From the NCBI RefSeq assembly GCF_000013345.1, contig NC_007777.1:3534001-3598000 (forward strand): a stretch of 64,000 nucleotides of DNA, given 5' to 3'. The notes below the pieces were generated by a model, which worked only from the letters and a program-made list of their open reading frames with translations, was not told the DNA's origin and did no database searches. Below, in pieces: positions 1 to 64,000 of the stretch (its first letter is position 1; each line of letters begins with the position of its first letter). The DNA is from Frankia casuarinae. Lineage in GTDB: Bacteria > Actinomycetota > Actinomycetes > Frankiales > Frankiaceae. The position numbers were made by a program, and so were the translations under genes.

Positions 1-1046
1 ACCGCGACGGTGCGCAGCGGACCGCGCACGGACTCGTCGTCGCCTTCCCGGGGCAGCGCGAACACCGCGTTGACCCGCGACAGCGCCCCCATCCCCCGCT
101 GGATGGTCGCCGCCGCCTCGATGAGCTGCGACAACGGCATCACCAGGTAGGTGGCATACAGCAGGAAGGCGACCAGGCTGCCGAGCGAGGCCGAACCGCG
201 CGCCACCAGGACCCCGCCGACCAGGAGCACGACCAGCACACTTCCCTGCACCGCGAGCTGCATCGCGGGGGCGATGATCGAGTCCAGCTTCGCCATCCGG
301 AGGCCGGCCTGGTAGGCGGCCGCGGCGTGGTCGCCGATGCGCGCGGCCTCCCGCCCCTCGGCGCGGTTCGCCCGCACGGTACGGATCGCGGCGAGGGCGC
401 GCTCCAGGTCGGCGGTCATGCCGCCGACGCTGGCCTGCCCACGTTCGGACACCGTCCTGATCCGGGACAGCGCGCCGAGTACCACGACCCCGGCCACCGC
501 CACCACCCCGAGCACGAGCAGGAACAGCCAGGGGTTCAACCAGATCATCAGGGCGACGGCGCCGACGACGCCGATCACGCTGGTGACCAGGGCGGTGAAG
601 CTGTACGCCACCGCCTCCCGCACCACGGTCGTGTCGGTGTTCGCACGGGAGATCAGATCCCCGATCCGCCGCGTGTCGAACACCCGCATGCGCAGCCGCA
701 GCAGGTGGCCGATCAGGCTGGTGCGCAGGCCGAGCAGGACGCCCTGGCCGACGCGCTCGAGCAGGTAGTGCCCGGCGGTGTCGATCACCGCCTGGCCGAC
801 GAACAGACCCAGCAGCGCCCCGATGAGCCAGCCGGGAACACCCCCCGCCTGCGCGGCGTCGATCACCCGCATCACGAGCAGCGGTTGGAGCACCCCGACG
901 GCGGTGCCAACCACGGTCAGCGCCGTGGCGATCGCCACCGCCCCGCGACGGCCGCGCAGCAGCGCCCAGAGTTCCGTGACGCCCCGCGACGCAGGCCCCC
1001 GGGCAGCTCCCCGGCCCTCCCCCTCAACGACGTACGCCCTCGTCAC
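1..1046 (-). CDS. ABC exporter of the lasso-peptide cluster (partial)
   Basis: Partial gene: the window ends before the ATP-binding domain. The visible N-terminal part reads as a type I ABC exporter membrane domain, with repeated hydrophobic helices (e.g. VLQPLLVMRVIDAAQAG, TALVTSVIGVVGAVALMIW, LLVLGVVAVAGVVVLGAL) and the intervening stretch RVFDTRRIGDLISRANTDTT, typical of the ABC_membrane family. It is the last visible gene of the lasso operon, where lasD exporters normally sit and pump out the mature peptide, often giving self-immunity. I chose the GTG at 1046, which overlaps the end of the B2 gene by 23 bases with a GGAAGGGG stretch upstream; other GTG starts are possible. The missing C-terminal part should carry Walker A, ABC signature and Walker B motifs. 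Role as lasso exporter is inferred from family and position. Confidence 0.85.
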   Translation of the reverse strand, partial: MTRAYVVEGEGRGAARGPASRGVTELWALLRGRRGAVAIATALTVVGTAVGVLQPLLVMRVIDAAQAGGVPGWLIGALLGLFVGQAVIDTAGHYLLERVGQGVLLGLRTSLIGHLLRLRMRVFDTRRIGDLISRANTDTTVVREAVAYSFTALVTSVIGVVGAVALMIWLNPWLFLLVLGVVAVAGVVVLGALSRIRTVSERGQASVGGMTADLERALAAIRTVRANRAEGREAARIGDHAAAAYQAGLRMAKLDSIIAPAMQLAVQGSVLVVLLVGGVLVARGSASLGSLVAFLLYATYLVMPLSQLIEAAATIQRGMGALSRVNAVFALPREGDDESVRGPLRTVA

Positions 1047-1554
1047 GAGGCACGCCCCTTCCCCGAAGCCCGCCACTCCCACGGAGCCCGCCCACGCGAC
1101 GGAGCCAGCCCACGCGACGCGGCCCGGTTACCGTTCCCGGACCGACGCTGAGCAGCGGCCGCAGGTAGCCTGCCGGCATCGACTCCCCGACGATCACTCC
1201 GTCCGCCTCGACCCACGCGTGCGCGGCGAACGGCGCGATGGTGCGCACCCCCACACGCCACGTCGGGAACGTTCCGGTCAACCGGCACAGCAGGGCGGTC
1301 GCTATCGAGCGGGGAACACAGCCCCGCGCGCCGCGGCAGGTGAGGCTCACGGCTGTCACCGCCTGCCGGGCGGCGAGCGCGGTGCCATAGTCGGCCGGGC
1401 GGGCGCCCGCGCCCACCCCCGTGAGCACCCGGCAGATGCGGGCCGGCGACTGGGTCGCGAGCACCCGCGCGATCCCCACGGCGACCAGCGCGCCGAGCCG
1501 ACGAGCGAGGGACGGTTTCGCCTCCGGCCGCTCGACCACCATCGGCGCGGTCAC
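1024..1554 (-). CDS. Lasso peptide leader peptidase B2 (transglutaminase-like Cys protease)
   Basis: About 176 residues, the usual size of stand-alone lasso B2 proteins. It would cut the leader from the precursor so that the freed N-terminal amine can be cyclised. The papain/transglutaminase-like catalytic residues are visible: Cys79 in RGARGCVPRS, His112 in FAAHAWVEADG and the following Asp118. I chose GTG at 1554 because its GTGA overlaps the TGA stop of the B1 gene, the same coupling as between the precursor and cyclase genes. A longer upstream start exists but would lie deep inside B1. The Arg/Gly-rich C-terminal tail (after about residue 135) is low complexity. B2 works with the separate RRE protein B1 next to it, which is the split B1/B2 arrangement of actinobacterial lasso clusters. 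Confidence 0.88.
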   Translation of the reverse strand: MTAPMVVERPEAKPSLARRLGALVAVGIARVLATQSPARICRVLTGVGAGARPADYGTALAARQAVTAVSLTCRGARGCVPRSIATALLCRLTGTFPTWRVGVRTIAPFAAHAWVEADGVIVGESMPAGYLRPLLSVGPGTVTGPRRVGWLRRVGGLRGSGGLRGRGVPRDEGVRR

Positions 1555-1868
1555 CGGGCCTGCGTCCGGGGATCGCAGACCGCCTCGGTCTCGGGTGACC
1601 ATCGGGACTCGGGCTCGGCCTCGATGAGGCCCACGTCCGCGAGTTGGGCGAGCAGACCCTCCACGTCGCGGCGCGCCGTCTCCGGGTCAACCTCGCTGGT
1701 CTCACACAGCCCGCGGACGGCGGCTGCCGTGTCACCGCCGTCGAGCAGGATCCGCAGCACCAGGTCACCCGAGGGGTTGAGGGTCCAGTATCGGCCGTTG
1801 TCGATATGGAGGAGCACCGCTCCGTACTGGGTCGGCGCCCGCACCACGTCAGGCCGCAGCGTCACCAT
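1551..1868 (-). CDS. Lasso peptide leader-binding protein B1 (PqqD-like RRE)
   Basis: Small protein of about 105 residues with the PqqD/RiPP-recognition-element pattern: an N-terminal beta region (VTLRPDVVRAPTQYGAVLLHIDNGRYWTLNPSG) followed by a helical part (VLRILLDGGDTAAAVRGL...VEGLLAQLADVGLIE). In lasso clusters this protein binds the precursor leader and presents it to the B2 peptidase. ATG at 1868 is used; a GTG two codons upstream (1874) is equally close to the GGAGGA ribosome site. Its stop overlaps the B2 start (GTGA). It begins 16 bases (22 with the ATG) after the cyclase gene ends. The precursor leader carries the Tyr/Pro/Leu/Gly signature that B1 proteins recognise, so the pair is self-consistent. 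Confidence 0.9.
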   Translation of the reverse strand: MVTLRPDVVRAPTQYGAVLLHIDNGRYWTLNPSGDLVLRILLDGGDTAAAVRGLCETSEVDPETARRDVEGLLAQLADVGLIEAEPESRWSPETEAVCDPRTQAR

Positions 1869-1890
1869 GATCACTCACTCCTCCGGTAGC

Positions 1891-3747
1891 TCAGTCAGGG
1901 CCCCGCCGGCTCGCGAGCACCCGCAGCCACGCGTCCGCCGCGAACGTCGGTCGCAGCGCCTGGTGGCGATGACCAGGTACGGACGAAGATCGGCACGCCT
2001 GGCGCAGCGCGTCCGACTCGATCAGGCCGAGATCGGCCAACGGGCTGTCATCGCACAGCTTCACCAGGACGTCCTGGCTGGTGCGCAGGCCCTGATCCTC
2101 CTCGGCGGCGGTATCCGCCTTGGTCTCGCGGCGCAGGCATTCCTGCGGCACCAGCCGGCGCATGGCCTCCTGCAGTAGCGGTTTGTACTCCCACGGACCG
2201 GTGCGCTCTTCGGGCCGCACCGCCAGCACCGCCCGGACCACCCGCTCGTCGAGGAAGGGTGCGGCGAGCGGCGGGCCGACCGGATCGGCGAGCTGGTCGA
2301 ACAACCGGAACACCGCCGCGCCAGCGCGGATGGCGAAGAGATCGGCGTGGCCGTCCCGGGTCTCGGCCAGCGGCCGGGCGCGCCGGACGGCCTCCGCGAA
2401 CGCTCCGGCCAGCAAGTCGAGGGCCGTCGGCGTGAGCCAACCCGGGACCACAGGCGGAAAGGCCCAGTCGAGCGAGGCCAGGACGCCCGGGTGGGATCGG
2501 CCGGAACCGGCCGGACGGCGCGCGTGGCCGACCGTGGCACGGCGGGCCTGGTCGAGCGCATCGGCCATGTCGGCGAGGCAGTCCCGGTAGCCGCGCGGGC
2601 GCATCATTCGCAGGCACGCCATCCACGGCCAGCCCTCCTGCGCTCGGTGTCCGCGCAGGTCGTGCAGCGCCCGCCGGGGCCGGCGGCGCAACAACCGGGG
2701 GAGGTAGGCGGGACAGCCGTAGGCGACCTCGTCACCACCGAACCCGGTGAGGTGCACCCGCGGCCCGTACAGCGCGACCCGGTCAAGACCCGCGCGCAGC
2801 TTCGCCCGGTCGCCGATGCCGACGAACGGCCGGTCGAGCGGTTCGTCGGCGTCGGCGATGCCGTCGTAAACGAGGGGAAGCCCGGCGGCGGGCAGGATCT
2901 CGCGCGTGACGCCAGGGAGCGTGGCCGCGGCCCGCGCGGCGTCGTCGTCACCGGGATCGGGGGCGATCCCGGTGAGCGCGACCACGTCGGCGGGGCCGCG
3001 CGCGGCCAGGCAGCACACCGAGGTGGAGCTCAGTCCGCCCGACAGATCACAGCTCACTGTCCCGCCGCCGGCGACCCGCGCCGCCACGGCCTCGGCGAGA
3101 GCCGCCCGCAGGGTCGGCGCCCCCTCCGTGCGGGACCGCACCGGTGCCGGTCGACGCCACCACCGCAGGACGGTGGCCTTCTCGTCAGGGCCGACGAGAA
3201 GGTAGTGATCCGGGGGCAGCGCGTCGATCGACTCCCAGAGCACCAGGTCATCGAGCGGATGGGGCGGTGACGGGTCGAGCAGCGACAAAGCCAGCGCCGT
3301 CCGGTTCAGCGGGGCGCCCGTGAGCCGGGCAAGCACGTCGGCGCGGTCGGCGGCGACCAGGTGGCTGCCCAACCGGGCGGTGAAGACCCGCCGGGTTCCC
3401 GTCGGGCTGCCCTGGACGCGACGGTGGCTGTCGATTTCGGCGATCACGTGGTAGTCGCCGGCCACGGCGCGCGCGAGGTCGAGAGCGTGCACGTCACGGG
3501 CCGAGAGAAGCAGCCGCAGGAGCTGTCGCGCGTTGGTCGCGGCACACCCGATCAGGGCCAGCCGCGAGCGCCCGGCGACGGCACTGACCATGGCATCGTC
3601 CGGCCAGTTGCCGACGATCCACGGCCGCCCGGAGGCATACCGCAGCATGCGACGAGCCCCCGGCGGACGCACGACGGGATCACGGTCGGCCAGCACCAGA
3701 AACCAGCAGGACGGAATCGGGACCACCGCCACCCCGGCCGCCGTCAC
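1891..3747 (-). CDS. Lasso peptide cyclase (asparagine-synthetase-like)
   Basis: 618 residues, homologous in layout to asparagine synthetase B. An N-terminal Ntn-like half without the N-terminal catalytic Cys is followed by a synthetase half with the PP-loop SGGLSSTS (residues 236-243) for ATP binding and the conserved GFGGDEV near residue 336. In lasso pathways the enzyme adenylates the side chain of Asp/Glu at core position 7-9 and joins it to the N-terminal amine. The GTG start at 3747 overlaps the TGA stop of the precursor gene, so translation of cyclase and precursor is coupled. The loss of the glutamine-hydrolysing Cys distinguishes it from a housekeeping asnB, and the B1/B2/ABC neighbours confirm the assignment. 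Confidence 0.92.
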   Translation of the reverse strand: MTAAGVAVVPIPSCWFLVLADRDPVVRPPGARRMLRYASGRPWIVGNWPDDAMVSAVAGRSRLALIGCAATNARQLLRLLLSARDVHALDLARAVAGDYHVIAEIDSHRRVQGSPTGTRRVFTARLGSHLVAADRADVLARLTGAPLNRTALALSLLDPSPPHPLDDLVLWESIDALPPDHYLLVGPDEKATVLRWWRRPAPVRSRTEGAPTLRAALAEAVAARVAGGGTVSCDLSGGLSSTSVCCLAARGPADVVALTGIAPDPGDDDAARAAATLPGVTREILPAAGLPLVYDGIADADEPLDRPFVGIGDRAKLRAGLDRVALYGPRVHLTGFGGDEVAYGCPAYLPRLLRRRPRRALHDLRGHRAQEGWPWMACLRMMRPRGYRDCLADMADALDQARRATVGHARRPAGSGRSHPGVLASLDWAFPPVVPGWLTPTALDLLAGAFAEAVRRARPLAETRDGHADLFAIRAGAAVFRLFDQLADPVGPPLAAPFLDERVVRAVLAVRPEERTGPWEYKPLLQEAMRRLVPQECLRRETKADTAAEEDQGLRTSQDVLVKLCDDSPLADLGLIESDALRQACRSSSVPGHRHQALRPTFAADAWLRVLASRRGPD

Positions 3748-3854
3748 GCAAAACGCCGCCAGGAGTAGTCACGCCCCCAGCCCCAGCGGCCGTTCGTCAC
3801 TGCGGCGAAGCTGCCGGCATCTTCCAGTCGCGGGGGGAGGTAGATAGCCTTCAT
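3744..3854 (-). CDS. Lasso peptide precursor (36 aa; core GRWGWGRDYSWRRFA)
   Basis: ATG at 3854 preceded at a good distance by GAGGAG on the minus strand; 36 codons ending in a TGA that overlaps the cyclase start. Residues 1-21 form the leader and carry the exact lasso leader spacing: Tyr5-x2-Pro8-x-Leu10-x3-Gly14-x5-Thr20-x. Thr at the penultimate leader position is the known maturation determinant. Cleavage after Asn21 gives the 15-residue core GRWGWGRDYSWRRFA. Gly1 with Asp8 would form an 8-residue macrolactam ring, leaving the 7-residue tail YSWRRFA threaded; bulky Trp11, Arg12, Arg13 or Phe14 could act as plugs. There is no Cys, so it would be a class II lasso peptide. It is basic and Trp-rich (four Arg, three Trp). 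The core does not match any lasso peptide I remember. Confidence 0.93.
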   Translation of the reverse strand: MKAIYLPPRLEDAGSFAAVTNGRWGWGRDYSWRRFA

Positions 3855-3988
3855 CGTCTTCTCCTCAGCGGTTTCCGCGCGCCCTCGCCCCGGTGGCGTG
3901 CGCCCCGGTGGTGATACACGGCGGCGCCGCGCGCGTGGCCCGGGCGCCGGCCGGCTGGTCCAGCCCGTATGGTTGAAATTCCCCCGCC

Positions 3989-4006
3989 GGGTTCACTGGC
4001 GGTTCA
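3989..4006 (-). promoter_or_regulatory. Possible SARP operator upstream of the lasso operon
   Basis: Read on the minus strand, TGAACCG (4006-4000), four bases CCAG, then TGAACCC (3995-3989): two near-identical heptamers with an 11-bp period. SARP regulators bind heptamer direct repeats with this geometry just upstream of the -10 element. Eight bases further the sequence becomes AT-richer (AATTTC), then CCATACG, either of which could hold a weak -10. The site lies between the SARP gene and the precursor, about 135 bases ahead of the precursor ATG. Binding is inferred. Confidence 0.5.
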
Positions 4007-4047
4007 GCTGACTTCCGGCGCACGACTCGGCCGGCACGGCCGTGGCA

Positions 4048-4896
4048 TCAGGTGACCCACGAGTCCGGATTCAGTACATGCTGATGGGCACGCCGCAGTT
4101 CGACACCGGGCTCGATCCCGAGTTCGGTCACCAGCCGCCGGTAGACCGTCTGGTACTCGGCCAGTGCCTCGGCCCGCCGGCCGGTGTGTTCCAACGCAAG
4201 GATCAGCTGGGCCCAGAGACGTTCCCGGGTCGGATGTTCGACCGTGAGCGCCCGCAGGGTCGGCAGCACCCGGTCGTACTCGCCGAGGGCCAGGCGGGCG
4301 TCGATCAGGTCCTCGCACACCGCCCAGCGAGCCTCCTCCAGCCGGAGGACCTCCGCGCCCGCGATCTCCGCCGGGAGCTCGTCGAAGGCGTCCCCCCGCC
4401 ACAGCGCGAGGGCGCCTTCGAAAAACCCGGCGGCGCGTTCCGGCGAGCCGGCGCGCACGGCGGCGCGGCCCTGCTCGGCGGCCGATTCGAACCGCTTAGC
4501 GTCGATCTCACCGGACGCGACGACCAGGCGGTACTCCCCCGGCCGGCTCTCGATGCGCCCGGGGCCGTTCCCCCCGGCTCCGGACGTGTCCAGGGGCGGC
4601 CGGAGGGTGTGCCGCAGCTCCGAGAGATAAGTCTTGATGTTGCCCCCGGCGGAGCGCGGCGGGGCATCCTGCCAGAGCGCGAGCCGCATCCCGTCCACAC
4701 TCACCCACTGGCCGGCGTGCAGCAGCAGGGTCAGCAGCAGTATGCGCTTCTTGCGCTGGTCGATGCGGACCTGCTCGCCCGAGGATCGCCGCACCTCCAG
4801 CGGCCCCAGGACCGCGAACAGGAGACCGGCCCCGGTCACGGAGGATGCGTTCGGACTCGCCTCAGGTAGGTAGTCGTCGAGCATCGTGGCTCTCAT
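4048..4896 (-). CDS. SARP-family transcriptional activator
   Basis: About 282 residues in the layout of short SARP regulators: an OmpR-like winged-helix domain (from about residue 20; FAVLGPLEVRRSSGEQVRI, then KKRILLLTLLLHAGQWVSVDGMRLALW and IKTYLSELRHTLR) followed by a bacterial transcriptional activation (BTAD) domain of TPR-like helices (IDAKRFESAAEQGRAAV... ending in LVTELGIEPGVELRRAHQHVL). Such proteins switch on secondary-metabolite operons. It lies directly upstream of the lasso operon in the same direction, 193 bases from the precursor, so it is the likely activator. ATG at 4896 is used; ATG 4884 also works and neither has a strong ribosome site. A tandem repeat lies just upstream of the start. 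Confidence 0.88.
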   Translation of the reverse strand: MRATMLDDYLPEASPNASSVTGAGLLFAVLGPLEVRRSSGEQVRIDQRKKRILLLTLLLHAGQWVSVDGMRLALWQDAPPRSAGGNIKTYLSELRHTLRPPLDTSGAGGNGPGRIESRPGEYRLVVASGEIDAKRFESAAEQGRAAVRAGSPERAAGFFEGALALWRGDAFDELPAEIAGAEVLRLEEARWAVCEDLIDARLALGEYDRVLPTLRALTVEHPTRERLWAQLILALEHTGRRAEALAEYQTVYRRLVTELGIEPGVELRRAHQHVLNPDSWVT

Positions 4897-4920
4897 CGAT
4901 CGGGCCCCCGTTTCGGTTTT

Positions 4921-4974
4921 CCCGTGCGGGCCGGCTGGTCCCGTGCGGGCCGGCTGGTCCCGCCCGGGCCGATG
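4921..4974. repeat. 19-bp tandem repeat upstream of the SARP gene
   Basis: Two exact copies of cccgtgcgggccggctggt (4921-4939, 4940-4958) and a degenerate third. The 13-bp part ggccggctggtcc occurs at 4929-4941 and 4948-4960 and again at 3949-3961 in the upstream region of the lasso precursor. It could be a shared regulatory site, or simply local duplication in GC-rich DNA. Confidence 0.6.
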
Positions 4975-5141
4975 CCGTCTCCCGACCCGGTGCTCCCGGC
5001 CGGGTGCTGGCCCGGTGGCTGAATACCCCCACCTCACCCCGGGTAGTCATCCGGTGCGTGCGGATATCGAGCAGCGCCCTCGGGCGGGTCGGGAACACCG
5101 GCCGGCGGCAGCGGAGCCCGGTCGGCGGGCCTCGATCAGAG

Positions 5142-5891
5142 TCAGATCCCGAGCTTCGCCCGCGTCTGCGGTCCGACGATCCCGTCAACCACCAGACCGT
5201 GCTTCAGCTGGAAGTCCTTGACCATGTGGTTGGTCTGGTACCCGAACTTCCCATCCACGCTGATCGGGTAGCCAAGGCTGGCGAGCCTCTTCTGGATCTG
5301 GTGGACGTCGAGGCGGAACCCGAGGCCGACGGCCAGCGACGGGTAGCGGGCCGCGGGTGCCACCACGGCCGCACGCACCGGGGCAGCCAGCGAGGAGTAG
5401 GAGATGTTCGTGAACCGCACGCCGCGCGAGACGGCCGCCGCCGCCGCCTGTCCCCGGGCCAGGTAGCGGTAGTGCAGGCCGTTGGTGTAGGCGCTCCAGG
5501 CGGTGATGCCCTGGCCTTCACAGACCTTCTTCGCCGCCCAGGCGTTGACGGCCGGGTCGTAGAGGTTGCGGTTACCCACCCAGCCGGCGTGGGCCCGCAT
5601 GTTGATCTGCCACAGGCCGCGCGAGTCCTCGCCGTAGGTGGCGTGGGCGTAGGGGTTGCCGCCGGACTCCGCAAGAGCCACCGCGACCCAGGTGGCCAGC
5701 GGAACGCCGCGGCAGCCGGGCAGTCCCGCGTTCGCGGCCGCGCTGGCGATCGTCACATCGGGGACCGTGGTGGCGGCCCTGGCCGGGCTCGCGGTGGCGA
5801 ACATGCCGGCGCCGGCGCCGATCACACCGACGGCGGCGACAACGGCGCCCCGGGTCCGGGTGGAACGTTTCCGATGCTTTCCCTTGGCCAT
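5142..5891 (-). CDS. Secreted lytic transglycosylase with peptidoglycan-binding domain
   Basis: 249 residues. N-terminal basic stretch and hydrophobic segment ending in ASPARA give a Sec signal peptide (cut near residue 39). The middle part has the transglycosylase/lysozyme-like fold signature: WVAVALAESGGNP with the probable catalytic Glu75, then SRGLWQIN and a C-terminal tail of the domain rich in Asn/Tyr. Residues about 185-249 form a PG_binding_1 domain (VHQIQKRLASLGYPISVDGKFGYQTNHMVKDFQLKHGLVVDG, of which the repeating pattern is clear). It should cleave peptidoglycan glycan strands outside the cell. Expression is probably controlled by the c-di-AMP riboswitch about 490 bases upstream, as seen for other actinobacterial wall-remodelling genes such as rpf. 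Confidence 0.85.
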   Translation of the reverse strand: MAKGKHRKRSTRTRGAVVAAVGVIGAGAGMFATASPARAATTVPDVTIASAAANAGLPGCRGVPLATWVAVALAESGGNPYAHATYGEDSRGLWQINMRAHAGWVGNRNLYDPAVNAWAAKKVCEGQGITAWSAYTNGLHYRYLARGQAAAAAVSRGVRFTNISYSSLAAPVRAAVVAPAARYPSLAVGLGFRLDVHQIQKRLASLGYPISVDGKFGYQTNHMVKDFQLKHGLVVDGIVGPQTRAKLGI

Positions 5892-6384
5892 TTCTTTGAC
5901 ATCTCATTTCGGTGTCGTCGAACACAGACGGGTGATCGAGGGGAGGGATGCCGCTCGAAGGAGGGCGAGCGGAGACGACCGCGCTGGAGAAGGGCAGCAC
6001 CCAGTGCCGGTCTGCCGGTGCGCCGAGAGGCCGTCCGGGGACGACCGGGGACGACCGATCGACGCGCCCTGGGGATCCCGGGGTCGATGGGCTGAACAGC
6101 ACGGCAGGCGGCCGTGGTCATTCCGTTCCAGGCCTGGCGGGCCCGGTGGACGGCAGGGGTCAGCCGACCACAGACGACGAGGCCGGGTGGCTTTCAGCCG
6201 AGCTGGTGGTATGGCGCGTCAGCGCGATCGGCCGGTACGGGCACCGACCGGATGGCACGTTCTCGCGAAGACGTCAGGGCGAGAACGGCGCCCCGTATGG
6301 CGGGGACGCACCGCGGGTCGCGCCGAACGGCGTCACGGTCCAGAAGACCGGAGCCGAGCGTTCCTGAAACACAGGCAACGTCGA

Positions 6385-6575
6385 GTCCTTCCCGTACGCC
6401 TGCGAGGTTAGCTGTCGGGTTCGGGCCGGGAAGCCCGGCCGTTTCCGCGGCGTGCGCGTAACGGCTTAACCCCAAGGGTGGCCCGCAACGAGCCACCCGG
6501 AGGAACGTGGTTCCCCCGCTTCTGCCCAAGATCTCTCGGAGGGAGCTGCGGACCGTGGACAGAACTCGGCGTCGG
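6385..6575 (-). ncRNA. ydaO-yuaA riboswitch (cyclic di-AMP)
   Basis: Minus-strand sequence shows the conserved blocks of this class in order: CGCCGAGTTCTGTCC, GGGCAGAAGCGGGGGAACCA, CCTTGGGGTTAAGCCG, a GGCCGGG/CCCGGCC stem, CCGAACCCGACAGCTAACCT and a closing GGAAGGACTC. These match the family I know from upstream of actinobacterial cell-wall hydrolase genes. The downstream gene on the same strand is the lytic transglycosylase at 5142-5891, so c-di-AMP would be expected to lower its expression. The leader between riboswitch and start codon is long (about 490 bases) and shows no other gene. Ends are approximate. Confidence 0.85.
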
Positions 6576-6845
6576 CCCGGAGCTGTTGATACCCCGCAAC
6601 CGTAGCGAACTACAGACCGTAGTGACAAGTACGAGTTGTGCCGAATCTGGGCGCATGTTGGTCACGATGCGTGCATAACGCTGCGATGCCGCAACTCTCG
6701 GACATCAATAGCAGCTACCGGTAGCGACGCAGATCACCCGTCACGACCGGATCTTGGCGATATGGCCGGTCTGTCGAGACGGGGACCGGTGGCCACGAGG
6801 TCCGGTAGTCACCGGGACCGCCCGGCCGTCCGGCAACCCAACCCC

Positions 6846-6886
6846 GGCAACCACGGCAACCACGGCAACCACGGCAACCACGGCAA
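6846..6886. repeat. 9-bp tandem repeat (ggcaaccac)
   Basis: Four exact copies of ggcaaccac plus a partial fifth, in the non-coding stretch between the riboswitch and the alpha/beta-hydrolase gene. No function can be read from it. Bases 5892-6384 and 6576-6939 otherwise show no supportable gene. Confidence 0.8.
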
Positions 6887-6939
6887 GCGGGAAGCCTGGC
6901 CCGGGGGTCGGGTGGCGTGCGGACGGGTACGCAAACGCG

Positions 6940-6982
6940 AACGGCGCAGGCTTCGAGCCTGCGGCTCGAAGCCTGCGCCGTT
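6940..6982. terminator. Perfect 20-bp hairpin, probable terminator
   Basis: Left arm 6940-6959 (aacggcgcaggcttcgagcc) and right arm 6963-6982 are exact reverse complements around a 3-base loop. It lies 158 bases past the stop of the minus-strand hydrolase gene and ahead of the next minus-strand unit, the place for a terminator. No T-run follows on either strand, as is common in high-GC actinomycetes. Confidence 0.6.
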
Positions 6983-7140
6983 GGAAAACGGACGATGCGG
7001 TACGGGACGGACGACTGACCCGCGGATTCGCGTGATTCGCGCCGGCACCCGCCGAGGAAACACCTGCTGAGCGGTTGGGCCTCCCGCGAAGGCACACCCC
7101 GATCGGACCGGCACGCGGGCGCGCCCGGCACCGGGCGAGA

Positions 7141-7791
7141 TCAGTCGACCGACCGGTCCCGCTGCCGTTGCCGTGGGGCCAGCCGCGGGACACGGAGGTT
7201 CTCGAGGAACAGCAGGATGTGCGCGCCGACCGCACGCCGGCCGGGGCCGGCGAGCACGCCATGCCCCCCGGGCAGCGACGCCAGCCGGGCCCGGCGCGCG
7301 GTCCGCGTCATCATGCGCGCCAGCGCAAGCGGGCTGACCTCGTCGCGCTCGGCATGGAGCAACAGGATCGGCAGGTCGGGAAGCGACCGTGGGATCGGTT
7401 GTCCCGGATCCTCGCCCGCGATCTTCCGGTACACCAGCGGCAGGTCGAGCAACACGAGGGCATCCGGCCGGACCGCTGGCGAACCGGCGCCGACCAACGC
7501 CCGCAGGGCCCCGCTGTCCGAACCCAGCAGGACGAACGGACCATCGGGGGCACGCGCCTCACCAAGGGCGAGGACGGTGTCTCTCCCATGGTCGAGAAAC
7601 GTCACCTGATAGCCGTCGAGCGCGAGCCGGAAAGCTAGGCCCTCGAAATGTTCGGCGGATTCTCCACGACCGGGAAGAAGGACCACACTGGCTCTTCTCG
7701 AGTGGGTGGGATCACCACTGGGCCAGTAACGGGTTCCCGGCCCCCCCACATATCCACGGGGGCGCGGATGAAAGTATGACGACGAAACCAT
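7141..7791 (-). CDS. Small alpha/beta-hydrolase-like protein
   Basis: About 216 residues from ATG 7791 (a GTG at 7878 would add 29 residues; neither has a clear ribosome site). It follows the alpha/beta-hydrolase plan: VVLLPGRGESAEHF as first strand and oxyanion loop, FVLLGSDSGALRALV as nucleophile elbow, LPILLLHAERDEVSP with the acid Asp, and LPGGHGVLAGP with the catalytic His. The elbow reads G-S-D-S-G, so the central residue is Asp and not the usual Ser. This would suit an Asp-nucleophile enzyme or a non-canonical member. Substrate unknown. It appears to be a single-gene unit ending at the 6940-6982 hairpin. Confidence 0.65.
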   Translation of the reverse strand: MVSSSYFHPRPRGYVGGPGTRYWPSGDPTHSRRASVVLLPGRGESAEHFEGLAFRLALDGYQVTFLDHGRDTVLALGEARAPDGPFVLLGSDSGALRALVGAGSPAVRPDALVLLDLPLVYRKIAGEDPGQPIPRSLPDLPILLLHAERDEVSPLALARMMTRTARRARLASLPGGHGVLAGPGRRAVGAHILLFLENLRVPRLAPRQRQRDRSVD

Positions 7792-8324
7792 GGACGACAC
7801 AGCATGCTCCGATCGGAAACCGTCCAGAGATGTACCCGGTACTGACCGGACATCGATACCGAGGCGGCTGGCGTCCACGCAGGCGATGACGATCTACGGA
7901 CAGACCTATCGAGTGACCGTGAATCAGGAGAACGCCAGGGAGAACACCGAGAGCGAGGGAAATCCGAGGAGGCTAGTAAAGCACGTGAAGCGGCCGGGTC
8001 GGACAACCGGACGAGGCCGCTCGCAGGAAGTCAATGTGGCCACGGACGACCAGGGGGGTCATCCGACCCACCGAGGAGAACATGACCATATTTTGCCTAT
8101 CCGACGGCTACCTGTCAACATGGTCAATATTGTTACTCAGGTGTTTCACCCCATGTCCGCCCGAGGATACGTAACCGTAGCCACCGGTCGTGACCGAGGC
8201 CGCGCATCATGTGCCGCGCATCATGTGCCGCGCATCATGTGCCACGCGCCGCCGCACAGCCGGACGCCGGGGCGGAGTCGGGTGACCGCCGGCTGCGCCC
8301 CGGCGCCGTCGGGCCGGACGCGGC
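7792..8324. other. Intergenic region, no gene seen
   Basis: Between two minus-strand genes. Bases about 8085-8175 are markedly AT-richer than the surroundings (e.g. ccatattttgcctatcc and caatattgttact) and probably hold the promoter of the hydrolase gene. Reading frames that cross this stretch have no recognisable domain and I do not call them. Confidence 0.5.
8201..8242. repeat. 14-bp tandem repeat, three copies
   Basis: Three exact copies of cgcgcatcatgtgc at 8201-8214, 8215-8228 and 8229-8242, about 85 bases past the end of the copper-protein gene. Each unit contains the imperfect palindrome gcatcatgtgc. No function known. Confidence 0.85.
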
Positions 8325-8681
8325 TCAGGCGGCGGCGCCCACCATCGTGTTGCAGCTCTCCGCGCAGGACCGGCATGCGCCGGCGAGCTTGGCGAGCTGC
8401 TGATCCTGCGGCATCCTCTCGCACATCTCAGCGCACATCACGCAGATCCGCGCGCACATCGCGCACATTTCCCCGTGCATCGGCGACATCCGGCACATCA
8501 TGTCGGCGCAGGTCCTGGTGACGGCCGCGCAGTCCATCATCAGCCGCATGTTCGCCGACTCCATCATGGCGCCCGGCATGTCCATGCAGTAGGAGATCGT
8601 CTCCTCGCACAGAGCCGAGCAGGACATACACTCCTCGATGGCCTTCCGCATGTTCTTATTGATCATTTCAGCGTGCTGCAT
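8325..8681 (-). CDS. Four-helix-bundle copper-storage protein (DUF326/Csp-like)
   Basis: 118 residues with 15 Cys and 21 Met, arranged as CxxC and CxxxC pairs along predicted helices (EECMSCSALCEE, DCAAVTRTCADMMC, EMCAMCARICVMCAEMC, ACRSCAESC). This is the signature of Csp3-type cytosolic copper-storage proteins, which bind many Cu(I) ions through thiolates lining a four-helix bundle. No signal peptide is present, so a cytoplasmic location is likely. A strong GGAGGG ribosome site lies 5 bases before ATG 8681. The gene stands alone; no copper exporter or CsoR-type regulator lies next to it. Confidence 0.92.
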   Translation of the reverse strand: MQHAEMINKNMRKAIEECMSCSALCEETISYCMDMPGAMMESANMRLMMDCAAVTRTCADMMCRMSPMHGEMCAMCARICVMCAEMCERMPQDQQLAKLAGACRSCAESCNTMVGAAA

Positions 8682-8898
8682 GAGAACCCTCCAGGCATTG
8701 GAGACGCGGCACCCCGTACCAGCGAACGGCCCGGACCACCTGACGGCAGCCGGCAGCGGGGCCCCTACGACGATAGCTTTCGGGGGCCGATCCGCATCTC
8801 GGTCAATCGCCGTCCCAGAATGGATCCGACGAAATCCCGCGAGCCATACTAAGGGTATTTCTTTTGATATTTCGTGAACATTCCGGAAAACGGGAGAG

Positions 8899-10368
8899 TC
8901 AGCCGGGCGGCGACACCGCGGGCCGCTCGGGAACGATTCTCGGCACCTCTTCCATCACCATGGTGGGGCGGACCAGCTTCCCGGGCAGCCGCGGGTGGGG
9001 CAGCACCGCGCGACCGCCAAGGAACACTCCGCTCACAGCGCCCGGCCGCTCGAAGATCGACAGGTCCCCGGGGTCCGCGTCGAGCAGGATCGCGTCGAAG
9101 GCGGAGCCGACGGCGATGCGGCCGGCTCCCTCACCCAGTCCGAAGAGCCGGGCTCCGGTCGCGGTCGCGGCGAGCAGCGCCTCGGGTGGGGTGAGCCCGG
9201 CATGGCGCAGCCGGCTGATCTCGGCCAGGTTCGCGCCGTGCCGGGTGCGGTGCCGGGCGTCGCTGCCGAGCGCGATCGGCACCCCCGCCGCACGGGCGAC
9301 CGCGATCGTGCCGGCCAGCGCGGCCTCGGTGGCCTCGGCTCGGTCCGCCGCCCAGCCCGGCAGCACTCCGGTGGCCGCCAGCGCCGCCAGGTCCTGGTAG
9401 GGCGACAGGGTGGGGACGAGCGTCACCCCGGCGGCCGCCATGGCGGCCGCCACGGGCTCGGTGAGCCCGATGCCGTGTTCGATGGAACGCGCTCCGGCTG
9501 CGACCGCGGCCTCGATCGACCGCTCGCCCAAGGCGTGCATCATCACCGGACGTCCGTACCGCCGGGCCTCCGCGACGGCGGCCGCAAGCTCCACCGGGCT
9601 GAACTGCGGCTCGGGCTGCCCCGGCCGGGCGGACATCACCCCGCCGCTCGCGTAGATCATGATCCAGTCCGCACCCGCCCGCAGAATGCCCCGCACCGAG
9701 GCCGGCAGGCTGCCCGCCTCGGTAACGGTATGCGGGGGCCGGCCGGGATAGTCCGGCATGAGAAGATCTTCGGCCGACTCCAGCCCGGGACCGATGATCG
9801 CCCCGTCACCGTGCCGCCCGGACCGGCTCAGCCCGACGACGGACACGGCAAGCCGAGGTCCGGGCACGGTGCCCGCGCTGACCGCGTCCCGGATGCCGGC
9901 GTCGGCGCCGCCGGCGTCCCGCAGGTGTGTGACACCGGCCGCCAACGACGCCCGCAACGCGGCGGCGGTCTGCAGGACCCGGGTGGACAGCGACGCCGTC
10001 GCCAGCTCGAACGGATCATAGGTGGACTGCGTGACGTGGGCGTGGCAGTCGACGACCCCTGGCATCAGCCACAGGTCGTGGGCGTCAACGTCGACGGCGT
10101 CCCGGTCAAGACCGAGTCGCGTGCCGACCGCATGGATGATCCCGCCGCCGACGGCGACGTCGGTCGGCTCACCGAAGCGCCCGGTCCTGTCGAGGACGTG
10201 CACCCCCCGCAGGACGAAGGCCTCGGCCGCCTCTGATCGTCCGGGCACCGTCGACCGCCCGGACTCGGGACGCCCGGACTCGGACTGTTCCGTCGCGGTG
10301 GATCGCCCGTGCGCCGGAGGCTGCTCCGGAGTCAGGGATTGTTCCGATGATGCCGGGGGATCGGTCAT
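8899..10368 (-). CDS. Amidohydrolase-family protein (prolidase/imidazolonepropionase-like)
   Basis: 489 residues from ATG 10368 (GGAACGG upstream). Residues 1-48 are a low-complexity Ser/Pro/Gly head. The amidohydrolase barrel is clear: metal ligands His109 and His111 in VVDCHAHV, His278 in VMMHALG, His298 in SIEHG, and Asp370 in ALGSDA, followed by the C-terminal beta-sandwich (VGSAFDAILLDADP). In the Xaa-Pro dipeptidase-like members of this family the strand before SGG carries a carboxylated Lys (pattern GADxIKI); here residue 237 is Met (GADWIMIYASGG). This may mean a mononuclear or altered site, or a single-base change (ATG for AAG). The substrate cannot be read. The gene seems monocistronic. 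Confidence 0.8.
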   Translation of the reverse strand: MTDPPASSEQSLTPEQPPAHGRSTATEQSESGRPESGRSTVPGRSEAAEAFVLRGVHVLDRTGRFGEPTDVAVGGGIIHAVGTRLGLDRDAVDVDAHDLWLMPGVVDCHAHVTQSTYDPFELATASLSTRVLQTAAALRASLAAGVTHLRDAGGADAGIRDAVSAGTVPGPRLAVSVVGLSRSGRHGDGAIIGPGLESAEDLLMPDYPGRPPHTVTEAGSLPASVRGILRAGADWIMIYASGGVMSARPGQPEPQFSPVELAAAVAEARRYGRPVMMHALGERSIEAAVAAGARSIEHGIGLTEPVAAAMAAAGVTLVPTLSPYQDLAALAATGVLPGWAADRAEATEAALAGTIAVARAAGVPIALGSDARHRTRHGANLAEISRLRHAGLTPPEALLAATATGARLFGLGEGAGRIAVGSAFDAILLDADPGDLSIFERPGAVSGVFLGGRAVLPHPRLPGKLVRPTMVMEEVPRIVPERPAVSPPG

Positions 10369-11564
10369 GACCAGCGCCGTTCCTGCCGTTGACGACGACC
10401 TCCAACGCCTCGTTCCGGCCGGATCGAGCACCGACCGACAAACGCGCGGAGGCGGATGTCAGATCGAAGGTCGAGGCCGGGGTGCGGGAGGTCCGGATGT
10501 TCCGGAGGTCATCCGGATGTCAACGGGGACAGGCCGCCGTGTTGACGCGGCAGGTGTCGATGTGACGGCGATGAGTGAGTTCGACCGCGCGGCCACCCGG
10601 CCGAGGCCACAGCGTTACCGTGATCCCGCACCGGTCGTCCGACACGACGTCTCCTTCACTCGGCCCCGGATTCACTCGGCCCCGGATGACCGCGCTCAAT
10701 ATCATCTATCATACTCCCCCGTAATCACCGGTCCCGGATGACGCAAAGGGTCGAGGGACGAGCCGGCCAGGTCCGCTCACTGGCAAGCAACTCGTAGGAA
10801 CGGACGCGATCCGCGTGCTAGCAGGCGATCGCGATGATCATCTTCTCGTCCACGCTCGATCGGCGGGCCCACACCTCGATGTCGGCCCGCTCGGCCGCCG
10901 GCACCGGCGGGTGCGGCCTCCGACGACGGCGCGGTCGGGACGAGAGATCGAGCCCGGGCAACGGCACACGATCGGCCTGCGGCGTTGACGGCAGGTTGAC
11001 CGCCGTGGTGAGATCATTCGGTGTTCAGTCCGGCCGTTCTCGTTACGCGTGGCCACGTCGACTTCTCCCTGGTGAGTTCCGCCATCTGTACCGCGCGCTG
11101 AGCCGCGCGGCGGACGCGCTCGTCCGGCGCGCCCTCAGCGCGTTCCCGAGATCCACCGCTTCGGTCCGCTCCCTCGGCCTGGCCGGCCGTCGAGCCGGCG
11201 CGGCCGGAGGCCGGCGCGGCCAGCACCCCGCTCTCCTCACCTCGGCGCCCGCCGACTCGGAGGGCATGTCCGCATGCGGTTCGACATCCGACGGCGTCGA
11301 CGAGCCCGACGCGGCACCCGGACCCCGAGCACCGGCCCTGGTGAAATGACCGTGCCGGCCAGCCAGTGCCGGCACGGATGTAGGGATGTACCGGCGCGGA
11401 TCCACCGGCGCAACTCCACCCGCGCGGATCCACCCGCGCAGCTCCACCCGCGCGGATCCACCCGCGCAGCTCCACCCGCGCACGTATGTCCCCGTGCGGC
11501 CGGCACCTTCTCCCGCAACATCGTCTTGTTCCATATCTTGTTCTGTGAAACGAGGAATCCTTCC
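10369..11564. other. Long intergenic region between divergent amidohydrolase and metK genes
   Basis: About 1.2 kb with no gene that I can support. A 15-base direct duplication (tcactcggccccgga) lies near 10657-10690, a lower-GC patch (atatcatctatcatactcccc) near 10700-10725 and again near 11518-11555 (cttgttccatatcttgttctg), just before metK. The latter probably holds the metK promoter. Frames crossing the region have skewed composition and no domain. I looked for a SAM-type riboswitch ahead of metK and could not recognise one. Confidence 0.5.
11393..11482. repeat. 14-bp/28-bp alternating tandem repeat upstream of metK
   Basis: Alternating units gcgcggatccaccc and gcgcagctccaccc, about six copies in all with slightly diverged ends, 80-170 bases before the metK start. 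Each pair makes a 28-bp unit. It could be a slippage-prone spacer in the metK leader. Confidence 0.8.
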
Positions 11565-12770
11565 ATGTCCCGTCGCCTTTTCACCTCCGAGTCGGTCACC
11601 GAAGGCCATCCGGACAAACTCGCCGACCAGATCAGCGACGCCCTGCTCGACGCGTTCCTGGCTGGCGACCCCACCTCCCGGGTCGCGGTGGAAACACTGC
11701 TGACCACCGGGCACGTGCACGTGGCCGGCGAGGTCACCAGCTCCGCGCACGTCGACGTGACCGCCGTCGTGCGGCGCACCCTCACCGACATCGGTTACGA
11801 CGCCGCCACCGGCTTCGACGGCGCGACCGTCGGCGTGCTGGTCTCGATCGGTGCCCAGTCCCCGGACATCGCCCAGGGCGTCGACAAGGCCTATGAGGCA
11901 CGGGTCGAGGGCGGCGAGGACACGCTGGCCCAGCAGGGCGCCGGCGACCAGGGGATCATGTTCGGCTACGCCACCGACGAGACCCCCGACCTGCTCCCGC
12001 TGCCGATCACACTGGCCCACCGCCTCGCCCAGCGGTTGTCGAAGGTGCGTCACGACGGCCTGCTGCCCTACCTGCGGCCGGACGGCAAGACCCAGGTGAC
12101 CATCGAATACGACGGGGACCGCCCGGTCCGGTTGGACACGGTGGTCGTGTCCGCGCATCACGCCGCCGACGTCGACCTGGCCACCCGCCTGGTTCCGGAC
12201 ATCCGCGACCAGGTCATCGCCCCCGAGCTCAAGCGGTTGGCCGAGGAAAACCTGGGCCTGGAGGTAGACGGCTACCGGCTGCTCGTGAACCCGACCGGCC
12301 GGTTCGAGATCGGCGGCCCGATCGGCGACGCGGGCCTGACCGGCCGCAAGATCATCATTGACACCTACGGCGGCTACGCCCGCCATGGCGGCGGTGCTTT
12401 CTCCGGCAAGGACCCGTCCAAAGTCGACCGTTCGGCCGCCTACGCGCTGCGCTGGGTCGCCAAGAACGTCGTCGCGGCCGGCCTCGCCCGGCGGGCGGAG
12501 CTGCAGGTCGCCTACGCCATCGGCAAGGCCGAGCCGGTGGGCCTGTTCGTCGAGACCTTCGGCACCGAGACCGTGCCGGTGCCGGAAATCGCGCGGGCCG
12601 TCTCGGAGGTCTTCGACCTGCGCCCGGCCGCCATCATCCGGGACCTTGACCTGCTACGGCCGATCTATGGGCAGACTGCCTCCTACGGCCACTTCGGTCG
12701 GACGCTGCCCGACTTCACCTGGGAGCGCACGGACCGCGCCGACGCGCTGCGCGCCGCCGTCGGCCGCTGA
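11565..12770 (+). CDS. metK: S-adenosylmethionine synthase
   Basis: 401 residues, full length. It makes SAM from methionine and ATP in the cytoplasm. The hallmark segments are all present: [21 protein letters not shown] at the start, [33 protein letters not shown] and [22 protein letters not shown] 11565 follows cgaggaa at proper distance and gives the conserved N-terminus; longer frames upstream run through the tandem repeat and are not coding. Not next to coaBC or priA (primosome), where many actinobacteria keep metK, so a second copy may exist elsewhere. SAM use nearby: the methyltransferase at 21.3 kb and the aminopropyltransferase-like gene at 59.7 kb (which uses decarboxylated SAM). Confidence 0.97.
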
Positions 12771-12806
12771 CACCGGCAGCCGCTGACACCGGCAGCCGCT
12801 GACACC
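12764..12806. repeat. 16-bp tandem repeat at the metK 3' end
   Basis: Three copies of the unit ccgctgacaccggcag (last one partial) start inside the last metK codons and include its TGA stop. Repeat copies carry extra TGA codons downstream. Confidence 0.75.
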
Positions 12807-12890
12807 GCGCCCCCGGTCTTGCCTGACGACGACCCCGGTCCGCGCGGCTACGGGAGGCGCCACCCCCGAGAGGCGGTCAGAGTGGACCGC

Positions 12891-13475
12891 ATGACCACTT
12901 CGGACCGGTCCGGGCGACGCGCACCGTCCGGAACACGGCCGCCTCCCGGAACACGCCCCGTCCCCCGGGCGCACCCCGCGACTGAATCAGGGTCCGGGGT
13001 GTCCCGGCCCGGGGAACGGCCCCGGGACGCGCTTGGCCGCCCCCTTCCCCACGGCGAGACCGGCGTGCCGCCGCTCGCCTCCTCGGCCCCGCTACCGCCG
13101 GCCGCGGCGCTCGCCGAGGCCCAGCGACTCCTCGACGCGGGACTTCCCTTCCAGGCACACGAGGTACTCGAAGCCGTCTGGAAGAGTCCGGAGACCGACC
13201 CCGGCGAGCGCGGGCTGTGGCGTGGGCTGGCACAGCTCGCCGTCGGCGTCACCCATCTGGCCCGCGGCAACGTCAAGGGCGGCGTGGCCGTGCTGCGGCG
13301 CGGCGCGGCGAACCTCATCCCCTACGCGGACCGGCCTCCGCACGGCGTAGCCGTTCCCGGTCTGCTCGCCTGGGTGGACCTGCGGATCGCCGACATCGGC
13401 CGGGCCCATCCCGGGCTGCCGTGCATCACCGCCCGGACCGCCCCGGCCGACGGCGGGCCCCGCCTCGTCGGTTAA
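12891..13475 (+). CDS. DUF309 family protein
   Basis: About 194 residues from ATG 12891. Residues 1-60 are a Pro/Arg/Gly-rich head with no fold visible. The C-terminal half has the DUF309 helical pattern: AQRLLDAGLPFQAHEVLEAVWK, ERGLWRGLAQLAVGVTHLARGN and GGVAVLRRGAANLIPY, with the conserved His and Glu of the H-E-x-x-E-x-x-W motif. The family's function is unknown; it has been noted as a possible small metal-binding or hydrolytic helical protein but nothing is proven. The gene lies 120 bases past metK in the same direction and ends before a strong hairpin. The true start could be further downstream, since the head is not conserved-looking. Confidence 0.75.
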   Translation: MTTSDRSGRRAPSGTRPPPGTRPVPRAHPATESGSGVSRPGERPRDALGRPLPHGETGVPPLASSAPLPPAAALAEAQRLLDAGLPFQAHEVLEAVWKSPETDPGERGLWRGLAQLAVGVTHLARGNVKGGVAVLRRGAANLIPYADRPPHGVAVPGLLAWVDLRIADIGRAHPGLPCITARTAPADGGPRLVG

Positions 13476-13506
13476 CCCCACCGCGCCACCCGCGGCGCGC
13501 CCCTGC

Positions 13507-13538
13507 CCGTTCTGCCCCGCCGCGGCGGGGCAGAACGG
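13507..13538 (+). terminator. 32-base perfect palindrome, probable terminator
   Basis: ccgttctgccccgccg followed immediately by its exact reverse complement, 31 bases after the DUF309 stop and ahead of the TIR gene. Forms a 14-16-bp GC stem; no T-run follows. Confidence 0.7.
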
Positions 13539-13618
13539 TGGCATTCATCCTAGAACGACGGTACGATCATCCTTCAGCTGGAGCGAGCAGTCCGGAGGAT
13601 TTCACAGGTGGGAATCGG

Positions 13619-14662
13619 GTGGACCAGGGCGACTTCTTCATCAGCTACTGCCAGCGCGACCGGGACTGGGCCGAATGGATCGCCTGGCAGCTGCAGGAGG
13701 TCGGTTATCGCGTGTTTCTCCAGGCCTGGCATATCGGCCCCGGCCGCAACTGGGTCAGGGACATGGGTCAGGGGATGGAGAACTGCCGGCACACGATCGC
13801 GGTGCTCTCGCCCGAGTATCTGAATTCCCCGTACTGCCGGGCAGAATGGCAGGCGGCGTTCGAATACGATCCCGAGGGCAACCTCCGTAAGCTCATCCCG
13901 GTGCGGATAGCGGAATGCACCCCTACCGGGATGCTCCGGCAGGTGGTCCACTTCGACCTCATCGGCATCGACGACGAGGACGCCGCCCGGGAGGAGCTGC
14001 TGCGCAACGTCCGCTCGGCCTGGGAAAAAGAAGGTGGTCTCGCGCCCAAGAAGCGGCCGGGCTTCCCCCCGGCCCAGGGCACCCGGACCGAGCCACCGGA
14101 GCCCGACCCCGCCGGTACACCTGGCACCCCCGCCGCCGTCACCCCGGACACCGGCCTCACCCTGCCGTTGCCGCCCACGCAACGCCCGATCACCTCACGG
14201 CCCACGTTCCCGCCGGAGGTGGCGGGATGGCGCCGGGCGGCCCGCGCCCTCCGTACCGCACTCACGCGGGGGTGGGTCGTGCTTCCGACGCTCGCCGCGG
14301 CCATCGTCATCGGAATCGCTTTCCAGGTGGCGGACGGCGGCCCCGGCGGAGTGCTGGTCGGCTCACTCGTCGCCGCGCTCGCCGCGGCCGCCCCGGCCTT
14401 CATGCTGTTCCCTCCGACGGACCGTACCGCGACGCTGGTGGTCGGTGGGGCCTGCGTGGTGGGCGCGCTCGGGGGGGCGGAAATCGCCCACGGCCGAGCG
14501 TGGGCGGCCATGGCCGAGGTGCTGGGCGCAGCGGCGTTTTCGGCCGTCTTCACCATCGCCATGCGCCCACCCCGCCCAGCGCCACCGGCCGATCCGGCGG
14601 ACCCGGACCCGGCTGCAGTCACGGAGCCGGGCGTTCGGAACAAATCGGTCGTTACCCCGTAG
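13619..14662 (+). CDS. TIR-domain protein with C-terminal membrane segments
   Basis: 347 residues from GTG 13619. Residues 4-130 are a bacterial TIR domain: DFFISYCQRDRDWAEWIAWQLQEVGYRVF (strand A, box 1), QAWHIGPGRNW (BB loop region), HTIAVLSPEYLNSPYCRAEWQAAF (with Glu76, the position of the NADase glutamate in active TIRs) and LIPVRIAECTPTGML. A Pro-rich linker (about 140-210) leads to two or more pairs of hydrophobic helices from residue 220 to 310. TIR domains act as NAD-degrading effectors or as signalling adaptors. Here membrane anchoring puts the TIR in the cytoplasm near the membrane. The start has only a weak ribosome site; GGAGG lies 22 bases upstream. A TAXI-type binding protein follows 235 bases later on the same strand. 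Confidence 0.85.
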   Translation: MDQGDFFISYCQRDRDWAEWIAWQLQEVGYRVFLQAWHIGPGRNWVRDMGQGMENCRHTIAVLSPEYLNSPYCRAEWQAAFEYDPEGNLRKLIPVRIAECTPTGMLRQVVHFDLIGIDDEDAAREELLRNVRSAWEKEGGLAPKKRPGFPPAQGTRTEPPEPDPAGTPGTPAAVTPDTGLTLPLPPTQRPITSRPTFPPEVAGWRRAARALRTALTRGWVVLPTLAAAIVIGIAFQVADGGPGGVLVGSLVAALAAAAPAFMLFPPTDRTATLVVGGACVVGALGGAEIAHGRAWAAMAEVLGAAAFSAVFTIAMRPPRPAPPADPADPDPAAVTEPGVRNKSVVTP

Positions 14663-14897
14663 CCCTCGGGGATCAGGCACAAGAATCGGCCGCCCTCGAC
14701 CAACGGCGTCCTGCGCGGCATGGTTGGTATGCGACGATCAGCGCGGTGGGAGCGGGATGCGCGACCGGCCAGGTTCTCACCACCGGGATCCGGGGCACCG
14801 GGATCCCGGTGCGGCGGCCCAGTGGCGGACACGTGCCCCGGAGCTTGCCCCGCGCAAGGCCCGACGTCAGCGTCCCACGGATCGAGGAGTCGCCGCG

Positions 14898-16145
14898 ATG
14901 TCCAATACCCGGTCGCGGCTGGGACGGCGTCCCATCGCCATCACCGCCCTGGTGATCCTGGCCGCCATCGTCGGCGTCTTCATCGGCCGGGCCTTCGGCG
15001 GAGACGGCCGTAGCCCGATGCTCGTGAGCACGCCCCCGAGCACGCCCTCAGCGCAGACGGCGGCACCGGAACAGGCTCGGCGCGATGCGGCGACGGAGGC
15101 GAAGGCGAACCTGCACGCGACCACGTGCACGACCGTACGGATCATCGCCGGCCAGCCCCGCACCCCCTACTCGCAGTACGCGAGCACACTCGCGAAGCTC
15201 ATCAGTGATCCGGCGCTGAACGGCGGCAACGGGTGGCGCGCCTTTCCTGATTCGGACACGAGCGGGACGTCCCAGAACCTCAAGAATCTCGGGGTTCCGG
15301 AGAACCGGCGCTGCACTCTCGCGCTGGCCCAACTCAACGTGGTGGTGGACGCCCAGAACGGCCGGGGCGACTTCACCGGCGGGGCCGTCGAGGGTCTGAG
15401 CCTCGTCGGCCAGATCTATTACGACGTTCTCCAGCTCATCGTCCCGGCCGACTCCAGCATTCACAGCGCGGACGATCTGTGCGGCAAGACGGTCGAAAGC
15501 GGACTGCTCGACTCGGGCACCCACCAGATCGCCACCGTGCTGTTCCGTCAGATCACCCGGGTGAAGGGAGCGGGCTGCGTCGTCCGTCCGGTGACCGGGA
15601 ACCGGATAACCGAGGCGCTCCAGAAACTTCACTCCACCGGCGCGGATCACGCCGACGCGGTCCTGTGGGCGGCGGGCGCTCCCACGATGGCGGTCCAGGA
15701 ATATAACGACAGCTACCAGAAGATCAAATTCGTGCCACTCGACGACTGGCAGTCGGCGATCCAGCGGGACTGGTACTCCCAGTACCTCGATGTCGGAGCC
15801 AACGTCTTCACAAGGGCCGCTATCGAGCCGGGTGACTACAACCTCATCCCGTCCCAGCCGACAGCGACCCTCGCGGTGCCGAACGGCATCGTCGCCAGTA
15901 GGTACGCCGATCCCGCGCTGGTCGAGTTCGCCGCCTGGATGATGGACGAGCACTCCGCCGAGTTCAAGGCCACCCTGTGGGCCACTCATCAGGCGCAGGC
16001 GCAGGCGCGCCGCCTCGGTTTCGCGACTCCCGGCTCCTTCATCGCGACCAACATCTGCCGGTACGTCCCGCTACATCCGGCGGCGGAGAGATACTATACA
16101 CATGCGCTCGGTTATCCGACGGGATGCCCGGCCCCGACCCCCTGA
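14898..16145 (+). CDS. TAXI-type solute-binding protein with N-terminal membrane anchor
   Basis: 415 residues from ATG 14898 (gaggag upstream). Residues 10-32 are one hydrophobic segment (ITALVILAAIVGVFIGRAF) that works as signal anchor; no lipobox Cys. The rest matches the TAXI (TRAP-associated extracytoplasmic immunogenic) binding protein pattern: an initial glycine-poor strand TVRIIAGQPRTPYSQYASTLAKLI, the region CTLALAQLNVVVDAQNG, then VGQIYYDVLQLIVPADSSIHSADDLCGKTVESGLLDSGTHQIA. No TRAP membrane subunit is present, so it probably senses a ligand instead of feeding a transporter. Proximity to the TIR membrane protein suggests a sensor/effector pair; this is inference. Confidence 0.78.
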   Translation: MSNTRSRLGRRPIAITALVILAAIVGVFIGRAFGGDGRSPMLVSTPPSTPSAQTAAPEQARRDAATEAKANLHATTCTTVRIIAGQPRTPYSQYASTLAKLISDPALNGGNGWRAFPDSDTSGTSQNLKNLGVPENRRCTLALAQLNVVVDAQNGRGDFTGGAVEGLSLVGQIYYDVLQLIVPADSSIHSADDLCGKTVESGLLDSGTHQIATVLFRQITRVKGAGCVVRPVTGNRITEALQKLHSTGADHADAVLWAAGAPTMAVQEYNDSYQKIKFVPLDDWQSAIQRDWYSQYLDVGANVFTRAAIEPGDYNLIPSQPTATLAVPNGIVASRYADPALVEFAAWMMDEHSAEFKATLWATHQAQAQARRLGFATPGSFIATNICRYVPLHPAAERYYTHALGYPTGCPAPTP

Positions 16146-16285
16146 CCTCCGGTTCACTTGTTGACCCATCAAGAGGGTGGCCCGTAGCGTCGATCCGGGC
16201 AGGCGCCAGGCAACGGGCAGGGCGGTACCGGGCAGGGCGACGGTCGATCCGCCGTCATTGTGATGGTTGTGACGAGGGAGAACCC

Positions 16286-17479
16286 ATGGAGAACGCAGTC
16301 ATCGTCGATGGGGTACGCACGGCGTCGGGACGGGGCAAGCCGGGTGGGGCGCTGTCCGAGACCCATCCGGTGGAGCTGCTGGCCACCGTGCTGAAGGCAC
16401 TGATCGCCCGTAACGACCTTGATCCGGCGCTGGTCGACGACGTCATCGCCGGGTGTGTTGACCAGGCCGGCGAGCAGGCCGTCAACATCGGGCGCACCGC
16501 GGTGCTGTCGGCCGGGTTCCCCGAGTCGGTGCCGGCCACCACGATCGACCGCCAGTGCGGCTCGAGCCAGCAGGCCGCCCATTTCGCCGCGCAGGGGGTG
16601 CTCGCCGGCGCCTACGACATCGTCATCGCCGCCGGCGTGGAGTCGATGAGCCGGGTGCCGATGGGCTCCACCACTTTCGGCAAGGACCCCAACGGCCCGA
16701 GCCTGCACGCCCGCTACCCGGAGGGCCTGGCCCACCAGGGCATCGGCGCGGAGCTCGTCAGCGCCCGATGGAAGATCAACCGGGAGGACCTGGACATCTT
16801 CTCCGCGCGGTCGCACCAGCTCGCGGCGGCCTCCGTCGCGGCGGGGGACTTCGCCGGGGAGATCGTCCCGGTCGAGATCACCCTTCCGGACGGCACGACA
16901 GCCCAGCACACCGTGGACGAGACGGTCCGAGCGACCACGACCGTCGAGACGCTGGCGAAGCTCAAGCCGTCCTTCTACACCGAGGCGTACGCCGCCCGCT
17001 TCCCGGAGATCACCTGGAACATCACCCCGGGTAACTCCTCCCCGCTGACCGACGGCGCCTCGGCCGTCCTGATCATGAGCGAGACCAGGGCGAACAAGCT
17101 CGGCCTGCGGCCACGGGCCCGGTTCCACACGTTCGCGCTCGCCGGGGACGACCCGTTGCTCATGCTGACCGCGCCGATCCCGGCAACCCGCAAGGCGCTC
17201 AAGCGCGCCGGTCTGAGCATCGACGACATCGACGCCTTCGAGGTCAACGAGGCGTTCGCGCCCGTGCCGCTCATGTGGGCCCGCGACACCGGTGCCGACC
17301 CGGCGAAGCTCAACCCGCGCGGGGGCGCCATCGCGCTGGGCCACCCGCTGGGCGGATCGGGCACCCGCCTGCTCACCACGATGCTCAACTACCTGGAGGC
17401 CACCGGCGGCCGTTACGGCCTGCAGACGATGTGCGAGGGCGGCGGCATGGCCAACGCCACCATCATCGAACGGCTCTGA
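16286..17479 (+). CDS. Acetyl-CoA acetyltransferase (thiolase)
   Basis: 397 residues, a full thiolase. The nucleophilic Cys91 sits in DRQCGSSQQAAHFAAQ; the conserved NEAFAPVPL, GGAIALGHPLGGSGTRLL (catalytic His) and MCEGGGMANATI (second Cys) follow. It either condenses two acetyl-CoA to acetoacetyl-CoA or cleaves 3-ketoacyl-CoA in beta-oxidation. ATG 16286 has gagggag ahead of it. Stands alone, so the exact pathway is open. Its acyl-CoA link to the methylmalonyl-CoA mutase operon at 28-33 kb may be coincidental. Confidence 0.93.
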   Translation: MENAVIVDGVRTASGRGKPGGALSETHPVELLATVLKALIARNDLDPALVDDVIAGCVDQAGEQAVNIGRTAVLSAGFPESVPATTIDRQCGSSQQAAHFAAQGVLAGAYDIVIAAGVESMSRVPMGSTTFGKDPNGPSLHARYPEGLAHQGIGAELVSARWKINREDLDIFSARSHQLAAASVAAGDFAGEIVPVEITLPDGTTAQHTVDETVRATTTVETLAKLKPSFYTEAYAARFPEITWNITPGNSSPLTDGASAVLIMSETRANKLGLRPRARFHTFALAGDDPLLMLTAPIPATRKALKRAGLSIDDIDAFEVNEAFAPVPLMWARDTGADPAKLNPRGGAIALGHPLGGSGTRLLTTMLNYLEATGGRYGLQTMCEGGGMANATIIERL

Positions 17480-17575
17480 CCTCCACCGGACGACCTCCAC
17501 CGGCCGATCCGCCGGTATCGGCCTAGCCGGTATCGGTCCACTGGTCCGCGCCCGGTGCACCGTGGGAGCCGGCCC

Positions 17576-18133
17576 TCACGCCGTGAACGCGGCCACGGTG
17601 AGCTGCCGCACGGCGGGATCCCGGCATGCCTGCGTGTCCGGGCCGCTCAGCCGCAGCGCCTCGGTGTTCCCCGGCGGGTACACGCGCAGCGCGGCGACCG
17701 GCGCGGTCCCCGAGGGAGGCGTGCAGCTTTCCGCCACGCCGAGATGCAGGATGCGCAGGACCGCCGTCGCGGCACCCCCGGGCACGAGCCGCACCGGCGC
17801 GCCCGCCGGCCCCGTGTGCTCCGCCGCCGCGCCCACCTGCCGGCCGGCCGCGTCCACGAACGACACGCCGGGGAATCCGCGTACCACGCAGGGGCTGTGA
17901 CCGATGTTGGTCAGGACCAGCCGTTCGTAGTCGCTGCCCGCGGTTCCCTGGCGGTCGACGCTGCTCAGAGCGAGCTGAGCGGTCCGGCACCGGGCCGCCA
18001 CGGACGTCGCCGGAGCCGCCACCGCGGTGGCGGTACCCCCGCCGCCCGGGCCCGCGCCGCATCCGGCGACGAAGATCGACGTCGCGGCCAGGGCGAGTAC
18101 CGCCGGAAGAGCCCTCCCACGAGACCTGTGCAT
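17576..18133 (-). CDS. DUF4232-type secreted lipoprotein
   Basis: 185 residues from ATG 18133, with a good AGGAGG ribosome site. Signal peptide with lipobox FVAGCGAGP, so Cys at about residue 25 should be lipidated and the protein anchored outside the membrane. The remainder has the DUF4232 pattern: an early RCRTAQLALS, LVLTNIGHSPCVVRGFPGVSFVDAAGRQVG and a C-terminal VAALRVYPPG. Function unknown for the family. Convergent with the thiolase gene. Confidence 0.85.
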   Translation of the reverse strand: MHRSRGRALPAVLALAATSIFVAGCGAGPGGGGTATAVAAPATSVAARCRTAQLALSSVDRQGTAGSDYERLVLTNIGHSPCVVRGFPGVSFVDAAGRQVGAAAEHTGPAGAPVRLVPGGAATAVLRILHLGVAESCTPPSGTAPVAALRVYPPGNTEALRLSGPDTQACRDPAVRQLTVAAFTA

Positions 18134-18609
18134 GACGACCTCCTCGTCGCGCGGCGAGCCGGCTTGCCGGCAAGCCACCCGGTGATGTCACCTACTCCCT
18201 TCCCACTGCTACCCTCCGTGACACCGTCGGAGATCCGTCATACCGGGCTCCAGCGCTCTTGTTCTCATCGGCGCGTCCGGTTCCTCACCATCGCGTCCGG
18301 CCCACGCCCGCCGATCGACCTTTCTCCAGTACCGGGCCTGCCGGGCCACGGCACCGGACTGGCTGACTGGCTGGCCGGCCGGCCCACACAGTGATCTTCT
18401 ACCGAGGCCCACTCGGGGTCTGGACCGTGCGCCAACCAGAGGTCATCGTGAAACGGACGGGCTATGAAGCGCGTTGTTGCCGCGTGACGGGGTAGGCCCG
18501 CGGGCCGGGTCGTCCCGCACCGACCGGAAGGGATCATGAAAGTCTCCGAAGACGCCGGATGTAGTTCCGGCCGACCCACGCGCGAAGAAGCGCCCGCGGG
18601 GGTCGACCG
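18134..18609. other. Intergenic region, no gene seen
   Basis: 476 bases between the divergent lipoprotein and CorC-like genes. No domain, no strong repeat and no hairpin of note. The promoters of both flanking genes must lie here, but I see no convincing -35/-10 pair. Confidence 0.5.
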
Positions 18610-20121
18610 ATGATCGAGGCGCTTCTGTTGGTACTCAGCCTGGTGCTCGTGGCCGCCTGCGGCGTTTTCGTCGCGGCCGAGTTCGCTTTCGTCACGGTGG
18701 ACCGGCCCTCGGTGGAGCGGGCCGCCGAACGCGGTGATCGGGGCGCCCGCGGGGTGCTCACCGCGCTGCGCGGTCTGTCCACCCAGCTGTCCGGCGCCCA
18801 GCTCGGGATCACCGTCACCAACCTGATGATCGGTTTTCTGGCGGAGCCCGCCATCGCACGGCTGCTCGAGGGGCCGATCACCTCGCTCGGCGCCTCGGAC
18901 GGGCTCGCCCGGGCGGCGTCGGTGGCGATCGCTCTGGTCCTCGCGACGGGCCTGACGATGGTGTACGGCGAGCTGCTCCCGAAGAACCTGGCGATCGCCC
19001 ATCCCCTCGGCACCGCGTTGGCGGTGCAGGCTCCCCAGCGTGCCTTCACGAAGGCCACCGGCCTGCTGATCCGCTCGCTGAACATCACGGCGAACGCGGT
19101 GCTGCACCGCCTCGGCATCTCGCCACGCGAGGAGCTGGCCTCGGCCCGTTCGGCTCAGGAGCTGTTCTCCCTCGTCGGGCGGTCCGCCGAGCACGGCACC
19201 CTCTCCCACGAGACGGCGACGCTGGTGCAGCGCTCCCTGCTGTTCGGTGACCGGACCGCCGAGGACGTCATGACACCCCGGATGCGCATGCGCACCATCC
19301 ACGCCGACGAACCGGTCAGCGAGGTCATCACCCTCACCCGGCGCACCGGGCACTCCCGCTTCCCGGTACTCGGCACGGACAGCGACGACGTCGTGGGCCT
19401 CATCCACGTGAAGAACGCGGTCGCCGTCCCCGAAGACGCCCGGGACCATACCCCGGTACGCGACGTGATGGTCCCGCCGGTGACCGTGCCCTCGACGATC
19501 CTGCTCGACCCCCTGCTGGAGACACTGCGTGCCGGCGGCATGCAGATAGCGATCGTGGTTGACGAGTTCGGCGGCACCGACGGGCTGGTCACCGCCGAGG
19601 ACCTCATCGAGGAGATCGTCGGCGACGTCGTCGACGAACACGACCGGGTCAGCCCGCGCGCCCTGCGCCGGCGGGACGGCAGCTGGCTGCTCTCCGGCCT
19701 GCTGCGCCCGGAGGAGGCCCGCAACGTCACGGGGATCGACATCCCCGCGGACGACACCTACCAGACCCTGGGCGGTCTGATGGCCCGGGCGCTGGGACGC
19801 ATCCCCCGGGCGGGCGACACGGCGGCCGTGGAGGGCGTGCGGTACACCGTCGAGCGGATGGACGGCCGGCGGGTCGACCGGATCCGTCTGGGCCCGATCG
19901 CACCGACGGACGCCACGCCGGAGACGGATGCGGATCCACCGGTCGCGGACCCCGCGGATCGCCGCCCCGGCGCAGACCCGGCAGACCCCGCAGACCCCGC
20001 AGACCCCGCAGACCCCGCAGACCCCGCAGACCCGGCAGACCCGGCAGACCCGGCAGACCCGGCCGCCGAGGGGGCCGAGGAGGCCGAGACCGCCTCGGCC
20101 GGAAGGGCGGGGTGGGGATGA
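18610..20121 (+). CDS. CorC/HlyC-type DUF21-CBS membrane protein
   Basis: 503 residues. Order: DUF21 membrane domain (residues 1-190; MIEALLLVLSLVLVAACGVFVAAEFAFVTV, then ALVLATGLTMVYGELLPKNLAIAHP), two CBS motifs (about 205-330, VMTPRMRMRTIHADEPVSEVITLTRRTGHSRFPV and IVVDEFGGTDGLVTAEDLIEEIVGD) and the C-terminal CorC_HlyC domain (to about 430). The family is linked to magnesium/cobalt efflux and membrane ion homeostasis. The last 60 residues are a low-complexity tail of Pro-Ala-Asp triplets. ATG 18610 gives the conserved N-terminus. Its stop overlaps the start of the next gene (ATGA), so the two related proteins are probably made together and may form a heteromer. Confidence 0.92.
   Translation: MIEALLLVLSLVLVAACGVFVAAEFAFVTVDRPSVERAAERGDRGARGVLTALRGLSTQLSGAQLGITVTNLMIGFLAEPAIARLLEGPITSLGASDGLARAASVAIALVLATGLTMVYGELLPKNLAIAHPLGTALAVQAPQRAFTKATGLLIRSLNITANAVLHRLGISPREELASARSAQELFSLVGRSAEHGTLSHETATLVQRSLLFGDRTAEDVMTPRMRMRTIHADEPVSEVITLTRRTGHSRFPVLGTDSDDVVGLIHVKNAVAVPEDARDHTPVRDVMVPPVTVPSTILLDPLLETLRAGGMQIAIVVDEFGGTDGLVTAEDLIEEIVGDVVDEHDRVSPRALRRRDGSWLLSGLLRPEEARNVTGIDIPADDTYQTLGGLMARALGRIPRAGDTAAVEGVRYTVERMDGRRVDRIRLGPIAPTDATPETDADPPVADPADRRPGADPADPADPADPADPADPADPADPADPADPAAEGAEEAETASAGRAGWG
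19972..20063. repeat. 9-bp coding repeat (cagaccccg) in CorC-like gene
   Basis: About ten copies of a 9-base unit encoding Pro-Ala-Asp triplets at the C-terminus of the first CorC-like protein. Copies differ only ccccg/cccgg. Prone to copy-number change in steps that keep the frame. Confidence 0.85.
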
Positions 20122-21185
20122 CCGACCTGCTGGCGATCGTCGCCACCGTCGTCCTGCTGGCGCTGAACGCGCTGTTCGTCGGGGCCGAGTTCGCGCTGAT
20201 CTCGGCCCGGCGGTCGAACTTGGAGCCGATGGCCGAGGCGGGCTCACGACTGGCAAAGATCACCCTTGGGGCGATGGAGAACGTCTCGTTGATGCTCGCC
20301 GGGGCGCAGCTTGGCGTCACCGTCTGCACCCTGGGCCTCGGCGCTCTCGGGGAACCGGCGGTCGCGCATCTGCTCCGCGGGCCGTTCGAGGCGGCCGGGA
20401 TGCCCTCCGCCCTGCTGCACCCGGTGGCCTTCGCCATCGCGCTGGGCCTGGTGACCTTCCTGCACGTGGTCGTCGGCGAGATGGTCCCGAAGAACATCGC
20501 GCTGGCGATGCCGGAGCGTGCGGTCCTGCTGCTCGCCCCGCTCCTGGTCGGAGTCGTCCGAGGCGGCAAGCCGGTCATCGCGCTGCTCAACACGATCGCG
20601 GCCGTGTCGTTGCGGCTCGTCGGTGTCGAACCGAAGGACGAGATCGCGAGCGTCTTCACCCGCGACGAGGTCGCCGGACTCATCGAGGAGTCGCATCGGG
20701 AGGGTCTGCTCGCCGAGGACGAGCACGACCTGCTGACCGGGGCGCTGTCGTTCGAGGAACGCACCGCGCGTGCCGTCCTGCTCCCGCCGGACGGGCTGGT
20801 CACCGTGTCCCCGGCGGTCACTCCCCGGCAGGTCGAGCAGCTCGCCGCGCGCACCGGATTCACCCGCTTCCCGGTGCGGGACCCCGAGGGCGGGCTGATC
20901 GGCTACCTGCACCTCAAGGACGTGCTGGAGACCCGGCCGGAGCGGCGGTCCAGCTCGGTCGCGGCCAAGTGGATCCGGCCGCTGGCCCGGGTCGGCGCCG
21001 ACGACAACCTGCGGACGGCACTGGCGACAATGCAGCACTCCGGCGCGCATCTGGCCAGGGTCACCGACGCCGACGGTACGGTCCTCGGGCTCGTCGCGCT
21101 GGAGGACATCCTGGAGGAGCTGGTCGGGGAGATCCGCGACGACGCCGTTCGCACGGCCGTGGTCCCCACCCACCAGCCCGCCTGA
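20118..21185 (+). CDS. Second CorC/HlyC-type DUF21-CBS membrane protein
   Basis: 355 residues, paralogous to the preceding gene: DUF21 membrane domain (MTDLLAIVATVVLLALNALFVGAEFALISARRSNLEP, HVVVGEMVPKNIALAMPE), then two CBS motifs (FTRFPVRDPEGGLIGYLHLKDVLE and HLARVTDADGTVLGLVALEDILEELVGEI). It lacks the C-terminal CorC_HlyC domain of its partner. Starts with ATGA overlap. The two-gene arrangement, one long and one short, is common in actinobacteria. Ends before a bidirectional hairpin. Confidence 0.92.
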   Translation: MTDLLAIVATVVLLALNALFVGAEFALISARRSNLEPMAEAGSRLAKITLGAMENVSLMLAGAQLGVTVCTLGLGALGEPAVAHLLRGPFEAAGMPSALLHPVAFAIALGLVTFLHVVVGEMVPKNIALAMPERAVLLLAPLLVGVVRGGKPVIALLNTIAAVSLRLVGVEPKDEIASVFTRDEVAGLIEESHREGLLAEDEHDLLTGALSFEERTARAVLLPPDGLVTVSPAVTPRQVEQLAARTGFTRFPVRDPEGGLIGYLHLKDVLETRPERRSSSVAAKWIRPLARVGADDNLRTALATMQHSGAHLARVTDADGTVLGLVALEDILEELVGEIRDDAVRTAVVPTHQPA

Positions 21186-21222
21186 ACCGTCCGGTCCCGT
21201 ATCTCCCGTATCTCCCCGGCTA

Positions 21223-21285
21223 CCTTGCCTATCCAGGCCTATCCAGAGGCTTTTGTGCCTGATTTATCCCTCTGGATAGGCAAGG
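21223..21285. terminator. Bidirectional terminator between convergent genes
   Basis: Two nested inverted repeats: ccttgcctatcca (21223-21235) pairs with tggataggcaagg (21273-21285), and cctatccagagg (21238-21249) pairs with cctctggatagg (21269-21280). They compete for the same right arm, so two alternative hairpins are possible. It sits between the CorC-like gene and the oppositely directed methyltransferase gene. Confidence 0.75.
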
Positions 21286-21291
21286 TGGGGA

Positions 21292-22131
21292 TCAGCGGCG
21301 GGGGTCCCGGGCGACGATGACCGCCATCGACGGCGCCCACCAGTAGCTGCAGTCCGCCGGCGGCTGCAGGCCGTCAACGACGCGCACGCTGAAGGTGCGG
21401 AAGTAGCGGAGCAGGGCCCGCTGATGCCGCCGGGACACCGAGTCGATCTCGTTCGAGTAGTAGGTGAACGAACCGCCGTCGGCCAGGTGGTCGGCGGCGT
21501 GCGCGAAGAAGTGCTCGGCGAAGGTGGAACTGCGCACGAAGTACTCGTCGACCTCGGTCTCGTCAAGGGGGTAGGTGTCAAAGAGGATGCCGTCGAACCG
21601 GCCGAGGCCGGGCATGGTCTCCTGCCAACGCCCGGTGACGATCTCCACCCCGCGGCGCCCCGCGGGGCGGGCCCACTGCTCGGCGACGCGCACCGTGGCC
21701 GGGTTCGCCTCGATGATCGTGTGCCGGGCCGGACCGATCTCCTGGACGAACCCGGCGGACAGGCCCAGGCCGAACCCGACCTCGAGGACGGTACCGCCCG
21801 GCCGGGTCACCTCGGCGGCCAGCGCCCGCATCAACGGCGCCTCCCAGGTCTGCATCACCTCCTGGCCGGAGACGAGCAGCGTGCCGTCGACCACCGCGGG
21901 GACCGCCGCGTCGATGGCTGTGTCGATCGTCGGACGAGGCGCCCCGGCCACCATCGTGCCGGCCGTCTCATCCAGCGCGCTGAGATCGGCGACGAACTCG
22001 TCAAGGGCCCGGTCGAGCAGCAACCGCCGTGGCTCCTCGGAGACCGGGGCGAGCAGGGAGCGCGAGGTCGGGGTCAGTGTCACGTCGAACTTCGCCGCAC
22101 GGCGGAGCACAGGACCTCCCAGATCATGCAT
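21292..22131 (-). CDS. SAM-dependent methyltransferase (guanidinoacetate/arginine N-methyltransferase-like)
   Basis: About 279 residues from ATG 22131; ATG 22158 would add nine residues and neither start has a ribosome site. A class I methyltransferase core is clear: VLEVGFGLGLSAGFVQEIGPARHTIIEANPATV (SAM loop and acidic residue), GRFDGILFDTYPLDETEV and a C-terminal SYWWAPSMAVIVARDP. The preceding VMQTWEAPLMRALAAEV resembles the substrate-side helix of guanidinoacetate N-methyltransferases and RMT2-type enzymes. The N-terminal 90 residues are unassigned. Substrate is uncertain. Divergent from the kinase gene and convergent with the CorC pair. Confidence 0.78.
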   Translation of the reverse strand: MHDLGGPVLRRAAKFDVTLTPTSRSLLAPVSEEPRRLLLDRALDEFVADLSALDETAGTMVAGAPRPTIDTAIDAAVPAVVDGTLLVSGQEVMQTWEAPLMRALAAEVTRPGGTVLEVGFGLGLSAGFVQEIGPARHTIIEANPATVRVAEQWARPAGRRGVEIVTGRWQETMPGLGRFDGILFDTYPLDETEVDEYFVRSSTFAEHFFAHAADHLADGGSFTYYSNEIDSVSRRHQRALLRYFRTFSVRVVDGLQPPADCSYWWAPSMAVIVARDPRR

Positions 22132-22291
22132 CTTTGCCGGTATTGCGCTATGTTCCATCCATACTGGTTCTGTCCATACTGCGATCTTCCATCCCTTACT
22201 GCGATACTCGGCCTGTGCACCCGCACCCGTCCAGGCATCCGCCATATCTGAGAGGGTCGCCGGTCTCGGCGCACCTTGGGAGCGGGGCACG
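22132..22291. promoter_or_regulatory. Divergent promoter region, methyltransferase / kinase
   Basis: 160 bases with lower GC than the surroundings, containing repeated tccatactg and ttactgcgata motifs near 22156-22210. These are the only places for promoters of the two divergent genes. No clear -35/-10 pair can be chosen. Confidence 0.45.
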
Positions 22292-24799
22292 GTGACGGGG
22301 ACGACACCACCTCCGCTGCCCGGCGACGCCGTGCGCCCGCTTCAGCTGACCGATCCGCGGCGGCTCGGGGTCTACCAGGTGATCGGCCGGCTCGGGCAGG
22401 GCGGCATGGGCACCGTCTTCCTCGGCCGGGCACCCGACGGAAGCGCCGTCGCGATCAAGATGATCAGGCCGGAGCTCGCGCAACGGCCCGAATTCCGCGC
22501 CCGGTTTGCCCGCGAGGCCGAGAGTGCTCGTCGGGTCCGCCGGTTCACCACGGCCGCCGTGCTGGACGCTGATCCGTACGGGCCCCAGCCCTATCTCGTG
22601 ACCGAGTTCGTCGAGGGTCCGACGCTGTCGAGGCGCGTCTCCGTACGGGGGCCGCTGCGGCCCGCCGATCTCGAACAGCTCGCGGTCAGCGTGACGACCG
22701 CCCTGAGCGCCATCCACGCGGCCGGGATCGTGCACCGCGACCTCACCCCCGGCAACGTCCTGCTGTCCCCGGTCGGCCCCAAGGTGATCGACTTCGGCCT
22801 GGCCCGCGAGTTCAACGCGGACACCGACCTGAGCCACAACGTCCGGCACGCCATCGGTACGCCCGGTTACATGTCCCCGGAGCAGATCCTCGACGCACCG
22901 ATCACCTCGGCGGTCGACATCTTCGCCTGGGGCGCCGTCATAATCTTCGCCGCCACCGGGCACGCGCCGTTCGGCACCGGTCGCATCGACGCCATTCTCT
23001 ACCGCATCGTCAACGAGCCGCCGCGGCTCGACGGAGTTGGCGGCGAGTTGCGCAACCTCGTCGAGATCGCGATGGCGAAGGACCCGGCGGCCCGGCCGAG
23101 CGCGGAGGAGCTGCGGACGGCGCTGATCGGCGGGGGTACCCTCCCCGCGCGCCCGGAGCCCGGCTCCATACCGTCCGGACCGCCCGGCGCCGGGCCCACC
23201 GGACGTGCCCGCCGCTGGGCTCGGCGCCGGCCGTCAGGCGCCGCGGGGTCGGCGCCCAGGTCGGAGCCGCCGCCCCGCGGCACGGGCAGCACCGGCAGCA
23301 CCGGCGGTACCGCCGCGAACGTGGCGGACATGCCCGTCACCCAGCTGTCCCCGCCGCCTGTCGCCTCGCCGCCGCCGATCCCAGCCCGGACCCCGCCGCC
23401 GATACCGGCCCGGACCTCCCCGCCGCGTGGACAGCCCGGGTCGGTACCCCCGCATCCAGCAGGAACCCCACACCCGCCGGCACCCAGCCCATCACCGGCC
23501 CCATCCAGGCTGCGGTGGTCTCGGACGGCACTGCTCGTCGCCGGACTCGCCATCGCGATCACCGCCGCAACGGTGCTGATCATCGTGCCGCGCGGCGGTG
23601 GCCCGTCGCCGGTGTCGGCGGCCGACCGCGCGTCCATCTCGTCGCGCCTGGCCGCGGACGCGGCGGCCCAGCGGGCCCGGCAACCGGACCTGGCCGGCCG
23701 GCTGAGCCTCGCGGCCTACCGGATCGCCCCGACGGAGGCCGCGCGCGCGGCCGTCCTCGCGTCCTTCGCCCAGTCCACCGCCGCGCGGATCCCCGCCGGC
23801 CCCGCGGCCTTCTCCGACATCGCGCTCAGCCCGGACGGCACGACCCTCGCCGGCACCGACGACACCGGCAGCCTCCACCTCTGGAAGGTCGACGCTGCCG
23901 GCCGGCCCACCGCCACCACCGGGGGCTCCGCGAACGACCATGCGCACGGCGTCGTGTTCGACCGCTCGGGCACCCGACTCGCGACGGGTGGGGAGACCGA
24001 CGCCGGCCGGCTATGGGACATCGCCGATCCGGCGCGCCCCCGGCCGCTCAGCACGCTCGACCCCCAGGCCACGCCGGTCCATCGGCTCGCGTTGTCGAGC
24101 AGCGCGCATCTGCTCGTCACCGCCGGCGAGGACTGGTCGGTGGGGCTGTGGGACGTCGCCGACCCGGCGCGGCCCGTCTCGATCCAGTTGCTGATCGGCC
24201 GCGCCGGGCCGGTGACGGATGTGGCACTGCGGCCGGACGGCGCCGTCCTCGCCATCGCCGGCGCCGGCGGCCCCGTGCAACTGTGGAACGTCCGCGACCC
24301 CCGCAGGCCCGTCCAGACGGCCTCGGTGCCCGGCCACACCGGTGCGGTGAACACCGTCGCGTTCAGTCCGGACGGACGGCGGCTGGCCACCGGCGGCGAC
24401 GACCGGATCCTGCAGGTCTCCGACGTCGGCGATCCCGACCATCCGCGGGTCCTGCGCCGGCTGTCCGGCCACACCGCCCCCGTCGCCGCCGTCGCCTTCA
24501 CCACCGACGATCATCTGGTGAGCGCGGACGGCGGTGGCGCGGTCGCCTACTGGGACCTCTCCGCCCCCACACCCCCGATGACCCCCCTGGGCGTCCTGGA
24601 CGCACCCGCCCGGGCGGTGGCCGGGACCGGCACCGAGACCGTCGCGCTGACCACCGACAAGGGGTCGGTCCTCCTCGGGACGCTCGACCCGGCCAGGCTG
24701 CGCCGGCTGGCCTGCGCCAAGCCGGGCGCGGCCCTGAGCCCGGCCGAATGGAGCCGGCTCGTTCCCCGCCTCCCCTACACCGACTCCTGCTCCGGTTAG
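22292..24799 (+). CDS. Transmembrane Ser/Thr protein kinase with WD40 repeats
   Basis: 835 residues from GTG 22292 (GGGAGCGGGG upstream). Kinase domain residues 27-285: Gly-loop GQGGMGTVFLG, Lys56 in VAIKMI, catalytic HRDLTPGNVLL with Asp150, DFG at 167-169, and GTPGYMSPEQI. Then a Pro-rich linker, one transmembrane helix near 411-432 (TALLVAGLAIAITAATVLIIV) and, outside, about six WD40-like repeats from 508 to 800 (VAFSPDGRRLATGGDDRILQ style). In the usual topology the kinase is inside and the beta-propeller outside, though an external WD40 propeller is not a standard sensor. Faces the Hsp70-PBP fusion gene across a hairpin. Confidence 0.92.
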   Translation: MTGTTPPPLPGDAVRPLQLTDPRRLGVYQVIGRLGQGGMGTVFLGRAPDGSAVAIKMIRPELAQRPEFRARFAREAESARRVRRFTTAAVLDADPYGPQPYLVTEFVEGPTLSRRVSVRGPLRPADLEQLAVSVTTALSAIHAAGIVHRDLTPGNVLLSPVGPKVIDFGLAREFNADTDLSHNVRHAIGTPGYMSPEQILDAPITSAVDIFAWGAVIIFAATGHAPFGTGRIDAILYRIVNEPPRLDGVGGELRNLVEIAMAKDPAARPSAEELRTALIGGGTLPARPEPGSIPSGPPGAGPTGRARRWARRRPSGAAGSAPRSEPPPRGTGSTGSTGGTAANVADMPVTQLSPPPVASPPPIPARTPPPIPARTSPPRGQPGSVPPHPAGTPHPPAPSPSPAPSRLRWSRTALLVAGLAIAITAATVLIIVPRGGGPSPVSAADRASISSRLAADAAAQRARQPDLAGRLSLAAYRIAPTEAARAAVLASFAQSTAARIPAGPAAFSDIALSPDGTTLAGTDDTGSLHLWKVDAAGRPTATTGGSANDHAHGVVFDRSGTRLATGGETDAGRLWDIADPARPRPLSTLDPQATPVHRLALSSSAHLLVTAGEDWSVGLWDVADPARPVSIQLLIGRAGPVTDVALRPDGAVLAIAGAGGPVQLWNVRDPRRPVQTASVPGHTGAVNTVAFSPDGRRLATGGDDRILQVSDVGDPDHPRVLRRLSGHTAPVAAVAFTTDDHLVSADGGGAVAYWDLSAPTPPMTPLGVLDAPARAVAGTGTETVALTTDKGSVLLGTLDPARLRRLACAKPGAALSPAEWSRLVPRLPYTDSCSG

Positions 24800-24950
24800 G
24801 ACCGCTCCCCGGTCCGGTTAAGGCCCGTTCTCCCGCTCCGGTGCGGACCGCTCCCCGGCGCCGTCCGGCACGTCACGCCCCGGGGCCCGGCGACGCCGAC
24901 AGCCGAGCTCACCCGCACGCCCGGTCCTCACCCGCGGCCGCTCGCCGGTG

Positions 24951-24974
24951 ACCGCCCCCGCACGCGGGGGCGGT
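24951..24974. terminator. Bidirectional hairpin between kinase and Hsp70-like genes
   Basis: accgcccccg (24951-24960) and cgggggcggt (24965-24974) pair around a 4-base loop, in the 190-base space between two converging genes. No T-run. Confidence 0.65.
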
Positions 24975-24989
24975 CGGGGGCGGGGGCGG

Positions 24990-27752
24990 CTAGGCCGGTA
25001 CGGGTCCCACGCCGGCCGTCAGGCTCGCGAGCTTGGCGACGTTCTCCCCGACCGTGTCGTCGTTGCGGGGGACGTAGTGCGCGTCGAAGGCGATCTTCCG
25101 GCCGTTCGCCAGGTAGTAGCGCAGGAAGGCGGCGGTCGCTGGCCGGCGCAGGGCGTCCGTGCGGGCGTAGACGAACAGCGGCTTGCACAGCGGCAGGTAG
25201 AGGCCGGTACCGACCGACACGGCGTTCGGCGCGACGCACCCGTCACCATTGTTGATTTCGACACCGCGCAGCTTGGTGCCGAAGGTCTCGTAGGTGGGGA
25301 AGTCGAGGTAGCCGATGGCCGAGCGGTCGGCGGCCACGTCGTTGGCGACCCCGCTGAGATCGGTCTGCCGGTAGTCGCGGGACCGGTCACTGGCGTCACT
25401 GATCGTGGCGTTGAACACCTGCGCCTGCACGGAGCCGCGCGGCGGCCCGACAAACGTGATCGGCTCGTCCGGGAACGACGGGTCGATCTGGCTCCACCGG
25501 GTGACGGCGGAACCGGCCCCCCACACCTGCTTGACCTGCTGCAGGGTCAGACAGTGCAGCCAGGTGTTCCGCGGGTTGACCACGATCGGCAGGGTGTGGT
25601 GCGCCACCTCGAACCCGACGACCTTCTTCTCGCAGTCGGGGTTCTTGATGAACCCGGGATTGAGTTCGAACGAGGCGTCGGCGATGTCGGCCTTGCCGCT
25701 GCACAGCGCGGCGAAACCGTCCTCGGTCGTCGTGGACTCGATGCTGACGGTGACGTTGCGCTGGACCTGACGAAATTCGTTATAGGCGGTCTCGGTAATC
25801 GGGGCGACCTCCGAGGATCCCGCCACCCGGACGAGGTTCGCGGCGGAGGCGGGTGGCCCGGTCGGGCCGGTGGCGGATGGGGCCGGCGACGCGGTGACCG
25901 CCGGGGCGGCCACCGCATCCGCCCCGGAGCCCGCCCCGGAGTCACGGCCGGTCAGCACCACGGCGAAGGTCGTCCCGAGAGCCAGGAAGAGGACCACGAC
26001 AATGGCGGCGACGACCGCGGCCCGCCGGGAGCCGAAGATTCCCCGGCCGTCCCCGGCGGAGGCACCGTGCGGGCCGCCCACACCGCCCGTCGAGAAGTCC
26101 GAGGGCAGGTCGAGCTTCCCCGGCTGCCCGAGCAGAACGTGGTCCCGATCGGCGCCCACCGTCATGAGGCCGGGTGGGATCCGGTGACCGGACGTGTCGG
26201 ACGGGCCCGGCCCGCCGACGACGATCCCCGGCGGCGGGGAATCCGCCGCGCCACCCGAGGAGATCATCGTGTCGTCCCCGGCGCCCAAGCCGTGCGGCGC
26301 GGAGCCGTCCGGGCCGCTGAGCACCGTCGCCGCGGCCGTCACGCCGTCCGCCTCCGGCACGCCTCGGATCCCGGCCGGACCCGCCGCGCCCGCGAACCCC
26401 CTCGGCCCGGACAGCCCCCTCGGCCCGGACAGGAAGGGCGGCCGCGAGACCAGGTCCGCGGCGTCCGGCGGCCGGATCACCGCGGTGACGTCGGAGGGTT
26501 CCTGAGCAGAGGGTTCCTGGGCGTCACCGACCTCGCCCGACGCGCCGAAACCGCCGGCGGTCACCGCCCCGACGGCTCCAAAGGCCGCGGGCGCACCCGG
26601 AACACCCGGAACACCCGGAACACCCGGAACACCCGGTGCACCCGGTGCACCCGGTGCACTCCCGGCGCCGACGGCGCCGAACCGGTCAGCGAGGTCGGCG
26701 GCGAGCAGTGCCGCGCCCATCGCCACATCCGCGTCCGAACCGTGGTCGATCCGGCCGATCCCGCTGAAGGTCTCCCGCAGCCGGCGGGCCACCAGCGGAA
26801 GGTGGGAGATCCCGCCGGACAACAGGATCCGGGACAGCTCGGCGGAGGTCACCGGCACCGAGCGGAGCGCCCGGCGAAAGGTCATGATTGTGTCATCGAC
26901 AATCGGGCCGATGAGGGTCTCCAGCTCCGCCCGGCTCAGCGTGACGAAGGTATCGGCTCCGGGAAGGGAGACCGGAACGTCAACCTCGTCCTCACCGGAA
27001 AGGATCTCCTTCGCCTGCGCGCATTCCCGCCGCAGCCTGCCGAGCGCGGTCCGGATCATCGGGTCGGAACGGTCGAGCGCCGCACGCTCGACACCCGCGC
27101 CGGTCAGCACCCGGTCGACCAGGAGCTCGTCGAGCTCGAGGCCGGCGCCGTGGCGCAGACCCGCGGCCAAGCCGAGCAGCTGGAACCCGAACGGCGAGAA
27201 GGACAGGATCCCCGTGTCGAGGAAGCCGGCGCCGAAGTCGTACCATCCGACCAACTCGACGGTCTGGGTCGAGGAGCCGTGAGACAGCAGGGTTCCGATC
27301 GCGTCGGCGGCCGGGAACGCCGCGACGGGCACCGTGACATCGGAGAGCTGGCTCACGGCGTCCGCGAACACCTCGCGCCGGGCCGCCGACCAGAACGTCG
27401 GGAACGTCACGACGACCTGGTCCGGTTCCGACCCGAGCTGCTCGGTGGCGGCCGTGACGAGGTAGGACACCAACCGGGCAATCAGCCCCTCCCGGCTGTA
27501 GGCGGCACCCCCGAGCAGAACGGGACCGCTGTCCCCGAGCGGGCGCAGGAGGTCGGTTGCGGCACGCTCGGGGTCGACCAGCGACCGGCGGTCCGCCGAG
27601 CGCGCGAACTGCAGGCCACCGGCCGGGGCGGCGTAGATCACCGACGGCAGGCGACGCTGACCGCTCAGTTCGAGCACGCGGGGCCAGCCTCCGTCCGCCA
27701 CCCCGACGATCGTGTTCGCGGACCCGAGGTCGATACCCAGCTGATAGCTCAC
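24990..27752 (-). CDS. Fusion: Hsp70-like ATPase - transmembrane segment - PstS-like binding domain
   Basis: About 920 residues from GTG 27752 (GGGAG upstream); in-frame upstream starts exist but add unconserved sequence. Residues 1-365 are an Hsp70/actin-like nucleotide-binding domain: YQLGIDLGSANTIVGVADGG, VGWYDFGAGFLDTGILS and RILLSGGISHLPLV. No substrate-binding domain of DnaK follows; instead a long collagen-like Gly/Pro/Val linker, a single membrane helix near 577-602 (AAVVAAIVVVLFLALGTTFAVVL) and then, outside, a PstS/PBP-like domain (about 645-918; VRVAGSSEVAPITETAYNEF, ALCSGKADIADASF, PIVVNPRN). The arrangement suggests a receptor whose outer half binds a small ligand, perhaps an anion, and whose inner half is an ATPase. 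Function unknown; fusions of this kind are rare. Confidence 0.85.
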   Translation of the reverse strand: MSYQLGIDLGSANTIVGVADGGWPRVLELSGQRRLPSVIYAAPAGGLQFARSADRRSLVDPERAATDLLRPLGDSGPVLLGGAAYSREGLIARLVSYLVTAATEQLGSEPDQVVVTFPTFWSAARREVFADAVSQLSDVTVPVAAFPAADAIGTLLSHGSSTQTVELVGWYDFGAGFLDTGILSFSPFGFQLLGLAAGLRHGAGLELDELLVDRVLTGAGVERAALDRSDPMIRTALGRLRRECAQAKEILSGEDEVDVPVSLPGADTFVTLSRAELETLIGPIVDDTIMTFRRALRSVPVTSAELSRILLSGGISHLPLVARRLRETFSGIGRIDHGSDADVAMGAALLAADLADRFGAVGAGSAPGAPGAPGVPGVPGVPGVPGAPAAFGAVGAVTAGGFGASGEVGDAQEPSAQEPSDVTAVIRPPDAADLVSRPPFLSGPRGLSGPRGFAGAAGPAGIRGVPEADGVTAAATVLSGPDGSAPHGLGAGDDTMISSGGAADSPPPGIVVGGPGPSDTSGHRIPPGLMTVGADRDHVLLGQPGKLDLPSDFSTGGVGGPHGASAGDGRGIFGSRRAAVVAAIVVVLFLALGTTFAVVLTGRDSGAGSGADAVAAPAVTASPAPSATGPTGPPASAANLVRVAGSSEVAPITETAYNEFRQVQRNVTVSIESTTTEDGFAALCSGKADIADASFELNPGFIKNPDCEKKVVGFEVAHHTLPIVVNPRNTWLHCLTLQQVKQVWGAGSAVTRWSQIDPSFPDEPITFVGPPRGSVQAQVFNATISDASDRSRDYRQTDLSGVANDVAADRSAIGYLDFPTYETFGTKLRGVEINNGDGCVAPNAVSVGTGLYLPLCKPLFVYARTDALRRPATAAFLRYYLANGRKIAFDAHYVPRNDDTVGENVAKLASLTAGVGPVPA

Positions 27753-28004
27753 CGCGTCTCCCGAAACCCACGCGATCATCACGGCGACCGGAGCCACGGT
27801 ACTCCGCTCGGCCGCCGGAGATCCTTCCACTCCCGTTACCACGATCATCGTAGACGTTTGACCAGGCAATATTTGTGTCCGGGAGCGGACAAAATATTTC
27901 CGGCTCCCGTTGAGCCGGTGAGCAGGTCCCTGAGTTGCCGAATGGTGCCGGACGGTGCCGAATGGTGCCGAGCCCCGGCCCGACCGGCCTGCCGTGGGCG
28001 GAAC

Positions 28005-28057
28005 TGTGGAGGGTTAGGCACAGTCCAGCGGCCGTGGGCCGTTCCTAACCCTCCACA
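28005..28057. terminator. Hairpin overlapping the meaB stop codon
   Basis: tgtggagggttagg (28005-28018) is the exact reverse complement of cctaaccctccaca (28044-28057), giving a 14-bp stem around 25 bases. The right arm contains the TAG stop of meaB. On the plus strand ctttt follows the right arm. Bases 27870-28000 otherwise hold only short repeats of gaatggtgccg. Confidence 0.65.
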
Positions 28058-29139
28058 CTTTTCCGTCGTGGCTTTCCGTCGCGGCTTTCCGCGGCGTCGG
28101 AGGGTGCCGCGGCCCGGCCCTCGTGGGCGGCCAGGCCATCATGCGCGGCGAGGATGGCGTCGGCGGCCAGGCTCGGGGGGAGGGTGCCGTCGCGGACCCG
28201 CCGTTCAAGGTCCGGAGTGATCTCGCGGACCCCCGGATCGGCCCGCAGGCCCGCGAGCAGCCGATCGTGGACCATCGCCCACATCCAGTCGACCTGCTGG
28301 CGGCGGCGGCGGGCGGCGAGTTCGCCGGAGGCGTCGAGGGTGTCCTGATGCTTGACGATCTGCGCCCAGACAGTGTCCAGCCCCGTCCGCTCCACCGCGC
28401 TGCACGTCAGCACCGGGGTGTTCCAGTCCCGGAGACCGGCGGGGCCCTGCAGCAGCCGCAGCGCGCCGGCGAGTTCCCGGGCGGCACGGCGGGCGTCGAG
28501 CTCGTGCGGCCCGTCGGCCTTGTTCACCGCGATGACGTCGGCGAGCTCCAGCACCCCCTTCTTGATGCCCTGGAGCTGATCCCCCGTGCGGGCCAGGGTC
28601 AGGAACAGGAAGGTGTCGACCATGTCGGCGACGGTCGTCTCCGACTGGCCGACGCCGACCGTCTCGACCAGGACAACGTCGTAGCCCGCCGCCTCCATGA
28701 CGACCATCGCCTCGCGGGTCGCCTTGGCGACGCCACCGAGCGTCCCCGCGGTGGGCGAGGGCCGGATGAACGCCGCCGGATCGGTGGACAGCGCCGCCAT
28801 CCGGGTCTTGTCCCCCAGGATGCTGCCGCCGGTACGCGTCGAGGAGGGGTCGACGGCGAGCACCGCCACCTGGTTTCCCTTCCCGGTGAGCATGGTGCCC
28901 AGCGCGTCGATGAACGTCGACTTGCCCACCCCGGGCACCCCGGTGATGCCGATCCGACGGGCCTTGCCCGCGTGCGGCAGCAACGTCACCAGCAGCTGCT
29001 GCGCGAGCTCCTGGTGGTCGGGCCTGGTGGACTCGACGAGGGTGATGGCCCGCGCGATCCAGGTCCGCGACGAGGCCAGCACCCCGTCGGCGTACTCACC
29101 CGGATCGATCGGTCGTCGGGTCACCATGCCGGATACCAT
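28045..29139 (-). CDS. meaB: Methylmalonyl-CoA mutase-associated GTPase MeaB
   Basis: 364 residues. G3E-family GTPase that gates cobalamin delivery to, and protects, methylmalonyl-CoA mutase. Visible: Walker A GVPGVGKST (residues 66-74 or so), VAVLAVDPSSTRTGGSILGDKTRM, ETVGVGQSE and NKADG for guanine recognition. Start at GTG/ATG 29139 or ATG 29127; both close. Follows mutB by 27 bases, and forms the usual actinobacterial mutA-mutB-meaB operon. The C-terminal 40 residues are Ala/Arg-rich. Confidence 0.95.
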   Translation of the reverse strand: MVSGMVTRRPIDPGEYADGVLASSRTWIARAITLVESTRPDHQELAQQLLVTLLPHAGKARRIGITGVPGVGKSTFIDALGTMLTGKGNQVAVLAVDPSSTRTGGSILGDKTRMAALSTDPAAFIRPSPTAGTLGGVAKATREAMVVMEAAGYDVVLVETVGVGQSETTVADMVDTFLFLTLARTGDQLQGIKKGVLELADVIAVNKADGPHELDARRAARELAGALRLLQGPAGLRDWNTPVLTCSAVERTGLDTVWAQIVKHQDTLDASGELAARRRRQQVDWMWAMVHDRLLAGLRADPGVREITPDLERRVRDGTLPPSLAADAILAAHDGLAAHEGRAAAPSDAAESRDGKPRRKSVEG

Positions 29140-29166
29140 GCCGGATCTGCCGTCACTCGGGGCGGG

Positions 29167-31431
29167 TCAGGCCGCGGGGTGAGCGGGGTGAGCGGGGTGA
29201 CCGAGCTGGGCCGACAGGGTCGCGAGCAGGTCCAGCGCGGCGTCGGCGATGACCGTGCCGGGCGGGAAGATCGCGGCGGCGCCGGCGGCCCGCAGCTCGT
29301 CGAAGTCGCCGGGAGGGATGACCCCGCCGACCACGATGAGGATGTCGGGCCGATCGAGCGCGGCGAGCTCCTCGCGCAGCGCGGGCACCAGGGTGAGGTG
29401 GCCGGCGGCCAGCGAGTTGACGCCGATGATCTGGACGTCCGCCTCGACGGCCTGGCGGGCGACCTCGGCCGGGGTCTGGAACAGCGGGCCGACGTCCACG
29501 TCGAAGCCGAGGTCGGCGAACGCGGTGGCGATCACCTTCTGGCCGCGGTCGTGACCGTCCTGGCCCATCTTCGCGACCAGGATCCGGGGCCGGCGACCCT
29601 CGGCGCGTTCGAAGGCGGCGGCGGCCTCGCGGGCGGCGACGATGTTACCGGCGGGTCCCGCCTCGTCCCGGTACACCCCGGAAATGGTACGGATCTGGCC
29701 CGCGTGACGCCCGTAGACCTTCTCCAGCGCGTCGGAGATCTCCCCGACCGTCGCCTGAGCCCGGGCCGCGTCGACGGCGAGCGTCAGCAGGTTCTGCTCC
29801 AGCCCGGGGCCGCGGCGCCCGTCGCGGGCCGCGTCGGCCGCCGCGGTCAGGGCGTGCAGCGCCGCCTCCACCGCGGCCGGGTCACGGTCGGCGCGCAGCC
29901 GGCGCAGCTTCTCGATCTGCTCGGCGCGCACCGCCGAGTTGTCGACCTTGAGCACCTCGATGCCCTCGTCCGCGTCGACGCGGTACTTGTTCACTCCGAT
30001 CAGCGGCTGGCGGCCGGAGTCGATGCGGGCCTGGGTGCGGGCGGCGGCCTCCTCGATACGCATCTTCGGGATCCCAGCGTCGATGGCCTGCGCCATGCCG
30101 CCCGAGGCCTCGACCTCGTCGATGTGCTCCCAGGCCCGGCGGGCCAGGTCGTGGGTGAGCCGCTCGACGTAGTAGCTGCCGCCCCACGGGTCGATCACCC
30201 GGGTGGTGCCGGACTCCTGCTGCAGCAGCAGCTGGGTGTTGCGGGCAATACGGGCCGAGAAGTCCGTCGGCAGGGCCAGCGCCTCGTCGAGGGCGTTGGT
30301 GTGCAGCGACTGGGTGTGCCCCTGGGTGGCGGCCATCGCCTCCACGCAGGTGCGCACCACGTTGTTGAACACGTCCTGGGCGGTCAGCGACCAACCCGAG
30401 GTCTGCGAGTGGGTCCGCAGCGACAGCGACTTGGCGCTCTTCGGGGTGAACTGGTTGACCAGCCGCGACCACAGCAGCCGGGCCGCGCGCAGCTTGGCGA
30501 CCTCCATGAAGAAGTTCATGCCGATCGCCCAGAAGAACGACAGCCTTGGTGCGAACGCATCGATGTCCAGCCCCGCGCCCAGCCCTGCCCGGATGTACTC
30601 GACCCCGTCGGCCAGGGTGTAGGCGAGCTCCAGATCGGCCGTCGCCCCGGCCTCCTGCATGTGGTAGCCGGAGATCGAGATCGAGTTGAACCGCGGCATC
30701 CGCCGCGAGGTGAAGGAGAAGATGTCCGAGATGATCTGCATCGACGGCTGCGGCGGGTAGATGTAGGTGTTGCGGACCATGAACTCCTTGAGGATGTCGT
30801 TCTGGATGGTCCCGGCGAGCTGCCCCGGGGCCACCCCCTGCTCCTCGGCCGCGACGATGTAGAGTGCCAGCACCGGCAGCACGGCGCCGTTCATGGTCAT
30901 CGACACGCTCATCTTGTCCAGCGGGATACCGTCGAACAGCTGGCGCATGTCGAGGATGGAGTCGATGGCGACGCCGGCCATGCCGACGTCGCCGGTGACC
31001 CGTGGGTGGTCGCTGTCGTAGCCGCGGTGGGTCGGCAGGTCGAAGGCGACCGACAGGCCCTTCTGCCCGGCGGCGAGGTTGCGCCGGTAGAAGGCGTTCG
31101 ACGCGGCGGCGGTGGAGAACCCGGCGTACTGGCGGATGGTCCACGGCTGGGTGACGTACATCGCCGGGTATGGGCCGCGCAGGAAGGGCGCGATCCCCGG
31201 GTAGGTGCCCAGGAAGTCCAGGCCCGCGGTGTCGGCGGCGGTGTAGAGCGGCTTCACCGCGATGCCCTCGGGGGTATCCCAGGTCAGCGCGTCGGCGTCC
31301 TTGCCGGTCGCCGCCTCCAGGGCGGCCCGCCACTCACCCTCCGCCGTGTCCGCCCCGGCCGGCGTGGTGCCCAGCTCCACCGCGGAGAAGTCCGGGATCA
31401 TCGTGGCACGTTGCGAGCTGTCCGTGGACAT
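29167..31431 (-). CDS. mutB: Methylmalonyl-CoA mutase large subunit
   Basis: 754 residues from ATG 31431, which shares one base with the mutA stop. Catalytic subunit that interconverts (R)-methylmalonyl-CoA and succinyl-CoA. TIM-barrel segments [54 protein letters not shown], and the C-terminal cobalamin domain with the base-off ligand motif DGHDRG (in [26 protein letters not shown]) and [14 protein letters not shown]. Ends in short Pro/Ala/His repeats. Heterodimer with MutA. Confidence 0.97.
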
Positions 31432-33413
31432 CAGGCCACCCCAACCTCGGCGAGCGCCGCCCGCAGCACGGCGACGGCGTCGCATCCAGTGAACACGTAC
31501 CCGCCGATGCCCGCGGCGGCGTCGGTCCGCGCGCGCGCACCGGCCTGGCCCGCGAGCCACACCCGGCTCGCCCCGGCGGCCCGCAGCGCCTCGGCGACCG
31601 GCCCGGCGTGCTCGGCGTATACCTTGTCGGCCGAGCACAGACAGGCCACGGTGGCCCCGGAGGCGCTGAACGCCGCCGCGATCGACGCCGGGTCCGTGCC
31701 CGGGCCGGACGTCGGAGTCTCGAACCCGCCCGCCTGGAACAGGTTGGCGGCGAAGGTGGCGCGCGCGGTCGAGGCCGCCGCGCTGCCCAGGGTGGCCAGG
31801 AAGACCACAGGCCGGCCGCCCGTCGCCGCCAAGTGCGCGTCGGAACGGGCGCGCAGCTCCTCGAAGGTGAGGTCGTAGGTGACCTCCGGCAGCCCGGCGC
31901 CCACCGCCGTGGCGGCCTCCCCGCCGGCGCCGGCGGGGCTCGCGGCGGGCACGGGGCTCGCGGCGGGCACGGGGCTCGCGGCGGGCACGGGGCTCGCGGC
32001 GGGCACGGCGGGCCGCTCGGGGAGCTTCTCGCCCAGGTTCGGGAACTCGCTCACCCCGGTGATCGGGTCCCGCCGGTGGGCGATCGCGTCGGAGCGCGTC
32101 GCCCAGGTGGCCGCGATCCGCTCGGCGACGAGCCCGGACCGCAGGCCGGCGACGATCCCGCCGGCCCGCTCGATCTCGGTGAACCAGGCCCAGGCCGCCT
32201 CGGCGAGCCCGGCGGTGAGCGACTCGACGTACCAGGAGCCACCGGCCGGGTCGGTCACCCGGATCAGGCTCGACTCCTCCTGCAGGAGGGCCTGGGTGTT
32301 GCGGGCGATCCGGCGGGAGAAGTCGTCGGACCGGCCGAGGCGCGTGTCGAACGGCAGGACAGTGACCGCGTCGGCGCCGCCGACACCGGCGCCGAAGCAG
32401 GCCAGCGTCGTGCGCAGCATGTTCACCCAGGGATCCCGGCGGGTCATCATCGCCGCCGAGGTGACCGCGTGCTGACGCTGGGCCCGGTCGGCCGGCTCAG
32501 CGCCGCACATCTCGGCGACCCGTGACCACATCCGGCGGGCGGCCCGCAGCTTCGCGATCGAGGAGAACTGATCGGCGGTGACCGCGTAGCGAAACTCGAT
32601 CTGGGCGAGCGCCTCGGCAAGGCTCAGGCCGGCCTCGGTGAGCTCCCGCAGGTAGGTGACGCCGGTGGCCAGTGACGCCCCAAGCTCCTCGGCGTCACTG
32701 CCACCCGCGCGGTGGTACGGCTGGGCGTCGACGACGAGGGCGCGGATCCCGGGGAACTCCCGCACGCACCGGCCGGCGAGCGACACCGCCTCGGCGAGGC
32801 CCACCGGGCCGCCGGCCGGCAGGCCGGTCCGCGCGGCCAGACCGATCGGGTCGGCGCCGAGGCTGCCCGTGAGCTGCGAACCGGGCAGGCCGCGGGCGGC
32901 GACGAGGCCGAAGAACTCCTCGGCGGCCGCGGCGGTGAGCTCCCCCGCGTCCAGCACGATCGGCGCGAGGTCGAGGTAGACCTCGCGCAGCACCGCGCCG
33001 AGCCCGCCGATCGGCAGACCGGCGGGCCCCAGCCGCAGCCAGAGCGAGGTGGCGCCGTTCTCCAGATCGGCGAGGACCGCTTCGGCGGCGAGCGTGGCAT
33101 CGGGGTTGTCATGCAGCGCGCGGACATCCCACCCGCCGGTGCCCGCGCCCTGCGCCCGCCCACCCCGCACGAACGGGGCGAACCCCGGCAGGCCCACCCC
33201 GCCGGCGGGGGTGTTCTCGGCGGTGTAGAGCGGACGGATCCGCAGACCGTCGTAGGTCCGCGTGGCCAACAGCTCCTCGACCTCGCCGGGAGTAGTCGCC
33301 TCGGTCGCCACGCCGGACTTGCGCAGCACCTGCAGGACGAGCGTCTGCCAATCGGCGCGCGTCGCCTCCGGAAAGTCTGCGGCCAGCGACAACCCGGCCG
33401 ATGGAACGCTCAT
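31431..33413 (-). CDS. mutA: Methylmalonyl-CoA mutase small subunit
   Basis: 660 residues from ATG 33413. Same fold as MutB ([71 protein letters not shown]), but it lacks the DxHxxG cobalamin-ligand motif in the C-terminal domain, as expected for the non-catalytic partner. Between the two domains is a repeated Pro-Ala-Ala-Ser-Pro-Val linker coded by an 18-bp tandem repeat. First gene of the operon; the promoter must lie in 33414-33505. Confidence 0.96.
31935..32006. repeat. 18-bp coding tandem repeat in mutA linker
   Basis: Four exact copies of ggggctcgcggcgggcac (31935-31952, then every 18 bases to 32006). They encode PAASPV units in the linker between the two MutA domains. Exact identity points to recent slippage expansion. 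Confidence 0.9.
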
Positions 33414-33505
33414 GTTCCGGATCGTAGGCCCGGGGGACCCAGGCGGCCTGGAATGTACTTCCCGTCACAACGCCTTGCGCGCGTTTCGCCGGATCGTGTC
33501 CCTGC

Positions 33506-34780
33506 TCACGATGCCCACAGCCGCTCAGCCACCGCGGCTGTGCCGGCGGCGGACGCCTCAGCGACCGCTCTGGACGCCTCGGCCCGCTCGGCCGCCCGCG
33601 CCGCCAGGACCCGGGTCACCGCCGAGACGACCCGCTCCGGATACCAGGTCACGTCGGCCACGCTGAAGCGCAGCACCGTCCAGCGCAACGCGGCGAGGAT
33701 GTTGCCGCGATGACGGTCCTGGTAGATCATCGCCGGCGGGCTGGTGGCCGAGAAGGTGTCCGCCTCCACGTCGAGTCGCTGCGCCGGCCAGGCGAGATCC
33801 AGCCGGGTGATGATCTGACCGGTCCCGTCCATGACCGGCCACTGCAATTCCACGGGCGCGAGCCCGTTGTCGGCCAACAGCAGCCGCAGCCGGGTCTCCA
33901 GGGGGGTCTCGGCCCGGCCGTCGGCCAGCGACCACCAGTCGGTCGTCTGCCGGAAACCGCGCCGCCCCTCGGCGGCCGCCCGTGCCCCCGCCAGGCTCGG
34001 CACCAGGCCGCGGTGCAGGGCTGCGTCCAGGTGGGCGACCGCCACCTCACGCGACTGGGCGGCCAGCACGAGATCCGCCAGCGTCCGCTCCGGCGAGGTG
34101 AGTGGGATCCCACCCAACTCGACGCGCTGGTCGACGTCGAGATCGCTGAAGTGCAGCCGGATCCCGCGCGGCTGGGCCCGGGTCTGCCGAGCCGGAAGAA
34201 GAAGGTGCACGGGTTCGGCGGAGCTTTCCGGAACCTCGAGCGGAAAACCGTGGAGCCGGGCGGCGGTGATCCCGCAGACGACGGCTCGGGGACGCCCGAT
34301 GAGCGCGGCCCTTACCCGTGCCGAAAATGGCGAGAAGAAGACCGGGAGAATCGGCGTTGTATTTTCACCGCCGACGACCGACGCCGCGTGTCCGGGGCCC
34401 GCGGTGATGGCACCATGGCGCTTTCTTCGTCGGCGCGCGACGTCGTTCCGGACAAGTCCGGCGGATTCCTTCTCCCGGATTTCAGAATGCTCGGCGCGCC
34501 GCCGGTCCCCCGGCCGCGGGACGTCGTTGACGGAGCCGGGGAGCTCCGTCGGGCCGAGAGGTACGACGAAGACACCGCGCACCGGATGGCTCCACTGGCC
34601 AGAGTGGACGAGCTGGCGCAGCTGGCCGCGGGTCAACCCAGCGGCCATCGCCTGCCGGTAGGTGATCGCACCCCCCTGGCGACCGGCGATGCGGACCGCG
34701 GGGTCGAAACCGGGATAGCGCACGGGACGGGTCGGCGGGGACGAGGCCGAAGCGGAAAACGTCATGGACCGAGAATCCAT
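33506..34780 (-). CDS. AbiEi-antitoxin-like N-terminus with DUF559/Vsr-like C-terminal nuclease fold
   Basis: About 424 residues (start among GTG 34807, ATG 34780, ATG 34765; uncertain). N-terminal part (to about residue 75) has the winged-helix pattern of AbiEi family antitoxins: AITYRQAMAAGLTRGQLRQLVHSGQWSHPVRGVFVV. The last 130 residues look like the DUF559/Vsr-type endonuclease fold: ETPLETRLRLLLADNGLAPVELQWPV and TRLDLAWPAQRLDVEADTF. Such fusions are frequent single genes in actinobacteria and no AbiEii toxin gene lies beside it, so an antitoxin role is doubtful. Between VFVVP and RVRAALIGRPRAV lies an extra stretch of about 75 residues with different composition and no domain. Confidence 0.7.
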   Translation of the reverse strand: MDSRSMTFSASASSPPTRPVRYPGFDPAVRIAGRQGGAITYRQAMAAGLTRGQLRQLVHSGQWSHPVRGVFVVPLGPTELPGSVNDVPRPGDRRRAEHSEIREKESAGLVRNDVARRRRKRHGAITAGPGHAASVVGGENTTPILPVFFSPFSARVRAALIGRPRAVVCGITAARLHGFPLEVPESSAEPVHLLLPARQTRAQPRGIRLHFSDLDVDQRVELGGIPLTSPERTLADLVLAAQSREVAVAHLDAALHRGLVPSLAGARAAAEGRRGFRQTTDWWSLADGRAETPLETRLRLLLADNGLAPVELQWPVMDGTGQIITRLDLAWPAQRLDVEADTFSATSPPAMIYQDRHRGNILAALRWTVLRFSVADVTWYPERVVSAVTRVLAARAAERAEASRAVAEASAAGTAAVAERLWAS

Positions 34781-35023
34781 CAGGTAGCCCCGGTAATCCA
34801 GCGCCACAGGCCACCTGTGGATAACTCCTCACAGGAGGACGACGAACGTAGGGCCCAGCGGTAACCCAGCCGGCTGTCACCGGAACCATTTCCTCAAGCT
34901 GGCTTCGGAAGCGTAGCCGCTACCTGGCCGAGTTGCTTGCGCGAATGTACGATAACGACGGCGTGCACCGTCCGATAACGTAAGATAGTCCACGGACGGC
35001 CGGTTCGACGGACGGCCGGCTGG

Positions 35024-35875
35024 TCAGCCACGGATCAGCAACGCGATCGCCACGGTCGCACCGAGCGTGATGACCACGCCACGTAGAACGTTCGGTCGTA
35101 GCCGGCGGGCCACCCGGGCACCGATCGTCCCACCGAGCAGGGATGCGACCACGAGGATGCCGGCGAACCCCCACGAGGCCTTCGCGGTGACCAGGAAGAC
35201 CGCCACTCCCACCGCGTTGGCCCCGAACGCGAGCAGCGTCTTCAGCGCGTTGGTGCGCTGCAGGTCGTCGGTGAGCAGAATGCCCAGCACCCCAAGGAGC
35301 AGCACCCCGAGCCCCGCGCCGAAATACGATCCGTAGGCTCCCGCGACGAAGATCCCGAGCCGAGTCGGCCAGGTCACCCGGTCGGAGGCGAGCGAACCGG
35401 AGGCGGGCGACAGCAATGCGGCCGCGGGCGAACCGGATGGCCCGGATGGCGCCGACTCCGGCGGCCCGCCACCCGCCGCCGTGCTGGCTCTCCGGCGTGC
35501 CACCACGGCCGCGAGCCGGGACTGAGCCGCCAGAAGCAGACAGGAGACCAGCACCAGGTACGGAACCAGCGCCCGGAAGCTGTCGGAGGGCGTGGCCAGC
35601 AGCACAACGGCGCCGGCCAGACCGCCGAGCAGAGCCGGCGGTCCCAGGGCACGCAGCCGGACGGCCTGCCCGGCAAGCTCGCGGCGGTAGCCCAGCGCCC
35701 CACCGGCGTACCCGGTGACCAGCCCCACCGATGAGGTGATGTTGGCGGTCAGCGCCGGCAGACCGGTGGCGAGCAGCGCCGGGAAGGCGATCAGGGTCCC
35801 GCCGCCCGCGATCGTGTTCACCGCGCCCGCGAGCAGACCCGCCCCGCCCGCGAGCAGGGCATCGGCTGGTCCCAC
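35024..35875 (-). CDS. TauE/SafE-family membrane transporter
   Basis: About 283 residues from GTG 35875 (AGAGGA upstream; longer upstream starts look non-coding). Eight or so hydrophobic helices in the pattern of sulfite exporter TauE/SafE: AGLLAGAVNTIAGGGTLIAFPALLATGLPALTANITSSVGLVTG at the start, with the conserved G-G-G and N-T motif, and GAYGSYFGAGLGVLLLGVLGILL with repetition in the second half. The family exports sulfite, sulfoacetate and related organic anions. A Gly/Pro/Ser loop (about 145-175) separates the halves. Substrate unknown. Confidence 0.9.
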   Translation of the reverse strand: MGPADALLAGGAGLLAGAVNTIAGGGTLIAFPALLATGLPALTANITSSVGLVTGYAGGALGYRRELAGQAVRLRALGPPALLGGLAGAVVLLATPSDSFRALVPYLVLVSCLLLAAQSRLAAVVARRRASTAAGGGPPESAPSGPSGSPAAALLSPASGSLASDRVTWPTRLGIFVAGAYGSYFGAGLGVLLLGVLGILLTDDLQRTNALKTLLAFGANAVGVAVFLVTAKASWGFAGILVVASLLGGTIGARVARRLRPNVLRGVVITLGATVAIALLIRG

Positions 35876-35943
35876 GTGTCCTCTATGCCGATGGAAGGAA
35901 GGGTGACGGGGTGACGGGTTCGGCGCAGTGCGGCCGGTCCGGC

Positions 35944-36399
35944 TCAGAGGTCGAACTCCTCCGGGTTGATGCCGACCGCGAAGCACGCCTCCCGCACGAC
36001 GGCCTGCTCCGTCTTGTCGAAGTTGCCATCGGCCCCGCCGATGACGATCCCGATCTGGATGACCGCCCTGGCCTCCGCCGGCTTCTTCTTCGTCTTCCCG
36101 ATCTCCTGGAGGATGGAGACCTTGCCGAACTCGAAATCGGCCTGCAGCTTGCCGACATAGTCGTTGAAGCGACGCTGGAGATCATCCGCGGGAAAGTTGT
36201 TGAGCACGTCGTTGGAGATGATCAGTGCGGCGACCCGCTGCCGCTCGGCCGGGTCGATGGTCCCGTCCGCCGCGGCGACCAATGCGCACATCGCCATGCT
36301 GGCATCGCGGAAGGCACCGCTCTTCAGGTCGTTTTTCTTGGCGTTCAGCTGGCCCTGCATCGTCTGGGCGGACTGACGCAGCTGGTTCCAGATCGGCAC
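35944..36399 (-). CDS. TerB-like tellurite-resistance family protein
   Basis: About 151 residues from GTG 36399 with GAGGGAG upstream. Helical TerB pattern with paired acidic loops: MCALVAAADGTIDPAERQRVAALI in the first half and VIQIGIVIGGADGNFDKTEQAVVREACFAVG in the second, both with D-G-x-x-D/E-x-x-E. The family accompanies tellurite/phage-resistance ter genes but also occurs alone, as here. No other ter gene nearby. Metal binding at the acidic loops is plausible from family data. Confidence 0.88.
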   Translation of the reverse strand: MPIWNQLRQSAQTMQGQLNAKKNDLKSGAFRDASMAMCALVAAADGTIDPAERQRVAALIISNDVLNNFPADDLQRRFNDYVGKLQADFEFGKVSILQEIGKTKKKPAEARAVIQIGIVIGGADGNFDKTEQAVVREACFAVGINPEEFDL

Positions 36400-36491
36400 C
36401 TGGGCTCCCTCGCACGGTGACGTATCACTAGATGGTTCCTCGCAGGTCAACGCATGACCGCCCGGACATGCTCCCACCGGCTGGCCGAGGG

Positions 36492-38675
36492 TCAGGAACC
36501 GGCACCGCCGCGAACGCGGTTGAGCCGGTCCACCGCCGCCTGCGCGTCACCGATCGTGGCGAAGTCGACCGCGACGAACGTCGGGATCCGCCCGCGCTCC
36601 TGGCGACAACGCTGTGCCCGGGTAAACACGGTCTCGGCGGCGTTCGCGCCGAGGGCGGCACGGCGGCTGGGCGCGGCGGCGGTGAGCCAGTGGTTCATCA
36701 GGAGCAGCGAGGCACCGTCCACGCCCCGGTTGCGGGCGCAGGTTCGCAGATCCTCGGGTTTCTTCGCATCGAACGGAGTGTCCTCGGCATACCGGTAGAA
36801 GCTGCGCAGGAACGTGCCCGGCAGGTCCTGCCGCTCGGTGAAGACCACCAGGCGTCGGCCCGAGGCGACCATCTCGCGCAGGGTCGGCCATCGGCCATGC
36901 GGATCCTCCGGCGGCGTCGTCACCATCCCCGCGAGGCCCGCGGCCGCCACGCCGCCGGCGATCTCGCTCGCCGGCACCTCATTATCCTGGATGATCAGCG
37001 TCACGACCTCGGTGGGATTACGGTTCATCCAGTCCCGGACCCGAGTCAGCTCCGCCACGAAGTCGAGGGAGCCGAGCTGGCACAGGTCATGGCACAGCCA
37101 GGTGCCGGGGCGTTCCGACCGGGCGCCTCGCGTCAGCGGGGCGAGCGCGTCGCGGGTCGCGGGCGGCAGGGTCTGCAGATAGGCGTCGACCTGGGTCGGC
37201 GATGTCCAGTGGTGCACGTCGAGCAGCAGGGCGCGCACCCCCAGGTCGAGCTGGTGCGTGATCGCCGGGTCCTGGGCAGGCCCGAGAAACCGGTCCTCGC
37301 TGGTGGCCATCGCGTTGTGGGTGGCCAGGTAGCTCACCTGGTCATAGCGCCGGTCGCACAGCGCCTGCTGGCTGTTGCAGAGCTTGCGGGCCTCGGCGGC
37401 GGCGCCCGGGAAGGCCGTCCAGGTCACGATGATCATCAGGGGCGCCGCGAGGGCGAACGCCGTGGCGACCCGGCGCCGCCGGCCGGTCCGGTTCCACCGG
37501 GCGGACACCGCGACGAGCCGCGACAATCCGTAGCCGACCAGGCCGGCCACCAGCGTCCAGGCCACGATCCGCAGGAAGTCGCTCTCGAGCGTGCCGTAGG
37601 CGCGCGAGGAGAAGTCGACCAGCACTGCGCCGGCTCCCGGCGGCAGGGGCGACGACGACCTGTCCAGCGAGGTCAGCGGATTCGGCAGCGCGATGCGCAG
37701 GACGACGCCGAGCAGCCCCGCACCAACGCCGGCGAGGACCACCGCACCGGTCGCGGCCCGGACCCGGGACACCCCCCGCCGCCCGGCCAGCACGACGATG
37801 CTGACCATGGCCGCCGTCATGATCAGGGCGAGCAGGAGGGAGACCCACACCAGGGTCGCGGCGACGTCGTGCAGCCGGTCGATCGCGACGATCATCGGCC
37901 GGTCACGCAGATCCGACAGACGGACCCCGAGATCGAGGGTGGATCCGTGGAGATACACCTGGAGCCGGCCGATGGCCGTCTCGTCGCCCCGGAAGACCTC
38001 CGGACCGACCAGCGCCAGCGCTCCGGCGATGTTGCCCGACCTCAGCAGGGCGCGCAGCGGAGCCTCGATGCGCGCCCGGGTGTCGGCGTCCACCCGGTCC
38101 AGCACCACGGGCAGGACGCGGTCGGTGTCCTGCGGGGAGAGCTCGATCGTGGGCAGGGACTTCGGCGGGCGCCCGGCGGCGATGTCGTCGAGCGCGGTGA
38201 CGACACCGTGGGTGAACTCCTGCACGGTGGTGACCTGGTAGCTGGTGCCGGCGCCCAGTTCACCGGCGACGTACCGGTTGGCCAGGCCCGAGATGTTGTC
38301 GAAGATCGGCCGGAGATCGACGGCGAGTTCGACGTCGTCCGTGTCGGCCCGCAGGTAGGCGACGATCCGGTTGATCTGCTCGTCGGTCATCGCCTGGATC
38401 GTCGACGGGGGCAGCACCGTGCGCAGGTTCGCGGTGACGAGGGAGCTGTCGATCGGGAGGCCGGCCAGCAACGTGTCGACCGCGGGATCGGGCAGTACCT
38501 GGGTGTAGACGCGGTCGAAGGCGTCGGCCCGGTTCAGCGACTGCGAATAGAAGGCCGGGTTCAGCACGGTCCGCCACGCGGTGATGACGACGACCAGCGG
38601 CAGCCAGCAGAGCACGACGAGGGCGACGAGGGCGACGTGCGCGAGGCGCCCCCGCTCCCCTCCTCGGCGACCCAT
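36492..38675 (-). CDS. Membrane protein with C-terminal PI-PLC-like phosphodiesterase domain
   Basis: 727 residues. N-terminal membrane helix (LAHVALVALVVLCWLPLVVVI), a large outside region to about residue 265 with no fold I recognise, three or four membrane helices between 265 and 430 (ATLVWVSLLLALIMTAAMVSIVVLAG, GAVVLAGVGAGLLGVVLRIAL), then the PI-PLC X-like barrel: SYLATHNAMATSEDRFLGPAQDPAITHQLDLGVRALLLDVHHW, with the first catalytic His in THNAM and the Asp/His pair in LLLDVHHW, and WLCHDLCQLG with the second. Likely a calcium-independent phosphodiesterase anchored in the membrane; substrate unknown. Four bases after ends the adenylate kinase gene, so they are co-transcribed. Confidence 0.8.
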   Translation of the reverse strand: MGRRGGERGRLAHVALVALVVLCWLPLVVVITAWRTVLNPAFYSQSLNRADAFDRVYTQVLPDPAVDTLLAGLPIDSSLVTANLRTVLPPSTIQAMTDEQINRIVAYLRADTDDVELAVDLRPIFDNISGLANRYVAGELGAGTSYQVTTVQEFTHGVVTALDDIAAGRPPKSLPTIELSPQDTDRVLPVVLDRVDADTRARIEAPLRALLRSGNIAGALALVGPEVFRGDETAIGRLQVYLHGSTLDLGVRLSDLRDRPMIVAIDRLHDVAATLVWVSLLLALIMTAAMVSIVVLAGRRGVSRVRAATGAVVLAGVGAGLLGVVLRIALPNPLTSLDRSSSPLPPGAGAVLVDFSSRAYGTLESDFLRIVAWTLVAGLVGYGLSRLVAVSARWNRTGRRRRVATAFALAAPLMIIVTWTAFPGAAAEARKLCNSQQALCDRRYDQVSYLATHNAMATSEDRFLGPAQDPAITHQLDLGVRALLLDVHHWTSPTQVDAYLQTLPPATRDALAPLTRGARSERPGTWLCHDLCQLGSLDFVAELTRVRDWMNRNPTEVVTLIIQDNEVPASEIAGGVAAAGLAGMVTTPPEDPHGRWPTLREMVASGRRLVVFTERQDLPGTFLRSFYRYAEDTPFDAKKPEDLRTCARNRGVDGASLLLMNHWLTAAAPSRRAALGANAAETVFTRAQRCRQERGRIPTFVAVDFATIGDAQAAVDRLNRVRGGAGS

Positions 38676-38678
38676 GGC

Positions 38679-39293
38679 CTACCGACAGACAGGCAGACCC
38701 GGATGGGCCCGCAGACCCGGATGGGCGACGTCCGCCAGCATCTCCTCGATGCGGGCCGCAACCTCGTCCGGGCTGCCGGAACCGTCCACCGTGCGCAGTA
38801 GGCCACCCCGCTGGTAGTAGCGGCGCAGTGGTGCGGTCTCCTGCTCGAAGACCTTCAACCGGCGACGGGCGGTGTCCTCCGCGTCGTCAACCCGGTCCTC
38901 GGTGCGGGACCGGCGCCGGATGCGGTCGAGCACCTCGTCGACGTCGACGTCGAGGTCGACGACCGCGTCGAGCGGGCCGCGGGTCGCCACGAGCATCCGG
39001 TCCAACGCCTCGGCCTGGGGGTAGGTCCGGGGGAACCCGTCGAACAGGAACCCCACCGCACAGTCGACGCCGCTCTCGAGCCGGTCGGCGACGATGTCGA
39101 GCACGATCTCGTCGGGGACCAGCTCGCCCGCGCGGACGTAGCGCTCCGCGCGACGGCCCAGCGGCGTACCCGCGGCAATCTGCCGGTCGAACAGCCGGCC
39201 GGTCGAGATCGAGGGGATGCCGTGCCGGGCGCTGATGCGAGCGCCCTGGGTTCCCTTGCCGGAGCCAGGTGGACCGAGCAGCACGAGCCTCAT
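38679..39293 (-). CDS. adk: Adenylate kinase (short-LID form)
   Basis: 204 residues. P-loop GPPGSGKGT at 7-15, then ISTGRLFDRQI, VPDEIVLDIVADRL, GFLFDGFPRTYPQAEALD and the LID entry RIRRRSRTEDRVDDAEDTARRRL. The LID is short with no zinc Cys, as in other actinobacterial and archaeal-like forms. It makes ADP from AMP and ATP. Here it is not in the ribosomal-protein operon next to secY/map, where actinobacteria keep their main adk, so it may be an extra copy. Ends at tandem small repeats (AHPGLRAHPGL). Confidence 0.85.
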   Translation of the reverse strand: MRLVLLGPPGSGKGTQGARISARHGIPSISTGRLFDRQIAAGTPLGRRAERYVRAGELVPDEIVLDIVADRLESGVDCAVGFLFDGFPRTYPQAEALDRMLVATRGPLDAVVDLDVDVDEVLDRIRRRSRTEDRVDDAEDTARRRLKVFEQETAPLRRYYQRGGLLRTVDGSGSPDEVAARIEEMLADVAHPGLRAHPGLPVCR

Positions 39294-39462
39294 GGCACTG
39301 AACGGTACCGCCGCAGGTCACCAGGCGGGTCGGCGAGTCCGGTCAATCGCCGCGGATCCGGCATGGAGCAAGGCAGATCACATGAATCTTCGGCCGAAAA
39401 GTGCTCCGATGTTCCGGCCGCACGCCGGGGCTGGCTGCACGCCGGGGCTGGCCGGCTCCCGG

Positions 39463-40905
39463 TCAGCGACGCGTCGGCGTGATGGGCTCGGGCAGGTCCG
39501 TCCTGCCCATCAGCCAGCGGTCAGTGGCGGCGGCCGCGGCACGTCCCTCGGCGATCGCCCAGACGATCAGCGACTGCCCGCGTCCCATGTCCCCGGCGAC
39601 GAACACGCCGGGGACCGAGGAGGCCCACCCGGCGTCGCGCGCCACGTTGCCGCGCGCGTCCAGCTCCACCCCGAGATCGGTCAGCAGGCCGGACCGTTCC
39701 GGACCGGTGAACCCCATGGCGAGCAGCACCAGCTGGCAGGGCAGCTCGGTGTCGGTACCCTCGACCTTCTCGAACTTCCCGCCGACGAGGCGCACCTCGT
39801 GCATGCGCAGCGCCCGCACGTTGCCGTCCTCGTCACCGAGGAAGCGCTCGGTGGAGACGGCGAAGACCCGCTCGCCGCCCTCCTCGTGCGCGCTGGAGAC
39901 CCGGTAGATGATCGGGTACGACGGCCACGGGTTGGCCGGGGCCCGCAGCTCCGGCGGCCGGGGCATGATCTCGAGCTGGTGCACGGAGAGCGCGCCCTGG
40001 CGGTGGGAGGTGCCCAGGCAGTCCGCGCCCGTGTCACCGCCGCCGATGATGACCACGTTCTTGCCCTTGGCGGAGATGGGCGACTCGGGCAGGTCCCCCT
40101 GCGCGACCCGGTTCGCGGGCACCAGGAACTCCATCGCCAGCTGGACGCCACCCAGCTGGCGGCCGGGAACGGGCAGGTCCCGGCCGACCGTCGATCCGCC
40201 GGCGAGGACCACCGCGTCGTGGGAGGAACGCAGCTCGTCCGCGGAGATGTCGAGGCCGACGTTGCAGGACGTGACGAACGACGTGCCCTCGGCCGCCATC
40301 TGCGCGAGCCGGCGGTCCAAGACCCGCTTCTCCATCTTGAACTCGGGGATGCCGTAGCGGAGCAGGCCGCCGATCCGGTCGGCCCGTTCGTAGACCACGA
40401 CCTCGTGGCCGGCCCGGGTGAGCTGCTGGGCGGCGGCGAGACCGGCCGGGCCGGAGCCCACGACCGCCACCCGCTTGCCGGTACGCAGCGACGGCGGAAC
40501 CGGGACCACGGTGCCGTCGGCCCAGGCGCGGTCGATGATGCTGACCTCGATCTGCTTGATGGTCACCGGATCGTCGCCGATGCCGAGCACGCAGGCCGCC
40601 TCGCACGGCGCCGGGCACAGCCGCCCGGTGAACTCGGGGAAGTTGTTCGTCGCATGCAGCCGCTCGATGGCGTCCACCCAGTCGCCGCGCCGGGTCAGGT
40701 CGTTCCATTCCGGAATGATGTTCCCGAGCGGACAGCCCTCGTGACAGAACGGGATGCCGCAGTCCATGCACCGGCTGGCCTGCGTGCGCAGATGCTCCTC
40801 GGGGAACGACTCGTACACCTCGCGCCAGTCGGTGATCCTGACGTCCACGGGACGGCGCTTCGGCAGCTCCCTGCGGTGCTTGAGGAAGCCGGTCGGGTCA
40901 GCCAT
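39463..40905 (-). CDS. gltD: Glutamate synthase (NADPH) small subunit
   Basis: 480 residues. Supplies electrons from NADPH to the large subunit. N-terminal iron-sulfur Cys region CMDCGIPFCHEGCPLGNIIPEWNDL, then CPAPCEAACVLG; FAD site VAVVGSGPAGLAAAQQL and NADPH site NVVIIGGGDTGADCLGTS, ending with the FAD-binding GVFVAGDMGRGQSLIVWAIAEGR. ATG 40905, 59 bases after gltB. The unusual 39294-39462 space before adk has no feature other than a duplicated cacgccggggctggc. Confidence 0.97.
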   Translation of the reverse strand: MADPTGFLKHRRELPKRRPVDVRITDWREVYESFPEEHLRTQASRCMDCGIPFCHEGCPLGNIIPEWNDLTRRGDWVDAIERLHATNNFPEFTGRLCPAPCEAACVLGIGDDPVTIKQIEVSIIDRAWADGTVVPVPPSLRTGKRVAVVGSGPAGLAAAQQLTRAGHEVVVYERADRIGGLLRYGIPEFKMEKRVLDRRLAQMAAEGTSFVTSCNVGLDISADELRSSHDAVVLAGGSTVGRDLPVPGRQLGGVQLAMEFLVPANRVAQGDLPESPISAKGKNVVIIGGGDTGADCLGTSHRQGALSVHQLEIMPRPPELRAPANPWPSYPIIYRVSSAHEEGGERVFAVSTERFLGDEDGNVRALRMHEVRLVGGKFEKVEGTDTELPCQLVLLAMGFTGPERSGLLTDLGVELDARGNVARDAGWASSVPGVFVAGDMGRGQSLIVWAIAEGRAAAAATDRWLMGRTDLPEPITPTRR

Positions 40906-40964
40906 GCCGCTCCTGTCGGGTCCGTGCGATCGCGATGATGGTCGGGTCGTGCTTGGCGGCCCGG

Positions 40965-45521
<4,557 letters not shown>

Positions 45522-45802
45522 CCGGCGAAGTCCTGTCCATCTTCAGGGGCTGAAGGGGGTGCGGACAACGCTGTCCGAGTGGTGTGACGGCACGGCGACG
45601 CTGGCCCGGCGCCCCGTGTCTCTACCGAGTGTGCCACGCGGCCCGCTCATGCGCCGCGATCAAATATGTCCAGGAGATCACCGCCAGATGACGTCATACC
45701 TCCCCGCCCGGCCTCGGTCACTACAAGTAGGGGAAGGTCGACGGTCCAGCCGACGCCCGGGGCCCCGCCGGAGACGGCGTCTCCGGCGTCTCCGGCGTCT
45801 CA

Positions 45803-47032
45803 TCAGGGCAGCTGCGGCTCCTCCGGCGGAACGGCCGACGTGTGCCCACCGCTCGCCGGCAATCTCGTCGCCAGGCCGCGGCTCTGCTGCGAACCAGCCG
45901 GTACGCCGGTGGTGGCAGTGGTGGCAGTGGTGGCAGTGGTGGCGGTAGTGGCGGTGGTGGCGGTGGTGGCGGTAGTGGCAGTGGTGGCGGTCGACCCGGA
46001 GGCATCGGGCACCGCGGCGGCGGGCACCGACCCGGCGGAACCAGGATCGGCCGGATCGGGACCGCCCAGATCAGGATCGACCGAATCGGGACCGACCGAA
46101 TCGAGAGCGGCCGAATCGGGACCGGCCGAATCGGGAGCGGCCGCCCGCTGGTCGGCGGTACCGGCGGTCGTCACCGTGGACCGCGCCGCGGGCCGGGAAC
46201 GGGCGATTCCGAGGGCCTCCTGCTCCTCCCTGGACAGATTCGGATCCACGGGACTGCGGGTGACCGCCAGCGCCAGCAACGCCCCCAGACAGACGACGAT
46301 CGAGGTCCAGATGTTGACCCGCAGCCCGAGGATCTGGTTCGCCGTGTCGATGCGCAGCATCTCGATCCACAACCGGCCGAACGTGTAGAGCGCGACGTAG
46401 AGGCAGAACAGCTTGCCGCGGCCGAGCCGGTGCCGCCGATCGACGACCAACAGGATCCCGGCCACCACCAGGTTCCACAGGCACTCGTAGAGGAAGGTCG
46501 GCTGATAGGTGGACACGCCGGGGATGATCTGGTGCTTCTCGTCGATGCGCACCGCCCAGGGCAGGGTGCTCGCCTTGCCGTACAGCTCCTGGTTGAACCA
46601 GTTGCCCCAGCGTCCGATCGCCTGGGCCAGGATGATGCCCGGCGCCGCGGCGTCGCCGAACAGGGCGAGGCTGATGCCGTAGCGCCGGGTCGCCAGCCAC
46701 GCGCCGAAGGCCCCGCCCGCGATGGCGCCCCAGATACCCAGCCCGCCGTTCCAGATCTTGATGACGTCCAGCACGTTGCCGTCCCGGCCGAAATAGGCGG
46801 CCGGAGTGCTGACCACGTGGTAGACGCGGGCGCCGACGATGCCGAACGGGACGGCCCAGTAGGCGACCTCGCTGGCCACCATGGGATCCATGCCGCGAGC
46901 GCGCAGCCTTCTTCCCGTCACGAATACGGCGACGAAGACGCCAATAATGATCATCAGGGCGTAGGCACGCAGCGGCACCGGCCCGAGATGCACCACGCCA
47001 CGCGATGGGCTAGGAATAGCGGCGAGAACCAC
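45803..47032 (-). CDS. lgt: Prolipoprotein diacylglyceryl transferase with long repeat tail
   Basis: 409 residues. Membrane enzyme that attaches diacylglyceryl to lipobox Cys. Helices and signature are typical: YALMIIIGVFVAVFVTGRRL, GARVYHVV, GGLGIWGAIAGGAFGAWLA, and the Lgt signature AIGRWGNWFNQELYG, then YQPTFLYECLWNL. About residue 275 to the end is a disordered tail with Asp/Ser/Gly/Pro units followed by about nine Thr-Ala-Thr triplets and is not part of Lgt. Such tails occur in actinobacterial Lgt but copy number here is high. Located next to trpA, as in other actinobacteria. Confidence 0.96.
   Translation of the reverse strand: MVLAAIPSPSRGVVHLGPVPLRAYALMIIIGVFVAVFVTGRRLRARGMDPMVASEVAYWAVPFGIVGARVYHVVSTPAAYFGRDGNVLDVIKIWNGGLGIWGAIAGGAFGAWLATRRYGISLALFGDAAAPGIILAQAIGRWGNWFNQELYGKASTLPWAVRIDEKHQIIPGVSTYQPTFLYECLWNLVVAGILLVVDRRHRLGRGKLFCLYVALYTFGRLWIEMLRIDTANQILGLRVNIWTSIVVCLGALLALAVTRSPVDPNLSREEQEALGIARSRPAARSTVTTAGTADQRAAAPDSAGPDSAALDSVGPDSVDPDLGGPDPADPGSAGSVPAAAVPDASGSTATTATTATTATTATTATTATTATTATTGVPAGSQQSRGLATRLPASGGHTSAVPPEEPQLP
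45908..45992. repeat. 9-bp coding tandem repeat in lgt tail
   Basis: About nine copies of gtggtggca-like units (variants ggtagtggc, ggtggtggc) encoding Thr-Ala-Thr triplets on the minus strand. A second imperfect repeat at about 46030-46145 encodes the Asp-Ser-Gly-Pro part. Confidence 0.85.
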
Positions 47033-47083
47033 GGTCGCCAGGCTATCCCGTGGACCCGTCCATCACGCGCGGGGTGCCCCGGC

Positions 47084-47121
47084 CACGTGTCGCACAGTCA
47101 CGTGTCGCACAGTCACGTGTC
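47084..47121. repeat. 15-bp tandem repeat between lgt and trpA
   Basis: Copies of cacgtgtcgcacagt at 47084-47098 and 47099-47113, with a partial third. Each unit includes the palindrome cacgtg. Confidence 0.85.
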
Positions 47122-47219
47122 TCGCTCGGTGCGCGGCGGGATGATATATGCGGCGCTCGATGTGGGCAATACTCGATGTGGGCGACAGATGTGACGGCCG
47201 GGTCGGGGCGGCCGGGAGT

Positions 47220-48041
47220 TCACGCCGGAACGGGAGCGCGCACCCCTCCGGCGAGTTCCGCGGCGAGCCGACGGATTCCGGCGAGGCCCGCTGAGGCGCC
47301 GGCTCCGGAACGTTCCGCCTCAAGCAGGACCTTCACCAGCGCGGAGCCGACGATCACACCGTCGGCGAAGCCCGCGACCTCGGCGGCCTGCGCCGCGGTG
47401 CTCACCCCGAGCCCCACCGCCACCGGGAGCTCGGTGGCGGCCCGCACCCGGGCGACCAGATCGGCCGCCCGCTCGCCGACCGCCGCCCGGGTCCCGGTGA
47501 CACCCATCAGCGAGGCGGCATAGACGAAGCCGCGCGCGACGCCGGCGACCAGCCGGAGACGGGTGTCCGAGGAGCTGGGAGCGACGAGGAACACCGGGGC
47601 CAGGCCGTGCGCGGCGCACGCGTCGAGCCAGGGCCCGGCCTCCTCGGGCGGCAGGTCCGGAGTGATTGCTCCGGCGCCCCCGGCGGCGGCCAGATCGGCC
47701 GCAAACGAGGCCGCGCCGTAGCGGTCGATCGGGTTCCAGTAGGACATGACCAGGGCCGGGGCCCCCGTCGCGGCGACGGCCTCGACGGTGCGGATCACGT
47801 CCCGCGTCGTGACCCCGCCGCGCAGGGCCGCATCCGCCGCGTCCTGGATCACCGGACCATCCATGGTGGGGTCGGAGTAGGGCAGGCCGACCTCAACAAC
47901 GTCGACTCCCGCCGCCACCATGGCCCGCATGGCCTCGATCGCCCCGTCCACCGTCGGGAATCCCGCGGGCAGATAGCCGACCAGCACCGACCGCCCCTCC
48001 TCGCGGGCCGCCGCGAACACTGCGTCCAACCGACTCTGCAC
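47220..48041 (-). CDS. trpA: Tryptophan synthase alpha subunit
   Basis: 273 residues. Cleaves indole-3-glycerol phosphate to indole, passed to TrpB. Catalytic residues visible: Glu in VDVVEVGLPYSDP and Asp in the same motif region; ITPDLPPEEAGPW, VYAASLMGVTGTR, and VGLGVSTAAQAAEVAGFADGVIVGSALV. Separated from trpB by 129 bases with small gcgtcccgt repeats, longer than usual for trpBA. Confidence 0.98.
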   Translation of the reverse strand: MQSRLDAVFAAAREEGRSVLVGYLPAGFPTVDGAIEAMRAMVAAGVDVVEVGLPYSDPTMDGPVIQDAADAALRGGVTTRDVIRTVEAVAATGAPALVMSYWNPIDRYGAASFAADLAAAGGAGAITPDLPPEEAGPWLDACAAHGLAPVFLVAPSSSDTRLRLVAGVARGFVYAASLMGVTGTRAAVGERAADLVARVRAATELPVAVGLGVSTAAQAAEVAGFADGVIVGSALVKVLLEAERSGAGASAGLAGIRRLAAELAGGVRAPVPA

Positions 48042-48170
48042 CGTGCGTCCGTTCCGTCGAGCCCGAGGGCCTTTATGGCCTGTCTGTCCTGCGCGTTCTG
48101 TGCGTCCTACGCGTCCCGTGCGTCCCGTCTTGGTTGCTGCCGGTCCCGAGACAGGATCCCTCAGGGTCCC

Positions 48171-49508
48171 TCAGACCGGTCGCGCCGGACCGCCGACGGG
48201 GCCCCCGCCGGCATCGGCCTCGTCGAGGAGGTCGAACCAGCGGGCGGCGGTGTCGACGTCCTTGTCCCCCCGACCGGAGCAGTTGACGACGACAGTCGTG
48301 CCCGGACCGAGCTTCCGGGCGACGTCGAGGGCACCCGCGAAGGCGTGCGCGCTCTCGATCGCGACCAGGATGCCCTCGGTACGGGCCACCAGCGCGAGCG
48401 CCTCCATCGCGGCGGTGTCGTCCACGACCCGATAGCTCGCCCGACCGGTCTCGTGCAGCAGGGCATGCTCGGGGCCGATGCCAGGGTAGTCCAGACCCGC
48501 CGAGATCGAGTGGGAGACCTGGGTCTGCCCGAACTCGTCCTGCAGCAGGAACGTCCGCATGCCGTGCAGCACGCCCGCGGAACCGCCGGCGATCGCCGCG
48601 GCGTGCCGACCGGTGGCGACCCCGTCCCCCCCGGCCTCGCAGCCGATCAGCGCGACCTCGACGTCGGGGATGAACGGGTGGAAGATGCCCATCGCGTTCG
48701 AGCCGCCACCGACGCAGGCGACGACGGCGTCGGGCAGTCGGCCGACACGATCGAGCACCTGGGCGCGCGCCTCGACCCCGATGATCCGCTGGAAGTCGCG
48801 GACCAGCATCGGGAACGGATGCGGGCCCATCACCGACCCGATGCAGTAATGGGTCGTGTCAACGGTGGCCACCCAGTCGCGCATGGCCTCGTTGATGGCG
48901 TCCTTCAAGGTTCGGCTGCCGGAGGTGACCGCAACGACCTCGGCGCCGAGCAGGCGCATCCGGGCGACGTTTAGGGCCTGCCGGCGGGTGTCCTCCTCGC
49001 CCATGTAGACGACGCAGTCCAGGCCGAGCAGGGCGCAGGCGGTGGCCGTGGCAACACCGTGCTGACCGGCTCCGGTCTCGGCGATAACCCGGGTCTTGCC
49101 CATCCGCCGGGTCAGCAGGCACTGCCCGAGGACATTATTGATCTTGTGGGAACCGGTGTGCGCAAGATCCTCACGCTTGAGCAGGATGCGGGCACCGCCA
49201 ACGTGCGCGGTGAGCCGGTGGGCGTCGGTGAGCGGAGTGGGCCGGCCCGCGTAGCTCGCCAGCAGCCCGTCCAGTTCCGCGGTGAAGCCGGGATCCACCC
49301 TGGCCGCCGCGTAGGCTGCGGTGAGCTCGTCCAGCGCCGCCATGAGGGCCTCGGGGACGAAACGACCACCGAAACGCCCGAAGTGCCCCGAAGAGTCGGG
49401 GAACGCCTGCCAGCTCGACGTGTCCGGACGGACCGGACCGGAGCCCGACGGCGTCCCGGTTCCGGCGGCCGCGGGGCGAACTGACTCGGCAGCGGTTCGG
49501 GTGGTCAC
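48171..49508 (-). CDS. trpB: Tryptophan synthase beta subunit
   Basis: 445 residues. PLP enzyme that joins indole and serine. PLP lysine in [15 protein letters not shown]; phosphate-binding [10 protein letters not shown], substrate loop [14 protein letters not shown]. First 30 residues are a non-conserved Thr/Gly/Pro extension before [19 protein letters not shown]. Follows trpC by 54 bases. Confidence 0.98.
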
Positions 49509-49562
49509 GGTGCGACTGTATAGGGCCGAGCCCCGGATACCGGGGCACGGGCGCCGGCGGCC

Positions 49563-50366
49563 TCAGCGCCCGACCCGGGCCGCCGGATGCGCGCCGGCCG
49601 CCACCAGATCGGCGACCGTCTGACGAGGATCGCCGGTGACGGCTGCCTCGCCGACCAGTACCACGTCCGCCCCCGCAGCGGCGTAGGCGAGCAGATCGTG
49701 CGGCCCCCGGATGCCGGACTCGGCGACCGCGAGCACTTCCGGGGGCACCATCGGCGCGAGCCGGGCGAAGGTGCTCCGATCGATCTTCAGCGTGTGCAGG
49801 TCGCGGGCGTTCACCCCGACCAGTTGGGCGCCGGCGTCCAGCGCCCGCACCATCTCCGCCTCGTCATGCACCTCGACCAGCGCCGTCATGCCCAGGGACT
49901 CGATCCGCTCGCGCAGGCCGACGAGCCGCGGCTGGTCCAGCGCCGCGACGATGAGCAGGACGATGTCCGCCCCGTGCGCCCGGGCCTCGAAGACCTGGTA
50001 GGGCGACACGATGAAGTCCTTGCGCAGCAGCGGGACGTCCACCGCGCGACGCACGGCGTCGAGGTCGGCCAGGGAGCCGCTGAAGCGCCGTTGCTCGGTC
50101 AGGACACTCACCGCGGCGGCGCCCGCCGCCTCGTACTCGGTGGCGAGGGCAGCGGGGTCGGTGATGGTCGCCAGCTCCCCCTTCGAGGGGGAACGGCGCT
50201 TCACCTCGGCAATCACCGAGACCCGGGAGTCCCGGAAGACGGCAAGCGCGTCCTTCGGGTCGGGAACGCGTTCCACCCGCCGCTTGAGATCTGCCAGAGA
50301 GGTCTGTTGCTCGCGGGCGGCAAGATCGATCCCGACCCCGTCGAGGATCTCGGTGAGAACGCTCAT
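49563..50366 (-). CDS. trpC: Indole-3-glycerol-phosphate synthase
   Basis: 267 residues from ATG 50366. Catalyses ring closure to indole-3-glycerol phosphate. Catalytic segments: [15 protein letters not shown] (with the Lys), [37 protein letters not shown] and [15 protein letters not shown]; phosphate loop [12 protein letters not shown]. Separated from trpE by the Trp-associated membrane protein and a small plus-strand gene, and preceded by its own gap. Confidence 0.98.
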
Positions 50367-50928
50367 CGCCCCGCGCTCGCGACTGTCGCGGTCATGCCGC
50401 CGATGGTAGGCCAGGCAGGCACGGTGTGCCCGGCCCCCCCACATGCGGCTACGATCCACGACTCCACATAGTTGACTTTCCCGTGAGGAATCGGGTAGCG
50501 GCCCGAACGCACCCATCTTCACGGACGCTGCACTGTCAGCCACTTCGGATCCGCCTGCACCGATCAGCTACGGTCCGCAATCGATCTTGCGTCGTGAGCC
50601 CGTTGACAGAGTAACGCGACGAGGCCGGTGAACCACCGTGTGCAGAGGCACCACCGGGTTACCACCTCGATCGTCGGGCGACGACATCACGAGATCCGGG
50701 CGGCCGCACGACAGGTTCTCGGGATCGGCGGCCGCAACGCGCCGCGCACACTCGGGACCGCCGCGCCTTCGCCGACCGGAAACACGCATGGCACGCCGCA
50801 CATGTCCTCGGGCGGACCCGAACCCTCGGGCGGACCCGGGCAGCGCCCCAGGGACGGCGTGGCGGGCTGGCGTCGATCGTCGGCGCCCCCTATACTCGAA
50901 CATGAGTTCGACACCGAGGAGAGTTCCG
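50367..50928. promoter_or_regulatory. Intergenic region between trpC and the small plus-strand gene
   Basis: 562 bases. On the plus strand, TATACT at 50891-50896 is a perfect -10 element for the small gene at 50929, with TCGATCG about 17 bases upstream as a weak -35; a TTGACA at 50605-50610 has no good -10. The trpC promoter should be in 50367-50560. I looked for an attenuator with tandem Trp codons on the minus strand and did not find one. Confidence 0.55.
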
Positions 50929-51279
50929 ATGGACAGCCGCCCCCTCTCGTCCCCCCTCTCGTCCCCCCTCGGCGCCGCCCGGGTGCCCGCGGCGCGCGAC
51001 GCCCCGGGCGCGCACCGGCGGCCCCGCCTCGAGCCCGAGCTCGCCGAGCAGCTCGACGAGCTGTCCCGCTGCCTGATCCGGATGGACGCCGTCATGATGA
51101 TGCTCGAAGCCGACCTGGACCGCCGGGCGCTGGCTCTCACGGAGCTGGTCGACCCGTTTCCCGACCTCCCACCCGCGGACCTGGCGCCCGCCGACCCGCT
51201 GGCCGACCCGCTGGCCGGTGGCGCTCCCGGTTCCGGCTGGCCGGCCCGCCAAGCCGGGCGTCGCGGAGACGCCAGGTGA
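50929..51279 (+). CDS. Small hypothetical protein antisense to trp operon direction
   Basis: About 116 residues from ATG 50929, with gaggag upstream and a TATACT promoter element. A start at 50902 is also in frame. The middle has an amphipathic helix (PELAEQLDELSRCLIRMDAVMMMLEADLDRRALALTELV) that could form a coiled coil; head and tail are Pro/Ala/Ser-rich. No family recognised. It lies head-on to the Trp-associated membrane gene, with its stop directly adjacent to the neighbour's stop (TGATCA). Expression is plausible from promoter and ribosome site, but function unknown. Confidence 0.6.
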   Translation: MDSRPLSSPLSSPLGAARVPAARDAPGAHRRPRLEPELAEQLDELSRCLIRMDAVMMMLEADLDRRALALTELVDPFPDLPPADLAPADPLADPLAGGAPGSGWPARQAGRRGDAR

Positions 51280-51981
51280 TCAGGTCGGGTCGTGGCCCCG
51301 CTCGATCGCGTCCCAGGCGTCGGCCGGAGTGGCATCGCGGGCCTGGTAGCGGCCGGACATTGCGGGCCATGACCGGCCGCGCAGGACGACGAGGGCGCCG
51401 ACGAGGATGAGCAGCAGCCCGCCCGCAAACGACAGCCAGGGAGCGATCGTCTGGCTGACGTCATCGATCCGCGCCTGGCCACCGGGCACGAGCTGGCGGA
51501 CCTGATCGGTCTCGCGCAGCGTCGGGAGTGGATCCCAGCCGATGCGTCCGGCCACGTAGGCGATACCGGCCCCGGCGGCCGCGGTGAGCACACCGATGAC
51601 CAGCCGCCCGATGCGCCGGGTGGCCACGATCGCCACGGCCGCGGCAAGCCCGACCAGGGCGAGAGCGGTCGCCGTCGATGCGAGCGCCCCGCCGGTCCAG
51701 TGCACGGCGAGTGGCGCCGCGACGGCGCCGCCGTCCGCCCCACCGCGGGGCCCGCTCACCCGAGCGGACACCCAGGTCGCACCGCCCGACACGAGCACGA
51801 CGCCGGCACCGAGCAGACATCCCAGCACCGCGAGGGTGCGTTCCCGGTGGCCGCGTCGCATCGCCTCGGCCGCGTGCACATCGCCTCCGGGACGGTGGCC
51901 CGGCGAAGGCGGCTCCGCGGTGCCGGCCCGGTCGCGCGGGGAGGATGGGCGCCCCGCGGGGGGGGACCCTGCGGCCGTCAT
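51280..51981 (-). CDS. Trp-biosynthesis-associated membrane protein (Trp_oprn_chp)
   Basis: 233 residues. Four hydrophobic helices (LAVLGCLLGAGVVLVSGGATWVSA, LASTATALALVGLAAAVAIVATRR, LVIGVLTAAAGAGIAYVAG, WLSFAGGLLLILVGALVVLRGRSW) and the C-terminal DAWDAIERGHDPT motif that marks this actinobacterial family. Always next to trpE; function unknown. Starts with ATGA overlap on trpE. Confidence 0.9.
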   Translation of the reverse strand: MTAAGSPPAGRPSSPRDRAGTAEPPSPGHRPGGDVHAAEAMRRGHRERTLAVLGCLLGAGVVLVSGGATWVSARVSGPRGGADGGAVAAPLAVHWTGGALASTATALALVGLAAAVAIVATRRIGRLVIGVLTAAAGAGIAYVAGRIGWDPLPTLRETDQVRQLVPGGQARIDDVSQTIAPWLSFAGGLLLILVGALVVLRGRSWPAMSGRYQARDATPADAWDAIERGHDPT

Positions 51982-53555
51982 GACGGCGGTCGCAACGACT
52001 CGGCGACCTCGACGGCGCGCAGGACGGCGGCGGCCTTCGCGCGGCTTTCCAGATCCTCGGTGTCGGGATCGGAATCCGCGACGATGCCGGCTCCGGCCTG
52101 AACGTAGGCCATACCGTCGCGCATCACTGTGGTGCGGATCGCGATCGCGGTGTCCAGATCACCGCCGAAGTCCAGGTAGCCGACCACGCCCCCGTACAGG
52201 CCCCGCCGGGTCGGCTCCAGCTCGTCGATGACCTCCATCGCCCGCACCTTGGGCGCCCCCGAGAGCGTCCCCGCCGGAAACGTCGCGGCCAGCACGTCCA
52301 CGGCGCTGCGGTCCGGAGCCACCTCACCGATCACCGTGGAGACAATGTGCATGATGTGCGAGAACCGTTCGATGGCCGCGAACTCGACGACCCGGACCGA
52401 ACCGGGGTTGCAGACCCGCCCGAGGTCGTTGCGGACCAGGTCGACCAGCATCACGTGCTCGGAGCGTTCCTTCGGATCCGCGAGAAGCTCCGCCGCAAGC
52501 TCGGCGTCCTGTTCGGGAGTGCCTCCCCGGGGCCGGCTGCCCGCGATGGGGTGCAGCAACGCCCGGCGGCCGGTGACCTTGACGTGCGCCTCCGGGGAGG
52601 ATCCGACGACGTCGTGGTCGGCGAAACGCAGCAGGTACATATAGGGACTCGGATTCGAGGTCCGCAGCACCCGGTAGACGTCGAGCGCATCCGCGGTCGT
52701 CCGCCGTTCGAAGCGCTGCGAGACGACGATCTGGAAGCACTCGCCGGCGCGGATCTCCTCGATGGCCCGCTCGACCGCGGTCTGGAAGGCACCGGGAGGC
52801 GTGGCGGAGACGAAGTCGCCGACCCCCGCGGCGGTGCCCGCCGTGGTCGCCACGGTCGGCTCGTTCCACTTCGCGAGATCGCTGGTCATGGCCTCCAGCC
52901 GGGCCACCGCGTCGTCGTAGGCGGCGTCCAGGTCGATCCCGGCCGGGTGTGCGGCGGCGTCCGCGTCCCCACCGGTGGTGCCGGTGGCGCCTGCGTCACC
53001 GGCACCATTCCCGCGGCCGGTGAAGACGTTGGCCACCAGCAGGCAGGAACCATCCCGATGGTCCAGCACGGCGAGATCGGTGGTGAGCAGCATGCGCAAC
53101 TCGGGAAGGCCGAGGTCGTCGACGGCGTGCGCGGGGAGCCGCTCGATGCGGCGCACGATGTCGTAGCCGAGATAGCCGACCAGACCACCCATGAGCGGAG
53201 GGGCCTGTGGGCTGTTCGAGGCCTGCAGAGTGCTCTCCACCGCACGCAGGATGTCGAGCGGGTCACCGTCGACCGGCACTCCGGGAGGCGGCGCACCGTC
53301 CACCCACACCGCCTGCCCGTCGCGCTCGGTCAGCGTCGCCGCGGCCCGCACACCGATGAACGAATACCGCGACCACACCCCGCCATGCTCCGCCGATTCC
53401 AGCAGGAACGTCCCGGGGCCGCCGGCGAGCTTGCGGTAGACGCCGACGGGTGTCTCCCCGTCGGCGAGCAGCCGACGGGTGACGGCGACGACCGGATGCG
53501 CCGCCGCCGCGGCCCGGAACTCCTCCCGGCCGGGGATGATCTGCCCGGTCGTCAT
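51978..53555 (-). CDS. trpE: Anthranilate synthase component I
   Basis: 525 residues. Makes anthranilate from chorismate with ammonia from a TrpG partner, which is not in this window. Signature motifs: [19 protein letters not shown] (Trp feedback site region), [80 protein letters not shown] and [15 protein letters not shown]. Starts by ATGA overlap with hisI, so trpE is translated from the his operon. Confidence 0.97.
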
Positions 53556-54049
53556 CGGTCCGCGCCGGCCTTGCTCACGCCGGCCCTGTCCACGCCAGCG
53601 GGGTCACCGGCGGCACCGGAAACGCTGGCGGCACCGGAAACGCTGGCGGCACCGGAGAGGTCGCGGGGCCGGGCGGTATCCGCGGCCTCGACGGTCACCG
53701 TGGGCAGAAGATTGCCGTCGAAGCAGGTCCGCGTGCCCGTGTGGCAGGCCGGGCCCACCTGGTCCACCCGGACGAGGACGGTGTCCCCGTCGCAGTCGAG
53801 CGCGACCGACCGCACCCATTGCCGGTGCCCGCTGGTCTCCCCCTTGACCCAGTACTCCGCGCGGCTGCGGCTCCAGTACGTGGCCCGGCCCGTGGTGAGG
53901 GTCCGGTGCAGCGCCTCGTCGTCCATCCACCCGAGCATCAGCACCTCGCCGGTGTCGTACTGCTGGGCGACGGCGGGGAACAGGCCCGCGTCGTTGCGGC
54001 GCAGCCTACGGGCGATGGCGGGATCCAGAGCGGAAGGGCGAATGGTCAC
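53552..54049 (-). CDS. hisI: Phosphoribosyl-AMP cyclohydrolase
   Basis: 165 residues from GTG 54049. Third step of histidine synthesis. Family motifs: [72 protein letters not shown] with the zinc Cys/Asp ligands. No HisE domain is fused. Tail repeats Ala-Ser-Val-Ser-Gly, coded by caccggaaacgctggcgg repeats. Its start lies within the end of an ABC-ATPase relic. Confidence 0.95.
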
Positions 54050-54250
54050 CCCACCATTCTGCTCGCGCCCGGCGCCGCAGCGGTGCCGGGCGACGGGCCG
54101 CCCGCCGCTCCCGTCCCGACCCCCGCCGCCCAGGATCGGTGCAGGCGCTGGTACACGCCGCGCATCGCGATCAGATCCCGGCGCGGACCGCGCTGGACGA
54201 TCCGTCCGGCGTCCACGACGACGACGTCCTGTGCCGCCTCGGCCGTCGGC
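54046..54250 (-). pseudogene. Remnant of an ABC transporter ATP-binding gene
   Basis: Minus-strand frame between hisF and hisI encodes [17 protein letters not shown], then [19 protein letters not shown], which is the end of an ABC exporter ATPase (D-loop/H-loop downstream region). No Walker motifs, start or upstream part remains; hisF begins only 35 bases upstream of the readable part. Between lies an 11-base repeat cgtcggcgccc. A deletion seems to have fused the tail of an ABC gene to the hisF end. Frame runs to 54046 and overlaps the hisI start by four bases, so the relic may have once been coupled with hisI. Confidence 0.7.
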
Positions 54251-54284
54251 GCCCCGTCGGCGCCCCGTCGGCGGACGCGCCTGG

Positions 54285-55049
54285 TCAGCGCACGGGTACA
54301 CCCGCGCCGCGCAGCGCCGTCTTCACCTCGCCGATGCGCAGCTGCCCGAAGTGGAACACGCTCGCCGCGAGCACCGCGTCCGCGCCCGCGTCGATCGCCG
54401 GCGCGAAGTGGGCCAGGTCGCCGGCCCCGCCGCTGGCGATCACCGGGACATCGACCTCGGCACGCACCGCGCAGATCATCTCCAGGTCGTAGCCGTCCCG
54501 TGTGCCGTCGGCATCCATCGAGTTGAGCAGGATCTCCCCGGCGCCGAGCTCGACCACCCGCGCCGTCCAGGCCACCGCGTCGATGCCGGTGCCCTTGCGG
54601 CCGCCGTGCGTCGTGACCTCGAAGCGCGGACCGTCGGGACCGGGTGGGCGCCGGGCGTCCACCGAGATGACGATGCACTGGTTACCGAACCGGTGGGCGC
54701 ACTCGCGCACCAGCTCGGGCCGGGCCACCGCCGCCGTGTTGATGCCGACCTTGTCGGCCCCCGCCCGCAGCAGGCGGTTCACGTCGTCGACCGAGCGGAC
54801 CCCGCCACCCACGGTCAGCGGGATGAACACCTGTTCGGCGGTCCGCCGCACGATGTCATAGGTGGTCTCCCGATCGCCGCTGGACGCGGTGATGTCGAGG
54901 AACGTCAGCTCGTCGGCACCCTCGGCGTCGTAGAGGCGCGCCATCTCGACCGGGTCGCCGGCGTCGCGCAGGTCCGTGAAGTTCACGCCCTTCACGACCC
55001 GGCCGGCGTCAACGTCGAGGCAGGGAATCACCCGGACCGCGACGCTCAT
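54285..55049 (-). CDS. hisF: Imidazole glycerol phosphate synthase cyclase subunit
   Basis: 254 residues from ATG 55049 (ATGA overlap with hisA). TIM barrel with catalytic Asp in [19 protein letters not shown] and the second Asp in [18 protein letters not shown]; ammonia from HisH enters the barrel. Complete. Confidence 0.97.
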
Positions 55050-55813
55050 CGACCCACCGCACCCGCACATCCGTTTCCGATATTCCCGATATTCCCGGCA
55101 ACGGCCAGGGCCTCGGGCAGCGTGAAGGCGCCGGCGTAGAGCGCCTTGCCGATGATCGCGCCCTCCACTCCGGGCACCACGGCGATCGCGGTGAGGTCGT
55201 CGAGCGTGGCCACGCCGCCGCTGGCGACCACCGGCCGGCTGGTGGCCGCGGTCACGGAGCGCAGGAGCTCGACGTTCGGCCCGGTGAGCGTGCCGTCTCG
55301 GCGCACATCCGTCACCACGTACCGGGCGCAGCCGTCGGCGTCGAGGCGGGCGAGCACATCGAACAGCTCGCCACCGTCCCGCGTCCAGCCCCGGGCCGAC
55401 AGCGTGGTCCCCCGGACGTCGAGACCGACCGCGATACGGTCACCGACCCGGTCGATGGCCCGGCGGACCCAGTCGGGATCCTCGAGCGCAGCCGTGCCGA
55501 TGTTGACCCGGGCCGCGCCGGTGGCCAGCGCCGCGTCGAGCGATGCGTCGTCGCGGATGCCGCCGGAGAGCTCGACGGCCACGTCCACCGCGCGTACCAC
55601 CTCGGCGATGAGCTCCCGATTCGACCCCCGGCCGAAGGCAGCGTCGAGATCGACCAGGTGGATCCACTCGGCGCCGTCGCGCTGCCAGGTCAGCGCCGCC
55701 TCCCGCGGGTCGCCGTACGAGGTCTCGGAACCGGCCTCGCCCTGGACGAGTCGGACGGCCCTGCCGTCGGCCACGTCCACGGCGGGCAGCAGAGTAAGCG
55801 TCACATCGGCCAC
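55046..55813 (-). CDS. priA: PriA-type isomerase (HisA / TrpF bifunctional)
   Basis: 255 residues. ProFAR isomerase fold with [43 protein letters not shown] and [14 protein letters not shown]. Actinobacteria have PriA, which also isomerises phosphoribosyl anthranilate and so replaces TrpF. No trpF is seen in this window, which agrees. C-terminal tail has NIGNIGNG repeats. Start GTG 55813. Confidence 0.93.
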
Positions 55814-55912
55814 CCTACGGTCCAGCGGGGCGCTGGAGCCGCCCTAATTACAGGACATCCGCATTACAGGACATCCGCCCTCGCGTTCACGCTCACTCAG
55901 ACCAGGGCTCGC

Positions 55913-56545
55913 TCAGACCAGGCTGCCGAGCCAGTTCGCCAGCAGGTGCGCTCCGGCATCCCCGGACTTCTCCGGGTGGAACTGGGTCGCGGCGAGCGCA
56001 CCCCGTTCGACGGCGGCGGCGAACGGCTCGCCGTGCTCCCCCACGGTGTCCCCGGCGGCCGGATCGGCCTTCGCCGCGTACGAGTGGACAAAGTAGAACC
56101 GCGTGTCCGCGGGCAGTCCGGCGAACAGGATCGATCCGGCGGGCGGCGCCACAGTGTTCCAGCCCATGTGCGGCAGGATGTCGGCGGCGAGCCGGCGGAC
56201 CTCGCCAGGGATCACGCCGAGCCCGACCGTCCGCACCCCGTGCTCGTCACCGAGCTCGTACAGCACCTGCATCCCGACGCAGATCCCGAGCACGGGCCGT
56301 CCCGCCGCTACCCGCTCCCGCACCACGGGCGCGGCGCCCACGGCGTCGATGCCTGCCATACAGGCCGCATAGGCGCCCACGCCCGGTACGACCAGGCCCG
56401 CCGCGCCGCGGGCCACGTCAAGATCCGCGGTCACCGTCACGTCGGCGCCGACTCGGGCGAGCGCGCGCTCGGCCGACCGCAGGTTTCCCGAGCCGTAGTC
56501 CAGGACAACCACCCGGGGACGCCGGCCGGGTCCGTCTCCGCTCAC
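55913..56545 (-). CDS. hisH: Imidazole glycerol phosphate synthase glutaminase subunit
   Basis: 210 residues from GTG 56545, overlapping the hisB stop. Class I glutamine amidotransferase: catalytic Cys in [16 protein letters not shown], His and Glu in [14 protein letters not shown]. Works with HisF. Between its stop and the priA start is a 99-base gap with two copies of ttacaggacatccgc. Confidence 0.97.
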
Positions 56546-57129
56546 AGCACACCTTTCGTGGAGGGTATCCCGGCGACGCGGGCGTCGAGCGCCACCGCGT
56601 CGCGCAGAGCCCGCGCGACCGCCTTGAACTGGGCCTCGACCACGTGATGGGCGTTGCGGCCGGACAGCACCCGCACGTGCAGCGCGAGCCGGGCGGACGC
56701 GGTGATCGACTCGAAGATGTGCCGGGTCAGCGTCGTGTCGTAAGTTCCGATCATCCCGACGAGATCCGGTTCGACGTGCACGCAGTACGGCCGGCCGGAC
56801 AGGTCGACGGCGGCTTGGGCGAGCGCCTCGTCCAGCGGGACGGTGGCATCCCCGAACCGGCGGATACCCGCCTTGTCGCCGAGCGCCTCGCGCAGGGCGG
56901 ACCCGAAGGCGATCGAGGTGTCCTCGACGGTGTGGTGGGCGTCGATGTGCAGATCCCCCCGGGTACGCACGGTGAGGTCGAACCCGCCGTGCTTGCCGAG
57001 CTGGGACAGCATGTGGTCGAAGAACGGGACGCCGGTGTCCGACGAGGAGATTCCCGTCCCGTCGAGGTCGAGCTCGACCAGGACGTCCGACTCCAACGTC
57101 TTGCGTTCGATTCGCGCGGTGCGTGCCAT
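56542..57129 (-). CDS. hisB: Imidazoleglycerol-phosphate dehydratase
   Basis: 195 residues, full length monofunctional form. Manganese His motifs [14 protein letters not shown] and [13 protein letters not shown], plus [17 protein letters not shown]. Follows hisC after 63 bases that contain two copies of caggccgggccaggggct. Confidence 0.98.
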
Positions 57130-57192
57130 CGGGGGCTTCCTCGGTCTCTGTAGATCTCAGGCCGGGCCAGGGGCTCAGGCCGGGCCAGGGGC

Positions 57193-58386
57193 TCAGGCGG
57201 TGGCGAGGCTGATGACACCGTCCGCGCCGATGACGCTGCCGGTGAGAGTTCTGCCCAGCGCCCCGAGAAACGCGTCCACCTCGTTCGGCAGCCCGGCGGT
57301 GACCCGCAGCCAGCCGGTCAGACCGACATCGCGGACCAACACTCCCGCGTCCAACAGGCTCTGCCACACCGCCCGCTGATCGGCGAACCGGCCGAAGAAC
57401 ACGAAGTTGGCGTCGCTCGGAGCCAGCCGCAGACCGAGCGCCGGCAACTCCCGGACGATGCGGTCGCGCTGGGCCTTGACCGCCTCCACCGTGCCGAGCA
57501 GCTCGTCGGCGTGCGCGAGCGCCGTGCGCGCGACGGCCTGGGTGAAGCTCGACAGGTGGTAGGGCAGCCGCACCAGGTACAGCGAGTCCACCACGGCGGG
57601 GTGCGCGGCAAGATAGCCTACCCGGGCACCGGCCAGCGCGAACGCCTTGCTCATTGTCCGGGTGACGACGAGCCGCGGATGACGGGGCAGCAGCGTCAGC
57701 GTGCTGGGCACGCCGGCCCGGCGGAACTCGGCGTAGGCCTCGTCGACGACGACCATGCCGCTGCCGGTGGCCTCCACCGCCTCACAGGCGGCGGCGACGA
57801 CCTCGGGCGGCAGGGCCGTGCCCGTCGGATTGTTCGGTGAGCAGAGGAAGACCAGGGCGGGTCGGTGCCGGGCGATCGCGTCGGTGACCACGGCCGGGGA
57901 GAGCGTGAAGTCCTCCGCTCGCTGCCCGGCCACCCACTCGGTGGCGGTGGCCAGCGCGATGAGGCGGTGCATCGAGTAGGACGGCTCGAACCCGAGCGCC
58001 ACCCGACCGGGCCCGCCGAACGCCTGGAGGAGCTGCTGGAGGATCTCGTTGGAGCCGTTGGCGGCCCAGACCTGACTGGTGTGCACGCCGAAGCCGGCGT
58101 CCGGTGTCAGGTAGTAGGCGAGGTCGGCACGCAGCGCCTCGGCGTCCCGGTCGGGATAGCGGTTCGCCTCGGTGGCGGCGAGGGCCGCGGCCTTGCCGAT
58201 GGCGTCGACCAGCCCGACCGACGGCGGGTGCGGGTTCTCGTTGGTGTTGAGCCGCACCGGCACGTCGAGCTGCGGAGCGCCGTAGGGCGAGAGCCCGCGC
58301 AGGCTGTCGCGCAGCGGCAGGCCGTCAGCGTCCCACGGGCGCCACGGCCGGTCCTCGGCACCGCTCCCGGCCGCCTTGAATATCAT
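57193..58386 (-). CDS. hisC: Histidinol-phosphate aminotransferase
   Basis: 397 residues from ATG 58386 (ATGA overlap with hisD). PLP aminotransferase fold [52 protein letters not shown] and the PLP lysine in [17 protein letters not shown]. Confidence 0.97.
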
Positions 58387-59678
58387 CGGAGTCGAACCTC
58401 CACCGCGTCGACGTGAGCTGTGAGGTCCTCCGCCCCGCCGAGCGCGGCGATACGCGGGGCGACGGCGGCGAGCCCCTCCCGCGTGCACTCGACCACCTGG
58501 ACCTGACGTTGGAAGGCGGTGACCGCCAGACCGCTGGAATGCCGGGCGGTGCCGCCGGTGGGCAGGACGTGGTTGGACCCGGCCAGGTAGTCGCCGAGCG
58601 GGACGGGAGCGTAGTCGCCGACGAAGACCGCTCCGGCGTGGCGCACCCGGGCGGCGACCGCGGCGGCGTCCGCGGTGTGGATCTCCAGATGCTCGGCGGC
58701 CCAGCCGTCCGCCACCGCGAGACCCGCGTCGACGTCCGCGACGAGCGCGACCGCCCCCTGGCCGGCGAGCGACTCCGCCACCCGCTCCCGGTGGCGGGTG
58801 GCGGGCACCTGCTTGCCGAGCTCGACGTCGACCGCGTCGGCGAGTTCCACCGACGGGGTGATCAGCAGGCAGGCGGCCATCGGGTCGTGCTCGGCCTGGG
58901 CGATGAGGTCGGCTGCGACGAAGGCCGGATCCGCGGTGGCGTCGGCGAGGATCGCGACCTCGGTCGGGCCCGCCTCGGCGTCCACCCCGACGACCCCACG
59001 CAGCAGGCGCTTGGCCGCCGTGACGTAGACGTTGCCGGGCCCGGTGATCACATCGACCGGCGGGCAGCTCGTGGTCCCGTAGGCGGCCATCGCCACGGCC
59101 TGGGCTCCGCCGGCCGCGTAGACCTCCTCGACACCGAGCAGCGCGCAGGCGGCGAGGATCACCGGATGCGGCAGCCCGCCGTTGTCCTTCTGCGGCGGGG
59201 AGAAGACCGCGAGCGAGCCGACCCCGGCCTCCTGGGCGGGCACGACGTTCATCACGACGCTGCTGGGGTAGGCGACCCGCCCGCCCGGCACGTACAGGCC
59301 GACCCGCTCCACCGGCACCCAGCGCTGCGTCACCGTGGTGCCGGGCGCGACCTCGATCGCCACCGGCTCCCGCAGCTGCGCACGGTGCACCAGCCGAGTC
59401 CGGCGGATCGCCTCGGTCAGCGCGTCGCGCACGGCCGGATCCAGGACATCCGCGGCGGCGGCGAGAACCTGGGCGGGCACCCGCAGGCTCGGCGGGCGGA
59501 CCCCGTCGAACCGCTCCGCGGCGGCGAGGACGGCCGCGTCGCCGCGGTCCCGCACGTCCGCACAGACCGGCCGGACCGCATCGACGGCGACGTCGACGTC
59601 GACGTCGGCCCGCGGCAGTAGCCGTCGGATCTCGGCTGCGGCAGGCACCGCGCCACGCAGATCAAGCCTTCTGAGCAC
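58383..59678 (-). CDS. hisD: Histidinol dehydrogenase
   Basis: 431 residues. Last two steps to histidine, NAD- and zinc-dependent. Motifs: [68 protein letters not shown] and catalytic His in [11 protein letters not shown] region. First gene of the operon hisDCBHA-F-I-trpE; promoter in 59679-59748, shared with a plus-strand gene. Confidence 0.98.
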
Positions 59679-59748
59679 GACAAGAGATTAGCTGGCCTCG
59701 GCGGGACCGGTAGAATCGTGTGTCCGCCGCAGGTGCGACGCTGGTTGC

Positions 59749-61581
59749 GTGTCCCCTCCACATACCCTGTCAGGACCGGATCACCCGGGCCGGGCGCCGG
59801 GTCCGGCCGAATCCGGCGAGTCGTTGGCGACCCTGCTGGCGGGCTACCGGGTGCATGCCCGGGCGCCTCGCGCGGCGGTGGCGGCGCTGACCGAGCAGCC
59901 ACGCACCCTGCGCCAGCTGGTCCAGAGTTCGGGCCTGCCCCGACGGAGCGTGGAGGAGATCCTCGCCAGCCTCGGCGACGATCTGCGGACCGGCCCCGAC
60001 GGGCGTCACGTGCTGCGCCCCGCGTCGATCGACCGCTACCGCGGCCTGATCCGCTATGACGAGCTGAGCGGACAGACTCCGCTCGATCCCCTCGCCGCCG
60101 TGATCACCCGCCACGGTCCGCTGGTCACGACCATGCATGATCTCATCGCTGCCGCGCCCCGACCGCGGGCCGACCTCGACCACGTACCCGCGACGGCGAC
60201 GACCGTCGTGCGCCGGGCCGTCTGGCTGCGGACGCGTTACGACCTGCGCGGCGCGCATCTGCTGTGCATAGGTGATCATGATCTCACCTCGCTGGCGGCG
60301 GTCTCGTTGATCGACGGGCTCACCGTGACCGTCGTCGACATCGACGACGAGCTGCTCGCCTACCTGGACAGCTCGGCCCGGTCGTTGGACGTCCGGCTGC
60401 GGTGCCTCTACGCCGACCTGCGCTTCGGCCTGCCGCCGGCGGTGGTGGGCACAGCCGATCTGGCATTCACCGATCCGCCCTACACCCCGGAGGGCGTGGC
60501 GCTGTTCACCGGGCGCGGCGCGCAGGGTCTCGCGGACCGCGAACATGGTCGCGTCCTGCTGGCCTACGGGTTCAGCGACCGGGTACCGACGCTGGGTTGG
60601 AAGGTGCAGCGGGCACTGATCGATCAGGGCTTCGTGTTCGAGGCCATCTGGCCAGGCTTCCACGTCTACGAGGGCGCGGAGGCGGTGGGCGCCAGAGCCG
60701 ACATGTACGTCTGCCAGCCGACCCCGGCCACCTGGAAGCAGCTGGACCGCTCGGCCACGGCGGCCACAACCGCGACGGCCGCCATCTACACCCGGGGCCG
60801 GCAGTCCACGCAGAGTCGGCCGACGCGCCTGACCGCCCCGGTCCTCGACGCGGTGGCCGCCTTCCTCGCCACCGGCCCGGCGGGTCGCGCCGTGTTCGTT
60901 GGCGAGCGGCGGGAGGTCGACGCGGTCCACGTGCGTCTCGCGACCGTGTTCGACCGGGGGCTGCCCGCGTTCGCCTCGACCGGCCCCGGCTCCTCGACCG
61001 GCCCCGGCGCCTCAACCGAGGACGGAACGGTCAGCGTGGCCACCGACCTGTCGGACGATCCGGGCCCCTGGCTGACCAGGCTCCTCCTGGCGGTCAACGC
61101 GGACCGGCTCGCCGTCGTCGTCTCCTCCGATCATCCCGATCTGGGCGTCCGCCGCCGGCGGGCCCAGGATGACCCGCTGCGGCAGCTGCGGGCGAAGTGG
61201 ACCGCCACCCCCGCCCGGGACCTCGGGGACCTGCGGCTCGTGACGTTCACGGCCGTCGGCCCGGCGGCGCTCGCCCCCGCCGACCGGCTCGCCCGGTGGC
61301 TGCTGGACCGCCCGCATGGCAAGATCGGCAACGTCTGGCGGGACGGGCTCATCCGGATCGTCCGGGAGGATTCGGGGCGCACGCTCTCCCAGCGCGACGC
61401 CCGGGCCGCCGTGACCCGGGCCGCGCGCGATCCCGACCTGCTGGCCGCCCGACTGATCGATCTTCCCCGGCACGCCCTCGAGGGAATCCTCGCCGCGGTG
61501 TCGTCCGGCGACACGCTGCCGGCCGAGCCGGTGAGACCGGGCTGGATCCGGCAAAATGGGCAGACGCTGCGAAACGAGTAG
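59749..61581 (+). CDS. Bis-aminopropyltransferase-like protein (BpsA/DUF43) with C-terminal extension
   Basis: 610 residues from GTG 59749; a TAGAAT -10-like box lies at 59711, so the mRNA may have a short leader. Layout as in branched-chain polyamine synthases: N-terminal winged-helix (residues 28-95, LATLLAGYRVH...LRQLVQSSGLPRRSVEEIL), then a Rossmann-type domain with GDHD (175-178, family GDDD), VVDIDDELLAYLD, DLRFGLPP and the DPPYTPEGV active-site loop (242-250). Family enzymes add two aminopropyl groups to a central nitrogen of spermidine. From residue 345 to 610 is an additional part with no recognised fold, not present in the archaeal enzymes. Role in an actinomycete is not clear; DNA or RNA stabilisation is one idea. 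Confidence 0.75.
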   Translation: MSPPHTLSGPDHPGRAPGPAESGESLATLLAGYRVHARAPRAAVAALTEQPRTLRQLVQSSGLPRRSVEEILASLGDDLRTGPDGRHVLRPASIDRYRGLIRYDELSGQTPLDPLAAVITRHGPLVTTMHDLIAAAPRPRADLDHVPATATTVVRRAVWLRTRYDLRGAHLLCIGDHDLTSLAAVSLIDGLTVTVVDIDDELLAYLDSSARSLDVRLRCLYADLRFGLPPAVVGTADLAFTDPPYTPEGVALFTGRGAQGLADREHGRVLLAYGFSDRVPTLGWKVQRALIDQGFVFEAIWPGFHVYEGAEAVGARADMYVCQPTPATWKQLDRSATAATTATAAIYTRGRQSTQSRPTRLTAPVLDAVAAFLATGPAGRAVFVGERREVDAVHVRLATVFDRGLPAFASTGPGSSTGPGASTEDGTVSVATDLSDDPGPWLTRLLLAVNADRLAVVVSSDHPDLGVRRRRAQDDPLRQLRAKWTATPARDLGDLRLVTFTAVGPAALAPADRLARWLLDRPHGKIGNVWRDGLIRIVREDSGRTLSQRDARAAVTRAARDPDLLAARLIDLPRHALEGILAAVSSGDTLPAEPVRPGWIRQNGQTLRNE

Positions 61582-61674
61582 ATATTGACGGAATCGGAGC
61601 TGGCGACGGCGGAATCGCGGTGGCACCCGCGGGGCCGGCGGCCGGACGCGCCCGGCGCCGCCTACTGTCATGCT

Positions 61675-62472
61675 ATGGCGACGCTTGCAGGCAACGGCTC
61701 CCGAGCACACGCATCAGACCTGCAGCGGTATCCCGATCCCGCCGGCGCCCGGGTACTGGTGGTCGAGGACGACGACGGCCTCGGTACCCAGCTCGTGCGC
61801 GGTCTGGACCGGGCCGGCTACACCGCCGACCGGGTGCGGACCGGGGAGGCCGCGCTCGCCCGGGTCGAGGGCGTGTCCCCGCCCGACCTCGTGCTCCTGG
61901 ACCTGGGGCTGCCCGACATCGACGGCGCGGAGGTGTGCCGGCGCATCCGCGAGCGCGGGGACACCCCCGTGATCGTGGTGACGGCTCGGGGGGACGAGGC
62001 GGACCGGGTCGAGGCCTTGGACCTCGGTTCCGACGACTACCTGGTCAAACCATTCGGATTCGCCGAACTGCTGGCCCGGATACGGGCGGTGCGGCGGCGC
62101 GCCGCCCGGGCCACCGGTGAGAGCTCCGACGTGGTCCGGCACGGACCGCTCGTCCTCGACCGGCGCAGCCGGCGGATCTCCGTCGACGGCCGTCCGGTCC
62201 AGGTGACGGCGCGGGAGTACGATCTGCTGGCCTTCCTGGCCCGCGATCCCGGCCGGGTCCGGACCCGACGGGAGATCTTCACCGCTGTCTGGGGCGACTG
62301 GTTCGGCTCATCGAAGGTCCTCGACGTACACATCGGCGCGATCCGCCGCAAGCTCGGGATTCCCGAACTGATCGAAACGGTGTACGGGGTCGGCTTCCGC
62401 CTGGGCGGGCCGCCGACACCCGGCGCCGATCCGACCCCCGGTGACCGGAGCGCGCCACCCCTCGGCCGATGA
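61675..62472 (+). CDS. OmpR-family response regulator
   Basis: 265 residues from ATG 61675. Receiver domain about 26-140: VLVVEDDDGLG (acidic pocket), phospho-acceptor Asp76 in LVLLDLGLPDIDG, the Thr in VTARGDEADRVEALDLGSDDYLVKPFGFAELLARI with the Lys. Winged-helix domain about 155-250: VQVTAREYDLLAFLARDPGRVRTRREIFTAVWGDWFGSSKVLDVHIGAIRRKL. Pairs with the downstream sensor kinase 13 bases later. No target gene is apparent. Confidence 0.95.
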   Translation: MATLAGNGSRAHASDLQRYPDPAGARVLVVEDDDGLGTQLVRGLDRAGYTADRVRTGEAALARVEGVSPPDLVLLDLGLPDIDGAEVCRRIRERGDTPVIVVTARGDEADRVEALDLGSDDYLVKPFGFAELLARIRAVRRRAARATGESSDVVRHGPLVLDRRSRRISVDGRPVQVTAREYDLLAFLARDPGRVRTRREIFTAVWGDWFGSSKVLDVHIGAIRRKLGIPELIETVYGVGFRLGGPPTPGADPTPGDRSAPPLGR

Positions 62473-62485
62473 CCCGGCACATCCA

Positions 62486-64000
62486 ATGACCCGGCGCATC
62501 CTGGCCGCCCAGCTCGCGCTCACGACGGCGCTGCTTGTCGGCCTGTGCGTCCCGATGGGGCTCGACGCCACCCGTCACGACCGGGCGCTGTTCGGCCTGC
62601 GGCTCACGGCCGCGATGCAGGCCTACTGCGCCGAGGTGAAGTGGCGGCGACTGTCCGCCGGCGCGGCCCCGCTGCCCGCCGCCGTACGCGACAGTACGGC
62701 CGTGCCACCGGACGAGCTCCGGCTGTTCGACCCGAACGGTACGCCCGTGGCCGACACCGGTGACGACATCCCGATCATGGGCTGGGATCTGGATCGGGCC
62801 CGCCGGGAGAACGTGGTCATCAACCCGAACGCGGCCAATCGACACCGGATGATCCTTGTTGCTCCGGTGTCCAACGCGCAGGGTCTGGTCGGCATCCTGG
62901 CCGTCGCGCGCAGCGATGCCGGGCTGCGCGCCTCGATCATCCACCGGTGGACGATGATCGCCCTCGCGGGCGTCCTGGTCACGCTGGCCGCATTGGGGAT
63001 CTCGATACTGCTGGCCCGCTGGGTGGGCCGGCCGCTGCGCCGGCTCGAGCAGGCAGCGACCGAACTCGGTGCCGGTGATCTCACGATCCGGGCCAGAGCC
63101 GTCGGTGGCCCGCCCGAGGCACGCAAACTTGCCACGACGTTCGACGCGATGGCGGGACGGCTCCAGTTGCTGGTCGACAGCCAGCGCCGGTTCCTCGCCG
63201 ACGTCTCCCACCAGATCCGCACCCCGCTGACGGCGATGCGCCTGCGCCTGGAGCTGCTGCAACAGGACGTGGACGCGGACACCACCGACGAGGTCGCGGG
63301 CACCCTGGTCGAGGTGCACCGGCTCTCCCGGATGGTCGACGGGCTGCTGGCGGTCTCCCGGGCCGAGCATGCGCCGATCCCGACCCAGCCGATCCCCCTC
63401 GCGGTCGTCGCCGAGGAACGATGCCTGATCTGGCGACCGGTCGCAGCCGCCGCCGGAGTGACGCTGACCTGCGACGTCGACGCGGACCAGGTCGTCCAGT
63501 GCACCCCGGGGCACCTGGAGCAGATCCTCGACAATCTCCTCAGCAACGCGCTGGAGGCCACCCCGTCCGGCGGCCGGGTCAGCGTCACGTCCGGGACGAA
63601 CCCACCGGCCCAGCCACGCCCGGTGGGCGCCGGAGGCACCGCGGAGGCGGGCCTCGGGACGGGGAGCGCCGCGGACGAGTTGGACGAGATGAACGTCACC
63701 GGGCCGCAGAGCACCATGACGGCGGAAAGCATGACGGCGGAAAGCATGACGCGGCTCACGGTCGCCGACAGCGGACGCGGCATGAGCGCCGAGCAGCGGG
63801 CCGCCGCCTTCCGCCGGTTCAGCTCCAACCTCAGTGCCGACCAGCGAGAAGCCGACCAGCGAGGAGAGGTGCCCGGCCGGGCCGATCGGCGCGGGAACGG
63901 CCTCGGGCTCGCCATCGTGCATGCCCTGACGACCGCCGACGGCGGGACGGTCACTCTGGCCGAGGGTGACAACGGGGGTCTGTGCGTCGTCCTTGACCTG
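62486..64000 (+). CDS. Sensor histidine kinase (partial, runs off the window)
   Basis: 505 codons without stop to the window end. From ATG 62486: membrane helix (LAAQLALTTALLVGLCVPMGL), extracytoplasmic region, second helix near residues 152-176 (WTMIALAGVLVTLAALGISILLA), HAMP, HisKA with His242 in FLADVSHQIRTPL, and an ATPase domain with N-box QILDNLLSNALEA, G1 VADSGRGM and G2 GNGLGLAIVH. The ATPase domain has an insert of Met-Thr-Ala-Glu-Ser repeats before the G1 box. The stop is just beyond the end. A duplicated atgacccggc.catcc at 62469 and 62486 surrounds the start. Confidence 0.93.
   Translation, partial: MTRRILAAQLALTTALLVGLCVPMGLDATRHDRALFGLRLTAAMQAYCAEVKWRRLSAGAAPLPAAVRDSTAVPPDELRLFDPNGTPVADTGDDIPIMGWDLDRARRENVVINPNAANRHRMILVAPVSNAQGLVGILAVARSDAGLRASIIHRWTMIALAGVLVTLAALGISILLARWVGRPLRRLEQAATELGAGDLTIRARAVGGPPEARKLATTFDAMAGRLQLLVDSQRRFLADVSHQIRTPLTAMRLRLELLQQDVDADTTDEVAGTLVEVHRLSRMVDGLLAVSRAEHAPIPTQPIPLAVVAEERCLIWRPVAAAAGVTLTCDVDADQVVQCTPGHLEQILDNLLSNALEATPSGGRVSVTSGTNPPAQPRPVGAGGTAEAGLGTGSAADELDEMNVTGPQSTMTAESMTAESMTRLTVADSGRGMSAEQRAAAFRRFSSNLSADQREADQRGEVPGRADRRGNGLGLAIVHALTTADGGTVTLAEGDNGGLCVVLDL

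Follow-up and report, generated by a model that had tools for sequence, protein, structure and literature searches.

An Hsp70-type nucleotide-binding domain joined across the membrane to a PstS-like domain in Frankia, a candidate partner of a neighboring Hanks kinase

Analysis of a 64,000-nucleotide stretch of Frankia casuarinae DNA, hereafter the window, revealed a gene (24990–27752, minus strand) whose product is a membrane protein, in which a chaperone-type ATP domain is predicted to face the cytoplasm and a nutrient-binding-type domain the exterior. Because the active sites of both domains are altered and a kinase gene lies nearby, the protein probably acts as a partner in signaling and not as an active ATPase or a receptor for phosphate. 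The computed support for this reading comprises the domain order, the topology predicted from charge, a single clade of fused proteins, residue losses, purifying selection and the nearby kinase gene.

The gene is one uninterrupted minus-strand frame free of stop codons, yielding 920 amino acids if translation begins at the GTG at 27752, a provisional start, or 959 if it begins further upstream, at a TTG at 27869. Encoded in order are an Hsp70 nucleotide-binding domain (NBD), a low-complexity linker, a single membrane helix (TM) and a PstS-type binding domain (PBP). Pfam profiles, a PDB sequence match for each domain and the single frame confirmed the original prediction of an Hsp70-like NBD joined across the membrane to a PstS-like domain. 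That prediction had named two genes separated by a frameshift as its possible refutation; such an artefact was checked for and is absent from the window gene. The two-gene explanation was also rejected on a search for the same domain order, which recurs across Frankiaceae: 26 of 35 genomes encode the two halves as a single frame. Breaks between the halves are present in other copies, namely paralog B of Frankia QA3 (L036) and copy A of one draft genome (G007, L020). The same fusion was not seen in 358 genomes of the class outside Frankiaceae (PBP search at E 1e-30). PBP matches occurred in 45 of these, two of them in long frames (G379 and G203), which were rejected as fusions since each stretch carries a PstS-type frame standing on its own, of 420 and 394 amino acids, respectively, with no NBD match.

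The N-terminal domain (residues 1–356; 26685–27752, minus strand) was assigned to the Hsp70/DnaK type by profile, PDB sequence match, AlphaFold model and fold search. It matched Pfam HSP70 (PF00012) with E 1e-29 and 103.7 bits, against a cut-off of 20.6, and DnaK in the PDB (2v7y) with E 6e-29. Structure prediction, proposed earlier as a check, gave a model of this half at pLDDT 90.9 and confirmed the Hsp70 fold, the best 50 Foldseek matches all being Hsp70s, DnaK included. Sequence, model and fold search agree on a complete Hsp70 NBD. As the best profile stretch (positions 105–373) stops at position 373 of 599, the peptide-binding part is unmatched, bearing out the earlier claim that this domain of the chaperone is missing. 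The Frankia protein further differs from DnaK and other Hsp70s by the absence of K70, E171, G197 and T199, and by its membrane anchor and outer domain. An NBD without a substrate-binding domain is also described for the animal Hsp70 Hspa13/STCH, in which the authors abolished activity by mutating a Lys and a Thr that it possesses; Hspa13/STCH, however, is an endoplasmic reticulum protein, and the available part of that report mentions no PBP domain (PMC9691929). Similarly, HSP70s without a substrate-binding domain have been described beside GAP1-N2 GTPases in actinobacteria and firmicutes, but the likeness is limited to the HSP70 domain, the neighborhoods contain GTPases, HSP70, GrpE and FNIII proteins, and the accessible text mentions no membrane helix or PBP tail (PMC7159879).

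Key residues were counted in 27 copy-A and 7 paralog-B NBDs, 30 NBD-TM proteins with other tails and 3 soluble Hsp70s of the window's genome. This set equals a first alignment, also used for the tree (24 A, 5 B, 21 other NBD-TM and 3 soluble rows), plus nine other NBD-TM, three A and two B rows, two of these five A/B rows being partial. Relative to DnaK, the window NBD has L69 for K70, A148 for E171 (by family alignment), A175 for G197 and F177 for T199, with D194 kept as D172. Among PBP-fused NBDs, neither K70 nor E171 was kept in any of the 34 readable copies (27 A and 7 B), G197 was kept in 0 of 33, and T199 in 2 of 33 (G021 and G030). Each of the four was kept in all 30 NBD-TM proteins with other tails and in all three soluble Hsp70s. 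E171 of DnaK has a catalytic role in Hsp70. The PBP-fused NBDs form one clade with a support of 100/100 in the tree built on the first, smaller row set. Judged by the loss of the usual catalytic residues from its sequence, the PBP-fused NBD is probably a pseudo-ATPase.

Copy A retains D8 (26/26), D194 (26/27), K270 (27/27) and the second G of the adenosine-site GG (27/27), and has lost S274 in 23 of 27 NBDs. Paralog B lost D8 in five of seven copies, D194 in four of six and the second G of GG in all six. With many nucleotide-site residues lost in B, and S274 in A, binding of ATP or ADP is doubtful in paralog B and unproven in copy A. The retention of D8, D194, GG and K270 in copy A would suit an alternative in which the NBD binds ATP or ADP without turnover, its shape or partners following the nucleotide, and the outer domain merely serves as an anchor in the membrane or wall. 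Consistent with such an occupancy switch, the K70A and T199A mutations of DnaK stop hydrolysis and spare ATP binding, according to the available parts of two reports (PMC5561102; PMC9691929), and the NBD is under purifying selection. In eight comparisons, four per half, NG86 dN/dS ranged from 0.27 to 0.41 for the NBD and from 0.18 to 0.20 for the PBP half; purifying selection acts on both halves, more strongly on the outer domain than on the NBD, which would be odd if the former were a mere anchor. As the architecture was, moreover, kept despite the loss of much of the nucleotide site in paralog B and of S274 in most A copies, we consider this alternative unlikely.

Following the NBD are a G/P-rich low-complexity cytoplasmic linker (approximately residues 357–577; 26022–26684), the membrane helix (residues 578–602; 25947–26021), positively charged on its N-terminal, inside-facing side, and an outer stalk leading from the helix to the PBP domain (25839–25946), all on the minus strand. 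Linker and topology counts cover 25 A and 4 B copies. The linker had been called collagen-like, and in the window it does contain a local run of eight Gly-X-Y triplets, which 1 of 500 shuffles of this linker matched. A run of eight occurred in just 2 of the 29 copies (the window's and one other), the remainder having runs of one to five; collagen identity was thus rejected as a family feature. Unconserved and 75–253 amino acids long across the 29 copies, the linker makes rigid coupling between NBD and membrane unlikely. The window protein has one hydrophobic helix, and in all 29 copies, this one included, the N-terminal flank of the helix is the more positive, which predicts the NBD inside and the PBP domain outside. 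On this charge pattern the orientation originally proposed held up, and a reversed topology, the other refutation named at the outset, was rejected. Hydropathy and charge together predict a single-pass receptor layout with an inner N-terminal module and an outer C-terminal domain.

The PstS-type domain (residues 639–920; 24993–25838, minus strand) matched Pfam PBP_like_2 (PF12849) with E 1.1e-18 and 68.5 bits against a cut-off of 27, placing both the HSP70 and the PBP_like_2 matches above the curated Pfam cut-offs. Its likeness to PstS consists of a strong match to a solved member, the ‘Phosphate binding protein’ 4jwo (E 6e-36), and a nearly full-length match to the PstS profile TIGR02136 (positions 11–294 of 295). 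The latter, however, scored 151.7 bits, below the family cut-off of 206.6, and the Frankia domain also differs from PstS in its replaced phosphate-site residues and its tether to an NBD. Further, no pst transporter gene was recognized among the neighbors examined, which cover part of the surrounding frames and include the kinase gene, meaB, mutase genes and CNNM-type genes. The positions that we take to be phosphate contacts, assigned from PstS structures, were read off 4jwo and five stand-alone relatives in an alignment of 30 A, 7 B and these 5 stand-alone PBPs, which are only the nearest ones fetched, the full set of matches spanning 45 outside genomes plus a few from the family itself. All 37 fused copies carry Glu at position 648 and Val at 775, where the five relatives uniformly have Thr and Gly; residue 695 is Phe or Tyr in 37/37 (F695 in the window) versus Arg in 5/5, and residue 776 is Gln, His or Pro, never Thr, in 37/37 (Q776 in the window) versus Thr in 5/5. 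S646, T676 and S694 are each retained in all 37, as is Ser or Thr at 774, and the domain also carries an invariant H718 and an invariant extra Cys (C856 in the window). A phosphate receptor is disfavored by the replacement of the phosphate-site Thr, Arg and Gly throughout the fused copies. Another, stronger PBP_like_2 match in the window's genome (4.4e-52) has the usual PstS motifs, as read by eye. An AlphaFold model of the outer domain built with nine sequences reached a pLDDT of 44, too low for pocket geometry.

In the mechanism put forward by the original prediction, phosphate or another oxyanion outside changes how an active Hsp70-type ATPase cycles inside. The receptor architecture and predicted topology stand and fit it, and it also suits the near-universal retention of D8, D194 and GG among A copies and the S646, T676, S694 and S/T774 still present in the outer pocket. 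The mechanism itself conflicts with the loss of K70 and E171 in 34/34 and of T199 in 31/33 NBDs, with the replacement of the other phosphate-site residues, including an invariant Glu at the former Thr, and with the 75–253-residue linker, leaving it very improbable. The nearby kinase is a likelier output than coupling to an ATPase.

This kinase is encoded by a convergent Hanks Ser/Thr kinase gene (21575–24799, plus strand), the open frame of which, with a provisional start, begins far upstream of the kinase domain. It comprises a kinase domain (22373–23113), a membrane helix (23531–23587) and, outside, a WD40-type propeller (approximately 23813–24562). VAIK, HRD and DFG were found in 11 of 12 kinase frames, a pattern search of the L087 frame finding only HRD of the three, and judging by these motifs the neighboring kinase looks intact. 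Upstream of the fusion gene, on the same strand, lies meaB (28045–29139, minus strand), encoding a methylmalonyl-CoA mutase-associated GTPase and present at 11 of the 14 copy-A loci compared, whose flanks are unequal in length. Two methylmalonyl-CoA mutase genes follow upstream of meaB (29167–33413, minus strand; frames 29167–31638 and 31431–33413, starts provisional), as genomic context for the fusion gene.

The kinase or its propeller lay within 2.6 kb in 14 of the 15 genomes with copy-A flanks read (kinase domain in 11, propeller only in 3), and adding G005 and G019 from positions brings the genomes with the kinase within this distance to 16. Of the copy-A genomes, 12 have it convergent with the fusion gene, and 2 have it on the same strand, the frames being 140 bp apart. 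At four of six paralog-B loci it lay on the same strand with 88–128 bp between the frames, and at two of six it was not in the flank read. Orthologues of the kinase, defined by at least 64% identity, occurred in 17 genomes, with a second one at 72% in G013; none was found in the draft genome G012.

Since much else is syntenic across Frankia, the nearness of the kinase is partly general gene order, and this conserved order would fit a role in structure or in the cell wall, in which the protein draws cytoplasmic partners to a site in the envelope and the kinase gene is close by through synteny alone. In the same line, a kinase search at E 1e-80 gave no match in G020, a genome that carries the fusion, and the orthologue in G004 is on a different contig despite 19 kb of downstream sequence. 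In 4 of 14 genomes (L037, L038, L039 and L056) a gap of approximately 2.3–2.5 kb contains a frame of about 371 amino acids, so that the two genes may not be directly adjacent there, and the invariant extra Cys could form an intermolecular disulfide. The kinase, however, remains close by in L087, as does its propeller part in L086, two loci at which neither meaB nor the mutase genes were found, and its proximity persists despite a change in orientation; we give a structural role of this kind a low probability.

We tentatively favor a non-hydrolyzing, single-pass signaling or scaffold subunit, paired with the nearby membrane Hanks kinase and using its rebuilt pocket to bind a non-phosphate partner, a reading that has a reasonable chance of being right. 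The outer domain, with the invariant Glu in its former phosphate pocket, would bind a cationic or amine ligand, a protein or a cell-wall partner rather than phosphate. Binding or clustering outside would then bring the flexibly tethered NBD close to the kinase. Having kept part of its nucleotide site and lost the catalytic residues, the NBD may act as an inner docking or nucleotide-occupancy module, or alternatively as a kinase substrate. The ligand class, the contact with the kinase and the direction of signaling are what we infer here. In Actinobacteria, receptor-type Hanks kinases such as PknB and PknD consist of a cytoplasmic module, a linker, one helix and a swappable outer domain; the Frankia protein has the same layout, with an Hsp70-type NBD instead of the kinase. 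A solute-binding protein outside the cell has also been proposed to serve a Ser/Thr kinase in the mycobacterial GlnH-GlnX-PknG system, which differs in comprising three separate proteins and an amino-acid ligand and for which the available text names no Hsp70 domain (PMC6069109). The same source calls the stimuli that activate such kinases an outstanding question; if our reading holds, an orphan Hanks kinase would gain a candidate partner in the fusion protein.

The window protein is one of a broader set of NBD-TM proteins whose outer domains are exchangeable, including PstS-like, ricin-type lectin, FGE-sulfatase-like and Vgb-lyase-type propeller domains. Pfam found nothing in three other tails (L060:3692-4222, L063 and L071), and we found no description of the set in the open-text literature. 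More speculatively, and with considerable doubt, these proteins might constitute an actinobacterial class of transmembrane receptors with an Hsp70-type NBD in the kinase's place and swappable outer domains, in which the PBP branch, its NBD and its phosphate-binding domain both re-specialized, would be a non-catalytic co-receptor of the propeller-bearing Hanks kinase and the other members are catalytically intact-looking. If true, an Hsp70 domain, not found described in this role in the open-text literature, would have been co-opted to form the inner part of membrane receptors in bacteria, and the Frankiaceae branch would represent a pseudo-ATPase counterpart to pseudokinases.

The open minus-strand frame at 24990-27752 codes for a single chain of 920 residues with Pfam matches to HSP70 (E 1e-29) and PBP_like_2 (E 1.1e-18), and a single membrane helix lies between the nucleotide-binding domain (NBD) and the solute-binding (PBP) half. 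DnaK is the closest PDB entry to the NBD by sequence (2v7y), and also the nearest by fold search with the AlphaFold model of this domain (pLDDT 90.9). The outer half has the phosphate-binding protein 4jwo as its closest PDB entry (E 6e-36) and covers profile positions 11-294 of 295 in the NCBIfam PstS subfamily TIGR02136, with a score under the family cut-off; its fold rests on sequence profiles, because its AlphaFold model gave a pLDDT of 44. The domain order of the original prediction was thus right, as indicated by Pfam, PDB sequence, NBD fold and the one helix between the halves. Two separate genes joined by a frameshift are excluded for the window gene by its one open frame. A reversed topology is rejected on charge, the N-terminal flank of the helix being the more positive one in 29 of 29 copies, which predicts the NBD inside.

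Within the Frankiaceae, NBD and PBP share one frame in 26 of 35 genomes, including the window genome (5.43 Mb, single contig), and all named records carrying the full fusion belong to Frankia or Parafrankia. Four genomes hold split or truncated copies, with the halves in two frames (G007) or on two contigs (G008, G033) or with the PBP side only (G012), and the fusion was not seen in five, one of them only 63% complete. Outside the family, a PBP alignment match at 1e-30 was found in 45 of 358 genomes of the class, and the NBD was absent from both long-frame stretches reported among these 45. The fusion protein is real, conserved and unusual. Several Frankiaceae also carry a second gene with the same domain order (paralog B). 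In Frankia QA3, the NBD and TM-PBP part of paralog B (L036:13150-18316) are in different frames, as are the nearby kinase and its propeller; at the F. torreyi locus (L039), unlike in Frankia QA3, paralog B and kinase each occupy one frame.

Catalytic residues were counted by alignment to the window genome's own DnaK-type protein and are given in DnaK numbering. Among PBP-fused NBDs, K70 is kept in 0/34, E171 in 0/34, G197 in 0/33 and T199 in 2/33 (G021, G030); at the E171 site the HMMER alignment sets adjoining residues slightly otherwise, with no Glu in either alignment. According to passages of PMC5561102, the DnaK mutations K70A and T199A stopped hydrolysis and left ATP binding intact, and part of PMC9691929 likewise describes loss of hydrolysis without loss of ATP binding. 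Copy A, that is, the window gene and its counterparts, keeps D8 (26/26), D194 (26/27), the second G of GG (27/27) and K270 (27/27), so its NBD may still bind nucleotide; S274 is replaced by Ala in 23 of 27 A copies. Paralog B has lost D8 in five of seven, D194 in four of six and GG in six of six copies. Judged from these residues, the PBP-branch NBD looks like a pseudo-ATPase. Both halves are under purifying selection, which is weaker on the NBD.

Complementarily, the loci fetched contain 30 further proteins with the same type of NBD, linker and one helix followed by other tails; they are spread over Frankiaceae, Pseudonocardia, an Acidimicrobiales MAG and a handful of other groups in the class. 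All 30, as well as three of three soluble Hsp70s, keep K70, E171, G197 and T199. Pfam assigned FGE-sulfatase domains to the tails of two tandem genes in the Acidimicrobiales MAG (L049:9881-12940 and 12944-15688), a ricin-type lectin to L059 (L064 and L067 being similar by eye) and a Vgb-lyase-type propeller to L060, and found no match in three further tails. Both tandem L049 proteins retain the Hsp70 catalytic residues. Tails are of low complexity in the Pseudonocardia members, and in some Frankiaceae members the chain stops shortly past the helix. Ectodomains thus appear to be exchanged on a constant inner module, in the fashion of receptor kinases. In a tree of 53 rows, the PBP-fused NBDs form one clade among these proteins (support 100/100) on a long stem of 0.61, while its nesting inside the set depends on a branch of only 83/89, where long branches such as that of G016 meet. 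Among the papers listed by full-text searches of open-licence literature, we recognised none that describes NBD-TM-ectodomain proteins; the nearest proteins described there are Hspa13 (in part of PMC9691929) and the SBD-less HSP70 proteins of GTPase-centred systems (in part of PMC7159879).

The outer-domain pocket was compared between 37 PBP-fused copies and five stand-alone relatives. In 37 of 37 copies (window protein numbering), the Thr of the GSST motif is Glu648, the Arg of DASR is Phe or Tyr695, the Gly of SGT is Val775 with its Thr replaced by Gln, His or Pro at 776, and His718 stands where the relatives have Asn. S646, T676 and S694 are retained in all 37, with S or T at 774. We take the altered positions to be phosphate contacts as in PstS structures, in agreement with the 4jwo alignment. 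Going by these substitutions, the outer domain is probably not a standard phosphate binder. A fifth Cys, Cys856 (window 25185-25187), is present in every readable PBP-fused copy (36 of 36) and absent from all five relatives, which leaves nearly all copies with an odd number of conserved Cys; this residue may remain unpaired or bridge two chains.

Convergent to the fusion gene lies a Hanks kinase gene whose product has the motifs VAIK, HRD and DFG, a single helix and, predicted to face the outside of the cell, a WD40-type propeller. This kinase is within 2.6 kb of copy A in 14 of the 15 genomes with flanks read, the kinase domain being seen in 11 and only the propeller, at contig ends, in three; the fifteenth, G020, gave no kinase match at E 1e-80, and its flank holds runs of N. 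Match positions added G005 and G019 to the near-kinase genomes, and in G004 the kinase orthologue is not near the fusion gene. The genes are convergent in 12 of the 14 and on one strand in L083 and L084, with 140 bp between frames. Four of the 14, all Frankia genomes (L037, L038, L039, L056), have 2.3-2.5 kb between fusion gene and kinase gene, with room for a frame of about 371 aa that lies in this interval (L037:13875-14987 in the first of them). For paralog B, the kinase is on the same strand, 88-128 bp off, in four of six loci. At the divergent locus L087, the kinase was the only window neighbour found among frames of 230 aa or more. Of 21 family genomes, 17 have both the fusion gene and the kinase orthologue, two (G015, G018) have neither, and two (G012, a draft, and G020) have the fusion but no kinase orthologue.

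Elsewhere, the window holds a TIR-domain frame (13217-14659, Pfam E 5e-39), an AbiEi-type antitoxin regulator domain near mutase genes (33509-34807, Pfam E 2e-7) and, at 36432-45584, three long plus-strand frames of 789, 573 and 1550 aa with no Pfam match at 1e-6, which are putative coding only, the minus strand also having long frames there.

The original prediction further proposed that ligand binding outside acts on the ATPase inside. Such an ATPase-coupled, phosphate-type receptor is unlikely: the catalytic residues are gone, the pocket is rebuilt and the stretch of 75-253 residues between NBD and helix is unconserved, which argues against rigid conformational transmission. Proximity or clustering would be a simpler route: engagement of the outer domain by a ligand or partner would bring the pseudo-NBD on its tether close to the kinase, or lead to its phosphorylation by that enzyme. 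The GlnH-GlnX-PknG system (PMC6069109), in which a solute-binding protein is proposed to serve a kinase, offers a precedent. Together, these findings make a non-catalytic co-receptor of the Hanks kinase the better working model.
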